From NCBI GenBank assembly GCA_950295325.1, contig OX485806.1, positions 17,918,001-17,982,000 on the forward strand: a stretch of 64,000 nucleotides of DNA, read 5' to 3'. The position numbers were made by a program, and so were the translations under genes. How positions within the stretch are numbered: the stretch's first letter is position 1; every line of letters begins with the position of its first letter. Source of the stretch: Polytrichum commune (Eukaryota > Streptophyta > Polytrichopsida > Polytrichales > Polytrichaceae). Below, in pieces: positions 1-64,000 of the stretch. The notes below the pieces were generated by a model. It was not told the DNA's origin and did no database searches. It saw only the letters and a program-made list of their open reading frames with translations.

Positions 1-700
1 TAATTTGCAGATAATTAAATAAACCTTATATTTCAAACAAAGTCTCTGTCGTAAAACGCACCAGAGTTCTCTATTCAATTTCTTCCCTTCCCTGGTTACA
101 TGGCATGTGGAAAAAATTGGGTCTCGGTTCCTGTATCTGGGTTTTGCAAGATAAAAAGCTGCACTTTTTATCTTTGCAACGCATCAACTTTAGCTCTGCC
201 AAAATTTTGAAGCCCAATAGTTGTACACAACAGATCGAATGGGTTGACGCAATAGAAGACGATCGAGGACCAAAATGCACGCATTGCCGATTACGTTAAT
301 GTCGTCGCATGTGTGAATATAATCCCTACAACCTCGATGCCGACCAATTCCATTGCTTCGGGCTTCTAATCAGATCAAATCCACAAGGACGAAATTGTCG
401 CACTTCTTAAGGGCAAACGATAATTCTACATGCCCACAATGCTCGAAATTGGTCGCTAATTAGAAGTCCCTTCACAGTGCAAAGACGGGTAAAAAAATCG
501 GAAAATTTGTGTTCTACAAAAGACTCCCGTGCAGGAACTGAAACCCCCATAGCAATTTGCTCACCTCCTTGGATTATCTACATCGGATAGAGATTTTCAT
601 CGGAAAGAGATTATGCGCACATCATTAGAACCCATTAGACATTTTCTGGGTGACGTGGATGTGCTTGCATCTATCATCACATCTGTTGGAATATCTAAAA
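1..700. other. No gene recognised
   Basis: Short open frames occur on both strands but none resembles a known family, and none has convincing length or splice structure. No repeat partner elsewhere in the window was noticed. Confidence 0.4.
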
Positions 701-704
701 TACA

Positions 705-1175
705 ATTATTCATGAACACCACCCTCGCGTATCTATGTTGTGCGCAGACCTAATGCAGCGAACATAGTCCATTCCTATCCAAAGTAACCCTTTCTCAAAG
801 GTGTTGTACATTTGTCAGCTCTCCGTCATCGATCTTGCACACAATATTTTGTTGCAACCTGATGTCTCCTCACATTTGTTGCAATCTTACCATGCATGTT
901 AACCAACACTGCCCCTGGCGTATCGAGATTATGCTTAAACCCCAATGCAGCAGACACAGTAACTTGCTATCTACAGTAGCCCTTTGTCAAGGGTGTGTGA
1001 ATTTGTGAGGTCGTCGACATTGATCTCGCACAATTTTTTTTTGCAATCACAAAATGCACATTCATGAAGACTACCCCTGGTATATCTATGTTGTGCGTAA
1101 ACCCTAATGCAGCGAACGAAGTCACTTGCTACCTAAAGTTGCACTCAAAGATGTTAGAAACTTGTCAGCTCGCGC
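705..1175. repeat. Degenerate tandem repeat, three units of about 165-190 bp
   Basis: The phrase AATGCAGCGAACATAGTC recurs in variant form near 752, 943 and 1108. Each copy is preceded by a variant of 'ATCTATGTTGTGCG' and followed by 'ACTTGCTAYCTAAAGT' and 'TTGTCAGCTC'. The units have clearly diverged. No coding function is visible. Confidence 0.7.
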
Positions 1176-2140
1176 GCGCTTAATAACTGCTGGAGTGTGA
1201 TGACAAACTCTGAGACTATCGAAGGAATTTGAGTAGGTTGCAGAAAGACATAAGTTACCCGAGCTTCTCCTGGAGGACTGCAAGCTTTGCCTCTGAAGGG
1301 CGGTGTAACGTTCCCTTCATCTCCGTCATTCGTCGCCAGCAGCAACAAAGAAGAGGGAAAACACAAGAGCGAGGAAGACAAAAAATGAAGACAGTGCGAA
1401 GATACTAGGATTGGTAGATTTACGACATTTTCAAGCATTCGAATTGGCGACGTGGCCTCACCAGAGGCCAGAACCCTGGTTCGCCTCCCATAGACTTCTT
1501 CTCGACAAAGATAGGCTTGCATTGTTTCAAACTGAATTGCTTTACAATAATTATTTCTTAGAAACACATGTTTTTTTTATTATGCCTCCTTTCATGAGGT
1601 TTACATGATTTGTAGGTGTTTGTTTGTTTAGTTGTTTAGTTGTTTAGTTGTTTACTAGTTGTTGTTGTTGGTTTTATATATATATATATATACAGGTGTG
1701 ATTTCACGATGTTGTTTGTTCAAGTGACAATTACTTTGAGCAGAAAAACAAATTGCACACATTCTATTGGTTTGTCTTCCTTACAAAAGAACAACGTCTA
1801 CGATGCACATGCTCTCGCTTGGTACACCTGCAAAGGTGCAAGAAAAAATTTGTGGGTTGGCACCTAACACTGCTCAAGAATCCGTGTTGCATTGGTGTAA
1901 GGGGGTTCCCATGTGTTTTGAACATGAATACTTGTGCCAACCCACTTAACATGACATAATAACACATATGACCATGAACCAAAATAGGGAATGGCCTTCT
2001 ATGTTTGGTAGATTTGACTGCATGCACTAGAATTGAAAACTATGCCATGTTGCTTTGCAAAGGCATGAACAAAAACATGTCCATTATCTTAGAGATTTTT
2101 TATGATTATAGGCTGTGAATTTGGCAAGCATTCTTTGGCA
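1176..2140. other. No gene recognised; contains a (TA)n microsatellite at about 1675-1692
   Basis: A T-rich stretch with four 'TTTAGTTG' repeats (about 1625-1655) and a short TA dinucleotide run. The open frames here are under 140 codons, overlap on opposite strands and match no family I know. Confidence 0.4.
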
Positions 2141-2225
2141 TTCTAGGGGAGAACAACAATTTGAATGGTCCTAATAGGAGCCCGTTTGTGTGGATCTACG
2201 TACTGGTGATGCGAATGGAATAGAC

Positions 2226-2648
2226 TCTTGGGTTAAATGAAACTGGTACGATAAATAATATTTATTTGCTGACGGAATATATCCAAAATGGAGTTGTTTC
2301 GTGCAAAATCTCCAAGATCCTGAAGATAAAAAAGAAAGCAACTTCTCTGCTTCTCAAGAATTTGTGCAAAAAAATATGGAGAGTTGTTTTGGTATGTTGC
2401 AATCCAGATGGTCCATGATAGCACATCCTTGCATATTGTGGAGCGCCTCCGATATGGTTGATGTCATGTACGCATGTATCATTATGCATGATATGATTAT
2501 TGAGAATGAAGTTGATTTAAGATCTTCATGTCCTTCATGCTCCAAGCTCCTCCTTGGATGTGACTTGCAGGACTTAGAAACTTATTGCTCTTTGCGAGAT
2601 GAATTGGTACAAGATTTCTGGAATGAAGAAGGTTCTCATTATTACTAG
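2226..2648 (+). pseudogene. PIF/Harbinger transposase C-terminal remnant
   Basis: Conceptual translation of the plus strand gives a run resembling the end of the DDE_Tnp_4 / plant-transposase domain: ADGIYPKW (from about 2268), then a QEFVQKNMES segment, FGMLQSRW, and YACIIMHDMIIENE. In active family members the matching segments read close to 'ADGIYPKW', 'RKDVERAFGVLQARW' and 'ACVIMHNMIIEDE'. Such transposases cut and paste elements flanked by TTA/TAA target duplications. Only the last 130-140 codons are open. There is no ATG at a plausible start, and the catalytic upstream part and the N-terminal DNA-binding partner are absent. It is a decayed fragment, not a gene. It lies 450 bp from a Tourist-type MITE with TTA target duplications. 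Confidence 0.75.
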
Positions 2649-3100
2649 ATTTTTTTTTTCGACCACCTCTTCTTTTAAAGTTCAATACAATAGCAATAAG
2701 ATGCTCTATGGTGTTTGTGGAAAAGTTCTTGTATTTTGGAGATCATATTATTATAAAGTACTTGATATATGATGTATAACATTGTAGAAGTTTCCTTATT
2801 GTAATTAATGATTATCTCAATTATATGAGCTTTTGTAACTGGATTGCAAGTTTTAGTTGTATTTTGAATGCAAACTTTCAATATACATTAGATTTTGGAC
2901 CTTGAAGATGAAGTGCACTCGAGATGGGTTTTGTAAACGAGCGGCCTTTAAAAATACAAGGGCCACTACTTTTTTGGAAGTCGGTTGGGTTCCAAAAAAG
3001 ATTGAAATTATTCTCGGGGCATGCCTAAGGATTGTAGGCCCCGGCCTTAATCTTAGCATAGGCTCCTCCCCCTAAAAGTTCATAAGGGGGGAGAGTTAAT

Positions 3101-3609
3101 TTAGGGCCACTTCTCACACAAGCCAAGAGCCGTGACCATGAAATTGTGAGAGCCCAAAAGAAAGAGTCCAAAGGCCGTCCCAAGACACTCTCAAAGTCAT
3201 GTAGTGTGGTCACGGATCCTCAAGTGTAGTGTGAAGTCATATGTGACCGGTCCCTCAACTGAATGCTATGTCAATGGACTTCTATTCAGGTGGGGTCCTC
3301 ACACATGATAAAACATAATAAACCAATGGTTGTGAGCGTTTGGAGTGCCATGGTCTCCCGGTTTTGTGTTAGGCCTACCTCCAAGAGGTGGTTTTTGAAA
3401 TTAATCCAAGTGGCCATGAAACATGATCCATTCGATACCATGTAAGAGTCCATGTAGACTTAACATCCATCTTGCATTCACATACTCCGTTGGTCCCTCA
3501 AACGTAGTGTGAACTAGCAAACTTGGACCCGCTCCGCCTTTTCCACCAATGAGAGTGCTTGAAGTGCAACGGTCACGGGCTCTCAGTCTCATGTGTGAAG
3601 TGGCCCTTA
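3101..3609. mobile_element. Tourist-like (PIF/Harbinger) MITE, copy 1
   Basis: The element spans 3104-3606 (503 bp). It begins GGGCCACTTCTCACAC and ends with the near inverse GTGTGAAGTGGCCC. The direct target duplication TTA is at 3101-3103 and 3607-3609. Length, TTA duplication and GGGCC ends fit Tourist/PIF-Harbinger MITEs. Close copies lie at 55641-56140 and, more diverged, at 26824-27268. A terminal fragment is at about 58155-58222. It has no coding capacity. Confidence 0.85.
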
Positions 3610-3631
3610 ATGTCCACTGGAGAAAGCACAT

Positions 3632-4170
3632 ATGTGTCCGGGGAGATTTATGGGCACAATCAGTCAAGATCCTAGTGTTTGCAAGTCCAACCGGTTACAT
3701 GTTGACATCTTTTGGTATATTTCTTTATATAAAAAAATGGGGCATATATATTCTATAAATTCCTCTAAACCAATCCGTAAATTTTCCAAAGCCTTGAACT
3801 TCCACCGGTAATCTTTCAAACTCAACTACACTAAATATGATATGTAGTGTTAGATACACTAAATACGAACACTACACTAAATATCACTAAACCTATGAAA
3901 GTAAGTAACATTAAATGTAAACTCAAACACTAAATATTATCTATGGTAATATGTGAAAGTTACATGCACGAATTTAGTGTTTAGTAGGAAAGAGGTGGCA
4001 ACAAAGAAGGCGGCGGCGGCGCATTTATGTCTAACACTAATTATCAAATAATTGAAAATTAGTGTTGAGCAAAATAGGGTGGTAAAACACTAAATCTAAT
4101 CAAACACTAAATATCATATTTTGTGTAGTTCATCTGTAACTAACTTAAGTTAACAGCCACTTCTCCCTCC
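3632..4170. mobile_element. 'TGTCCGGGGAGA' repeat family copy, interrupted by a nested MITE
   Basis: The left end (GTGTCCGGGGAGATTTATGG, 3634 on) runs into 'GGTCAAGATCCTAGTG' and 'CCAACCGGTTACATGTTGAC'-type sequence. The right end near 4168 is CACTTCTCCCTCC. Relatives occur at about 47548-47765 (plus), 54105-54345 and 47000-47195 (minus). A terminal segment also sits in the leader of the DUF594 gene (42803-42872). Comparison with the 47.7-kb copy shows a foreign insert at 3829-4125. Terminal inverted repeats are short (TGTCCGGGGAGA / TCTCCCCGGACA in the better copies). Class assignment is uncertain. Confidence 0.6.
3827..4127. mobile_element. TA-duplicating MITE with palindromic ends, nested copy (297 bp)
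   Basis: The element 3829-4125 begins CACTAAATATGATATGTAGTG and ends CACTAAATATCATATTTTGTG. It is flanked by TA at 3827-3828 and 4126-4127. The host repeat copy at 47.7 kb is continuous at the equivalent point (CTCAACCAGTTCATCTG), which shows the insertion directly. Other copies: 11286-11681, 38770-39148, 50891-51266. TA duplication suggests the Tc1/mariner-Stowaway superfamily, but the ends are not the usual CTCCCTCC, so the family assignment is tentative. Confidence 0.75.
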
Positions 4171-6098
4171 TGTTTGTTGAATCACATCATGAAAATTCTG
4201 CAAATACGAGTGTCAGTTGGCAGTTATAATAAATAAAAAATGTAACCGAATTTAATAAGAGGCGCACTCAGAAAGACAACTTAGTCAACACACAAAATCA
4301 GGTATGATGATAGATCAAAGATTGAGGGAATCATAGTATTGAAGTGAAGCAATTGATGGCCATTGAATTGAAGTTAAGGTACTTCTAAAATGCACGTCAT
4401 GCTCATCAATGGCTCACTATTTAACTTACAATGGGGTGGGGAGTCCTCCTACTATTGAAATGAAGTTGGTTGGTTTTAAAGTCCGCGAATCTAAAAGGCT
4501 TATGAGACTATAAATAGTATATCAAGATGGTGATAAAAAGGCAATATTTTTAGAGTAATGGATTGTAGTGGTGTCTGTGAGGTACTGGTCAATAACATCT
4601 TCGTGTTAGAAGAGGGACTTGAGATTTGCTTAGTGCTACATTTTTGAAACAAGGAAGGAGAAAGTTGTTTCTAACGAAGTGAATGAAATGTTAAAGTCTA
4701 GGAAATCAAAATGGCTAATGGGATTGAAGTACGTCAAGATGGTTTCAAACTAGCTAATTCTTTAGAGTGGTGGAGTGCAGTAGCCTTTGTGAGGTAGAGG
4801 GTAATGCCAACTTGATGGTTTATTTGAAAGAAAGACTTGAGGCTCCCTGGAACTACGTTCTCAAATAGTGATGGAAATTTAACTCTGATGGGGTTATATT
4901 GGGGACATTCCAACACGAAATGTGTAAGAGTATGATTTTGTAGATCTATAGCTTTTGGCGCTCATAGGTGGGAAATGGGATATACCGATATATACATATG
5001 TGGAGAGACCTATATCCTTGTAGATCCCAATCCATATATGTGTGTGTTCGTTTGAGAAGAGGGGAGATGTGAGACCCATGTGTGGATAGACAACCTAATA
5101 AATACAATAATACCCCCATGTTCTCAAGTAGTGGTGCATGAATGTATGTTGCAAGATCCATTTGGTGCAGTGGAAAAATGACTCTATCCATGAGTTTTTG
5201 CTACATTCATTCCATCTTTCTCCCAAGTTTCGACAAAGAATATTAGATCCATCGTTGGGAAAAGAAACTTGCTATTGGAATATTGTCTTGCATTGAATAA
5301 CCTCTACAGTTCCAAGAAACACGTGAAATAAGGCGCAAATGGTGAGGTTTGTCCCCGTATATTGCTTGCATTAATTCGAGTTGTGTGTCATGCAACTTGA
5401 CCAATATTTTGACCCATCCTAAAGTATTACAATTTTCTCCATGTATAATCTTGGTTGTTATCCCTGACTTCTAAAGCTTTTTCATTCCCCCCCCCTTTTT
5501 TTGGGCAAATAAGTTTTGTTGCATTGGTGTTCTATCCTCATCAAATCCAATTTGTGTCCTGCGAATTTTTTGCAATCTCTCAAGTAGTTTGTTTTCATCT
5601 CCCAATTGATGCATTTGAAACTAATCGGGAGGTGTCTAGCCATATTGAATTTTCTGCACCTCGAGCTTTTGAATACGTGAAATCCCTCCAAATGTGTGTT
5701 GTAGTCATTTTTTATTGTGAATGATGAAAAAAAGCTTAAAGCATGTAGCCTCAATCAACTTTGTTGATTAAAACAAACTTTCCATCAATTTCCTATTGAG
5801 TTGAAGAGTGCTATGATGCTCACTTTCTTCCATATTTGGTCAATTTTAAATGCAAGCTACATTTTGCCCTTTCCAGTATCTCTTGTTTTTTTTTTTTTTT
5901 TTCTTTGATCAAATTTGTAAAATCATTTGTATCTCCCGTATGTGTCGTGTTGTTTGATCATGAAAGAATATGTTTGGCCATCATCTTTGAGTTTAGATGC
6001 CCATGTAGTAGCATTTGTTTCATGTGTTTTTTTAATGGTCTTGTAGTACAGTTTTGTCCCTTTCTAGCCTAAACATATGAGAAATGTTAGAATATTTT
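4171..6098. other. No gene recognised; one weak direct duplication
   Basis: A segment near 4555-4640 (GGATTGTAGTGGTGTCTGTGAGG ... GGGACTTGAGA-like) recurs diverged near 4755-4850. Minus-strand frames at 4.7-5.8 kb are short and interrupted. They may be relics of an old coding element but show no motif I can name. Confidence 0.35.
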
Positions 6099-6523
6099 GA
6101 TATCGTCACGGGGGGATCACTCCATTGTCAAGTTGAACACCACGTGCGACCAAAAAAAATCTTCTCTTGGTAAGTTGCACCACCAAAACGGGTCAAAATT
6201 TTATCAAATGTTTTTCATGAGTAGATATACACAATACCTATGACATAGTTAGAAGTGGTAACTAAATTTGATGATTTGTTTATTTCATAAAACATACCGT
6301 TTCTAACTAGAATGACACAGAATTGAACTAAAACAATTACTAAAAAAATAAAGATGACTAAAAATTTCAAAAATATATACAAAAGATACTATCAATGGTT
6401 ATGTATATGTAGAAAAAATATCATAAAATTTAAAATTATATATGGCATGTAATATAGGGGTAGCAAACTTTGTCCGCACGTGGTGTCAACTTGACAATGA
6501 CGTGACCTCCCCGTGGATATCGT
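6099..6523. mobile_element. hAT-type MITE (409 bp) with 8-bp target duplication
   Basis: The element 6107-6515 starts CACGGGGGGATCACTCC and ends with the inverse GGTCACGT..CCTCCCCGTG arrangement. The inverted similarity extends about 45 bp (ATTGTCAAGTTGAACACCAC at the left, GTGGTGTCAACTTGACAAT at the right). Both sides carry the direct duplication GATATCGT (6099-6106 and 6516-6523). An 8-bp duplication plus CA..TG termini is the hAT signature. It is non-coding. Confidence 0.88.
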
Positions 6524-6539
6524 CATGGATGTCTCAAAG

Positions 6540-7765
6540 TTAGAGATAAATGTGGGAGTCTAATTCCTTTAGATGAGTATGAAGTGTGCCGAAGGTATAC
6601 ATTGTTTATGGGAATTTTATTTTTATGAATCTCATGCATGCATTCCATTAGTTTCAAACATTGTTATAGGATTTTTATTATGCCTTGTAGAATGTTGACT
6701 TGACTAAAAAATGAGGTAATGAGCTCAATCAATTTATCATCTTTGAGTATGTTCCCCTTCTTCATATTCAAGATATCGAAAGCATTGAGTTTTGCAAGAG
6801 TTTAATTATGAAAAACTTCATTTAAAGTTGTGTGACTTGCATGAAGAGACATAAACTCCGACAAATTTTCCCAAAATTTGCACCACTTGTAAAATATCTG
6901 CATGTTGCATTGTCATCCAAAAGTGCTACAATATTTCCTTGGAACTCATCAATGGTTGTTTGAAAAGCTAGCCTTCTTGAATTTATGGAGAGATTTTTCA
7001 AGCATATTGTGCTCAAGTCGGTTTTTCTAATAAAGTTGTTTCAAAATACCCCACAAGATCCCATCCGGTTATTGAATAGTTATTCCCAAAGTGGAAGCCA
7101 AACCCTTAAGCATATGTCTGTCCATTTCCACGATAGATTCAAAATCAATAGGAAAAAAAGTGGGTGGATCATTTGTTATCCAATAAAACCCTAAGCTTGG
7201 ATCCCGTACTTTGCTTGTGTGAAGTTGAGTCATTTAACCGTGTGCTAATTTTTCCCCGGATTCCATTCGCCGAATCTTTGTTTTTGTACTCACCGACAAC
7301 CAATAGTGTTGTGGCTTTTATATCTTCTTTGCGTGAAATTATGCGAGACATATTCTTAATAAATGATGAGCAAGAAGCATATTTGATCATATTTTCTAGA
7401 TGTTGGACCTCTTGCAAGCGTGATTGATAGAAATTACTAATAACATTTCTCAGCTTGTGTGGTGAGCTTAGGGGATGTTCATGGGTCTTGGATATCATTG
7501 TGAAAGAAGGAAATGTTTGTGAAAATCTTAGTGCATAGTTGATATTGAAGCACTCCAAAACATAAAATTCATTGGAATTGGAGCCCGCATCATATCAAAA
7601 GTGTATTGTTTAAAAGTTGCTTCATGAGATGATTTGTTGCAAAGCCAGTCCTATTGGCCATAGTAGAATTGTGGGCATTTTTCAATACAACAATCAAGGT
7701 TAGTGGATTAAACTATTACAATCCTGGGAACAATATTGAAGGTTAGCCCAGAGAATCACAAGTGC
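6540..7765. other. Unresolved region, possible old coding relic on the minus strand
   Basis: Minus-strand frames at 7169-7558 (129 codons) and 6822-7016 are locally protein-like, for example FQTTIDEFQGNIVALLDDNA. The sequence between them is broken by stops and frameshifts. I do not recognise a family. It may be a decayed transposon or retroelement gene. Confidence 0.3.
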
Positions 7766-7767
7766 AC

Positions 7768-7875
7768 ATGAGTGGGGATTTGGGCGAACCAACCCAAATC
7801 TTTTTTTGTTCGATGCCTAAACCCTTGCCTCCAAGGAACCAGTGTGCAGGTTGGTTCGCCCCAACCATGAGTGGG
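7768..7875. mobile_element. Miniature Mutator-like element, 90 bp
   Basis: 7777-7866 is bounded by GATTTGGGCGAACCAACC and the inverse GGTTGGTTCGCCCCAACC. A 9-bp direct duplication, ATGAGTGGG, is at 7768-7776 and 7867-7875. Nine-base duplications and G-starting inverted repeats are typical of Mutator-like elements. The ends match those of the 1,052-bp element at 54433-55484, so this appears to be an extreme internal-deletion derivative of the same family. Confidence 0.82.
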
Positions 7876-8001
7876 ACCACAAAATCACACATAAGGACTA
7901 CCAATCAGTGCAGAAGTCATAGATCAAACTTCACATGTCAGATCTAGTTGCCTTGATAACATAGACCTTGTCTCACTACACTTAATGAATGGGGAGAATT
8001 G

Positions 8002-8390
8002 GCAACAATGCCATGGGCTAGATCACATCTTCATTCAGCTGGGCCCCGCCCCTTCCACGCCTCCTTCATTGCTTGGTCTTCCTGCCCACACTTGCATGGG
8101 AACTCTTCCTTGTTGGGAACCAATGTGATAATACCCGGTCAAAATTACAAATATTAAAGTTGACATCACTTTTATTATTCCCAAGTTAATTGATGGAGTT
8201 CCTTCACATGTCAAAGGAGCTTGATGGCTTAAGTGACCGGGTGCTTAATACCTTAAGTGATCGGGTATTGTCACATTGGTTCCCAACAGGGAAGAGTTCC
8301 CACGCAAGTGCAAGCAAGAAGACTGGGCAGTGAAGGAGCGTGGGAGGGACGGGGTCCAGCCGAATGAAGATGTGATCTAGCCCATGGCAA
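8002..8390. repeat. Long inverted repeat (arms about 140-160 bp, spacer about 90 bp)
   Basis: The left arm 8002-8143 (ATGCCATGGGCTAGATCACA ... GGGAACCAATGTGATAATAC) is the imperfect reverse complement of 8232-8390 (TATTGTCACATTGGTTCCC ... TGTGATCTAGCCCATGG). A transcript across it would fold into a long stem. It could be a foldback transposon or a small-RNA source. No clean target duplication was found. Confidence 0.75.
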
Positions 8391-8779
8391 CTACAATGCC
8401 ACCCTACCATTTATAGCACCTAACATTGTTGTGGTTGTTGCACCATCGAGAATGATTATCAGATTGATGACCTCAAGTTTCAAAGCATCTTAGACCACAC
8501 ACTAGTTTTTTTTGGAAATATATGGTAATTGAGCATGTATTCATAAATTCAGTATCACTCAGTAGCCCTCATCAATTTTGAGATTTAACAAAATAGTGTG
8601 TGTTTTAGGAATTAGTACCACAAGCACTAAATGGGACTATCAGTGTAGTGTGGATTAAAAATTTGGTAAAGATGTACACCAAAAACTATAACTATAACTA
8701 TATATATACACACACACACACCAATTTTGGTGAGTTATATAAAATTTTCAATAGGGTTGTCAACAATCTCACATCTTAG

Positions 8780-11700
8780 GACCTACATGGATGCTCATGA
8801 CATTAAGGTAGAGGGTTTGAAGATTGTTGTGGCTCTCAATAGTTTAAGCTTTAGATTTAAGCTTGTTCATTCCAAATATCAAACTCCTAAAAAAAATTCA
8901 AACTCCTATTTTAGGAGTTTAATGTAATAGGAGTTTAATATTCAATTGTATGGGTGTGTTCCATTGTATATTTAGCATATAACATGGGCCTCCATTATCT
9001 TACCTTCATGGGAAAAAAACAAAAAATTGACAAGAATTTTGACACCAATATGAATAATGAATAGTGCCAATATGAAGAGTATGAATATTGTGAATAGTGT
9101 TGGTATTTTTAATGATGGTGTTATTATGGATAGTATGTTCATTGAATAATGTTGGGATGAAGAGTGGTTAATGTGAATAGTGTCAAGAGTATAATGTCAT
9201 CCAAATTTTCAAGTGTCAACCTGAATATATGAATAGTAAATGAATTTTCTTGGATTGTTTGGGAGCCCACAAGATATAATTGACATATTTCAAGATCATG
9301 ATTAACCCACATGGCTCAATAATGTCATGTGTGTTCTCAACTCGACCTCTCATGCAAAGGAATGTTAGAAATTAGATCCACTTAGAAAAATATAACTAAC
9401 TGAGGGCTCTCTAGATTTCATGAAGTTGTCGATATTTTGAGTTTTGGATAATATCTTGCAATTCACTCCAAATATCAACTCCCCAAAATTCCCATGTTTG
9501 AGCTCTCAACTCAAGCTCTAGTGTACATGGGCATTAGGACTTGGGCACACCTAAGAAAAACATGACTAGAGTTGAATTGCCATTGTCTCATTGTTGATAC
9601 TTCAATACTACTTAGAGTACCTAGCATAAATGTGAAAGTTTACACCAAATAATGCTTGAAGCTAGGATGGATAGCATTCATTCCCTTGACTCTTGGCCTA
9701 CTCCCAACCCTACCACTATTGAGAGCTCAAAGATTGGCGAAGCTCTCGATAGTTTGAGCTTTGGTAGAAAGCTTATCAATTTGAAGTATCAAACTCCCAA
9801 AATATCGCAAGCTCAAGCTCTCAACTCGAGCTATAGTGTATAAAGGCACCTTGGAACTTGGCCTCACTTAAGAAAAAATATCTTCAACTTAGGTGCTAAA
9901 GCAAATCAACATGAAGGCATCGTCTCATTTGTTTGATACTTATAGTACCTCGCTAACTATGGGTGTGTACACCAAAGAATGTATAAACCTAGGATAGATA
10001 GCCTTTGTTTATCTCATCAACTATTGGTTTACTCCTAACCATGCTACTAATGAGAGCATGAAGATTGGCGAGGCTCTCAATAGTTTGAGCTTTGGATGGA
10101 TGTTTGTCAACTCCAAGCATCAAACTCTCAAAAAATTGCATCTCTAAACACTCAACTCAAACTTTTGTGTTAAGGGGTTTAAAGACTTGGGCCCACGCAG
10201 GGTAAACATACTTAACTTAGGTACTAAAGTTGAAATTTGTGAGGCCACCATCCCATTGCTATTTGTCACTTATAGTAAGTACGTAGCCACGTGTGAGCAT
10301 GTACACCACATAGTTCTTGAAGCTCTCAAATAGTTTGAGCTTTGGATGAAATATTTTTGACAACTCCAAGAACCAAACAATTAAAAGATTGCAAGTTTGA
10401 GCTCTCAACTCGAGCTTGACTAGTGTTAAGGGCACCTTAGGACTTGGGCCCACTTATGAAAACACGGCTTATGATAAGTTAGGTGCTAAAGTGGAAATTC
10501 ACGAGGCCATTGTCTCATTGGTATTGTTTTGATATATAGCACATAGCTATACATCATAGGGTTCGTGAACCAAGGATAGATGTTATCTTAATTGCAAGTT
10601 CACTCCTAACCCTACTACTATTGAGTGCTTGAGTTTTTGATGAGCCTCTCAATAGTTCCAGCTATGGATGAAAGCTTGTCAACTCTAAGTCTCGACCTTC
10701 TAAAACATTGCAGTTCAAGCTCTCAACACGACGAGCTCTACTGCAAAGGGGTCCCTGGGACTTGGACTGGTGCTGAAGTGCCAATCACATAGAGCTTGAG
10801 CTCAAGCTCAAGCTTTCAAGTTCAATGGGCCAAGTTAAAAGAATATGCACCCCTACTATATGTGCCAGAAAGGGTCGAGTTCTTGTTCCTTCTAATATTG
10901 GATTGATTTCAAGTTCAAACACAAACTTGTAGTCATATAGACCTTGAAAGTTCCAAAGCTCAAGTTTAAGCTTGAACTTGAAAATAAAATAAGACAAGCG
11001 GTGATGAACTAGAGACAAAACCCCAACATTTTGGGCCTCAAATTCTTTTACCTTAGCCCTCCAAACTTGCAACCTTGACCTTAAGCTCAAGTTGTGTGTG
11101 ATAACATAGTTAAATCCCAACTTAAGGCACCGCCTCAATGTTGTTTCAATGGTACCTAGCCATGTGTGAGCATGTACACCAAAGAATGCTTGAAGCTAAG
11201 ATAAATAACATGTGTTATTTCAATTGTTGGTTTACTCCGAACCTTGCCACTATTGAGAGCTTGAAGATTGATGAAGCTCTCACTACACTGAATATCATGT
11301 TTAGTGTTATATGGTATTTTATGTCATTGTGGTAACTTTTTTTTTATGAGAGTTTTCATGGACAAGTTTATGACAAATATTGCCATCCCAACTGACTTTT
11401 AGTCCATCCAAATGTCAATTATTCAAACAAAGTTTGGTAAGTTTCGCATCTTTCAATTTATGTGATGAGATATTGTCATGTATGATTGGAATCTAGATGA
11501 AAGATCACTTAATAAGTGACAATTATTGCAACATTGTAAATATGTAATGCCCGAATCGTTTTGCAAGAACTGACAAATAATGTTAGGTTTACAATTAGTG
11601 TTGGTGACATGACACGGGCGGTTTACAACTAGTGTTGAGCAAGACAAGTAGAGTTGGTGACACTAAATACAATATCTAGTGTAGTTTGAGCTTTGGATGG

Positions 11701-12680
11701 AATCTTGTCAATTTTGAATATCAAACTCCTCAAAAATTGCAAGCTCAAGCTCTCGACATGAGCTTTAACCCCTAAAGGACCGGGGGGTGTTTTAGCTTAG
11801 GTCATGTTTCCTTGATTAGCTCTTGTAGCAAGCTCAATTTCTTATTAGTGTGGGGTAATTTTCACGATCGGCACCAATGAAACTAAAGAAGACTTACATA
11901 GCTTGTTTTATGAAAAAAGATCAACAAGATCGCACAATTTCTGAGAAAATGCCACCGTTGAGAAGATTGATGGAAATTGTTCGGGCAGGGGGTACTTCGT
12001 ACTTATGCTGGAATCAGATTGCTTAGAAGTGCTCCAAAACATCTGAAATTTTTACCACGTGTAAAGAACATTATGACCCTCATGTGGAATTTTTTTCGTC
12101 AAATTCTGAGGTGTGGAAAAAAAGATATGGGACTCTGAAGTCTCCAAGCAATGAGATTGGGCCCAAAAGACTGAAAACTCAAAGAATTTGCCAAAAATCC
12201 AATCCTTCATCATTTTCTAATTGGAAAAGACCATTGGATCCATCTCGCAAAAACAGTCAGGGTCCTCTCCCCGCAAATTTGGGCTTCTTTGGAACAATCT
12301 CATCCAATTTGCACTTTTCTACAATCAAAAGCCCCCTGGGGGCCTTACGGTCCTTTAGGGATTAAGTGTAAAGGGGGCTTCAAGACTTGGCCCACTTAGG
12401 GACACATAAAATTGACTTAGGTACTAAAGAGATTCGTAAGGCCACTGCCTCATTGGTTAACATCTGGATGGGAGCTTGCCAACTCCAAGTATCAAACTCC
12501 CCATAAATTGTAGCTCTAGTATAGTGTAAAGGGCACCTTAAGGACAAGTTGGACCCACTTAAGAAAATTATAACTCAACTCAAGGTAGGTGGTGAAGTTA
12601 AGATTTGTGAGGTCATCGTTCAATGTTGTTTTGATATATCTATAATACTTAGCCCATGTGTGAGCTTTAGTTAGGGTTTT
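8780..12680. repeat. Decayed tandem array of about 320-bp units
   Basis: A recognisable phrase (GTTTGAGCTTTGGATGAAAG, then CTTGTCAACTCCAAGTATC) recurs near 8845, 9450, 9755, 10085, 10335, 10660, 11690 and 12460. Between copies lie 'GGGCACCTTAGGACTTGGGC', 'AACTTAGGTGCTAAAGT', 'TTTGTGAGGCCATCGTCTCA', 'TAGCCATGTGTGAGCATGTA' and 'AATGCTTGAAGCTAGGATAG' in fixed order. Spacing is about 250-330 bp. The same unit continues at 14400-14529 and 20484-20600 (either side of the copia element) and at 24400-24660, so the original array was much longer. I see no coding function. Confidence 0.8.
11284..11683. mobile_element. TA-duplicating MITE copy (396 bp) in the tandem array
   Basis: 11286-11681 begins CACTGAATATCATGTTTAGTG and ends CACTAAATACAATATCTAGTG, with TA on both sides (11284-11285, 11682-11683). 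Neighbouring array units read 'GCTCTCAATAGTTTGAGC' uninterrupted, so the insertion point is directly visible. Confidence 0.8.
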
Positions 12681-12689
12681 GGATATTCC

Positions 12690-14400
12690 AACAAACCAGA
12701 GAAACATCTAGCGAAAACTTGAAAAGCGATTTGTATGTCATCTAGGTGTCTCAAATAAGTTTTATGAGGATATTCACATTCATGTTATCTCGGGTTTTGG
12801 AGTTACAATTTATTTGTTTTATCATAAAGATTTCAAAATCACTCAATCACAGTATATGCATATAGTCACTCAATCTCACGTTATTTTCTTGGACAATAGT
12901 CTAGCAGTGAGTTCATTTAATTGGACTAAGTGCAATGCACAAGCATAGGCACATCCATCAACAATAGTCTTGCATAAAGTACCCCATTTGAGTCTTTTTA
13001 CCAGAGCCAAAGGCACTTTGGCGTAGTCAACATGCTCAATGAATTAGGAAATAATTTGAACTTCAATCTTTTCTCAAGTTATTACTCAATTCAAGTTTCT
13101 TTTCATGGTAAAAAATCTATAGATTGTGGCCTAGCATATTAAATTAACATTTTCCTTATGCAATTTCAGATTCAAGTTACTTAATAATCTTTAGACCTTA
13201 TTTGAATACAATCTTCTTCGTCTCTTGAATTCTTCAGTGACCTTATGTAGCCTATAGTCTGTGCATGAGAACCTTTTGGTTGTCACATATTATTGACCTT
13301 TCAACTTTCTTCTTCCCCGAACAATCTTATGGTAGCAATCAAATTAGAATTTTCCATATACTACAATGACATCCACTAGCATTTTAAGATTATTCCTATT
13401 GATACTATTCAATACATAATTACTACATGACAATAGTCTTCATTAGGACTACTCTTCAGCTCGTTCAATACCGTCCTTCGATGACATTGATGAAGGAGTC
13501 ATGTTAAATTCTCTAATCAACTATTCTTGTGATGACATTGAAGTTTGAACACTCAGATTAATCTTATGTTTGTAATCATTTGTTCATTCTCATATCAAAC
13601 AATTGCCTCTCTTCATGGGTCAACGTCATTTCATAGCAAGTTAATAGTTCACACCATCACAGTTTTAATTCTCACTATTATCTTCAATCATATTGTGCAC
13701 AAGCAATCGTTTGTGCATTCGATTGTACACACTATTTATTTTCAATTTAGGTTGATGATATAATGACTCAATCACAAAATCATTCACTTTAACATGTTAT
13801 TCTCTATGACTTGCTCACCTTAATCATGAAATGATGGTATGGCCAATACCACCATTCTAGTCCCTAGCAATTACATGCAATCACTCACACATAATGGACT
13901 GAGTGACTCCAATTAAACATAGCCAATCTAATCATCACACTGACACAAACATTACAAAGTTCCTCTCTCAAGTTTGCAACCACATAATTTTACCAAATGA
14001 TACACATACCACAGTCTCACATATAGAGATTGATCAACATAAAGTCATTGAAAAATGATCTTACAATCACATACATAGATTGTTATGCAGTTAATGGCAT
14101 GATGAATCACTCTTCATTGAACTAATTAACAAATAACCACTAGTTCTCACGACTAGAGTAAGATCATAGTAATAGGATCAATCTTTGATCCTTCACGTTC
14201 TTGACAAGATATTGGCCCTCCCAGACGGAAAAGTCAAGGTTTACGAGTTGATGGCTTGAGATGCTCTCCGAAGATTCCACACACACTCAATGTTTCTTAA
14301 TCAATGTATGTGTGTTTATAGGGTGGTAACCCTTCCTATCAGACCATATTGTCATGAGACATTTCTTTCTCTATCTCCTAGGCCATGGCCGGATTTGGCA
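12690..14400. other. No gene recognised
   Basis: AT-rich sequence without a long open frame, tandem structure or partner repeat that I could identify. Confidence 0.4.
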
Positions 14401-14529
14401 CATGTTAATTAAATTTCTAATTCCTCAACTATTGTAAGTTAGAGCTCTTAACTCAAGCTCTAGTGTAAACGATGCTTCAAGGACTTGGATTCCCCAAGGA
14501 AAACATACATAAACTTAGGTGCCACTAAG

Positions 14530-14849
14530 TGAAGCAAGAATGCAGAGATTACACAAGTATCTGTGTATGTGAGAAATGCAATGGAAATGAAAATTTACTT
14601 CTATTTGTTCTATCTCTATTACATCCTACGGAGTACACTCCTGTGCCTGATGCTTCTATTCTGATCTGTCTAGCATTGCCATGTCTGCGGCGTACTAACC
14701 CTGACACACTACGTAGACGACGTCTACAGTTCCTTTTCTATCTCTATTTGTACTCTTTCCTGTAAGAGTCTAGAAGGTTCCTCTAGTTGTTTGATGGAAT
14801 TCATCCAGGTGGATGACAATGAGCGTATGCTTTCATTGTTCATCCATTA
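14530..14849 (-). repeat. Copia 3' LTR (left copy)
   Basis: 320 bp, near-identical to 20164-20483. The left edge TGAAGCAAG abuts the CTAAG target duplication. The right edge CATCCATTA abuts the polypurine tract. Confidence 0.93.
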
Positions 14850-14858
14850 CTCCCACTC
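14850..14858 (-). other. Polypurine tract
   Basis: On the minus strand GAGTGGGAG lies immediately upstream of the 3' LTR. This is the expected position of the plus-strand primer, and it supports the LTR boundary at 14849/14850. Confidence 0.7.
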
Positions 14859-15144
14859 GCGCATTTGTCATCCACCAAGTCCTAACTCTAGTTGTCTTCT
14901 GGTCTAGTTCTTTTAGCCCTAATTTTAACCCTAAACTAAAGTCCCTTGATTGCATGTGCAATCGGATTAAATCCTATATGGGCAATGATGGCCCTGTGTG
15001 GATGATCGGATCGCTATGATCATTTCATGGTATGTCCATTGCTTTTCATCATAGCTCGGTATGGCAGTGTGGCTGTCTTCTCAGAGCTCTCTTGCTTAGA
15101 AGTTTTCGTTTGTTCATTCGTGACGTTCTTCATAGCTTCTCTGC

Positions 15145-15330
15145 TTGTGCGCCTCTCGCACTTCTCAGGGCTCCTTCTCATTCTCCTTCCTTTGGTCTCC
15201 TGTGCTCAGTAGGGGTTCCTTCGTGTTCGCTTCATCTCTATTGCACGTGCGCCTCTTGCGCTTCTCAGGGCTTTCTTCTCTTAATCTGGATCTCCTTCCG
15301 CCTCTTGTGCTCAGTAAAGGTTACTTCGTG
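15145..15330. repeat. Direct duplication in the copia 3' non-coding region
   Basis: GTGCGCCTCTCGCACTTCTC (15145 on) recurs as GTGCGCCTCTTGCGCTTCTC (about 15249), each followed by CAGGGCT and later 'TGTGCTCAGTA..GGTT'. The segment lies between the end of pol and the 3' LTR and keeps a spurious long plus-strand frame open. Confidence 0.65.
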
Positions 15331-15632
15331 TGTGCGCTCCTGATGTCCAGATCTGCACAACTTTTGTGCCTTTTGTGTTCTTCTTCATCTCTCTTAGTCG
15401 TTTTTTGCAATATGTGTTTTTTGATAATGCTTTACTTTGCTACTAATTGCTTGCTGTGTTTTCTATCCTATTCTATTTGCTTGACTCTTCGTGTCTTACT
15501 AATCCTGCTTCTTGTGTTGTTGCTAATCTGCGATTACGTTTCTATTTTGCTATCAATTTGCTCACTGTACCTTGTGGCTAACCTGTTCTACCTACTTGTC
15601 TTTTCTGGTTCTACTAATCCTGCTTGTTGTTG

Positions 15633-18600
15633 CTAATCTGCGATAACGTCTGTATCTACTCTCCCACTCGTTAGAGGCAGATGAGCAACGAGGCCTTGCA
15701 AAGAACGAAGATGTTGAAATGATTCTCGGGTGAGAGCTTTGGTAAGGAGATCTGCTAATTGTTGTTTAGTATGAATGTAGAAAACATCAATTTCTTTGCG
15801 ATCATACTTCTCTCTAATCAGGTAATACTTAGTTTCAATGAGTTTCGTTCGTTTGTGAAACTTGGGGTTCTTGACTAACTGTATTGCACCCTGGTTGTCA
15901 GAGAAGATGGGGGTGGGTACCTGAGAGGGAAAGCCGAGGCTTTGAAGAAGGCGGCGAAGCCAAATAGCTTCTTTTACGGACTCTGCCATAGCCACAAATT
16001 CAGCCTCCGTGGTGGAGTCTGCTGTGCAGCCTTGGCGTTTGCTGCACCAGGCAATGGCGCCGTTCGCAAGGAGGAAAAGATAACCTGTGCGGGATTTGCG
16101 GTCGTCGTGGTCGCCGGCGTAATCCGCGTCGCAGTAGCCTCAAAGGGTGAGGTCAGATGGTTTGCCGAAGTAGGAGATGCCCATAGTTACTGTGCCGGAG
16201 AGATATCGAAAGATCCTCTTTACGGCTGTCCAGTGGGAGTTCCGGGGTTTAACTCTACTGACTGCAAAAGCAATGTCCAGTCTGGTGAGGACCATTGCGT
16301 ACATCAGACATCCAACGGCTTCGCGGTAAGGTATGGTTGATGAAAGGGTGAGGTCATCATCTCCCAAGGATTCTTGAAGGGGCATGTGAGAGTCTGCTGG
16401 AGTCGAGATAGTGTTTGCTTGGTCAAGATTGAAGCGCTGTAGGATGTCCGTTATGTAACGGGTTTGATTAACATGGATAGTGTGGGTGATGGGGTTGTGG
16501 TGAACCTGAAATCCCACGTAATAATCCATTGGCCCGTGGGTTACCTTGAACATACTTTGGAGATGTGTGATGACGGCGTCTAGATCTTGTGCAGTGGAGG
16601 CACAAACAATGCCGTCGTCGACAAAGATGCCAACGATGAGATCGACAGTGTTTCCAGGTTTGAGGCGATAATACACACAGGTATCAGCATCACTGGTAAT
16701 GAGATCATGGAGTTTTAAGAAAGAATCAAAGGTATGATTCCAAAGACGTCCTGAATGATTTAATCCATAGATGCTTTTGAGGAGTTCGCAGACATGAGAA
16801 GGGTTTTTGAGGGTGAATGAAACCTTCAGGTTGCTGCATGTAGATCTTAGTAGTAAGATCACTGTTGAGGTAGGCTGTTCCAATATCGAACTGGCGCATC
16901 TTCATCCGCAAGACAACAACAATTGCAAAAAGGACTCGAACCGAGTCATGCTTGATGACGGGGCTGAAAGTTTCGTCGTAGTCTACGCCGTGCACTTGAC
17001 TGTAGCCCTTGGCAACAAGACGGGCTTTGTATTTGTCAATGGTTCCATTTGATGTGTACTTGATGCGGTAGACCCATTTGCATTGGATGATGTGGCGACC
17101 AGGTGGAGATGGAACGAGGATCTAGGTGTGGTTGTCCATTAACGAGTCATACTCTTTCTCCATTGTTGTTTGCCAGTAGGCGGCTTGTGGTGACATTGTG
17201 GCCTGCTTGTAAGTTGCTGGTTCTCGATAACTTTCGGCAGTATGAATCATATTTGCATATGATGTGGAGGAATGAGAAGGTATTGACTCGATGGGATTGG
17301 AAGCAGAGTAAATATCGGTGAGAGAGCGATATTTGGGATGTGCTGGTTCCTCGAAAATTTGAGGAGGAACAGGGGAGGAGAAAAGGGAATTTTCTGCAGC
17401 TGTATTGGTAGCTGTATTGGGATCGGAAGAAAGAGTTTGAGGGGGATCTTGAGGGGGGGGAGTATTTTGAGGGGGGGAAGTTTCTGAAAGTCTGTCATCG
17501 AAAGAGGGAGTGGAATCAGTAGGATTAGGGGCTCCCACTGAAGCAGAAGAGTGTAGCAAGGAAGAGGTGGGAGCCAAATTGTGGAAGGAAGTCATTGTAC
17601 TAACAAGAAGAGGGGTGGGGATTGGGACAGAGGAAGGTTGATTGGATGGGAAGAGAGCGGGAGAATATCCAGTAACTTCATCAAAGATGACATCGGAGCT
17701 TTCAGACACACGGTCAGTAAGCGGATGCTAGAATCGCCATCCTTTGCTTGTAGTACTATAACCAACAAAGATGACCTGCTTTCCATTGGATTGAAATTTG
17801 GTTCGAAGGGATTTGTCAATGAAAATGTAAGCTAGTGTGCCAAATGTTCTGTAATGAGACACAGTAGGTTTTGTCTTGAACCAAAGTTCAAAAGGTGTGA
17901 TGTAACCAACCTGTCGATTTATTGTGCGATTCAGGAGGTAAACAGCAGTGTGGACAGCTTCGGCCCAGAGCTTGAGTGGCAGAGTGTGGAGATGAAGCAT
18001 GCTCCGAGCGGCTTCGCAGATTGTGCGGTTGTCTCTTTCAACGTAGCCGTTCTGCTGTGGAGTATATGGCGTGCTGTTTTCACGGTCGATTCCTTCTTGT
18101 TCGAGTAGTAAGTCAAACTCTGTGCTGCAGAATTCGCCTCCACGATTTGTTCGAAATGTCTTTGTGCGGTTCCCTGTGGTACGCTCAATGTAGCGTAGAA
18201 CCTTTAAAAGGAATCGAATAGCCTCTCCTTTAGTTTTCAGGAACTTGATGAACCTGTAGGATGTGCAGTCATCCTTGATGAGGAGATAGTAGTAGGTGCC
18301 TCCGAGAGAGGCTTGAGACATCTTTCCACAGAGATCAGCGTGTAATAACTCTCCAGGGATCTTGGATCTTTCTTTGGAGGTATCAACTGGATAAGTTGCT
18401 TTATGTTGTTTTCCCAATGCGCATCCTCGGCAAACGTTTGGAAGCTTACCAGTGGAATCAATGGTAAAATCCTGCAGACTTTGATGCACGCTCATGTTCT
18501 TGATGACTTGAGGATTCACGTGTCCCATGCGATTATGCCAGAGAGTAAGAGCGTCAGCACTGTGAGTTGTGGTGGCAAGAGCTGTAGATGTTGATTCCAG

Positions 18601-20046
18601 TTCTGAGATGCTGTTTGTGTTGCTTACACTGGTAGTTGTGAGAGCAGTAGATGACTCTTGTGCTGGTACTAAACTTGTCTCCAATGAAGATGGTGGGATA
18701 GGATTAATGGAGAGTCTATACAGTGTACCAATTTGAACGCCTTCCATTACTTTCGGTCCTTTGCCTAAGTCTTGGTATAAGGCACATTTCTTTCCAAGAG
18801 TTTGAAAAGACAATCCGGCTTTCGATGCAAGACCAATGGAGAAGAGGTTGCGGCGTAACTCAGGTATATACAATACCTTTTGTAAGACCCCTTTCTTGTT
18901 AACTCCGTCAACTGTTCTTGTGATGATGATATCACTGATGCCCAATACCCAGAGGTTTCTGTCATCTGCAACAACTACTGACCATGTATCGGATGGGATA
19001 GGCTTAAAAGTTGTAAACCAGTTGCGATGTTCAGTCATGTGCTCTGTAGCACCTGAATCTGCAAACCAAGCTTTCTTGTCCAGACTAACGCTATAAGCAT
19101 GTGATTGTTTGCTTATAACTGCAAAGGCAAACGAATTGTTCTCTGAATCAGAATGAGAGTTACTGGAATCAGAATTAACCTGTTCAGTAGCTGCAACACA
19201 GGCCTCACTGCGATGACCTCGGACATGTTTCTGATGTTGATTAGAACGCCCTTTGGAGTTGTTTGAGTGCTTGGTTTTCTCTTGGCGAGGGTGAGGGCAT
19301 TCAGCTGTCCAGTGATCCAACTCCCCGCAGTTGTAGCACCTTGTTCGGCTTTTCAGTTCTTTGATGTAGGTCTTCGCATTCTCATGGCTGTGCTTCTTTG
19401 TGTTGTGCGAGGATGCTCTGCTGGAGCGAGTGAAGAAGGCGGAATCTCTTGCTGTGTCACCGCTCTGTTTTGTCAAGATGTGTTCGAGTTGGAGCAGTCT
19501 GATCTTGAGATTCGGGATAGTCTGCTGCTCCTCGGGAACATTTGCCCAAGCTGTAATGACACTGTTGTAGTTAGCAGGTAAAGTGCCCATAATTTTTGTT
19601 ATTATCATGTCCTCACTTAGTGGTTTTCCTAGATCTTTGAGAAGATTACCTATGCTGATAATCTTGGTAATGTGGGTGCTTATATCATCACCCATGGTCA
19701 TTTTATATTCAAAGAAACTGTTCTGGATGGACTGGATGTTTTCTTTTGACCTTCTTTGGTAGAATGAACATAGTGAATGCCACATCTCAGCTGAGGTTTC
19801 ACAGTTTACCAGACTTTCAAGAATGTTCATAGTGACTGACGATCCTATCATTGTCTTTGCCAGATCATCACGTTCAGCCCATGCTGCTCGTTCAGGCTCC
19901 GGAGCATCCGCATCCGGCTTGGGAAGCGAGCCATTGACAATGGACTTAACTTTCTTTGTAGAAAAGCAAAGCTCCATGTAGAATTTCCATACAGGAAATT
20001 TAGTTCCATCAAAGACCCTGATATATTCAGAATCCTTTTTCTCCAT
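15633..20046 (-). pseudogene. Copia gag-pol polyprotein, broken by stops and a frameshift
   Basis: Translation begins at ATG 20046. The first 772 codons hold a gag domain, zinc knuckle CYNCGELDHWTAEC (residues 237-250), protease DSG (330-332), and integrase HHCC (H504, H509, C539, C542) with D571 and E670. The second integrase acidic residue is replaced: position 634 reads TNRGGEF where the family has a D. An amber stop at 17728-17730 and another at 17122-17124 lie in the same frame. Reverse transcriptase follows (QFDIGTAYLNSDL, then FVDD near 16640). It is split by a one-base shift in an A-run near 16815. A TGA at 16140-16142 precedes RNase H ([21 protein letters not shown]). Domain order shows Ty1/copia. 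These lesions predict no autonomous activity. Confidence 0.93.
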
Positions 20047-20148
20047 GTTCTTTAGTCAGAAAAGAACAATAACTCTTTACAGAATTTGTGATAGACAAGA
20101 TAGACAAGATAGTCAAAGAAAATTCAAGCAAATGCGTATTTCTCTCAC

Positions 20149-20163
20149 GGTGGGCCCATAACC
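20149..20163 (-). other. Primer-binding site matching the initiator tRNA-Met anticodon arm
   Basis: Directly inside the 5' LTR the plus strand reads GGTGGGCCCATAACC. As I remember plant initiator tRNA-Met, this is its anticodon stem-loop, including CAU. The retroelement RNA would therefore pair with the 3' end of a 5' half-tRNA, as described for Drosophila copia, and not with the usual 3' acceptor end (TGGTATCAGAGC). Confidence 0.75.
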
Positions 20164-20483
20164 TGAAGCAAGAATGCAAAGATTACACAAGTATCTGTGT
20201 ATGTGAGAAATGCAATGGAAATGAAATTTTACTTCTATTTGTTCTATCTCTATTACATCCTACGGAGTACACTCCTGTGCCTGATGCTTCTATTCTGATC
20301 TGTCTAGCATTGCCATGTCTGCGGCGTACTAACCCTGACACACTACGTAGACGACGTCTACAGTTCCTTTTCTATCTCTATTTGTACTCTTTCCTGTAAG
20401 AGTCTAGAAGGTTCCTCTAGTTGTTTGATGGAATTCATCCAGGTGGATGACAATGAGCGTATGCTTTCATTGTTCATCCATTA
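20164..20483 (-). repeat. Copia 5' LTR (right copy)
   Basis: 320 bp. It differs from the left LTR at about two bases (GCAAAGATT versus GCAGAGATT; GAAATTTTACT versus GAAAATTTACT). It is followed by the CTAAG duplication at 20484-20488. Confidence 0.93.
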
Positions 20484-20488
20484 CTAAG

Positions 20489-21105
20489 TTGAAATTTGTG
20501 AGGCCACAATCTCATTGCCATTTGATAAGTATAGTACCCATGCATGTGTGAGTGTGTTCACTAAAGAAATGCTTGAACCTCTCCTCTTAATATTTAGGGT
20601 TGGTTTAGACTATAGTGAAGAAGTGTATTGGTTAAGAAGTTTAGGGGAATGGAGTCATATGATTGGCTACAAAGTTCACATGAATATGACTAGGAGAGGG
20701 TGAAACTAAGATTCAAGTAAGTATCAACAGAATATTTGTTTAAAATTAATTATGCATATGAGAGTGTTTTGCATAGTTGAGACATGCACACACAAAACAA
20801 TTTACTTGAAGGAAGAAACTAGAAGAATATGAAAACAATCCCAATTCTACATACTTTGCGAAACAAGATGATTGAATATTCCCTTTATATGTGTATTTTT
20901 TAACCAATGACACAATGTGCGTGCAACTAACACATGTTGTAACAAGAGATGCAATCCACATCTAAGAGTAGTTGCTGTCATTTATACAATAGAGTCCAAT
21001 GATAGAAGTGCACATATAAAATTTCATTTTGTCCAAAACTCATGAATAACTATAGATTTACGCAAAACATAGTTATGCTCAATTCTAAGGATTTGAGGGT
21101 CTATA
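20489..21105. other. Tandem-array remnant (to about 20600), then no gene recognised
   Basis: 20484-20600 continues the 320-bp array unit interrupted by the copia element ('TTTGTGAGGCCACAATCTCA', 'AAATGCTTGAA'). The remainder carries no recognisable feature. Confidence 0.5.
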
Positions 21106-22413
21106 AAGGTTAATATGAAGATGGTAGAACCGTGAGGCTCTATCATTTCTTATGAAAGACTATAACTGAAGTTGTCCACTTTCCTCATGCGAGTCCATGA
21201 CCATTTACTATACCTATAACTAGAGTTTTATTGGATTTTGTGCACCTTCTTCTCAAATGCGGGTCAAAGACTGAAGCTACTCATTTATCAGTTGAAATGT
21301 AAAAATAACTAATCAACAACCACCAAAATAACTATAGTTAACTAGATATAGTTAACTATAGTCCACATTATATAAGGAAAGAGTGGAACCGTGAGGCTCT
21401 GTCCTTTACTATGAAAGACTACAACTATAAATGTCCACTTTCCTCATGATAGTCCATGGCTATTTACTATACATGTAACCAAATCTTTATTGGATTTTGT
21501 GCACCTTCTTCTCAAATGTGGGTCAAGGACTAAAGCTACTCGTTTATCACTTGCAAATTTTAAAATAAATAATTTTAAAATACCAAAATAACTATAGTTA
21601 ATTAAGTTTTTTTCAATACATTTTAGGGAGCAACTATAGATAACTAGATATGTATAATTATATTTCACACCTACATTAAATAAAATGGACCAAAAATATC
21701 AGGAACAAGTAACGTCCAAGTGTGAACGCAAAGTGGTTAGGAAATTTTCTCTTGAAACAAAGAAGTCGATGCATAGTCTATGTCCTACAAACAAGGCCAA
21801 TAAACCTAGGGTTGATTGATGTTATGAAAGTTGTACAAAATAAGTAGAAGCAAATAGTGCAATTTTGATACAATTTTTAAATATGATTTGAGATACAACT
21901 TAGGTTTGACTATGACTATGACTATATATATATATATCATCGAACCTACGCAAAGATCTATTGACTTTGTTGGCTCTGTTTGTTGGACAAAGACTATGCA
22001 TTGATTTTTTTGTTTCAAGAGCAAATTTTTAACCACTTTGCGTTCACACTTGGACGTTACTTGTTCTTTCTACTTTTGGTATATGTTATTTAACGTGGAT
22101 TGTGAAAGCTTGCATACCTTGGACAACTAACCAAGTAATTCATTTATTAGTTAACTAGTTGCCTTTTGTAACTATAATTGTTTGCGATTTGACCTGCCAA
22201 AAAATGTAGTTAACGATAGTTATTCTAAAATGTAGTTAACTATAGTTATATATATCTAGTTAATTATAGTTGTTCCCTAAAATATACTGAAATTTTTTTT
22301 TTGACTATAGTTGGTTATAGGTATACTAAATAGCCATGGACTGGCATGAGCATAGTGTACAACTACAATTGTAGTCTTTCATAAGAAAGGACAGAGCCTC
22401 ATAGTTCTACCGT
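21106..22413. repeat. Large foldback: tandemly repeated arm plus long inverted repeat
   Basis: Inner stem: 21685-21800 (GTAACGTCCAAGTGTGAACG, AAAGTGGTTA, ATGCATAGTC) is the imperfect reverse complement of about 21950-22085. Outer stem: the motif GAACCGTGAGGCTCT...GAAAGACTA occurs as a direct duplicate at about 21125-21345 and 21384-21600, and inverted at about 22320-22413. Copies of 'AACTATAGTTAACTA' punctuate the arms. The loop contains a short (TA)n. It resembles a foldback or MITE complex, and a transcript would be almost entirely double-stranded. Confidence 0.7.
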
Positions 22414-23562
22414 TGTCGGGTAGAGAGGGTTCCGCCTTGGGAAAGCGCTGGGCTTCTGGCTGCAACTAGATTTTATCGGACCCGTCGAATCTTCTGATCT
22501 TCAATCGAATCTTCCGGTCTTCTAGTCTTCAATTTCTTCTAATCTTCAACCTCTTTCCCGTCGACCTATCCTGTTGCGGCTCTATATGGATAAAGGGTAA
22601 GGGTAGTGTGATAAGAAACCACGGGCTTCGGACGGGTAAAACGGGACGTCAGAACACGAGTTGACGTCCGAAAGATTGGCTCCTAAACTTTCAAACCCAC
22701 GGTGACCAGCAATCGCGCCTCACCAGTGGGAACGACAGAAAACAACCTTGTGGGTGATTAATCCCACTTCGTTGTCACAAACAACCTTGTGGGTCATTAA
22801 TCCCACTTCGTTGTCACACAGGAAACAAATTACGATGCAGAAATGAAATGCAACTAGCCTCCAAAACCGGCTTGGAATCACACACACAAGAAAAAGACAA
22901 CGTGCCACAAGCAACCACACATTCGAGTCTTGAAGCCTTCAATTCTTTAATCTGTCCGTCTTCTATGGTCGGTCGAAGTCTCAGCTCTTCCTTTAAGAAC
23001 CAACAGACTTCCCTCCACTCAAACAAGCACAAATCTTGATTGCTAACTTCCAAAACAACAAGTGAGATCTCTCATGAATCACAAATCCCTCGTATTTTAT
23101 TTCATATTCTTCTCAAAAACAACTCACACCGTGAGCTTCGAATCCACTTCTCTCTCTCTACCACTTCTCTCCCACAATAATCACATAACATCTTTCCTTC
23201 ACCACCTCTCCCTATCCATGCGAGAGACAAAGTTCTCTCTTATCCTCATCACATGGCTTCTAATCACCCATTGGTCCAAAGTAACTCAAGATAACTAAAA
23301 GACAAAAATAAACTATGAGTAAATAAAAAGATAATCTATTTCTATCATTTGGTAAAGGTAACTAAGAGTAACTATGAGTAAACATAAAGGTAAGCAACTT
23401 CTATCCACTTCTATCCTTAGGTAATGATAACAAAAATAAACTATGAGTAAATAAAAAAAGTAATCTACTTCTATTCTTTATTATTTTTCTCCAAGACCAA
23501 GAATCACAATGCAATATTAAATACGTACACATCTATATAGTGTACGTATTTACATCACGACA
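22414..23562. mobile_element. Probable solo LTR, about 1.15 kb
   Basis: The segment begins TGTCGGGTAGAGAGGG and ends ATCACGACA (TGTCG...CGACA termini). CCGT lies on both sides (22410-22413 and 23563-23566), or ACCGT if the terminal A is shared. It interrupts the end of the foldback arm. No primer site, polypurine tract or coding domain adjoins it, hence a solo LTR. It contains a 39-bp tandem duplication at about 22742-22819 (CAACCTTGTGGGT, ATTAATCCCACTTCGTTGTC). A chance match of the short target duplication cannot be excluded. Confidence 0.5.
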
Positions 23563-24400
23563 CCGTTTTCTTTTTTTGTGCTTGGATGCCCATTATCAAG
23601 ACAAACTTACTTTTCAGAATGTGCACCCATTTTATCGCCACTGAGCCAAGAATGAGCCTTCTGAGTTGTAGATGTTCATCCATTAGTTATTGATGTTAAA
23701 AACTAGGTTTGTGGTTAAGAAGGAGAATCATAACATTATTCAACAATGTGGGTCAGTTCCATGACCCTAGAATATGCCAATTATATTTTGTTGGCCCTCG
23801 AACAAACTAGAAATATTCATTTCCTATTCATATATTCATGTTGAACTTGTAAATTTGGGTGGAGTTGCACTCCCCGAATTATGTGCATGAATTATTGTTC
23901 ATCCCAAGAATATTTGTAGGAAACACTACTCATCCCAATAATATTCCTTGCACTTACTAGATAGAATAAACATCATTGACAATACCTAACACTACTCATA
24001 ATATTCTTACTATTCAAACCAACCTATTCACTATTTGTACCAATGTTAGTTTCTTCTTATTTTCTAAGTTTCTTCTCATGAAATAAATGAGGCGGAGGCC
24101 CATGTCATATGCTAACTATAGAACAACACACAACCATGCAACTGAATAATGGATACCAACATGGCAACACTTTTTTCTAGGGGAGTTCTATGGAGGCCAC
24201 GTTTCTCGGGCAACCTCAAACCTTTCAACAAGAAACTTGGGTTCCGGAGAACTCCAACTCGAGATTTATTACGATTTATTATTTTTTCTTTCATCATGTT
24301 TGCCGTACCAACTGTTGCCTAAACTAGCCTTGTCTTGGGCTGAAATTCTTGATCGACCAATGCACTTCTTCACCACAACCTAGACCAACCCTCAGTGTGA
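23563..24400. other. No gene recognised
   Basis: AT-rich sequence with no convincing open frame or repeat. Confidence 0.4.
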
Positions 24401-24660
24401 ACCTTTGGATGAAAGCTTGTCAACTCCAAATATCAACTCCCCCAAAAGCCTACTTGGCCCCCACTTAGGGGGTGGGGAAACATAACTCAACTCAAGTTAA
24501 GTTAGGTCCTAAAGTAAAAAATTTGTGAGGCCATCACCATCTCAATGCCATTTGATACTTACACACCCAATACCTACTTGCCACGTGTGGGCATCCACAC
24601 CAAACGAACACTTGAACCCACCAAAGCCCACCTCCTTCCTTCCTTCGTTATCTTAACCTA
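24400..24660. repeat. Isolated unit of the 320-bp array family
   Basis: 'TTTGGATGAAAGCTTGTC', 'AACTCCAAATATC', 'TTTGTGAGGCCATC' and 'CCACGTGTGGGCAT' occur in the same order as in the array at 8.8-12.7 kb. Confidence 0.7.
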
Positions 24661-24719
24661 TTACTTAACTCTTGGGTTACTCCTAACCCACACCCTTGGT
24701 TAACCTATCCTCGTCTACA

Positions 24720-26220
24720 TGTGATTAGCCGGCGGCCGCCGCCAACGCTACCGCGCTCCTCTCCTCCCAGCCGCAAGCTGCCATGACCCCCTCCTCTCCT
24801 CCATGAATCATCAACTGCGGCGCCAGGATTTGTGTTGTGTTTGTCTCTCATTTCACGGGCCAGCTTTAGATTCTATCTGCTCACCTGCCAAGTCAAAGGG
24901 GACCCAGCAGGTTTGTAATTCAATGAATCTTCTGTCTTAACTTAGGTGTTGCACATCATCTGCAACAGATCCAACCATGCGTGTACGTTACAGTGTGTTA
25001 TCAATCACTTGTCTCTTGGGTTCAATTGAATCGAAACTGGGTTAGGTGATTTGGTTGCTCCGAAAATGAGGAGAAGATCTCAACGATGTACGTTTTGTCA
25101 GATTTCTATCCACACTTAATAGATAGAGAGGTTTGTGATGATGTAGTTTGATGCGGTTTGAAGTTTGGGAGCCAACTGGATTGGGCATTGTTTTGTTTTG
25201 TTTGCTGGGTGGGAGATATTGAGTTTGCTGGTCTTAGGTATAGTGGGGGTATGTGATGGTGAGTTTGAAGTTTTGGATGTGATCCCACCCCTCTCTTTTT
25301 TTGGTTGCCTGTAAATGGAAAGAAAGGTTCTGTCGGTGTGGAAGGGCGAGGATGGTGGCGAGAAATGTGGGTGGTCGGTCTGTTGATATGGTGTCCGAAC
25401 TTGAGGTTTATGCTAAATTAATGAATAAGAGCATGGTTGGCATGTGTGAAGTTTGAAGGAAGTTGATTCGGTGGTTGAATATGAGTGAGTCGATTGGCTT
25501 ATGTGGCATGTGCATCATAGAGGTTGTTAGATGATTCTTATGATGTGTGGAGCTGCTGGTTGTTGGAGAGTTGCAAGAGGCGGTGGGTTCTTGAAACCGC
25601 TATTGAGTTAGTACCATACACGAGCACTCTAGACCTGTTTTAGTCATGGTAACCAAAAATAACTGAGCATGTCATTCATGGGTTGACATGGATGTTAGAA
25701 ACGGAAATAAGACTTCGAGCATAAGAGTTCTTGTTGTGAGCATAACATGATCATACACTCTCCATGCTTCTCTTTGCATCTTTACCTGTTGCCACGGTAA
25801 AGATGTTTTGAGAGCTGATGAGAGGTTGTGTAAGAGAGAATACATAAGCTATGTGAAGCTCCGAAAGGTTTATGCTCAATCAATATGTATAATTAACATG
25901 TGTGAAGGAAGCTTTGGTGGCTGAATGTCGATTGGTATATGGCAGGCATGTGCATAGAAGTTTGTAGATTTTCTGATGTATGGATCTGGTGGTTGTTCGG
26001 GAGTTAAGCAAGAGGCGGTGGGTTGGATCTTTGGGACTGTTCCTTGAATGCTGAAATCGCTATTTGTACCATAACCCTGACATCGCCATGGGGATATTTG
26101 TTGATGTTGTGCAGATTGATTGATTTATAAATTGATTGGTGGAGTTCGACCTCAGCGTGAGAGCTACGCGAAGAAGAAAGACCTGTTCATATAGGGAGGA
26201 CTAAGTCAACCGAGCAAAAG
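24720..26220. other. Upstream region of the LEA gene, with a diverged direct duplication
   Basis: A short GC-rich patch (24725-24800) is followed by plain sequence. A segment at about 25430-25620 ('GCATGTGTGAAG', 'GCAAGAGGCGGTGGGTT', 'GAAACCGCTATTGAG', 'GTACCATA') recurs diverged at about 25895-26080 in the same order. The promoter and any 5' untranslated exons of the LEA gene should lie here, but I could not place a transcription start. Confidence 0.45.
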
Positions 26221-27986
26221 ATGAGCAGATCGATGATGGTGGGAACTTCGAGGCGGTCGGTTGCATTGGTGCACCGTCTGATAGATGATGCTGTTTCTGC
26301 CGATTCCAGAATCATCATCAATTCGGTGATGGACCGATGTCGCTCTTTGCATTGGGGAACTATTACTGCTCGTGCCGACTGTTGCACATCGAACGTCTCT
26401 GTTGCCGATCCAAAGTAAGTGAGCTCTCATTCTTTATCGATCAGCTTTATGATAGCAATTTGGATACAGGAAAGTTACCAGTTTGGGATGTTGACTGCTG
26501 TCTGAATTTAAATGAATTCCGGATTGATGAGCACTTGGCTTTTGTGAAGAAGGTTTAATGTAGATAGATGCGCCTTATTTCGTTACTTTGTGCTGTTAGA
26601 TACCTTATACTACTTAGATTCACGAGTTTTGGATTTCTGTGCGTCTTCAAATGTATCTGAAGTGGTCAGGATAAAATTCAGAAAGTTTTGGAGCTAATCT
26701 TGAATTGTTATGAACTATCAAAGTGCATCAACATTTTTATCAATGGTGTAGGCCATAGTTGTTGAGAGCAAGCTACCAAACAGTGCACACTCTTTTCATT
26801 GAGGAATAATTGACAGTAGCTTAGGGCCACTTGACACCATGGCCACGGGCTGTGACCATGAAATTCTGATGGTCCTTGAAACTCATCCGAAGGCAGGACG
26901 ATGAAAATCTGGTCATAGGCCTTTGAGTGTATTGTGACATATGCGACCAGGATGCTCTCAACCTAATGCTAATGATTGTGCTCATGTAGGCCCTTCTACA
27001 CAATAAGTTATAACAAATCAAGGGTTTTGAGATCTCGAAGTGTCATATGGTCTACCGGTTTTGTGTTAGACCCAGCTCTTTGAGGTGGGTTCAATGCACA
27101 ATCCGGGAAACCATGAAACATGCCATGGAGGTTTTCCATTTATTAAAACTAGGCCATCAAGCTCCATTTTGAATGTGAAGTAAGGTGGTCTTTTCTTGGT
27201 ATTTTCTGCCAATGAGAGATCTTATATTGCAATTGTCATGGACCCTCAACTCCAGTATAAAGTGCCCTTTAAACAGCACCGGTGATGAAATTAGGTTCCT
27301 GAACTATGTGGAGATTGTGCATTAAACCACACTAATAAGTCTCTGTGCCTGTATGATTTCCCATTGGTTGTTTTCATACAAAACCAATAATTTCTTGCCA
27401 CTTCTGATGCATGATCAGAGGTAGTGTTTGAAACTAACTGAAGTTGAGCACCCTAGTTCGTGAGGTTCAATGAGAGTTGTACTCATTTTAGCACCTCTTG
27501 GCATGCCAAAACGAGTGATACTCAATGAAGCAATATAGAACGTTCTTTGTTCAAACCTCCACACTACTACCTCTAAGCATGCACTGAAACCTACCAAACA
27601 TGGAAGGTGTTGTATGGAAACAACCAACTCCCAATCAGAAGTCATGTTGAGTTAGAGGATAATTCTAATAATGATTTCAAGATGTGCTGACAGACTGGCT
27701 TGTTGTTTGCCTTGACAGTGATGGTGGCGTGAGAGGGATGAGCACACATGCAAACAAGGAAGAGACTGTGAATAGTGCAGCTGAGAACGAAGAGAAGCAG
27801 CTAAGGCAAAGCAAGCAATGGTGGATGCCAGATCCAGAAACTGGAGATTGGGTGCCTGAGGGGACACGGGGAATTAAAATACCGGCACGTCAATCTCACA
27901 TCCGCACCCAGACTACTGCAGTTGAAGATAAAAGGTGGTGGACATCCATGGAGGAGCTTCCGGACATGGATAGGGGTAACAAATAG
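26221..27986 (+). CDS. LEA_3 / SAG21-type late-embryogenesis-abundant protein, two exons
   Basis: Exon 1 is 26221-26414 and exon 2 is 27719-27986. The donor AAA|GTAAGT and acceptor TTGACAG|T join in phase to give 153 residues. Exon 2 carries the LEA_3 (PF03242) hallmark WWMPDPETGDWVPEG. In this family a W-x-PDP-x-TG-x-x-x-PE core follows an N-terminal organelle presequence. The N-terminus here (MSRSMMVGTSRRS, further Arg, few acidic residues) looks like a mitochondrial targeting peptide, as reported for SAG21/LEA5. A second Trp pair and MEELPDMD close the protein. Family members are small, hydrophilic, stress- and senescence-induced proteins without enzymatic activity. The usual C-terminal AELR motif is replaced by the MEEL segment. 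The 1.3-kb intron holds a Tourist MITE. The splice model is inferred from sequence only. Confidence 0.8.
26821..27271. mobile_element. Diverged Tourist-like MITE in the LEA intron
   Basis: 26824-27268 begins GGGCCACTTGACACC and ends AAAGTGCCCT, with TTA at 26821-26823 and 27269-27271. Internal phrases (CTACCGGTTTTGTGTTAGACC, ATGAAACATG, CTGCCAATGAGAG) match the copies at 3104 and 55641. It is the oldest of the three by visible divergence. Confidence 0.75.
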
Positions 27987-27989
27987 GTC

Positions 27990-29490
27990 AATTTAAGGAT
28001 TTCACATGTAGTGTTATTAGGTTAGGATATCAAAACGCAGGAAAGCAAAACTATCTATGAACTAATTCAGTAAACAGAGGATTATTTTTTGGAAAATGCT
28101 AGGGGATACCTTGTTTGGGATCCTTATCATCATTTCAGTCAGACAGGTAATTGGAAAAATGTAGCTGCACTCATTGCAGACTGCAGGATTACATGAAGTC
28201 CCACTTCCAGGTGCTGGAACAGCGGTAAATCAGAAGTTCTGAAGCATTTTGAAACAGAAGTTTGGAAGCAATTTGAATCTCCCGAGATATTTTCAGGTTA
28301 CCAGACCAGGGTGATGTTTCTGATGTGAACACTGCGAAGCATAAGTGGAGAAAACAAGTCTTGCCTATGCATGTCAGGCACAACTTCAGAAATTTGAAAT
28401 AGTCTATTTGAAGCTTGAAGAATAGCTCCCCCCTCCATTCACTGGTAACCACATTAGGGTAAGTGGTGACAAACTTTTGATCTAGTACTAATCAATCCTG
28501 TCCAATTACTCCACCAATCTGTACACATTGTAATGGGCATGCTTCTCCAAATCTGCATTATCCTCTTGAATGTCATGTGCTCATGATTATCTTGTAGGAA
28601 GTGAACTTCATATCCGCTGTAACGTCTTGTGTACATCTTGGTTCAGAAGAGATGATTACAGTATTCCAGGAGATCAAAGGCATGTTTCAAAGGTCAGTTC
28701 CAAAATTAACGTCATTTCAAGGAACAAGGTAAAAATCAATGCTTGCGGTGTTATTGAGTGTTCAGTTGTAACAAAAGCTATTCCTGAAAAGGTTGTTTCT
28801 AACATATAGCCAGTTAGAGTGCAAGGTGGTCAAAGTGTATTGTTTCAGGAACTGTCCAATACGTCCAATACTCTGGAGTTTATATCTTGTGCTGTCCTTC
28901 AAAGTCACCTCCAAATTCCCTTAAGATATACTTTGAACAGTTTGAATACAATATGTCAATCCAGCACATCATTCTTGCTTGATCCTGCTGTAATCCGTTA
29001 CAGTGTACAAAATCCGTCTCAATAGATAATCGCTTTGGAAACCAAAATTACTGTGAAATACTCTGGATGGCAACCATCTTTTGATTTCCAACAATTCAAA
29101 AACAGACCTTATGTACAATTTCTTGATAAGTCAATGTAACTTTGACTCTGAAATCTACGAAGTATTTACCTCGTTGCTGCCAACACCAGTGGTACAAACT
29201 GAAAACCCGTTGAAATTCTATTTTACGATTTGTATCACAACCCTCCAGAATCTTCACCATGAATCTAATTTTCAAAACAATCCCCGATTATATATACTTG
29301 CTCAAATTTGTTCCTACCGCTGCCAAGGTTTTTGTGATTCCGAAATTTTCTAGACTTAGGGAGGAACATTCTCTGCCGACGCCTCAAGCTGCCTCTTCGC
29401 ACTCCTTGATTGGCGTCCTCTGTACAAGGTCCCTTGACTTCTACAGATTATTATTACAATATGGGTACTAGTCTGAGTAGGATACTAACC
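27990..29490. other. Intergenic between the LEA and peptidase genes; no further gene recognised
   Basis: Open frames of 70-90 codons occur on the plus strand (28570-29350) without family resemblance. Both flanking genes end here (convergent), so their 3' untranslated regions probably occupy parts of it. Confidence 0.4.
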
Positions 29491-29492
29491 AA

Positions 29493-31142
29493 TCAACAAG
29501 AGTAATGCCCACTGCTGAGAACTTTGAGGCTTTCGTATTCATCGCCCTTGGCAACACCTTCGTCGACATAACAAAGTTGGTATTCTGCCTTCTTGAGGGT
29601 ATGAAGCCCCCTCTTCAATAGTTTCTGCCACCCACGCCTCTCCCTCAAGGCTTTCACCAAGTCTGCTGTTCTCTGGGACGGATCCAACACAAGAAGGAAA
29701 ACCTCCTCGGACAAACCCAATCGCCGCCGTCGTTCAACACCCACAATTGTTCGTGAGTGGCCCTCGTGCTGGAAATATAGTGGCGAGCGTTTGCTAAGAG
29801 TAATTGGTTGCCGAAGCCGGTCCAACGCACTCGTAAACGACGAGTTTCGATTCATTGATGATGTTGTTGTTTTCTCCATGAAGTAGTTCCACACCCAATC
29901 GACCATCTGCTGGTGCTTGTTCATCACCTCTTTACCCTCACCTTTCCCATTCCCAACACCCCCAAAGTTGACAGCACTATAACCCTCAGCCATCACTCGG
30001 TCTTGCTTATTTGCGCTGTTTCGGAGCCCTATCATACACGAGACACACAGATCGTTATTCCTCATATTTGCATGGCAGTACCTCGTTCCCTGAATAGGAA
30101 ACTCTCCACAAACTGTACACTCCCCTTCCTCTGATTCCACGGGCGAGGGTTGCCTTGACGGCCCTGAGCCTGACTCGGGGATTTGCAATGCATAGCAGCT
30201 AGTGGTGCTTCCTGAGGCAATCTTCTGAGCTACCATCATCTCCTTACCTGGCTTTCCAAACGCTTGAAAATCGACGATCCTTGCATACATGCCGAACGAA
30301 CGCAACAAGGCCGCGCACTCGGTCGTGCCAATCCATTTCTGCGTCCCGTCAATTTCCCAATCAAAATATTCTGCACCTGGTGTATCAAACCCTTTTGCCC
30401 ATGCGATTTCTAACCATCTCTGCAATGCAAGAATGTCTGGCACGAACCCACAACCCCCAAACAACACATTCTTTGCCTCCGGGTTTTGCATGAGCAAATG
30501 GGAGGATAACATCTGAATGTTCCTCCACCCACAGCCCCATCCCAGATCTTCCTGGTGGCGGCTCTCAAAGTGCTCCACGTAGCCCGAGAGCACGACGGTC
30601 GAAAATCCTCCTCCCTTTAAATCAGCTTCCAGACATTTCTGCAGGAGCCGGATCACGCCTTCTTTCACTGGGAACACTGTCTCGCGAACTTGGCACCCTA
30701 CCAAGGATTTCACATTCTCCTCCAAGGTTTTCCCACGAAGGCATTTGTTCAGTTGCCACTCGCTTGGCTGGCCCTCTGAGTGGCGCGCCCTTTTGCTTAA
30801 ACTCCTGTCGCAGCTTTGTGCAAGATTGCTCGCAGCCTCTTCCAGGGCTAACCTGTGCTGCAAGCAGTGTGAATCCCATTCGTGGATTGGCACATCCTGG
30901 TTGCAACCCCGGTCACAACTCACAAAGTCTAGGAAAACCCCGTCTTCCTCAAAGTGGGGATCCTTGTCTAAATCAGAGCTGCAGCCCAGTGGGTCGCTCA
31001 TTGAGGCAATCCGCTGGGCCATGGCCATGTCCCTGGCCGCTTCCTCCTCATCGAGATGGCTGTTCACATGAAGGTCAAGGAGTACCAGGGGCACGATGCA
31101 ATTACAAAGAGGGCACTTATCCTTCTTCTCAGGTTCTTCCAT
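29493..31142 (-). CDS. Peptidase C78 family, ZUFSP/ZUP1-like zinc-finger ubiquitin peptidase
   Basis: Intronless, 549 residues from ATG 31142; the frame extends two codons further up but only to a TTG. Two N-terminal C2H2 fingers (C10/C13/H25/H29; C76/C80/H92/H96) precede a C78 papain-like domain. It has GWGCGWRN with nucleophile C204, GHSRTIVG with H462, and LVLDPS with D487. Animal ZUFSP/ZUP1 uses this triad to cut K63-linked ubiquitin chains in genome maintenance; the related UFSPs process UFM1. The Cys-His spacing is about 258 residues, far larger than the roughly 130 I recall for human ZUFSP. The excess includes a Cys-rich segment (C342, C345, C356, C366, C369) resembling a ZZ finger (CTVCGEFPIQGTRY...DLCVSC). 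Substrate choice (ubiquitin or UFM1) cannot be settled from sequence. The 5' flank is a tandem repeat containing copies of the start region. Confidence 0.9.
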   Translation of the reverse strand: MEEPEKKDKCPLCNCIVPLVLLDLHVNSHLDEEEAARDMAMAQRIASMSDPLGCSSDLDKDPHFEEDGVFLDFVSCDRGCNQDVPIHEWDSHCLQHRLALEEAASNLAQSCDRSLSKRARHSEGQPSEWQLNKCLRGKTLEENVKSLVGCQVRETVFPVKEGVIRLLQKCLEADLKGGGFSTVVLSGYVEHFESRHQEDLGWGCGWRNIQMLSSHLLMQNPEAKNVLFGGCGFVPDILALQRWLEIAWAKGFDTPGAEYFDWEIDGTQKWIGTTECAALLRSFGMYARIVDFQAFGKPGKEMMVAQKIASGSTTSCYALQIPESGSGPSRQPSPVESEEGECTVCGEFPIQGTRYCHANMRNNDLCVSCMIGLRNSANKQDRVMAEGYSAVNFGGVGNGKGEGKEVMNKHQQMVDWVWNYFMEKTTTSSMNRNSSFTSALDRLRQPITLSKRSPLYFQHEGHSRTIVGVERRRRLGLSEEVFLLVLDPSQRTADLVKALRERRGWQKLLKRGLHTLKKAEYQLCYVDEGVAKGDEYESLKVLSSGHYSC

Positions 31143-31800
31143 GGACAATGTATCAAACTGTTTGCCCTTACACCCTAAACCCTACAAAGGGGGCACTTAT
31201 CCTTCTTCTCAGGATCTTAAACATACAATATTTCAAACTCTTTGCCTTTAAACCCTCAATTTACAGAGGGACAGTTATCTTTCCTCTCAGGTCTCTCATA
31301 GAGAGAATATATCAAGTTCTTTGCCCTTGAACCCTGTACCCTACACAAGGGGCACCTTATCCTTCTTCTCAGGCTCCCGTGGAGAATTATATCAAATTCT
31401 TTGCCTTTAAACCCTAAACCCTATAAAGGGGCACTAATTTGTCTTCTCAGGTTCTTCCATGAGAACTTGATAAATTCTTTGCCCTAAAACACTAAACCCT
31501 AGAAAGGGGGCACTTATCCTTCTTCTCAGGCTCTTCCATGGAGAATACATGAATATCTTTACTTTCAAACCCTCAAACTTCAAAGGGGGACCTTCTCAGG
31601 TTTTACCATGGAGAGAATAAAACAAATTCCTTGTCCTTGAACACTGAACCCACAAAGAGAGCACTTCTCCTTCTTTTCAGGTCCTTCATGCAGAGAATAT
31701 TATCCACTTCTTCGCCCTTAACCCCTAAACTCTACAAAGGTTTCATCCTTCTTGTCAGGATCTCCCATGAAGAAGGGATCAAATTCGTTGCCGTTAAACC
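31085..31800. repeat. About nine tandem ~80-bp units amplifying the peptidase start region
   Basis: The minus-strand phrase CCTGAGAAGAAGGATAAGTG, with its CCATGGAAGAA start context, is the true first coding segment (31100-31142). It recurs in decayed form about every 80 bp (CCTGAGAA near 31208, 31286, 31367, 31446, 31525, 31592, 31675, 31755). Each unit also carries a telo-box-like AAACCCTAAACCC. Several upstream copies keep an ATG in good context (near 31455, 31540, 31605) but are followed by divergent, mostly closed frames. They are candidate upstream ORFs or regulatory telo-boxes of the peptidase gene. Confidence 0.85.
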
Positions 31801-32320
31801 CTAAACCTTACCCTGCAGCAAGTGTTATCCATGCATGTCTACATTGAAGTGAGACGCACCTGCACCCAATTTCAACACCAAGGATCGATATGAGAGGTGA
31901 GGAACAGAATTATGGGCAGAGATTTATGCCTTTCAAACAAACCATGGAAACGTAGCCATGATGTCACTTGCAGCAGAAGAAAGAATTTGATTTGCTAAGA
32001 TACCACTAGAATTATCATTACCTCAACCATAATCTCAAACAATGTCATTGACTTTAATAAGTCCATATTCAAAACGCTCTGAATTCAAAGTTGGACGCTT
32101 CTGCGCCTACAAATATGGCAATGCTCCAAAAATGGCAACGCTGTGAAACTTTCATGAAAAACGATTCTAATTGATAGAACCTACCAACCACTCTAATCTT
32201 CGAAGAAAAAATTTCTACATCAGCAAAGCGGCAAGTGGATTCTGCAAACACATGATGGAAGACACTGACCATAGGAGGAGGAAAGAAAGGAGTTATAAAC
32301 AACATAACCAATTCAAAGTC
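31801..32320. other. No gene recognised
   Basis: Only short overlapping frames on opposite strands; no repeat partner noted except the start of the following tandem region. Confidence 0.4.
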
Positions 32321-33110
32321 ACATGGCCAACACATCACAACTTCGAGCTGGTTGTGATCATTCAGAATAAGGAGAAATGAGTAGGAAATTTATAAAACAG
32401 AGAGTCAAATGTGTAGGTTGAATAGCAACAAAAGTAAGGCCTTACGAAGATTTGTTATTTTGTAAGGCCTAAACCAAACTTATTGGTGACAGATTTCGAG
32501 TACGAGGATACCACAAAGTTCTTCAGGGATAATACACTCCATGCAGGAGGCACACCAAGGATGACCAATTCATGGTTACATGGCCAGCACATCACAACTT
32601 CGAGCTGGAACACTCAAATATTCTAACACCTTCCAGATGGTGGTGGTAATTCAGGATAAGAGAAATGAATAAGTGATAAAATTAAAAAGAAAAGGTCAAA
32701 TGTGGAGGTCGAATTGCAACAAAAGAATGGCCTCAGAAACCAAACCTTAAAACCCTTACTGGTTGCAAATATTGGGTAAAAAGACACCAGAAAGTTCTTT
32801 AGGGATGGTGGACTCCATGCCAAACATTCACGGACAAAAATGACAAATTCAAAGTGACAGTTGCTAGCAAATCACCACTTCGAACTGGAATAGTGATTTC
32901 CTTCGAGCTGGTGGTGACCATTTGTGATTAAGAGAAATAAGTAGGAAATCTCACACAAAGGTCGAATGTGGAGGTTGCCTAGCAAAAAATGATGGTCTCA
33001 AGAACCAAACGTTAAACCCTAATTGGTGGCAAATTTAGGGTACAAAGACACCACAAAGTTCTATACGGATGATACACTCCATGCCAAATCATTCACGGAC
33101 ACAAAATTCA
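32320..33110. repeat. Three degenerate tandem units of about 250-290 bp
   Basis: 'GGTCAAATGTGGAGGTCGAAT' variants lie near 32406, 32693 and 32948. Each is followed by 'AGCAACAAAAG', 'ACACCACAAAGTTCTT' and 'GATACACTCCATGC'. The unit also includes 'ACATCACAACTTCGAGCTGG'. Confidence 0.7.
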
Positions 33111-33618
33111 CAAAAGCACGAAGATGGATAAACTCATCCACAGACTTAAGCCTCAAATCCCCCAAAATTGCTGCCAAAAAGAGTAGCCGAAGGATAGAGA
33201 GTTTCTTATCTAAGAAAGCGATTGGAAATGTTTCGGCAGCATGGACCCAATCTCCTAACCTGATCCTCTCCTTTTTTCTGAAATGCCCACAAATTTTCAC
33301 ATCTTCAAACAAACTCCCCCCCCTCGCCCAACTCTACTTCTCCCCCCAACCCTGTCACCGAATACAAATTCTCTTCGTAGACAATTCAGACGTTGTGTTA
33401 TGAATAGAGCAATGCCAAATCATGTTGCATTGCAAATGCGAGAACAACAGATTCAAAATCTTTGGACTGCTCACATTTCCAAGCTAGTACATCCTTCGAG
33501 AGGATTTGAACAAGGGTGCTTACCGAAGTGAGTAAATGTGTGTCCAGAGCGCTGGATGCATGGCAGGCTTCCGAAGCGCATCATTTCAAGAGCTTTGCAA
33601 TTGTCCTTCGCACCGTGT

Positions 33619-33661
33619 GTCATCATCATCATCATCATCATTATCATCATCATCATCATCG
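33619..33661. repeat. (CAT)n microsatellite
   Basis: Fourteen ATC-type triplets with one interruption (CATTATCAT). They generate artificial poly-Ile and poly-Met frames on the two strands. Confidence 0.95.
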
Positions 33662-34014
33662 TTAAAGAAGCAGGAAAGGAGCATTTCGTCATAACCGTCG
33701 CGGTTGGTTCATCCACAAGAGTCACGTCTGTCCATTTGGTGCAAGAATTGGCTGGCTGGTGGCACATGTGGATTTTGAACCGGCCGCTCATCAAAGTTAA
33801 CTGTATGTGGCTCTTCTAAGCATCCACGTAGAGATACTGCACTACACACTATTTGTGAAGGGCCTAAACTAGATGCCTAGAGGTCTCAAAGTGTCATGCT
33901 CGCTAATTGCCAATATGGTTCCATTTGTCGACCACTGTAACGTCTTCAAGTGGGAAAATATCTACATTATGATATTTAGAGTAGCACACTGGGATACGTT
34001 AGATGATAGTCTTA

Positions 34015-34155
34015 CGTTTTAGTATGCAAAGGCAAGATATTTTGAGCGTACTAATGGCAAGTGTCATGTGTTTACATTCTAGTATGCAAAAGGAATATAT
34101 ATATTTATTTATTTGAGGATACTAATGGCAAGTGTCATTTGTGTACATTTTAGTC
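34015..34155. repeat. Tandem duplication of about 62 bp
   Basis: 'TAGTATGCAAAGGCA...GTACTAATGGCAAGTGTCAT' (34019 on) is repeated from about 34080 as 'TAGTATGCAAAAGGA...ATACTAATGGCAAGTGTCAT'. Confidence 0.7.
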
Positions 34156-34159
34156 AACT

Positions 34160-37100
34160 TGTCGACCATTGTGGAACATAGGCATGCACCTCATAACACT
34201 ATTTGGGACGTCCACGATGTGCTTGCCGTCAATCTACTAGACATCTCCTTTCTCGAGTTTGGGCCACTTGTGTTGGCATCTTCTTTTGCCTTTGAGGCAT
34301 GATGACAATGGTATGCTTGACGTCATTGAATTGTTCACTCATTGTTTGAGCGATTATCCAGTCTACATATGCATCCTCTTTGGCTCACACACAAGCCAAT
34401 GAGAATTCGGTAGAAGTTAAAGTAGTTGGTTATGAACAATATCCAACCCATGTGTACTTGATATAGTATTGTATTAGAGTATTCTATATTATAGGAGACT
34501 ACTTGTAAGTTTATCTGCATTGTGGATCCAATACAATTGGGCTGCTTAGGAATCCTATTGTATTTGGGTTCAGATGAACATCCATGTATAATAACCAATA
34601 AATACAATGTTTATTTATTTTTTGGGGACAAAATTCAAGTGTTGGTATGAATAGGCATTTATTACACTATGATTTTTGCAGGTTGAAGGATCAAGGTTTA
34701 TTATGTTTACTAAAAATAACATACAATCCATTGAATCAATTGATGAGGTAGGTTTCAAGCTTTAACCAATGTGCTTATATTGGCCAGCCATAAACTTTGG
34801 GATTAGACTAATAATATGTTTCTTGCAAATAGACCATAACCTATGTTTAGGGCGACTTCATGTTGTTATCATCCATGTATTAATTTGAGACAATGGTGCT
34901 TAGTGGCGGTGTGGCACATGACGAGTTGTCCCAAGTTCAACTAGATGATGACATGGGATATGATACTCCTTTGCATAAGCAACATCTTCTTGGTTTTCTT
35001 TTAGCTCGTCCTTGCACTTAGGATGAACTAGGTTGATGTTTCCCTTGTCATTCACCCTAAGTCCACAATTGTTTTAACTCACTCTAATTGTTTTATGGTA
35101 CTTTTTTTACCACGAATGGGAGATGCTCTAGTTGAGATTAGGGAGTATCATCTAGCATCATCTTTTTCAATAAAATTGCACACTATTGTGGTCTCAAAGG
35201 ATGTCGTGTCCCCCATCTAGCTATGATATTGGGGTCATTCGCATCCCTCCCTCTCGTCCCAATGAATTAGGTCATAGTTTATGATCTTTGGCAAAATATA
35301 CGTATTGTGTCAATGGTATAGCTCATCCTATTCTTGTCCACCCTTTCACTGGTTTGTCTGATGCGACAATTCAATAACTATCAACTGGTAATAGCTATGG
35401 TAATGATTGGATAGTGTAACCCATCGTTCTTGCTTCTCTTCTTGGTGTGAGTTGTGGTGCTCCACCACCTTCGCCAACATGTATCGAAGATGACCTCACC
35501 TCAATAACTTCCATTTTTTATATCTTCAAACACCTAGGCTCTACTTTATGTGCGTCTAGTTTGTTAAAGGATATAGATTTTCAAACCATACCAAGGCGAT
35601 ATGTCCAGTATCTTCCCCGTAAGTTCAATGGCAACATATTGTTTGAATTCCAACCAATTTCCACACCTCTATAGGGTCAACATCCTTGCTAACATGTATG
35701 GATTGTAAATACAAGTCATGTCTAGATGCTTACCAAGATAACGAACATAAGGAATATTGATCTCATAAAGTTTTGGTATGCACACTGTGTTGATCATTTT
35801 TGATGTGAAAACAAGTAATATCCTCATGTTCAAAACCATGATTGCTCAAATTAAACGAGTTGGGATGGTGTGTGCCAATCCATTGGCAATTGGTACTTTA
35901 GAGGAGTAGCAAACATCCATTGCTTACAAGCATTGCAAATTGAGACCAAAGTGTATCTAGACTTGCACTGCCAAAATGTTGTATGTAGTGCACAGTAGGT
36001 CCAATCTAACTAGAGCTCGTGTCCACGTTGGCTGCCATGTACACCTTGTAGTTTTGGGTGAATGTTAAGAGACAATCCATTCTATGAAGAAAATTATATG
36101 TGAAGAGGTTGCAAGAAGCCCAGGCACCCCTACTCTAGTATTGATCCTATTGTTAGCAATAATTGGTTGGCCATGGCAATGTTGGCGCTTGTTGGGGAGA
36201 TTGCAACACCATTTGACTTAACATTCATGAAGGACTTCATGGGTTAGATCAAGAACATATCAACTCCAAACATTTGTAACCAATTTTATTTGCACAAGAA
36301 AAGAAGTATTGACAAGATCTTGGAGCTAAAGGCTAGAAGCCACATCAACTTCATTCATGGAAATATCGGGGGGTTCACTCCCTCTTATATTTTGCATACA
36401 CATGTGCTCATGACTTATTTATCGGGGGGTTATTTACCTTGCAGAAAAGATTATAAGGTATGGTGTTTTTCAAAATAAAGGTAAATGTCTATATTTCAAT
36501 AAACCCTATCATTAATTAAAAAATTCTTGGGGGAATCATTTTTTAATACCCTATTTTGCTTATATTTCATTTTCTTTCCTTATACCCCAAGTAACTAATT
36601 TATTTAAAACTATTTCCCATTTTTTTTCTCAGAGCTCAACCGTTGTCCATTTTTTTCTTACACCGCATTTTGTTTCTTACACCCCATTTTTTTTGGTTCT
36701 GTAAGTGACATTTTTTTCATGAATGACATTTCTCTTCTTACAACCATGAATTTTGAAGTTTAAACACGATGCTAAACTCACATCAATTGCATCAAAACAT
36801 GAACTCACATTATCTCCGCATTGGATACGTCAATTCAGTAACATTCAAGCCAACGAGCATGCAAAGTCATCCATCCAAGCTTTTGCAATAAAAAATTACC
36901 TCTTTTCATCCACTAGCACAGACCCTACCCTAGACCCGCCACCCCTAGTAATTGTTTCCATGTTATTTTACATGTACTGACTAGATAAAAGAGGCCATTA
37001 TATGTGATGGTATTTTACATGTAAACATGTTTCATTATTTAAAAACCCCATATATTATATGTATATTTTTTGCAAAATTTATCTACAATGAATATATTAG

Positions 37101-37740
37101 ACCCCATTTTTTATCGCACGTTGTTTCTACGATTTTTGCCAGTGACCCCCTTGAGAAGATAACCAATTCCTAGGGCAAGGCTCCTCAAAGGTTTATTTAT
37201 TTAGGACGTCCAGTGGATCACCTAGGTTGGGGTGGATTTTATTAGGAGGATGTTACTTGGAGGTGATTTGCAGGATGTTTGACTATACATACAGAGTAAA
37301 AGGTTGGACTACAATGGCATGTCATGTTTATGACCTTGTATTTTGTCTTTTGGTATTTGTGACATGCAATCAAAGGATGCATATTCACAATCTTTGTTAG
37401 TATGATGAATTTGATGAAAACACATACAATGCAAAATATTAATTTCAGTGGTTTCATGGTGGATAGTGTATGCCAAGTTCATTGAGGTTTAAAGGATGTT
37501 TGGTTCTGGGAACCCAAAAGAACCCATACAAGGTGGGGAGCATGCATGTGGTTTCTACTAGGAGCTTTCTTTTAAAAAGCACAAGAAACACATCCAAAAG
37601 TCTGACATGAATTTTTTTGAACAATTGGTTAATAATTTCAAGGGTTCTAAATATGAGGAAGATGCTCACTTCAATGTCATCAGGTTGAAGCATAGGATAC
37701 AAATATCAAGATCATACGGCTCAGATAACCAAGATGCCCT
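34160..37740. other. No gene recognised
   Basis: Frames up to 75-90 codons on the plus strand (35447-35674, 36290-36478, 36753-36980) lie in AT-rich sequence with no motif I can name. Some may be relics of an old element. I found no LTRs, terminal repeats or splice structure. Confidence 0.4.
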
Positions 37741-37744
37741 CTAA

Positions 37745-38545
37745 CAACACCAGGCTTCAAGCCCCAATCTACAAAAACTTATACCAAGTGCAAACAAACT
37801 CTGATTTCAACTTTTTTTTAATATCAATTAAATTCCCTCCTCTACACTTATTTGAATTTTGAACCCCAACCTCGTATTGCACATTACCATACTTGGCTTG
37901 AAGCCCCAAAACCCAAAAAAATATACTAAGTGCAAACGACCTCCGATTTCAAATATGTATTTTATCAATATTCATGAAAGTCTCCCCTCTATAGTACTAT
38001 CTATTTTAAGCCCTAACATAGTACTATAGTACACCATGCTTGGCTTCAAGCCTCAATCTTCAAAAACTCATACCAAGTGCAAAGGAACTCCAATTTCAAA
38101 CTTTTTCTTCAATAATTTTGAAATTCTCTCATGTACACTTATATCCAATTCACACCCCAACATGGTACTGCACTCTACCATGGTTGACTTCAAGCCCTAG
38201 TCTCTAAAAACTCATTCCAAGTGCTAACGGACTTTGATTTTTTGATAATTTTTTTACGTTAAGAAAATTCTCTCCTCTACAAGTATGTGGATTTTGCAGC
38301 CCAACATGGTAATTCATTGTACCATACATGGCTTGAAGCCCTAGTCTCCAAACATTCATACCAAGTATAAACAAACTTTGATTTCAAGTTTTATGTTTTT
38401 GAATGGTCATGAATTTCCCTCCTCTAAACTTATGTTGATTTTGCATCCCAACATGAAATCATGTAGTTCTATACTTGGCTTCAAGCCCCAATCTCCAAAA
38501 ACTCATACCAAGTGCAAACAAAGTCAGTTGCAAGAAAGAAAAAAA
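37745..38545. repeat. Tandem array, six units of about 146 bp
   Basis: 'GGCTTCAAGCCCCAATCTCC' variants start near 37750, 37895, 38042, 38187, 38330 and 38476. Each is followed by 'AAAACTCATACCAAGTGCAA', 'CTCCTCTACACTTAT' and 'AACATGGTA'. The array stops where the inverted duplication begins (38546). Confidence 0.85.
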
Positions 38546-38767
38546 TCCCCGTTGTCCAATCATGATGAACATTGCTAAGAGTTGTTGGGATTTTGCAGTA
38601 AAAACCACGGGAGTAAAATTCCTTGCCCAAAGACAAAACCTCCAATAAAAAAGCACGAGCCCAAATAAAAGTCACTAACTTGCCTCACGACAAACTTCTT
38701 CTCACTATAAACACTGGAGGTTTTCAGGGCCAAAAGAATAAAAATAGAACTTGCTACCATGCAAAGC

Positions 38768-39150
38768 TACACTGAATATGATATTTAGTGTCACCAATTC
38801 CAATTGTCTTGCTCAATACTAATAATTGTAAACCGCAATGTACTGTCACCAACAACTAAATGCTAACCCAACTTCATTTGTCCTTCCTTGTCAAGTTCTT
38901 TGGGGGTTGTAGATTGAAAGCGTTGCAATTACTGTCACTCACCAAGTGATTTTTCATCCCAGTTCTAATCATCCGTGACAATATATCATCACAAGTTCCT
39001 GACACGAGAACTTGGTAGGGTTTTGCTCAATGCATGAACTCATCCATCATCCATGACAATATTTGTTCACTTACTCACAAGAAGTGTCATCCGAGAAGTT
39101 ACCATAGTGACATAAAATACCATATGACACTAAACATCATATTTAGTGTA
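38768..39150. mobile_element. TA-duplicating MITE copy in the left arm (379 bp)
   Basis: 38770-39148 begins CACTGAATATGATATTTAGTG and ends CACTAAACATCATATTTAGTG, flanked by TA. Its mirror copy at 50891-51266 in the right arm shows it was already present when the region duplicated. Confidence 0.82.
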
Positions 39151-39398
39151 GTATGCTCACCGTAAATAAGGTAGCCACTTCATTAGGTATTATAGTCCAT
39201 GTTGAATGCATTCACGCTTTCCTATACAATAGTACACATACTTCACCACTTTCCCTTGGAACCATTAAACCCTATCTCATATGCGCATTATCATAATCTG
39301 TGCATTTCCACTATCACAGTTGTAAAACGTGGACACTTTTTCTGGTTGTCAAGCCTGAATTATCCCCTCTAGAAAGAACAAGGAAAAAAACGAAAAGA

Positions 39399-39413
39399 AG
39401 AAGAAGAAGAAGA
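39399..39413. repeat. (GAA)n microsatellite
   Basis: Five GAA/AAG triplets inside the left-only segment 39375-39894, which holds no recognised gene. Confidence 0.8.
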
Positions 39414-40080
39414 CATTTATTTCCTCACCCAGGGCTCAAAATGCATGTTTGAAAGACCGACCTTATGCTCGGCTCTGCTCAGAAACGGATCTTGTGAAGG
39501 CTACTTATTGTATGGACATTGATGATCCACACTGCTGGCGGTCGAGAGCAATTTCTAGCTTTCCTTGTGAAGACCTCCAAAGCTCCTTTTGCACACAAAG
39601 ACTGAGGCCAAAGTCGAGAAAGCAGAAAGAATCTGTGGGCACAATTTTTAAGCTCATCAGGAGGAGGCTCGGCCAGGCTGTGTGAGTTGAGGCCGGGATT
39701 GTAAAACCGGAATCGTGACAAGACAAGGCCCTTGCTGATCCTGGAGATGCGTTCAACGATGAGAAGAATGAAGGAACCGAGATTTGGAGACCCTTTCATG
39801 ATCGAGTGTCTAAGGGCTTCGTGAGCTCTGATAAGTAAGAGAGTGGAGCGAGGGCCCTATTTAGGCAGGCTAAGCGGCTTCCTTGTATGCACGTAGATTC
39901 ATAATTTAGTGAAGAAGTAGGTAACAGACCAAGTGGTTCTGTACAAAAGAGAGGGGTCGTTTGAGGTATGACAGATTCTGCTATTTGCGATGAATCAAGC
40001 TTTTCATATCCAGGGTTCATCACTTTAGCATCCTCAAGAAATGTTACATTAATGATCCATGATTCATGCTGGGGATGACT

Positions 40081-42801
40081 TTACGTGGCCCCTCCGCCCA
40101 ATTCAGACGACAGAATCCACAAGATGGTTAGCAACTCGCCGCCTTGGGTGAGCTTCGCACAATGCTCCACAGTCTTGCCAACGTTTGCCAAGCAAGCAAT
40201 GAAGTGAGCGGCCGAGTCTCTGATGAGGGTCCAACGGTCTTTCATGGACATACAATCCACCAACAGAACGGCCAACTCGCTACTGTACGTTGCAACGTCA
40301 ATTGCATGATCCAAATGGGCGAATCCTTTCTCCGTCATGTTGGCAATGCATTGTTTAATGATATCCTCGGATCTATGTTCCCCTGGTTTTAGAGCGGGGA
40401 TCTGTAGGCTTTCAACTCTACACCTCGTCACCTCCACCCACTTTGTATCCTTGGTGATTTGTGTGTGGGCAAGTCGCAATTCAGCAGCAACCCTCATCTT
40501 GGTGAGTTCCAAGTGCGTGGGAAGGAGGTCCGGGCAAATGGTCAACAAACGACATATATAAGCCATCAACCACAAAGCTTGGTTACGTAATTCATCACAA
40601 CCTGCACTTGGATGCACACATTCTTTCTCATTGAAGGTGGATTTCTCTTCGGAAATATTGCCATTGGAGATGATTTGGATTCCTCCCATTACTTTCTCAT
40701 TGAAGGTGGATTTCTCTTCGAGAATATTGCCATTGGAGATGATTTGGATTTCTCCCATTTCTTTCGCATCGAAGGTGGATTTCTCTTCGGAAATATTGTC
40801 ATTGGAGATAATTTGGATTTCTCCCATTTCTTTCGCATCGAAGGTGGATTTCTCTTCGGAAATATTGCCATTGGAGATGATTTGGAGTTCTCCCGTTTCA
40901 TCCTCCCCAAGTCCATTGGCAACCTGAACGTAGTTGTGTGACATTTCTAAGATCAACACCTTCAGTGTCCCTATCCACCATCTAAGGAGGACAGTCTCCC
41001 AATCGCCTTTGTAATATGCAACGAAGATGTCCAAATTATCCCGTATATGTAATGGGGTTTTGATCCCGATTTTTTTGTGCGAGAAATGTTCACTCCACAC
41101 ATCATAATTGGCATAACTTTCTACCAATTGTAGCACAATATCAAGGGCCGGGGTCTCTTGAGCTTGAATACCTTCCAATCGAGTTTTGAATACGCTTTCA
41201 TTCAATGATACTGTACAAATCATCTGATCCCAACCAATTTGGAGAATGTACAGTTTGTTTTTCAACCAATCGGATTTTGAGCAAAGACGGCATAAGAAAT
41301 TAGAGCGTGGAAGATAGGTTCCTTTACTTGTGGAGAATTTCTTTTGGAAGAAAGTGTTTGACCAGAGCGATAACTTGCACATGCAGAGGACAAAAGAAGC
41401 TTGTAGGTCTCTTAATGATCCCTGGGACCTCCGCCGCTCGGTTCTCACAACAGCCGCCAACATTGCTACGACTGCCCGTTTGCTAGCGAGAAGTCTCAAT
41501 AGGTATGCGATTTCAACCACAAATCCCATTGCTAGAACAATACATGTAGCATCCTTGTTAAGGCTAGTGTTGTATGCACGTGCGCCCCATATAATTTCAT
41601 CGGCGTTTCTGACATACAAGGGGCTGGCAATGATCAAAACCAATGCCCCAAACAAGGCCATGCTGCACAATACACGAAGCATCAGTTGTGACAGGTACGT
41701 ACTTGGATTCGTGTACTTCGCATATAGCCAATTGTACAAAAAGTCTCCCTCGATGCGAATGTAGTCCACCCACTCCTGTTTTTTGATGAAGTCTTCGTTC
41801 AAGAACCACAACTTCCGCATCTTGGATTGGCTACTCTCGTGCACTTGTTCCAATCTGCTGAGAGTAATTACGCGCCGCAAATATGCGAAGGATGATGCAA
41901 ATGCAACAGACAATTGACAGGCGCGCACATATTCAGAACGGGAAAACTTTGCACGAACCACTTTGAAAATATCTGCTGTAGTGACTAGATTCCTCAATGC
42001 AGCCAACTCGTTTCTAGCTCTTCTGTCCGCCGACCATGATGGTGATTCTTTTTGACCAATTATGGTTTCGTACCATGAAGGCAATTCTTTTCCAACTCTT
42101 GTGGCCTCATACCATTCCTTCCCCCCTGCCACAATGTATTGCAAGTATTCATCATGATCTGAGCTTCCATTGTGGGGCGGGGACCCGTCATGGTGGATCA
42201 TTGGACGTTGTTGGAACATCATGTATTCGTAGATCGATGACACCTCTTGAGCTATTCCTTTGCGGCTACTTTTCTTGAGTGCGTGATTGCGTTCCCAATC
42301 TCGAAGCACACCTACCACAAACACAAGGAGTGTGGGAATGAGGAAGAAACCTCTTGTGTTGATGGCGATCACATAACCGGCCGTCACAACTTGGAGCGCT
42401 AAGTAGAACAAGTGACGTAACCAGAGCTCGCTATCAGCTCGCTCATAAGCTGTAAAATTGTCTGGGCCGCCTAGATGGTAGATGAGAAGAGCACTCCAAA
42501 GGCCGAAGATTCCACAATGCAGCGTCTTTCTAGAAAGTAGTCCCAACAGAAAGGTCGCCAATATATCAGCCCCGACATATGCCAACCAAGCATACAACCT
42601 CACTTTCGATGTGTGTTTTCGTAGCTCACCCGTGATGAGGAGCACAAGCTGCAGCACGAGACTGGCAACAAGAAATATAGCCGGGTAAGTGTCTTCCCAG
42701 GCGCCCACCACTATTGCTACATCTTGCTGCACCATAGATGCTTTAACTTGTGTTGCAAATGTCACAGACACTGGATTTGCGTGTGAAATGTTACGTCCCA
42801 T
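40081..42801 (-). CDS. DUF4220/DUF594 integral membrane protein, intronless
   Basis: 906 residues from ATG 42801; the frame extends 32 codons further up only to a TTG, through repeat-derived sequence. The DUF4220 part has five predicted membrane segments (about 41-58, 71-89, 96-110, 129-146, 152-165). It contains the family hallmark HLGGPDNFTAY (109-119) followed by E-LWLRHL. Two more membrane segments (about 372-394 and 419-438) follow FLYNWLYAKY. The C-terminal about 75 residues match DUF594 (AAHFIACLANVGKTVEHCAK, GGELLTILWILSSELG). The family is expanded in plants and its function is unknown. A 23-residue unit is repeated four times (about residues 635-730). The last 138 codons are duplicated head-to-head at 49319-49735. 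The frame is fully open, so the gene is probably functional. Confidence 0.9.
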   Translation of the reverse strand: MGRNISHANPVSVTFATQVKASMVQQDVAIVVGAWEDTYPAIFLVASLVLQLVLLITGELRKHTSKVRLYAWLAYVGADILATFLLGLLSRKTLHCGIFGLWSALLIYHLGGPDNFTAYERADSELWLRHLFYLALQVVTAGYVIAINTRGFFLIPTLLVFVVGVLRDWERNHALKKSSRKGIAQEVSSIYEYMMFQQRPMIHHDGSPPHNGSSDHDEYLQYIVAGGKEWYEATRVGKELPSWYETIIGQKESPSWSADRRARNELAALRNLVTTADIFKVVRAKFSRSEYVRACQLSVAFASSFAYLRRVITLSRLEQVHESSQSKMRKLWFLNEDFIKKQEWVDYIRIEGDFLYNWLYAKYTNPSTYLSQLMLRVLCSMALFGALVLIIASPLYVRNADEIIWGARAYNTSLNKDATCIVLAMGFVVEIAYLLRLLASKRAVVAMLAAVVRTERRRSQGSLRDLQASFVLCMCKLSLWSNTFFQKKFSTSKGTYLPRSNFLCRLCSKSDWLKNKLYILQIGWDQMICTVSLNESVFKTRLEGIQAQETPALDIVLQLVESYANYDVWSEHFSHKKIGIKTPLHIRDNLDIFVAYYKGDWETVLLRWWIGTLKVLILEMSHNYVQVANGLGEDETGELQIISNGNISEEKSTFDAKEMGEIQIISNDNISEEKSTFDAKEMGEIQIISNGNILEEKSTFNEKVMGGIQIISNGNISEEKSTFNEKECVHPSAGCDELRNQALWLMAYICRLLTICPDLLPTHLELTKMRVAAELRLAHTQITKDTKWVEVTRCRVESLQIPALKPGEHRSEDIIKQCIANMTEKGFAHLDHAIDVATYSSELAVLLVDCMSMKDRWTLIRDSAAHFIACLANVGKTVEHCAKLTQGGELLTILWILSSELGGGAT
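40612..40905 (-). repeat. In-frame 69-bp tandem repeat (23 residues, four copies)
   Basis: GAAGGTGGATTTCTCTTCGG starts at 40633, 40702, 40771 and 40840, exactly 69 bp apart. The protein unit reads approximately EIQIISNGNISEEKSTFDAK. Copies are nearly identical, so the expansion is recent. The unit is acidic and Ser/Asn-rich and lies in the cytosolic or loop region between the membrane part and DUF594. Confidence 0.93.
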
Positions 42802-42802
42802 G

Positions 42803-42872
42803 GTGCACTTGGAAACACTAGGATCTCGACCGATTATGCCCGAAAATCTCCCCGGACACTGTTCTGGCCAGA
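42803..42872 (-). promoter_or_regulatory. Repeat-derived leader of the DUF594 gene
   Basis: On the minus strand GTGTCCGGGGAGATTTTCGG, GCATAATCGG and GAGATCCTAGTGTTTCCAAG run up to the ATG. They match base for base, with few changes, the left end of the repeat copy at 3634-3695. The terminal sequence of a 'TGTCCGGGGAGA' element has therefore become the 5' leader or promoter-proximal sequence. Confidence 0.7.
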
Positions 42873-42879
42873 ATTTTGT

Positions 42880-45743
42880 CGTTAGTGCTCTCCACAACAG
42901 TATGATAACCCCGTAATAGCATTTCCGACCTCAAACTATTGAAAAGATTGAAAAAATACACCAGCCATGCTTACATACCTCGCCCAATCACGCGCACAAT
43001 TGACTCCCACTTCGCAAGCCCAGGGCCTAGTAAGCTGAAGGAACTGCGAAATATTCAAGCCCCACGAACCTCTCTATTGCACAAGTCGAATGCCGGGGAG
43101 TCAATTTAACAGTTGATGGGACTCCTCATGACTTCCTGTTCAAGGCTCCAGGGCACACCCAGTAGCCTTAAGATTCGTAAATCTGAAAGCCCCATAGAGA
43201 ACCAAGTAAACAACCGAGTGGAATGAAATGGTTTACGCAAGGACAACTAATCCACCAAAACAAAATTCAATGAACACAACAGAACAAAAACCACGGTGAC
43301 ACAAGACTCGGTGAAGAAGGACAAGAACTCAAAGAAACTCCTCATCCTTCTAGGAGAGCACTTGGCTTGCAATCACGGAATCATCGCCACCTAAACCAAA
43401 CTTCTCTTAGAATTGCAAACAACATCTTGCACTACATTGCATCGTAAATTTGAGAAGAAACATGACACGTCAAGCTGTAAGAGTTTGACAAGATCGAAAT
43501 GTTTACATATAGTGGAGCTGTGTGAGAGAGCTTCGTAGAGAATTTAGGAATGAAAGCTAGACACAGCACAACCGTGGGAGGCGGAAGGAGGCATGTACAT
43601 AACATGGTGCAAATGATCGGTGAGAACCGGCTGTAGACCAAATCAGTTTGTTTTCCCAAATTACCGACTCTAAATTAAAACTCTAAGAAATAAACCAAAC
43701 CATACTTTGGAGAAATTATTATTTTAAGTCAAACTACAAGGAATTAATAAAGTATTTCAATGAATGACCGGTTGATGATAAAGAAATAAGGGTGGGTTTT
43801 CATGTACACCACTCGTTCATTAGATTCTAGATAGCAGTGGGTTGAAGGTGTTCTCATGCAGATAAATAAAAGCAAGCAACCGACCAACCACATTCTAGCT
43901 GCCTACTAGAATATGAAGGGCCGTGGCCATGAGCCGTCAGTAATACTACGGTTGTGACGATCTCCCCACGGCTTGAACCAAACTTGGGAGGCAGAACCCG
44001 AATGAAGCAAAAGCGCAAGGAGTGAGAGAAAACAAGCAAAGAAGCGGCAGAGGGGTGCTAGAGGTTGCCACCAACATTGCTAAGGAGCTGTCCACCACCA
44101 CCGAAGACTTGCCTACCTTAACCAACGTGTGAGTGCAAGATTGCAAGTGTCGAAAATAACTTAGCTAGCAAACTCATAACAAGGTGACTTGCAAAAGTGG
44201 TACTGACACATACTAGCAACGAGACATCTACAACACACCCTTTAAGGCCAGGTAAGGAGATGCCCACCTGCACTATTTACCAATAATCAATTTAGTGGCG
44301 TAGACTGTTCTTCTATGAATAAATCATTTAATTAACCATATTCAGTGTAGTGGGCTGAGGAGGACTGTCGTCCACAGAAAGAAAAAGACAACATTCACAT
44401 GTCGGTAGAATGCACATCTCCTGCGATAATCATGGCTTGGAAGTGTTGTCTGTACAGATACATTGGTCAAGAGGACAGACTGACCTGCAAAATGCTCCCA
44501 TGCCCCAGGAATCAGCGGGGGATATGCCAGGGTTCGGGAGATTTTTGAGCTCAACTAGCTAAAATCCGCCCCTTCACAACTTCTACCGGTTCTCTCATGA
44601 TTTGACCAATTGCAAACTTGTTGCCATTAATTTGGACCAGCCAATATCTTATATTTTTTCAAGTGTCGGTTAATTTCCTCTTCATTGTAATGACAACTGG
44701 CCAAAAACTTGGGCATTGATAAATAAGCTGGTTTTCCAATGTAGCAAAATTATATCCACAAACAACACACATCATTCAACAACAACGTCCAAAGAATATG
44801 TTAACATACAACAATAATATGTTATGATATTAACATCCAACAACAATGATCAACAATTTATCCATTTTTGAACCTGAAATAACCCATCAACTAGTTGATG
44901 GCCATGGATTTACTCTTCTATCATACCTAGATCTTAAAACCTCATATTAGATTTGAGGCCATAGCATGATAAACGAGTAACCTAACATACCATATTATAT
45001 ACAAAAATGAAATTCATCAACTTTTAGAGTCAAAATCAACAGAATCATCTTTCACCTTCAAGAGTAAAACGCCCTAAAAGGTATCTCTGTGGATGTGAAA
45101 ACAACCATCTAAACTTTGTAGAGTTCCTCCATAAAGCTATGGCTTTCATTAGTACGTTATCAAGATCACCATGAAGATCTTCCATAGACACACGCATAAT
45201 ACATTCTGAACGCTAGCCGTCAACAATGGAATGCAATAATGAAACAAAAGCTTTGCGTGTCCCCCATTCACCAAATCGCTACAAGCCTACAACGAACACG
45301 TAACCTAAACCCCAGAATTAGATGATATCCGGCCCTAGATGAATTAAAACGGATGAAATCTACCTATTTCACAATTCATCCGGGTAAAAAATCCTCCTCC
45401 TCAAAATGGTAGCTGGTTGAAATCCGTTTTAATTTTATTTTTTGAAAGCACCGGTTTCACATCCTCCACTTTCCCAATTCAACCGGACTCTTCACAAAAC
45501 CAACCGGCCGCCATTACACTAAATACCGGTTCTCCCCGGACATTGGCCCAAGGATATGCACACGGAGAACCATAATCATCCATTCATCATACATCTTTGT
45601 AGTCAGAACCTGAGATGGGACTCTATCATGGGAGGCTTCAGTTTTGAGTTTTTAATTGTGGCTGATGCCATGGGGCCCAATTAATGCGAGAAACGGGGAG
45701 ACAAAATCAGAAGAAAAAGAAAATCCACACTTGAAATGTAAAT
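42880..45743. other. Intergenic left-arm sequence; no gene recognised
   Basis: Apart from its pairing with the right arm, no open frame here resembles a known protein. It includes the uninterrupted site TAACTTAGCTAGCAAACTC (about 44157-44175), which corresponds to the MITE insertion site in the right arm. Confidence 0.5.
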
Positions 45744-46058
45744 GGAGACTACAAAGGCGTTAAGTGGTAAGTGTTACTTGAATGTCTACTACCTTCTTTG
45801 TATATTATGCCCTATTGTATCTCTTAACTAACTAATATATTACATAAAATCATATATTATAACATATCATATAAAACATCAAATAAACCCGCAATTAGAA
45901 ATGATGAAGTCTGGGATATTGATTGCAAGTCCCTCTCAAGTCTCATCAACTCAGTTTGCCCCAGTTGCTTGAACCATAGTGTGTCCAACATCTAATGAGA
46001 TAGTTATGCTTGTTAGACATTCAAGTAACACTTAACACTTAACGTCCTTGTAGTCTCC
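45744..46058. mobile_element. MITE-like element with about 45-bp terminal inverted repeats
   Basis: The left end GGAGACTACAAAGGCGTTAA, then GTGTTACTTGAATGTCTA, is mirrored at the right end (TAGACATTCAAGTAACAC, then CTTGTAGTCTCC). It is 315 bp and sits next to the inner edge of the left arm. No clear target duplication was found, so the superfamily is open. Confidence 0.7.
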
Positions 46059-47214
46059 TCGAATAGGGAAGAGAAAAAATGTTAATACATATGGAATTTT
46101 AACACTTGTAGAGGTGATAGATATAGAGGGCAAACTGTATTAGCCTCCCATAATTGTGCATATTCTCAATTGTTTTTGGGGATATGGGAGGATGTGGACA
46201 GTTTGAAGAACTTGCAAAGGGTGTCTAGTGCCATCTCTAATCTTATGTCTATGTGCAAACTAGGGTTGAGATTTGCACCCATCACAAACCCCAAATGTCT
46301 GAAATCAAAACCCCAAGTGTCTACATGAAGCACATTTGACGGGTATGACGGGAATGTGGTCGGTATCTAACAGGAGCAAATCTCAACACTGGTGCAAACG
46401 ACAATTTTTAGGGCATGAAACATAAGATGTGATGCGGCATCATGTTGTTCGAGAAGAAGTCTATGGGCGATGAAAGTAGCTTGTGGCTTCTGGTGAGGTC
46501 ACGTTGCCTGTGCTTTCTTGACTGTCGGATTTGACCGATGTAACCCTCCTCCCCTGATCTCCTCCGTTCCTACCACCACTCATCCACTGCTTTGTGCATA
46601 TGTATGTATGTACCCTTGAAAGCTACTCCCTTGCCATTTCTAGACTTGATTTGGCTTTTTTTATTCCCCACCCCCCTTTGGCCCCATGGCTTCACTCATA
46701 ATTAAACATTTGGAACAAAAGCCTCCATCTTCCGTCAAGAATCAATGATGTCTGATAGGTAAGCAGAATAACTGTGCTACAATTTATGCATATTTGTCAA
46801 AGTATTGAGTTTTGGAGCATGGAATCATGTCAACAGTGTGAAAAATGTACAATATAGAACATTCTTCGACCATTAGGGCACTCATAGTCCAAAATAGTTA
46901 ATTCTTGTAGACATTCAACTATAAAAGGGTTGGGTCCAGATCTTCCGTCTGAATAGGGCACTTCCGTATTAGTTCCTGCCTGGAACAGGATCTATGAAGG
47001 GGGAGATACAACCGTTAGTTACAGATGGGCGGGTTGAGTTTGAGAAATACGCAGTTCAAGTTCAAGAATTAGGCACATCAACGTTCATCTAAGAGGAATC
47101 TAAGAGGAATCTATAGAATATATATCTTGAATCAATAAAGAAAAACCGAAAGATATCAACATGCAACCGGGTGGACATCATGAAACGCAGCATCCTGAAA
47201 CCGCATGAAAGTTG
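46059..47214. other. Central spacer of the inverted duplication; no gene recognised
   Basis: Includes a minus-orientation partial copy of the 'TGTCCGGGGAGA' family at about 47000-47195 (GGTTGAGTTTGAGAAATA, AACCGGGTGGA). Otherwise plain AT-rich sequence. Confidence 0.45.
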
Positions 47215-47547
47215 CTCCATTCACATTTCAGGTGTGATTTTTCTTATTCTTCTAATTTTGTCTCCCCGTTGCTCCCATTAATTGGGCCCCATGACATCAG
47301 CCACAATTAGAAACTCAAAACTGAAGCCTCCCATGATGGAGTCCCATCGCAGATTCTGACTACAAAGATGCCTGATGAACGGACGGTTAGGGTTCTCCGT
47401 GTGCATATCCTCCGCTGATTCCTGGGGCATGGGAGCATTTTGCAGGTCAGTCTGTCCTCTTCACCAATGTATCTGTACAGACAACACTTTCAAAGCACGA
47501 TTATCGCAGGAGATGTGCATTCTGCCGACATATGAAATGTTTTCTTA

Positions 47548-47765
47548 GTTTTTGGGCATAGGTGGTCAAGATCCTAGCTAGTAATTCTAAATCCAACCGG
47601 TTACATGTTGACATCTTCCGGTTTTACTTTATCGATTTGAGGTAGATTCGATAGATTGCTCTAAAATGATTGGTAATCCTCCTGAAGTCTCGAACTTCAC
47701 CAGCTTATTTCTCAAACTCAACCAGTTCATCTGTAACTAACTGTCAGTTCTCCCCGGACAGTGGT
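47548..47765 (+). mobile_element. 'TGTCCGGGGAGA' family copy, right arm only
   Basis: Runs from TTTTTGGGCATAGGTGGTCA through CCAACCGGTTACATGTTGAC to AGTTCTCCCCGGACAGTGG. The left arm lacks it at the matching point (about 44345-44385), so it was gained after, or lost from one arm since, the duplication. Confidence 0.65.
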
Positions 47766-47963
47766 CCTTAGCCCACTACACTGAATTTGGTTTATTAATT
47801 ACTTTATTTTTAGAAGAACAGTCTAGGCCATTAAATTGATTATTGGTAAAAAGTGTGGGTGGGCGTCCTCATACATGCTTTTTAAAAGGCTTGTTGTAGA
47901 TGTCTCATTGTTAATATATATTTGTATTACCTTTGCGGGTCACCTTGTTATGGGTTTGCTAGC

Positions 47964-48331
47964 TAAGGGCCGGTTCACACTATGCCCAAGTCGAGAGGAG
48001 AAGCGTCACTTTTCTAGACCAAACTACGTCGAGAGGAGAAGCCTTTGGGTTGAAAAAGTATATTAAAATAATCCACAGCTAAAAATGTTCGGCCTCTCGA
48101 TGGAAGTTTGGGTCGAGCATTTTGCTCGACCCAAACTTGGCTCGAGAGGCCGAACTCTTCCCGCCATATTTTCCTAAACGTGCCGCCACCTAGGCTCTTT
48201 TGGAGGCGATGTCCTTTGGACTTCGGCCTCTAGTGTGAAGGCTAAGAGGACGAACTTTGGACATTTATGCATTTTCATTGGTCGAAACGCTTCTCCTCTC
48301 GAAGTTTGGCCATAGTGTGAACCGGCCCTAA
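47964..48331. mobile_element. Tourist-like MITE (362 bp) with internal hairpin, right arm only
   Basis: 47967-48328 begins GGGCCGGTTCACACTATG and ends with the exact inverse CATAGTGTGAACCGGCCC. The duplication TAA flanks it (47964-47966, 48329-48331). The left arm keeps the empty site with a single TAA (about 44160), which directly proves insertion and boundaries. The centre holds a 69-base hairpin (48087-48155): 14 paired bases, a 3-base internal mismatch, 16 paired bases and a 3-base loop. Confidence 0.92.
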
Positions 48332-49318
48332 GTTACTTTAGACAAGTGCAGTGTTACACTCACACGTTGATGGTTGTGCACTCACAGCTGTAGGCCAATC
48401 TTTGGTGGTGGTTGACAACTCCTTGACAATGTTGGTGACGACCTCTAGCACCCCTTTGGCGCTTCTTTGCTTGTTTTCTCTCACTCCCTGACCTTTCACT
48501 TTACTCGGGATGTGCCTCCCAAGCTTGGCTCAAGCCGTGGGGTTATCGTCACAACTGTAGTATTACTAACGGCTCATGACCACCGTCCTCTGTATTCTAG
48601 TAGGCAACTAGAATGTGGTTGGTTGGTTACTTTTTGTTTATCTACATGAGAACACCCTCAACCCACTATTATCTAGAATCTAGTGGGCAAGTGGCGTACA
48701 TGGAAACCCACCCTTATTTCTCTATTATCAACCGGTCATTCATTGAAAAACTTTGTTAATTCCTTGTAGTTTGACTTTGTTAATTCCTTGTGATTTCTCC
48801 AAAGAATGGCTTGGTTTATTTCTCAGAGTTTTAATTTAGAGTCGGTAAGTTGGGAAAACAAACTGATTTGATTTATAGCCGGTTCTCACCGATCATTTGC
48901 ACCATGTTATGTATATGCCTCCTTCCGCCTCCGACGGTTGTGTTGTGTCTAGCTTTCATGCCCCAGGCTTCTCTACGAAGGCTTCTCACACATATATGTA
49001 AACTATGAAGCTCCACTACATGTAAACATTTCGATCTTGTCGAACCTTACAGTTTGACGTGTCATGCTTCTTCCCAAATTTATGATGCAATGTAGTGCAA
49101 GATGTTTGTGATTCTGATAGAAGTTTGGTTTAGGTGGCGACGATTCCGTGATTGCAAGCCAAGTGTTCTCCTAGAAGGAGGTCAAAGTGAGGAGTTTCTT
49201 TGAGTTCTTGTTCTTCTTCACTTAGTGTTGTGTCACCGTGGTTTTTGTTTTGTTTTGTTTTGTTCATTAAATTTTGTTTCGGTGGATTAAGTTGTCCTTG
49301 TGTGTTTCATTCACCAAG

Positions 49319-49735
49319 ATGAGGGTTGCTGTTGAATTGCGACTTGCCCACACACAAATCACCAAGGATACAAAGTGGGTGGAGGTGACGAGGTGTAGAG
49401 TTGAAAGCCTACAGATCCCCGCTCTAAAACCAGGGGAACATAGATCCGAGGATATCATTAAACAATGCATTGCCAACATGACGGAGAAAGGATTCGCCCA
49501 TTTGGATCATACAATTGACGTCGCAATGTACAGTAGCGAGTTGACCGTTCTATTGGTGGATTATATGTCCATGAAAGACCGTTGGACCCTCATCAGAGAC
49601 TCGGCCGCTCACTTCATTGCTTGCTTGGCAAACGTTGGCAAGACTGTGGAGCATTGTGCGAAGCTCACCCAAGGCGGTGAGTTGCTAACCATCTTGTGGA
49701 TTCTGTCGTCTGAATTGGGCGGAGGGGCCACGTAA
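49319..49735 (+). pseudogene. Duplicated 3' end of the DUF594 gene, open for 138 codons
   Basis: Nearly identical to the last 138 codons of the gene at 40081-42801, in opposite orientation. I count eight base differences over about 420 bp, five of them amino-acid changing (A/V, A/T, T/M, A/T, C/Y). The frame starts at ATG 49319 (MRVAVELR) and keeps the native stop. It contains the DUF594 motif but no membrane segments. It is either a truncated pseudogene or a small new protein gene. It can also supply antisense RNA to the parent gene. Confidence 0.85.
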
Positions 49736-49925
49736 AGTCATCCCCAGCATGAATCATGGATCATTAATGTAACATTCTTGAGGATGCTAAAGTGATGAAC
49801 CCTGGATATGAAAAGCTTGATTCGTCGCAAATAGCATAATCTGTCATACCTCAAACGACCCCTCTCCTTTGTACAGGACCACTTGGTCTGTTACCTACTT
49901 CTTCACTAAATTATGAATCTACATC

Positions 49926-50665
49926 AATGATCGGGGAGATCCGGCAGCTAGTTGTAAGTTAGCCGAGTGAAATTGCAAAATTACCGATTTTTTTTGGGAG
50001 ATTTCGGCTGTATAACCGAGTTAAATATGAAGAGTATAGGAAATCAACCGACCAATATGAGATAATGTAGGAAATTTAACCCCTCAGGCTCAGAAAATGG
50101 CGGAAATGAGTTGGGTCTCCCGAGGGTATATGCGGATATTGGCTGGTCTCCCGAGGGTATGGGCGGATATTGAATGAGGGAGGTTCTCAACCGTGTAGGT
50201 CACAGGAAACTTAACGATGCTTTTGCTTCATTATTGCATTTCATTGTTGACGGCTAGCGTTTAGAATGTATTATGAGTGTGTCTATGGAAGATCTTTGTG
50301 GTGATCTTGATAATGTACTAACGGAAGCCACAGCTTTATGAAAGAACTCTACAAAGTTTAGATGGTTGTTTTCACATCCACAAAGATACCTTTCAGGGCG
50401 TTTTCCTCTTGAAGGTGAAGATGATATTGTTGATTTTGACTCTAACAGTTGGTGAATTTCATTTTTGTATATAGTATGGTATGTTAGGTTACTCTTTTAT
50501 CATGTTGTGGCCTCAAATCTAATATGAGGTTTTAAGACCTAGGTATGATAGAAGAGTTTATCCATGGCCATCAACCGGTTGATGGCTTATTTTAGGTTCA
50601 ACTCCTGCTACGGATAAATTGTTGATCATTCTTGTTGGATGTTGATATCATTACATATTATTGTT
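49926..50665. repeat. Right-arm-only segment including a transposed copy of 44800-45260
   Basis: 50215-50660 is the reverse complement of 44800-45260 (TTGACGGCTAGCGTT, GGTTGTTTTCACATCCACA, TGATGGCCATGGAT-type matches), but it is displaced from its expected mirror position. 50113-50175 holds a 35-bp direct repeat (GTCTCCCGAGGGTAT...GCGGATATTG twice). Confidence 0.7.
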
Positions 50666-50888
50666 GTAAGAGGGGATAATTCAGGCTTGACAACCAGAAA
50701 AAGTGTCCACGTTTTACAACTGTGATAATGGAAATGCACAGATTATGATAGTGCGCATATGAGATAGGGTTTAGTGGTTCCAAGAGAAAGTGTTGAAGTA
50801 TGTGTACTATTATATAGGAAAGCGTGAATACATTCAACATGGACTATAATACCTAATGAAGTGGCTACCTTATTTATGGTGAGCATAC

Positions 50889-51268
50889 TACACTAAATAT
50901 GATGTTTAGTGTCATATGATATTTTGTGTCACTATGGTAGCTTCTTGGATGACACTTCTTATGAGTAAGTGAACAAATATTGTCATGGATGATGGATGAG
51001 TTCATGCATTGGGCAAAGCCCTACCAAGTTCTCGTGTTAGTAACTTGTGATGATATATTGTCACGGATGATTAGAACTTGGATGAAAAATCACGTTGTAA
51101 GTGACAGTAATTGCAATGATGTCAATCTACAACCCCCAAAGAACATCACAAGGACAAATGATGTTGGGTTAGCATTTAGTTGTTGGTGACAGTACACTGC
51201 GGTTTACCATTATGAGTATTGAGCAAGACAATTACAATTGGTGACACTAAATATCACATTTAGTGTAG
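50889..51268. mobile_element. TA-duplicating MITE copy in the right arm (376 bp)
   Basis: 50891-51266 is flanked by TA. It is the mirror counterpart of 38770-39148. Confidence 0.82.
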
Positions 51269-51499
51269 CTTTGCATGGTAGCAAGTTCTATTTTTATTCT
51301 TTTGGCCCTGAAAACCTCCAGTGTTTATAGTGAGAAGAATTTTGTCGTGAGGCAAGTTAGTGACTTTTATTTGGGACTCATGCTTTTTTATTGGAGGTTT
51401 CGTCTCTGGGCAAGGAATTTTACTCCCGTGGTTTTTACTGCAAATCCCAACAACTCTTAGCAATATTCATCATGATTGGACAATGGGGAATTTTTATTC

Positions 51500-52185
51500 A
51501 CCATAGTTCATAATACTGGAGATTTGTGAATCTTTGCCAGATCTCAAGTTTTTTAATATCACAAAATTCGTGACATGACCAATATCATAAAAATATATGA
51601 TGATCTTAGAGAATGTATTCTTTTACAAATTCAATGTGCATGTTGTGACCGCCCAGGCCGCAATGTTTGTAGAATAAGAGATTCTCTCGAACCCCCCACA
51701 TTATCATATTACTAGTACACTATAAGAAAGGAGATATCAAATCGACAAAAAAAAAAATCAATTTGACATGTTTTTGGTCACTTTGATTTATGTCAATATG
51801 CATCGCTACCATATTATGTGCTTTAGGTGTCAGAGTTGTCCCAAACATGTGGGTATTTACTAGATACCCAAATGTTTTGTTGCATGATTGGTCTATGCCT
51901 CAAGTTTACTAATGTACATAATGTGGGGTGTCACCCAAAATTTCTCACCCTTGATTTCGTCATAGTCCGAGTGCGGAATTTTGGACCAACACGTAATTAC
52001 CTCCTTGCACCCGTTGTCCTAGCCTCCTTTGTCTCACCATCTTTCATTAGGGGGTCCTCCACCCTCTCCATTGATTGTGCACTTGATTTATTTCAACCAA
52101 AAGAGTGCGAGTGTTTAAAAACACTTACCTCAATGGTCAATCACCAATACATTCAAAAGTTACACACACCCCTTCCTACCTAATG
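51500..52185. other. No gene recognised
   Basis: A 118-codon plus-strand frame (51827-52183) has no recognised motif and is probably chance. Confidence 0.35.
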
Positions 52186-52187
52186 AA

Positions 52188-52520
52188 TCCAACACTTTAA
52201 GTCTAAACATCATAAGTCTAAAAACTATAAGAGTGAATACTATAAATCCAAATACTATAATTCCAATACTAAAAATCTAGATGCTAAAGCTAGGCACTTG
52301 TTCATGAATGTCTTGAGTCTAAACCACATCTAATACTAAACCACCATCAAGTGCTCCTATCCAATGTAAATCCAACACTATAAGTCTAAACATCATAAGT
52401 CTAAAAACTATAAGAGTGAATACTATAAATCCAAATACTATAATTCCAATACTAAAAATCTAGATGCTAGAGCTAGACACTTGTTCATGAATGCCTTGAG
52501 TCTAAATCACATCTAATAAT
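52188..52520. repeat. Direct repeat, two near-identical ~145-bp copies
   Basis: 'CCAACACTTTAAGTCTAAAC' (52188 on) through 'ATGTCTTGAGTCTAAACCAC' is repeated from about 52372 with few changes. The start points are about 182 bp apart. Confidence 0.88.
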
Positions 52521-54100
52521 GTAAGGCTAATCTTCAAGACTAATTGATCTTGATTTTTTTACATTATAACCTCGCATACCTACGTGCCTCTCTCTTACTC
52601 CACACATACACAAGCTCACCTACTTCAACAATGTAACTTTGTAAGTCCAACAAAACTAAATGTTCCAATCTTTCACAAACATATCTTTGCAAGTCTAAAT
52701 AATTATAGGTGTGGATAATATAAATCCAAGCACTATAATTTGAAGACTATAAATTAAACTCTAAATTCTTCCAAACTACATTACTCCTAACAAGAGGTCA
52801 AACCTACTTAAATGCCAACTAGTCTTGGCTCTTCACCTTAAAATCATGCACACACACGTGCTCCTATCTTGCTTCCCACACACCCACACTTATAACACGT
52901 GGGGTGCCAATGAGCACGAAAGAAAGAGGAAAAGAGAAGGAATAATGAGGGCTTATATAATGAGTTGAGAGGGATAGGTGAGCACCCCCAAGGCTTAAGA
53001 TAAGCCTTTTGTAATCCTCCCCTACTTTGTAGGCTTTCATCTTATCTTCTAAGCCTTTGTCCCTCAAACGAATAACATAGATCCTAATTCAAACATTTAA
53101 CTCAAGGAACTACCCTTGGTTCTCCACCTACTACGCTCACCAACTAAAGGAACTTCTTCATGCTATTAACTTCTCATAAATCCACTCCACACTAACCTAA
53201 TGCCTAAACATAATTTCATTCAAACTTCATTCAAACTTCATTATTTTTATATTTTTGTAAATAATCATAAAACATGAAAACATAACTTCTAATGGTTTCG
53301 AAGAGTTAAGAACACATGTGAACACCATTTTGGGCTCACATGGGGTCACGTGTTTCTTCCATATAAACAATACAAGCCTTAAATGCATACTAACTTTGTG
53401 AATTCATGGTTACGTTGTATAGTTCCATATAGACTCTTTTACATTGTACCATTCACCCCTCAGTGAATGACCCAATATAACTTCAATGTTCTTCAAATTG
53501 CAAGCCATTCCACTTCTTTTACCACTCTTCAATGCTCAAAGAGGAGTTTCATAAATTCACCAACAAAATATGCAATACAATGAAACTAGCCACAACCTTT
53601 AGTGCACATCCTATATTTTGGTTCCCTTACAAGAGTCTGTGTACCAACTTCTTTGGTCCCAATGAAGCCTAATGCATATGAAAAGGTTCCCCCCATATAT
53701 TGCCTCAAATATGTAATAGGTAGATGCATATGAATTCATAAGACTGGACTTCACTTTCTAACTCCCGCAACCACAAGGATTTATTTACTCATCACTTCAC
53801 CCACAAACATGACAACATTCAAAAGAACTTCTCAAAGTAACCATATTTAAAGCACGGTGACGATATGCGACAGTGTACATAGAGTTTGCCGATTGAAACG
53901 ATTACAATTGTATTTTGCATTTCTTCAACAAGATAGACATACCTCGAAGTCCGTTTTAGAGAAAAACCCATGCAGACACAGGGGTCCTGATTGATGTTTC
54001 TTCAAGGAACTCTATTGCACTCGATCCAGACATGAACATAATTTATGGGGAGGCCTTTCCTGAAACTGAACTCCTTTGTCCCTTGTACGATTCAATGTGT
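52521..54100. other. No gene recognised
   Basis: AT-rich, short frames only. Confidence 0.4.
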
Positions 54101-54104
54101 TCAT

Positions 54105-54345
54105 ACCACTAATCGGGCAGAACCGGCGGTTAGTTGCAGATGAACTGGTTGAGTTTGAGAAATAACCGGTGGAAGTTGGAGACTTCAGGAGAATTACCGA
54201 TCATTTTAGAGGAATCTATAGACGAATATACCTCAAATGAATAAAGCAACACTGGAATAAGTCAAACATGTAACCGGTGGGATTTAGAGTCACTAGGATC
54301 TTGACCAACTATATATGCCCAAAAACTTTCCGGGCAAGTTTCTTA
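54105..54345 (-). mobile_element. 'TGTCCGGGGAGA' family copy, minus orientation
   Basis: Reading the minus strand gives TGGTCAAGATCCTAGTGACT, 'CCACCGGTTACATGTTTGAC' and 'AACCAGTTCATCTGCAACTA', matching the copies at 3.6 and 47.6 kb. Confidence 0.65.
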
Positions 54346-54423
54346 CCAATGCCAATGCCTGTCTGAACTAATGTGTTCCTTTACTAAACTAATAACATGT
54401 AAGTTGTTGACCATTGCATGGCA

Positions 54424-55493
54424 AGCCTCTACCGGTTGGGGCGAAACAACCCGTACACTGGTTCCCTAGAGGCAAGGGTTTAGGCATCCAACAAGGAATG
54501 TGTCGCAACCCTCGCGAGCTCCCCTTAATTAACTTGGTCATTTTTTAAAATTCTAGCAAGGGTCACGAGCATTAACCGTTCACACTCCACCATACTAATG
54601 GTTAGCTCCCCATACCGCAAACCTTTTAGTTCATAGGAGGGGGACCAACCCTCATACACTTGCATTCGGGACTCACGCCTTAATCGGTAACCGATTCTTA
54701 GATGTGGACTTCCATCCATGGAAGTCCAATCTTATGTTGACCATCATGTTGTCAGAGCAACACTATAACAACCCGAACCATAATAAGCATCTATGCCCTC
54801 ACATTGGGCCAATGTCCATGAAGGCCGTGCCAATCGGCCTTGGGTGGGTTCGGCCACATCACCTCACCCATATAAGCCTTTAGGACTTTTGGCAGGGCCC
54901 CTACCCCACCATCAAGAAATCTTTTGTCTCTCTACCAAGAGTTGGGGCCAAGTAGACATTTTCCCTTAGCCGCTGGGCCTAGAAGCCCCAACAACTTTAG
55001 ACCAGCATGACTTCCTTGTTTGATATCTGATGCTAACAAATGACCACTCCATCTTCATTTACGCTTCATGTGAATGCCGATGGACTTCTCACTTGCCCCA
55101 TTTGGGCAAGTATTGAGGAAGTTATGCCTATTCAAACCTTAGGAGTCCCGGGAGCCACAACCATGCCACTGTTGTACTAGGACAGCGCCCCACTCAAATT
55201 GTCATATCTCCTAGCTCACACTCCATTTAAGGTTTTCTTGAGCATGATAGAATTTGCATGCCATAAGCTACGCACAACTCATGGCCTAACCCTCGTGACT
55301 CCTAGTCTCCATGGGTAGGAGGCGTTCCCAACGCCCGGGGCCCTCACCCACACTAGGGTCACTTGGGTCCTCTCACCAACGGCACCTCAAGTCCCGGGTG
55401 TCCCCCTTGCGCCCATGGTGTTTCGGGTACTCTTCATGAAGAGGTGCGCGACAGAACGAGTGTATGGGTTGGTTCGCCCAAATCAGCCTCTAC
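54424..55493. mobile_element. Non-autonomous Mutator-like element, 1,052 bp
   Basis: 54433-55484 starts CGGTTGGGGCGAAACAACCC and ends with the inverse GGGTTGGTTCGCCCAAATC. The 9-bp direct duplication AGCCTCTAC is at 54424-54432 and 55485-55493. The sequence just inside (ACTGGTTCCCTAGAGGCAAG, GGTTTAGGCAT) is shared with the 90-bp derivative at 7777-7866. The interior is comparatively GC-rich but has no transposase motif. Confidence 0.85.
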
Positions 55494-55637
55494 TCCACCT
55501 CTACATGCTTGTCATATCAATATTTACCTCCACTTCAGAACTTGCATAACATTATTGAATAGTATGCATTTGTTCATTCGTTTGTGTAGGCCCTGAGAAT
55601 GTAACCATGGGATGCCCAGCCTAGTGCAGTTGCAAAC

Positions 55638-56143
55638 TTAGGGCCACTTCACACACGAGCCAAGAGCCGCGACCATGAGATTGTGAGAGCCCAAAATAAC
55701 GTGTCCAAAGGCCGTCTCAACACACCTCCAAGATCATGGAGTATGGTCACGGATCCTCAAAGTGTAGTGTGAAGTCATATGTGACCGGGCCCTCAACCAA
55801 ATGCTAGTTCAATGTATTTCTATTCATGCGGGTCCTCACACATGATAAAATAGCATAAATCAACGGTTGTGAGCGTTTGGAGTGCCATGATCTCCCGGTT
55901 TTGTGTTAGGCCTACCTCCAAGTGGCAGTTTTTGAGAATAATCCTAGTGACCATGAAACATGTTTCATTTGATGCCATGTGGGAATCCGTGTAGACTCTA
56001 CATCCATCCTGCATTCACATGCTCCGTTGGTCCCTCAAACATAGTATGAAGCGAACTTGGACCGGTTCCGTTTTTTCCACCAACGAGTGTGCTTGAAATG
56101 TAATGATCACAGGCACTCAGTCTCGTGTTTGAAGTGGCCTTTA
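55638..56143. mobile_element. Tourist-like MITE, copy 2 (500 bp)
   Basis: 55641-56140 begins GGGCCACTTCACACAC and ends TTTGAAGTGGCCT, with TTA at both sides. It is highly similar throughout to 3104-3606 (GTGAGCGTTTGGAGTGCCAT, CCGGTTTTGTGTTAGGCC). Confidence 0.87.
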
Positions 56144-58154
56144 ATCTGAGCCTCCTTGCACTAAGTTAGGACATCGCATGGATAATTCTCAGGACCCCCA
56201 TAAATAAACGCGCATTGTTTTAATAATGTTCTAATTTAATGCATCATAGGAAAGCTAGAGGTAGGGTAAGTATATATAACTAGCTGTGGATTTGGGGGTC
56301 GCACGACAAGCAACTTTTTAGAATAGGACCCTCAATAGCCTCATTGGCTAAATATTTTCTTTAATTGCAATTGTTGGTGTGCTCATAGATCTACCAACTA
56401 ATGGAAAACACGCTATGTTGGATGGTGGGCCTCCGCCCATGATTATGTCTAAAAGAAGTGGGAAGTTCAAGAGTGAAGTTGAACTGCACTGTCTTGTCTA
56501 ATTAATGTGGGTTACCATTTGGAATTGCATGTTGTTGTAACTTTATATCAAGAGTATCAAATTTTACCCAAATAACATGAAGTAGTTAGCATGCACACCG
56601 AAGAATATGATATAATTTGGTTGGTAAAAAATGAGACTCCTAGTAAAAAGTTATAGCAACACGTAATTCCAACTGGTTACTCACTCTAGTGAGACAAAAT
56701 AGTGTAGTTGGAGACACCTCACCACATGATTCATTGCCAGATCATCGTTTGGCATTTATTGTTTGAACCATGAAGTTTTTTTTTTGTCCCCCTTCAAATG
56801 AAGTCTTTTTGCAATTGGTCCTCATTTTGAAAAGGGTGTTGACATTTTAGTGGCATGAACTAACTACATTAGATTCCAAAGTGGGGAATGCTATCATATG
56901 AGTTGTGCGTGGTAAGTTATGAGTAGTGGACGAGAAAATTTAAGTGGTCATACAAACACTATTATCCTATAGTCGTGGTGTTTTTAGCATAGAAAATGTA
57001 GTTGATGGCACAATTAATGATAGATTATCCAATCGATTTATTCATAATGTTGTAAATTTTGATTTTTTAGTACGCATTTTCAAAACGATTATATTGGACT
57101 CAAACTACGTAATAACTCAGCCCTCAATACTCACCCCCCCACCCCCCCTCCCTATGGCACCCCCTGAGAATACTCAACATTCATTATTTCAATCCTAAGA
57201 CATTGCAACTACCAAAAGTGTGTTTAAACATCATGGGAGTTGGGCAATTGAGTTGAATTAAAGATTGCAATAAATGAGGCTAAATTTGTGCTTACCAAAA
57301 CATGTCCACTAATCGTGGTTGATATAAACAAGAATATTATCACAACCCAAAATCAAATCTACACCTTCTCCACAACCTACAATGATTGCTATCATCTTGA
57401 TTTCTTTCCTTTGCCTTGTCATCTATGAATGGGTTACGAACCCTCCTTTGGGACCTTCAAAAGGCAAGTCTTGGGATGGTTGCCATAACCTTAACAACAC
57501 ATTTTGCATAAAGAGGGAGTGATGTCAAGCTAAGAGATGATGAAATTATTTCTATCATGCCTTCTATTTTCTATGTCTTGTAATATGAATATCCCCTTTC
57601 TCCTCCAATATTGTCTCTTGTTTGGGTTATCTTGTCGAAACCATCTTAATTTGAGTTCTTATTTGAGTTGTACCGTTCATTTGTGCATGTAGATCACCAC
57701 TCTTAAATGTTTGCATGTTTGAGTTTCACACCCTACCCTAATATTTATGTGATTTTTTCTATGTTCTCATATATGTAAATATTTCAAAATGCCGAAAAAG
57801 TCTCAAATCACCTAATATAGTGATCATTACATTTATAAGTGTTATGTTCTTGTTCATTTAACTTTGTATCTATTAAAGTGTTAACATTATGTATGTTTTA
57901 TGAAAATTTCCACTCCCTATTATTAACAAATATAGAGGGCAGACTATATGAGAGGCTTCAATTTTGAATACTTAAATTATGCCTCATGATGCTTGTGATG
58001 AAAACTTCCAAGCAGGATTGCCCTAAAATCCCAAGAATGGGAAGGTAGTAGGAATTGGGAAAGGTGAGTGTTTCCGTTCAACACACATAACCAGTCAACT
58101 TTGCACTACAATTGAAGGTTTGTGGCCACACATAATTCAATTTCAATTTTCCGT
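56144..58154. other. No gene recognised
   Basis: AT-rich; includes a C-run near 57130-57155. The 84-codon plus-strand frame at 56944 shows no family resemblance. Confidence 0.4.
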
Positions 58155-58222
58155 GGTACAGCCTTCGGACAAGTTTTGAGGGCCCTCACAATTTGATGGT
58201 CACAGCCCTTGGCCGTAGTGTA
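58155..58222 (-). repeat. Terminal fragment of the Tourist family
   Basis: On the minus strand GCGTCACTTTACACTACGGC, then CAAGGGCTGTGACCATCAAA, matches the left end of the 3104/55641 family. The rest of the element is absent. Confidence 0.6.
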
Positions 58223-59178
58223 AAGTGACGCTTAGTTCTCTGATGGAAATTTATGAATCTTGCAAGTGCTGGGTTTTCAATCGCTACCATCTATTCCAAG
58301 CACCCAAAGATTGTAAATCCATCTACAGTTCACTTGCAAGGGGTTCATTGTGAAGGGAATAGATGGGAGGTAAATTTGTAGCAACATTCACTCTCGCCCA
58401 AAGCATAGCCTAGTGACACAACACATGGTCAAGAATGCCTTTGTGTAAAGCAAAGCCTAATCTGACAAATTTTCGACTGCACAAATATACGTGCACAAAG
58501 ATTTTCAATCCCTCATTGTCAACTTGGCTGCATATTTTCTGATTTAGCACCACACATTTTACATCAATAATAAGTATTGCTTGAAGGAACATTACCTAAC
58601 AATACCTCAGAATTAATGTAGCACCATACTGATTAATTTATGTCCATTCTAACCCATTTATTACAGGGACGCACTCAAACATATGGACCCATTATATATT
58701 TGAAAAAATCAGATGGAGGCCTCTGCGAGCCACATTTTCATTTCAGTCATCTACAACCAAGGTTTCAACAGAACTGTTGAGATGACAGTCAAGAGTCGAT
58801 ATATTCTGATATGACATTGAAAATGTTAAGTTGCATGAGAACCTGTACAAGCCTTTCTAACAGTAGAATGGTGTACAATATTATGAGGGCTCAGCAAGTG
58901 GCTGGCTGTGATTCAAAGGAGAAATTCAATCGAAAGAAATAACTTGGGGAAACAAAGAAGAAACAGAGCCAGTACGTCCTATCGATCAAAGAATATGCAG
59001 AAAGACACTGAACTTGTTCATCAAGATGAATGAAAAGAGGACAGAGTACACCCATTGACTGACTGGCCCATGAGTAGATATATGCATCCACGCATGAACT
59101 TCAGTGTACTGATTATCAGCAACATCCAAACTGTTCCAACAAAGAGGACGTATGCTGATAGGCCTTCACCTCATTGTT
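58223..59178. other. No gene recognised; probable 3' flank of the multi-exon gene
   Basis: Lies downstream of the TGA at 59179-59181 on the minus strand and probably includes that gene's 3' untranslated region. Confidence 0.4.
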
Positions 59179-62100
59179 TCATGCACTACTCCTTGCAGAT
59201 GAAGGTCTGGAGGAACGTGAACACAGTCGTTGTCGATGTTCCTGAAAGTACACACACCTGTTAGAGAATGCCAGGACCAACGATCATATTCTAGAAATAA
59301 GGTAAGCGGGCCTAATTTGATACTTAATCAGATATCTATATTTGAGTGGTGTGTGGTTAGGTGTGAATTGAAGAAGGCGCACCAAAAACACCTATGTTTA
59401 AAAGAGATTGGACTACACACTCAGAATTTGTTAACTACTCTAGGTTCAATCGTCAACATAATTGGGGGGACCTATATGATCATTCATACAAGCTCCAGAA
59501 ATAATGAGGAACATGGCTATGGTCTTAATTTAGATTTGCTAATCATCTTATACTAATCTCGTATTTGATATCCTGGGCTACTCGGAAAAAGTAAGCACTT
59601 CAGACTTGGAGACCTACAAACGAAATTGACGTGATGAATTCTTACCATGTCAAGCTGACGTGCTTTTCTTCGCCGTTCAATTACCTCTCGCCGGCTTTCA
59701 TCATCTCTAGCCATGACTACAGGAAGACAGTTATCATCCTGGGAGCTCTTTGAAGCCACGTCTGGCATCTCTTCACGACTGGAACTTGACTCCCTCTTTG
59801 GTCTGCTTTGTGATCTTCGATGTGAAGGAACTGAAGAAGTTGCTCTCTGTTTCCTATCTGCAGAAGCACTTCTTGGAACTCTCGAGCGTTCTGCTGGGGC
59901 ATCCAGACCTGACAGTGCCCACAGAGCATCTCCTCCCTTTGGTGCAGAATGGGGCCTCTTCAACCTCTGAAGGACTTGTGTTCGCACCGAGCTCGCATTT
60001 ACAGCTACACTATCCTGAGAGGGAGTTGGAGATGGATCAAAATTACTCGAGTCATTATGAGATTGTGACCCCTGCTGCTGCAACCCGACTTTGCGTGCTG
60101 ATACCTGTAAGGATTTGTTCTGCTTCTCACTCAGCCTGAGCTTTAGCCTGAAGTCTCAGCCATGCAAAATGGACTCTGTCAGTTAAAAATTAGTTGAGGC
60201 AAAACGAGTTTCTAAATGTGAATTTACCTGAAGTGAAGTACAAACACCTTACAGGAGGCTCGTTTGCAGGCAAAGATTTCTGAAGTACTAAGAAAGCACT
60301 AGAGTGAGAAGTGTGAAGGCCAGTCTGAAAAACAACTTCCATACACTACATTTAATTTCTGGAGGATAGAACATACCAGGAAGATTTGAGAAATTAAGAA
60401 TCTGAGTCTTTCAGCCAAGAAAGAGATTAGGACACTTCACCTGTCACTTTCATGAAACCAGCTTGTGGGACCAGCTTCCGGTACAGCAGGAGAGGGCGGT
60501 TTGCTGCGGTGGTTACCATCCTCAAGCGAGATTTGTGAAATGATATCTGGAATCTTTTCTGTATTCCAAGGTGAAAAATCAACAGATCCAGATAGCAGCA
60601 GTCGTTTCTCCACTTCATCCATTGTCAAACCATGTTTTCTCCAGTCACCAGGAGAGTGGGGCGACCTGTCCTGACCCCACAATGGACTCTCTGCAAGCAA
60701 GACCGTAGCCCCATGGAAATTGAATAAGTTAAATGATACTAGGAAGTTAGAATTTCTAGAGCAGGCTCAAACAACCCCAGCACTGCAAAACTAGGTGCAG
60801 TGACTTAAAGTTCACTATGTCCTAAGAGCAACTCCTATGGTCACTGGACAATGATTTTCTCAATAATGGGCTTTTCAGGTTTTGGGGGGGCAAGACCGCA
60901 TGTTCATTCTACCCACAAAGCATATATAATTTGAACCAATTATTACAAGGGAGGCATCCCTATAAACCCCTTCTCCACCCTCAAGAAGTGAGGCTCAAAG
61001 GACTTTAAGGGGTCGTCTCTCTGTCTATAATGAGATTTCTGGTATACATGGACTTCATGTGTGAGATGAGCATTGCGGCATTGGCCCAAAAAACTTTAAT
61101 AGCTTTTTAGTGAGAGAATTATTTTATAGTGACCATGGGAGTTGCTTTAAGCAATCTCCAGGAATGCTTTCATGGTCACACAAATGGAAAGAAACCTGAT
61201 ACACAAAAAGCCGGTCTTCTAACCTGGTTGTCCGCTGGTCATTTTCTGGCAATCTTTAGAATGTGCCAGATCTCTGACTTGGTTCTCCACTCGCCTGACT
61301 GTCTTCCTCTCCAGACTCTCCAGGACCACTAGATGTCCACCATCACTTCCAGCATGTGGGGAGGCCCATCCTCGTTTAGCTGTTCTTCTTTCCAGGTTTT
61401 CTTGGATGACAACATGGCCATCTGGAGCACTGCTCCCATCAGAAGCTGCGCACTCTGATGACTGATTTTCTAATCTTTGTTTTTGTGAAGCGGTTTTGTC
61501 ACATGAAACCTTCACAGCTTCTTGGGTGACCCACCTTCCAGCAGATCCTTCATCTACACCCTTCCTAACAGATTTGTGGTCATTTGTTGGCGAGAAGGAA
61601 GCAATGCTGTCCTCCACCATGATTCCCTTGGCTGAAATTTCTCTCACTACTGTATGACCCTTGTGTAAAATCTGATGAGGTGCACATCCCCTGACCTCCA
61701 CTGTTCTTTTCTCCAACCTCTCCCGGATTCCTTCATGACCACGTTCTGCAGTCTGTTTGGGAACCCATCTACTGCCATTTGACCTCTTCCCCAGATCATC
61801 TTTGCCTTCGTGTGCAACTTCATCAGGGATACTCCTTCTGGCAGATAACTTCTCTTTCCTAATCCCTCGAGAATTTTCGTGACCAATGTCAATTACCTGG
61901 TGAGAAGTTCTGTTCCTATTCTTGATTGTCCTCCTTGCCTTTCGGACACGATTTAGATTGGACTTGCCATTTGAAGTCTTATGATGACCAAGCTGTACGT
62001 TTCCAGTTGTTCCACACTCCATGTGCTCTCTGACTGCATGAGTTTTCCCCTTCCCAACTAATACCACCCTGGTATAATTTTGCACCCTCTGAGATGATTG

Positions 62101-63898
62101 AGAGCATGTCGTTGAAGAGTCAGGTGAAATTGATGTGATTGACGCAAATTGGGGTTCAAACCCAGTTTTAATTTGCGGCTTTGTAGGATCATATCTATCT
62201 GTTGCATACAGCAACTCTGACTGATCATCTACATAATCCTTTGATTGATCTCTGTACGATGCAGCAGTCAACGTAGGATTCTGTTTCTTGACAGGAAATT
62301 CCGGTGCAGTCCTCCTAGGACTTAATTTCTCGCTATCAATTTCTCGCAATAATGTCTTCAGTTCATCCATGTACATTCCTGCTGTGGGATTTCCAACTGT
62401 TGTAAATGTAGGATGATTATTGCTCTGTTTCTGATGATATGCATAGGCACCTGTAAATTTTCTTCCTGCTGTTGGACTACTGTGGTTGCTTTCTTGATAT
62501 CGTCGTTCAGGAGACGACCCAACAGATGATGATAGGCTATTGTAATCCTACATTCCACATATAACTCTTGTCAGTGTCATATCAATTACTCAAAATCACA
62601 TAGTCCTCACATTGCAATTAAGAATTCAACCCTAAACCCTTGTGCACGACAATGGCAACAACATCAACCTTCAAAGACATTTATTTTCTTTCTTTACTTC
62701 AGGTTGAAGTGTAGAATGAAACCATTTCCTTTTGAAGCTCCAGAGTGATTTAGCACTTATCCATTCCCCCAATGAGATTGATAACAGCATAGGAGCATTG
62801 CCTCATAGTAATCTCTGTCTATGAAGGAATACCTTGCAGTGGGCTGCCTTGGAGAAATTATAGTGCAAATTGCTCATGAAGGATGACCGGTTTGGTATCT
62901 GTATGGCTCCCCTAGGAGGGCTTCCCCTTAGGCTTGGAGAGCTCAAAGTGGGTGAAGATGCTGTGGCACTGCGGAGCCGTTCGTCCAGCTCTCTTACCTG
63001 AATTTCCATCACATTCAGGCTCATGCATGACATCCCAAGGTATGTCTCAAATTATGTTGCCAAACACATCGCTATTACAATTGATCATGCAAGGAAGTCG
63101 GCAGGTAGCAGAGTCTTACATAGGTTAGCGAGGGAACTCTAGTGCTTATAAAGATGAAAACAAATGAATTGGGTCCACAGATAATCTTCAAGATATGTAA
63201 CTAATCACCTGGTCTGCGAGGGACCCAAGAACAAAGTCCAAAGATTGTGCCTCCCAAGGATCCCTTGTTGAAGGAATTCTTGCGCTTCTTACACCGTTTT
63301 TCATCCTCGGCGACTTGTTGATCACCTTCACCTGGCCCATCGGCGACTTGTTTGCCAACGTCCTACATTTCTGTGATAATGTGCAATACACTGGGGAGGG
63401 GCTAATTGCAGTTTTGTCACACATCTCAGATGCAAAACTAATCCTTTCCTTTGGTACGCCATCGTTCCGATTTCCATAACTGGTGACAAGATCAGGATCT
63501 CTCCTTGATGGAGAACTACACAGCCAGGGCTTCATGTACCTCCGCTCTGGATTGATTTTTGAGCTCCGTGAAGAACCGAACTCCCCAGGTAATTCTTTTG
63601 CTCGTTTCAGGGTATTTGTATAATCATCATCAAAGTTTCCAGTTTTCCATGCATTCAGAATTTTCTCAGCAATGTTACAGGCAGACCTTGACCTGGTATC
63701 GTTCTTCGAACTCTCTTCCTTATTTGCCAAAGGTTTAAAAGGAGATGGTACAACTTCATTAGACCGTTTCGGAGACTTGATGTAATCTTCTAGTTTCCTT
63801 GCATGATCTTTTTGTGACGAGCTGAGGGTTGGCAGACAGTATGTGTCATTGGGGCAGAACTCCTTTTGGCTCCTCCATAGTACTGTCTCTGGAGAAAC
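59179..63898 (-). CDS. Multi-exon gene of unknown function, 5' end beyond the window
   Basis: Six exons join in phase: 63898-63209, 63045-62833, 62547-61224, 60690-60441, 60147-59646 and 59241-59179 (stop TGA). Sites include TTTGCAG|GTT, CAG|GTGATT, AAG|GTATTC, TGTAG|GAT, CAG|GTTAGA, TTGCAG|AGA, ACAG|GTGAAG, TTCAG|G, ATG|GTAAGAA and TTTCAG|GAA. They give 1,013 residues, open at the start. The protein is Ser/Pro/Arg/Lys-rich and probably largely disordered. A short heptad-like stretch (MEIQVRELDERLRSA) sits in exon 2. Exon 3 has loosely repeated blocks (GHLVVLESLERKTVRR, HVVIQENLERRTAKRG). Exon 4 carries a hydrophobic, folded-looking patch (GLTMDEVEKRLLLSGSVDFS). Exon 5 has a basic tail (RREVIERRRKARQLDM). 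I do not recognise the family. The splice phases and long open exons make it a real gene. Confidence 0.75.
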
Positions 63899-64000
63899 CT
63901 GCAAATTGCAGGGCGTAATAAGAAACCACTCCTACTTGTCTTGGAAAACCTCTATATCATAAATTTGGTATGAGGTATGATAGATTGTAATCCGCATGTT

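Follow-up and report, generated by a model that had tools for sequence, protein, structure and literature searches.

Inverted repeat architecture

The window, i.e. the whole stretch of 64,000 nucleotides from Polytrichum commune that was analysed, contains a DUF4220/DUF594 gene on the minus strand with its first ATG at 42801 and its stop at 40081. The CDS of 2,721 bp is open over 906 codons. The next in-frame ATG is located at 42735, and translation may start there instead of at 42801. The Pfam score of the DUF4220 domain was 132.7 bits (cut-off 27) with E=3.1e-38, that of the DUF594 domain 27.3 bits (cut-off 21) with E=2.8e-06. In excerpts of the literature 14 entries for DUF594 are given for rice chromosomes 11 and 12 (PMC1261165), and mention of the family extends to papers on Populus and others.

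Comparison of the window with its reverse complement by self-BLASTN yielded six collinear pairs of reverse-complement blocks in mirror order between 38540 and 51495. The left arm has the order A-B-C-D-E-F and the right arm F'-E'-D'-C'-B'-A', with an unpaired centre of 1,467 bp between them. The features of the locus are given below.

11274-11706: diverged relative of the repeat in block A (nhmmer)
38540-39370, plus strand: block A, left; distal 3' side of the gene; pairs with 50669-51495; 94%, 41 differences in 826 sites
39893-40505, plus strand: block B, left; the gene's last 141 codons (stop included) and 188 bp of 3' flank; pairs with 49311-49922; 98%, 12 differences in 612 sites
40081-42801, minus strand: DUF4220/DUF594 reading frame, open, single exon; 906 residues from the first ATG
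40506-43234, minus strand: left-arm segment without right-arm counterpart; start codon, DUF4220 domain and tandem repeats
40621-40899, minus strand: in-frame tandem repeat in the gene; 69 bp x 4 copies, 23-residue unit; not in the right arm
43235-44164, plus strand: block C, left; upstream of the gene; pairs with 48328-49303; 84% with gaps, 100 differences in 889 trimmed sites
44160-44369 (trimmed from 44164), plus strand: block D, left; pairs with 47757-47967; 81%, 39 differences in 206 sites; most diverged block
44385-44527, plus strand: block E, left; pairs with 47403-47546; 93%, 8 differences in 130 trimmed sites
44528-45551, no strand assigned: private insertion of the left arm; 1,024 bp; encloses block G
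45551-45747, plus strand: block F, left; pairs with 47215-47411; 90%, 19 differences in 197 sites
45748-47214, no strand assigned: unpaired centre; 1,467 bp; holds short repeat remnants and, at 46627-46727, an inverted F-like remnant of greater age
47215-47411, minus strand: block F', right (self-BLASTN)
47403-47546, minus strand: block E', right; contiguous with F' (self-BLASTN)
47547-47756, no strand assigned: repeat-family stretch in the E'-D' interval; relatives at 54105-54327, 47000-47175 and 3647-3826
47757-47967, minus strand: block D', right (self-BLASTN)
47967-48328, no strand assigned: private element of the right arm; 362 bp; terminal inverted repeats GGGCCGGTTCACACTATG; TTA/TAA target duplication
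48328-49303, minus strand: block C', right; gene-upstream region, abuts B'
49311-49922, minus strand: block B', right; carries the copy's 3' end, with the plus strand as coding strand
49271-49735, plus strand: open frame in B'; first ATG 49319; DUF594 E=8.7e-08
50219-50668, minus strand: block G', out of order; pairs with 44807-45251 inside the left-arm insertion; 90%, 36 differences in 437 sites
50669-51495, minus strand: block A', right; pairs with block A

The inverted self-hits of A, B and C scored 1,281, 1,044 and 1,043 bits, respectively. As a control the window was resampled 20 times with a first-order Markov model; among the best five of the 20 replicates the top inverted self-hit was 38 bits over 23 bases. 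Compared with the 1,281 bits of A this shows that the block pairing is not due to chance. Thus the locus has collinear reverse-complement blocks beyond chance, which define an inverted segmental gene duplication. The outer limits agreed within six bases with those of the palindromic structure of about 13 kb that the first-pass annotation had placed at 38546-51499, and the blocks were recovered near the limits given there. Its ordered reverse-complement blocks were borne out as well, their number was not: instead of five we found six collinear pairs plus a seventh, G, out of order.

The identities from self-BLASTN include gaps, while the counts of differences per site exclude them. Poorly aligning ends beside insertions (C 44131-44164/48328-48361, D 44160-44163, E 44385-44397/47534-47546) were trimmed before the divergence, substitution-bias and 21-mer counts, and block G, not being collinear, was excluded from the pooled tests. 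The pooled and trimmed alignment of A to F showed 219 differences in 2,860 sites, a mean divergence of 7.7% with a span of 2-19% for the individual blocks.

Both arms are interrupted. The left-arm insertion at 44528-45551 has an 8-bp direct repeat, GGATATGC, at both sides, and the corresponding right-arm site is uninterrupted and has a single GGATATGC; we take the insertion to be hAT-like from the length of the 8-bp repeat only. For the right-arm element at 47967-48328 the left arm retains the empty site AACTTAGCTAGC. Its TTA duplication and termini are those of what is presumably a Tourist/PIF-Harbinger-like element. Elsewhere in the window, at 2259-2648, there is a fragment of a transposase frame (Plant_tran, PF04827, E=2.7e-28), which we assume is possibly of the kind that moves such Tourist-like elements. 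The stretch 47547-47756 is probably an insertion, too, with no clean target-site duplication seen at its ends. Because G lies within the left-arm insertion and G' in the unmatched gap between B' and A', block G most likely stems from a mobile element rather than belonging to the duplication.

The gaps between A and B, 39371-39892 on the left and 49923-50668 on the right, match neither each other nor show clean insertion ends, and for this reason A could have been copied separately from the rest. Two tandem arrays lie outside the palindrome: a 147-bp array (37753-38519, 5.3 copies) stops 20 bp short of block A's left outer end, and a 183-bp array (52186-52518, 1.8 copies) is located on the right side of A'.

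A search of the window with nhmmer for further copies of the six block pairs gave only the relative of A at 11274-11706, the F-like remnant at 46627-46727 and weak matches of A and F with E-values of 0.004 to 0.08. The remnant (E=4.4e-06) is a third, older inverted version of block F at the centre of the palindrome, hinting at an earlier round of duplication. A scan of viral contigs had no match, and a scan of genome contigs gave 8 pattern matches with 0 confirmed; neither collection is plant-based, so these scans say little about relatives elsewhere.

The intact gene and its truncated copy

The gene and its copy are oriented head-to-head. The gene runs leftward on the minus strand, the copy rightward on the plus strand, and both 3' ends point outward. 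The plus strand of B' encodes the last 140 residues of the gene and the stop; 8 codons differ over these 425 bp. Of the bases in this common coding part 417 are identical (98.1%), in accordance with the 98% given by the first-pass annotation for an antiparallel copy of the gene's last codons. The arrangement that it described, in which an inverted duplication carries the gene's 3' end as a truncated antiparallel copy, was right. Two of its details have to be corrected, however. The common part is not the 3' third of the gene, but 425 of 2,721 bp or ~16% of the CDS, and, the copies being divergent, the gene is not turned towards its own 3' end.

The remainder of the gene is missing from the right arm. 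In a tblastn search with the 906-residue protein the right arm matched residues 764-906 only, and blastn of the segment 40506-43234 against the right arm (word size 7, E up to 0.01) returned no match. The right copy thus is without essential coding parts, i.e. the start codon and the DUF4220 domain, as is characteristic of a pseudogene copy. The end of C' at 49303 and the start of B' at 49311 are 7 bp apart, and a couple of bases of possible microhomology were seen by eye at this junction. The DUF594 domain of the copy scored 32.1 bits, above the Pfam cut-off of 21. The codon changes in B' comprise 5 that alter the amino acid and 3 that are silent; 77% of the sites are amino-acid-changing, and the number of changes is small.

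Two further observations concern the intact gene. The segment 42804-42859 directly upstream of the first ATG is 87.5% identical over 56 bp to a repeat at 3634-3689, so that mobile-element sequence may be part of the gene's 5' end. The four 69-bp repeats at 40621-40899 are located between the DUF4220 and the DUF594 domain; the array is possibly length-variable between accessions.

Uneven divergence of the arms

Divergence differed among the blocks with p=1.6e-17 in a test that treated coding part and flank of B separately. The arms showed a valley in B with 12 differences in 612 sites versus 100 in 889 sites of C, i.e. 2% versus 11% (Fisher p=5e-13). In sliding windows of 150 sites divergence was 0.7-4% in B, 7-15% in C, 23% at the C-D boundary and 7-9% in E-F. 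The longest identical run was 178 sites; none of 5,000 permutations gave a run of this length. The permutation test demonstrates uneven divergence; it does not separate gene conversion from differences in mutation rate.

Purifying selection on B' was considered as a cause of the low divergence and rejected. The 3' flank of B (4/187) was as conserved as the coding part (8/425). Silent sites and 3' flank of B together had 7 differences in ~282 sites, which is below C with p=1.3e-6; for the silent sites alone the count was 3 in ~95 (p=0.012 versus C). Because silent sites and flank are low as well and 5 of the 8 codon changes are protein-altering, protein constraint is no explanation. From the sequences of the two arms gene conversion appears the likeliest cause of the low divergence in B, and perhaps part of A was re-homogenised in the same way. 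Differences in mutation rate, e.g. by methylation or nearby insertions, possibly explain part of the valley. In excerpts of a study on rice (PMC2277409) 377 cases of gene conversion are given for 626 gene families; on one chromosome conversion was commonest for pairs less than 5 kb apart, and the frequency was ~9% in reverse and ~10% in the same orientation.

Origin of the locus and the question of silencing

Taken together, we are confident that the locus is an ordinary inverted segmental duplication, in which the second copy is a truncated pseudogene with a conversion-like 3' end. As the paired blocks and their orientation show, a segment with the DUF4220/DUF594 gene and its up- and downstream flanks was duplicated in inverted, head-to-head orientation. 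The right copy would then have lost ~2.7 kb including the start codon and the DUF4220 domain, probably by end-joining; both this order and the mechanism are inferred. The deletion would have joined upstream sequence to the last 140 codons of the right copy. Later on, both arms would have gained private mobile-element insertions, two of which are demonstrated by the opposite empty sites. B, and perhaps a part of A, were probably homogenised again by arm-to-arm conversion, as the divergence valley suggests, and C' would at most drive a short sense RNA for a DUF594-only fragment of 138 residues. Alternatively, B' may have been truncated already when it was copied in. Event order and the polarity of changes were inferred from the two arms.

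Inverted segmental or tandem duplications of plants with a truncated pseudogene likewise have collinear inverted blocks with one open and one truncated copy. They are also alike in arm-specific mobile elements and in uneven divergence compatible with conversion, as described in excerpts for rice (PMC2277409). We saw no essential difference to such ordinary duplications, the valley over the 3' end being pronounced here. The locus would thus be a natural example of how an inverted duplicate ages, i.e. by internal loss, private insertions and uneven, conversion-like divergence.

The first-pass annotation had inferred silencing. In this alternative, read-through of the palindrome or antisense transcription of the right arm would generate double-stranded RNA; Dicer products of B would silence the gene or its paralogues, and those of C would methylate the upstream region. 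We consider this unlikely, although some properties of the locus would suit it. Perfect matches of B to the intact gene are frequent with 394 of 593 21-mers and 375 of 590 24-mers, and perfect 21-mers also occur in A (249/811), C (51/876) and E (42/110). On the other hand, they number 0/186 in D and 8/177 in F, and C to F pooled have few (101/1,349). Between 59.5 and 63.9 kb the minus strand has four open frames of 100 residues or more, without Pfam match, which would be directed inward to the palindrome if they were exons. They are the nearest inward frames that might belong to a gene and stop at 59.5 kb, ~8 kb from A', and a nearer gene with short exons could be missed. The head-to-head layout, however, means that a transcript from the 5' side of either copy is sense only. 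B and B' are separated by 8.8 kb with at least two demonstrated insertions, so that a hairpin of B requires a transcript of ~10 kb; the same distance of 8.8 kb between the paired coding segments applies to the question of a miRNA precursor. No Rfam family was detected in the whole window at gathering thresholds, where a new miRNA would be absent from Rfam. Furthermore, the left frame is still open over 906 codons, and a C-to-T bias of one arm was not significant over the six blocks (85 versus 67, p=0.17). Methylation-driven decay of the right arm had been a candidate because in 7 of 8 coding transitions the left arm has C/G where the right arm has T/A. Yet the 3' flank showed the reverse (0 versus 3), and together with the overall p of 0.17 this led us to drop the argument. 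Apart from the 21-mers of B, the features tested lent no support to silencing.

The locus was also compared with known silencing loci. VIM4-VIM2 of Arabidopsis Cvi, according to excerpts of the report (PMC13213937), is a head-to-head inverted repeat that makes siRNAs, and therefore head-to-head orientation alone is compatible with silencing. It resembles the present locus in its orientation, in arms more similar than expected and in a deletion in its history. However, that deletion was intergenic and left a spacer of 50 bp between genes of 99.86% identity with detected siRNAs, whereas here the deletion affects the interior of one copy, 1,467 bp separate the two arms, which are interrupted and diverged, and divergence climbs to 23% in sliding windows. 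Of the near-identical arms and the short spacer of VIM4-VIM2 only B (612 sites, 2%) has a counterpart in being near identical. The authors propose 5'-extended transcripts that cross the spacer; in the excerpted text their RNA-seq reads did not span it (PMC13213937). PAI1-PAI4 are inverted plant duplicates as well, but tail-to-tail with an upstream promoter and transcribed from copy into copy (excerpts of PMC3203196), and the inverted duplicates of rice Lgc1 came to lie tail-to-tail after a 3.5-kb deletion between the genes (excerpts of PMC10647759). In both, transcription can enter the other copy, while the copies diverge here. Mu killer of maize, as far as excerpts of its description go (PMC3440606), shares internal deletion, partial duplication and inversion with the present locus. 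Unlike the latter it is transposon-derived, and antisense RNAs were detected: two short ones, incapable of large hairpins, are associated with silencing, which would speak for a right-arm antisense source. The head-to-head layout with a long spacer is absent among the silencing loci compared here (VIM4-VIM2, PAI1-PAI4, Lgc1 and Mu killer). A variant, in which the right arm is kept near identical by ongoing conversion and serves as a source of trans-antisense RNA or siRNA to tune DUF4220/DUF594 genes, seems quite improbable to us. If small RNAs were found, the locus would become a test of silencing by divergent long-spacer repeats and bear on the origin of small-RNA loci.

Three other explanations were considered. 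C' might drive a short mRNA for a DUF594-only protein of 138 residues from the ATG at 49319, which has a function of its own or disturbs that of the full-length protein. Indeed, the frame 49271-49735 is free of stops and frameshifts, its DUF594 score of 32.1 bits exceeds the cut-off of 21, and the upstream region C' is kept directly before it. An open frame is unsurprising with 8 changes only, however; 5 of these are protein-altering without a signal of purifying selection, and the low divergence is not specific to the protein, as flank and coding part show. Hence we deem an expressed truncated gene very improbable. The position of A at both outer ends in inverted orientation and its diverged relative at 11274-11706 would fit terminal inverted repeats of ~830 bp of a large gene-capturing transposon. 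Yet the interior is itself palindromic, and the outer flanks (left ...GCAAGAAAGA, right ATTCACCATAG...), compared by eye, have no direct repeat and thus no target-site duplication as expected of a transposon with long terminal inverted repeats. Within 38540-51495 there are 7 stop-to-stop frames of 100 residues or more; the 4 that were scanned contained no transposase by Pfam, and the other 3 are antisense within the gene. There is little chance that such an element is at hand. Fold-back chimeras are a known assembly artefact, and a chimera or misjoined haplotypes might mimic an inverted duplication. A chimera would be near identical, though, while the arms differ at 219 of 2,860 sites and each has a private insertion whose site is empty in the other arm. 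This divergence and the two insertions with empty sites make the probability of an assembly artefact negligible. Thus we favor the inverted segmental duplication with a decayed second copy.

Finally, the window contains further elements and a further gene outside the palindrome. A Ty1-copia retrotransposon at 14530-20485 has gag, integrase and reverse-transcriptase frames. Its long terminal repeats of 322 bp (14530-14851 and 20164-20485) are 99.4% identical, and the element is probably a recent insertion. A 381-bp self-complementary fold-back at 8009-8389 with 75% identity over 390 aligned positions is like a miniature inverted-repeat element. The minus-strand open frame at 29493-31181 has Peptidase_C78 and ZZ domains, and we presume that it is probably a UFM1-specific-protease-like gene.
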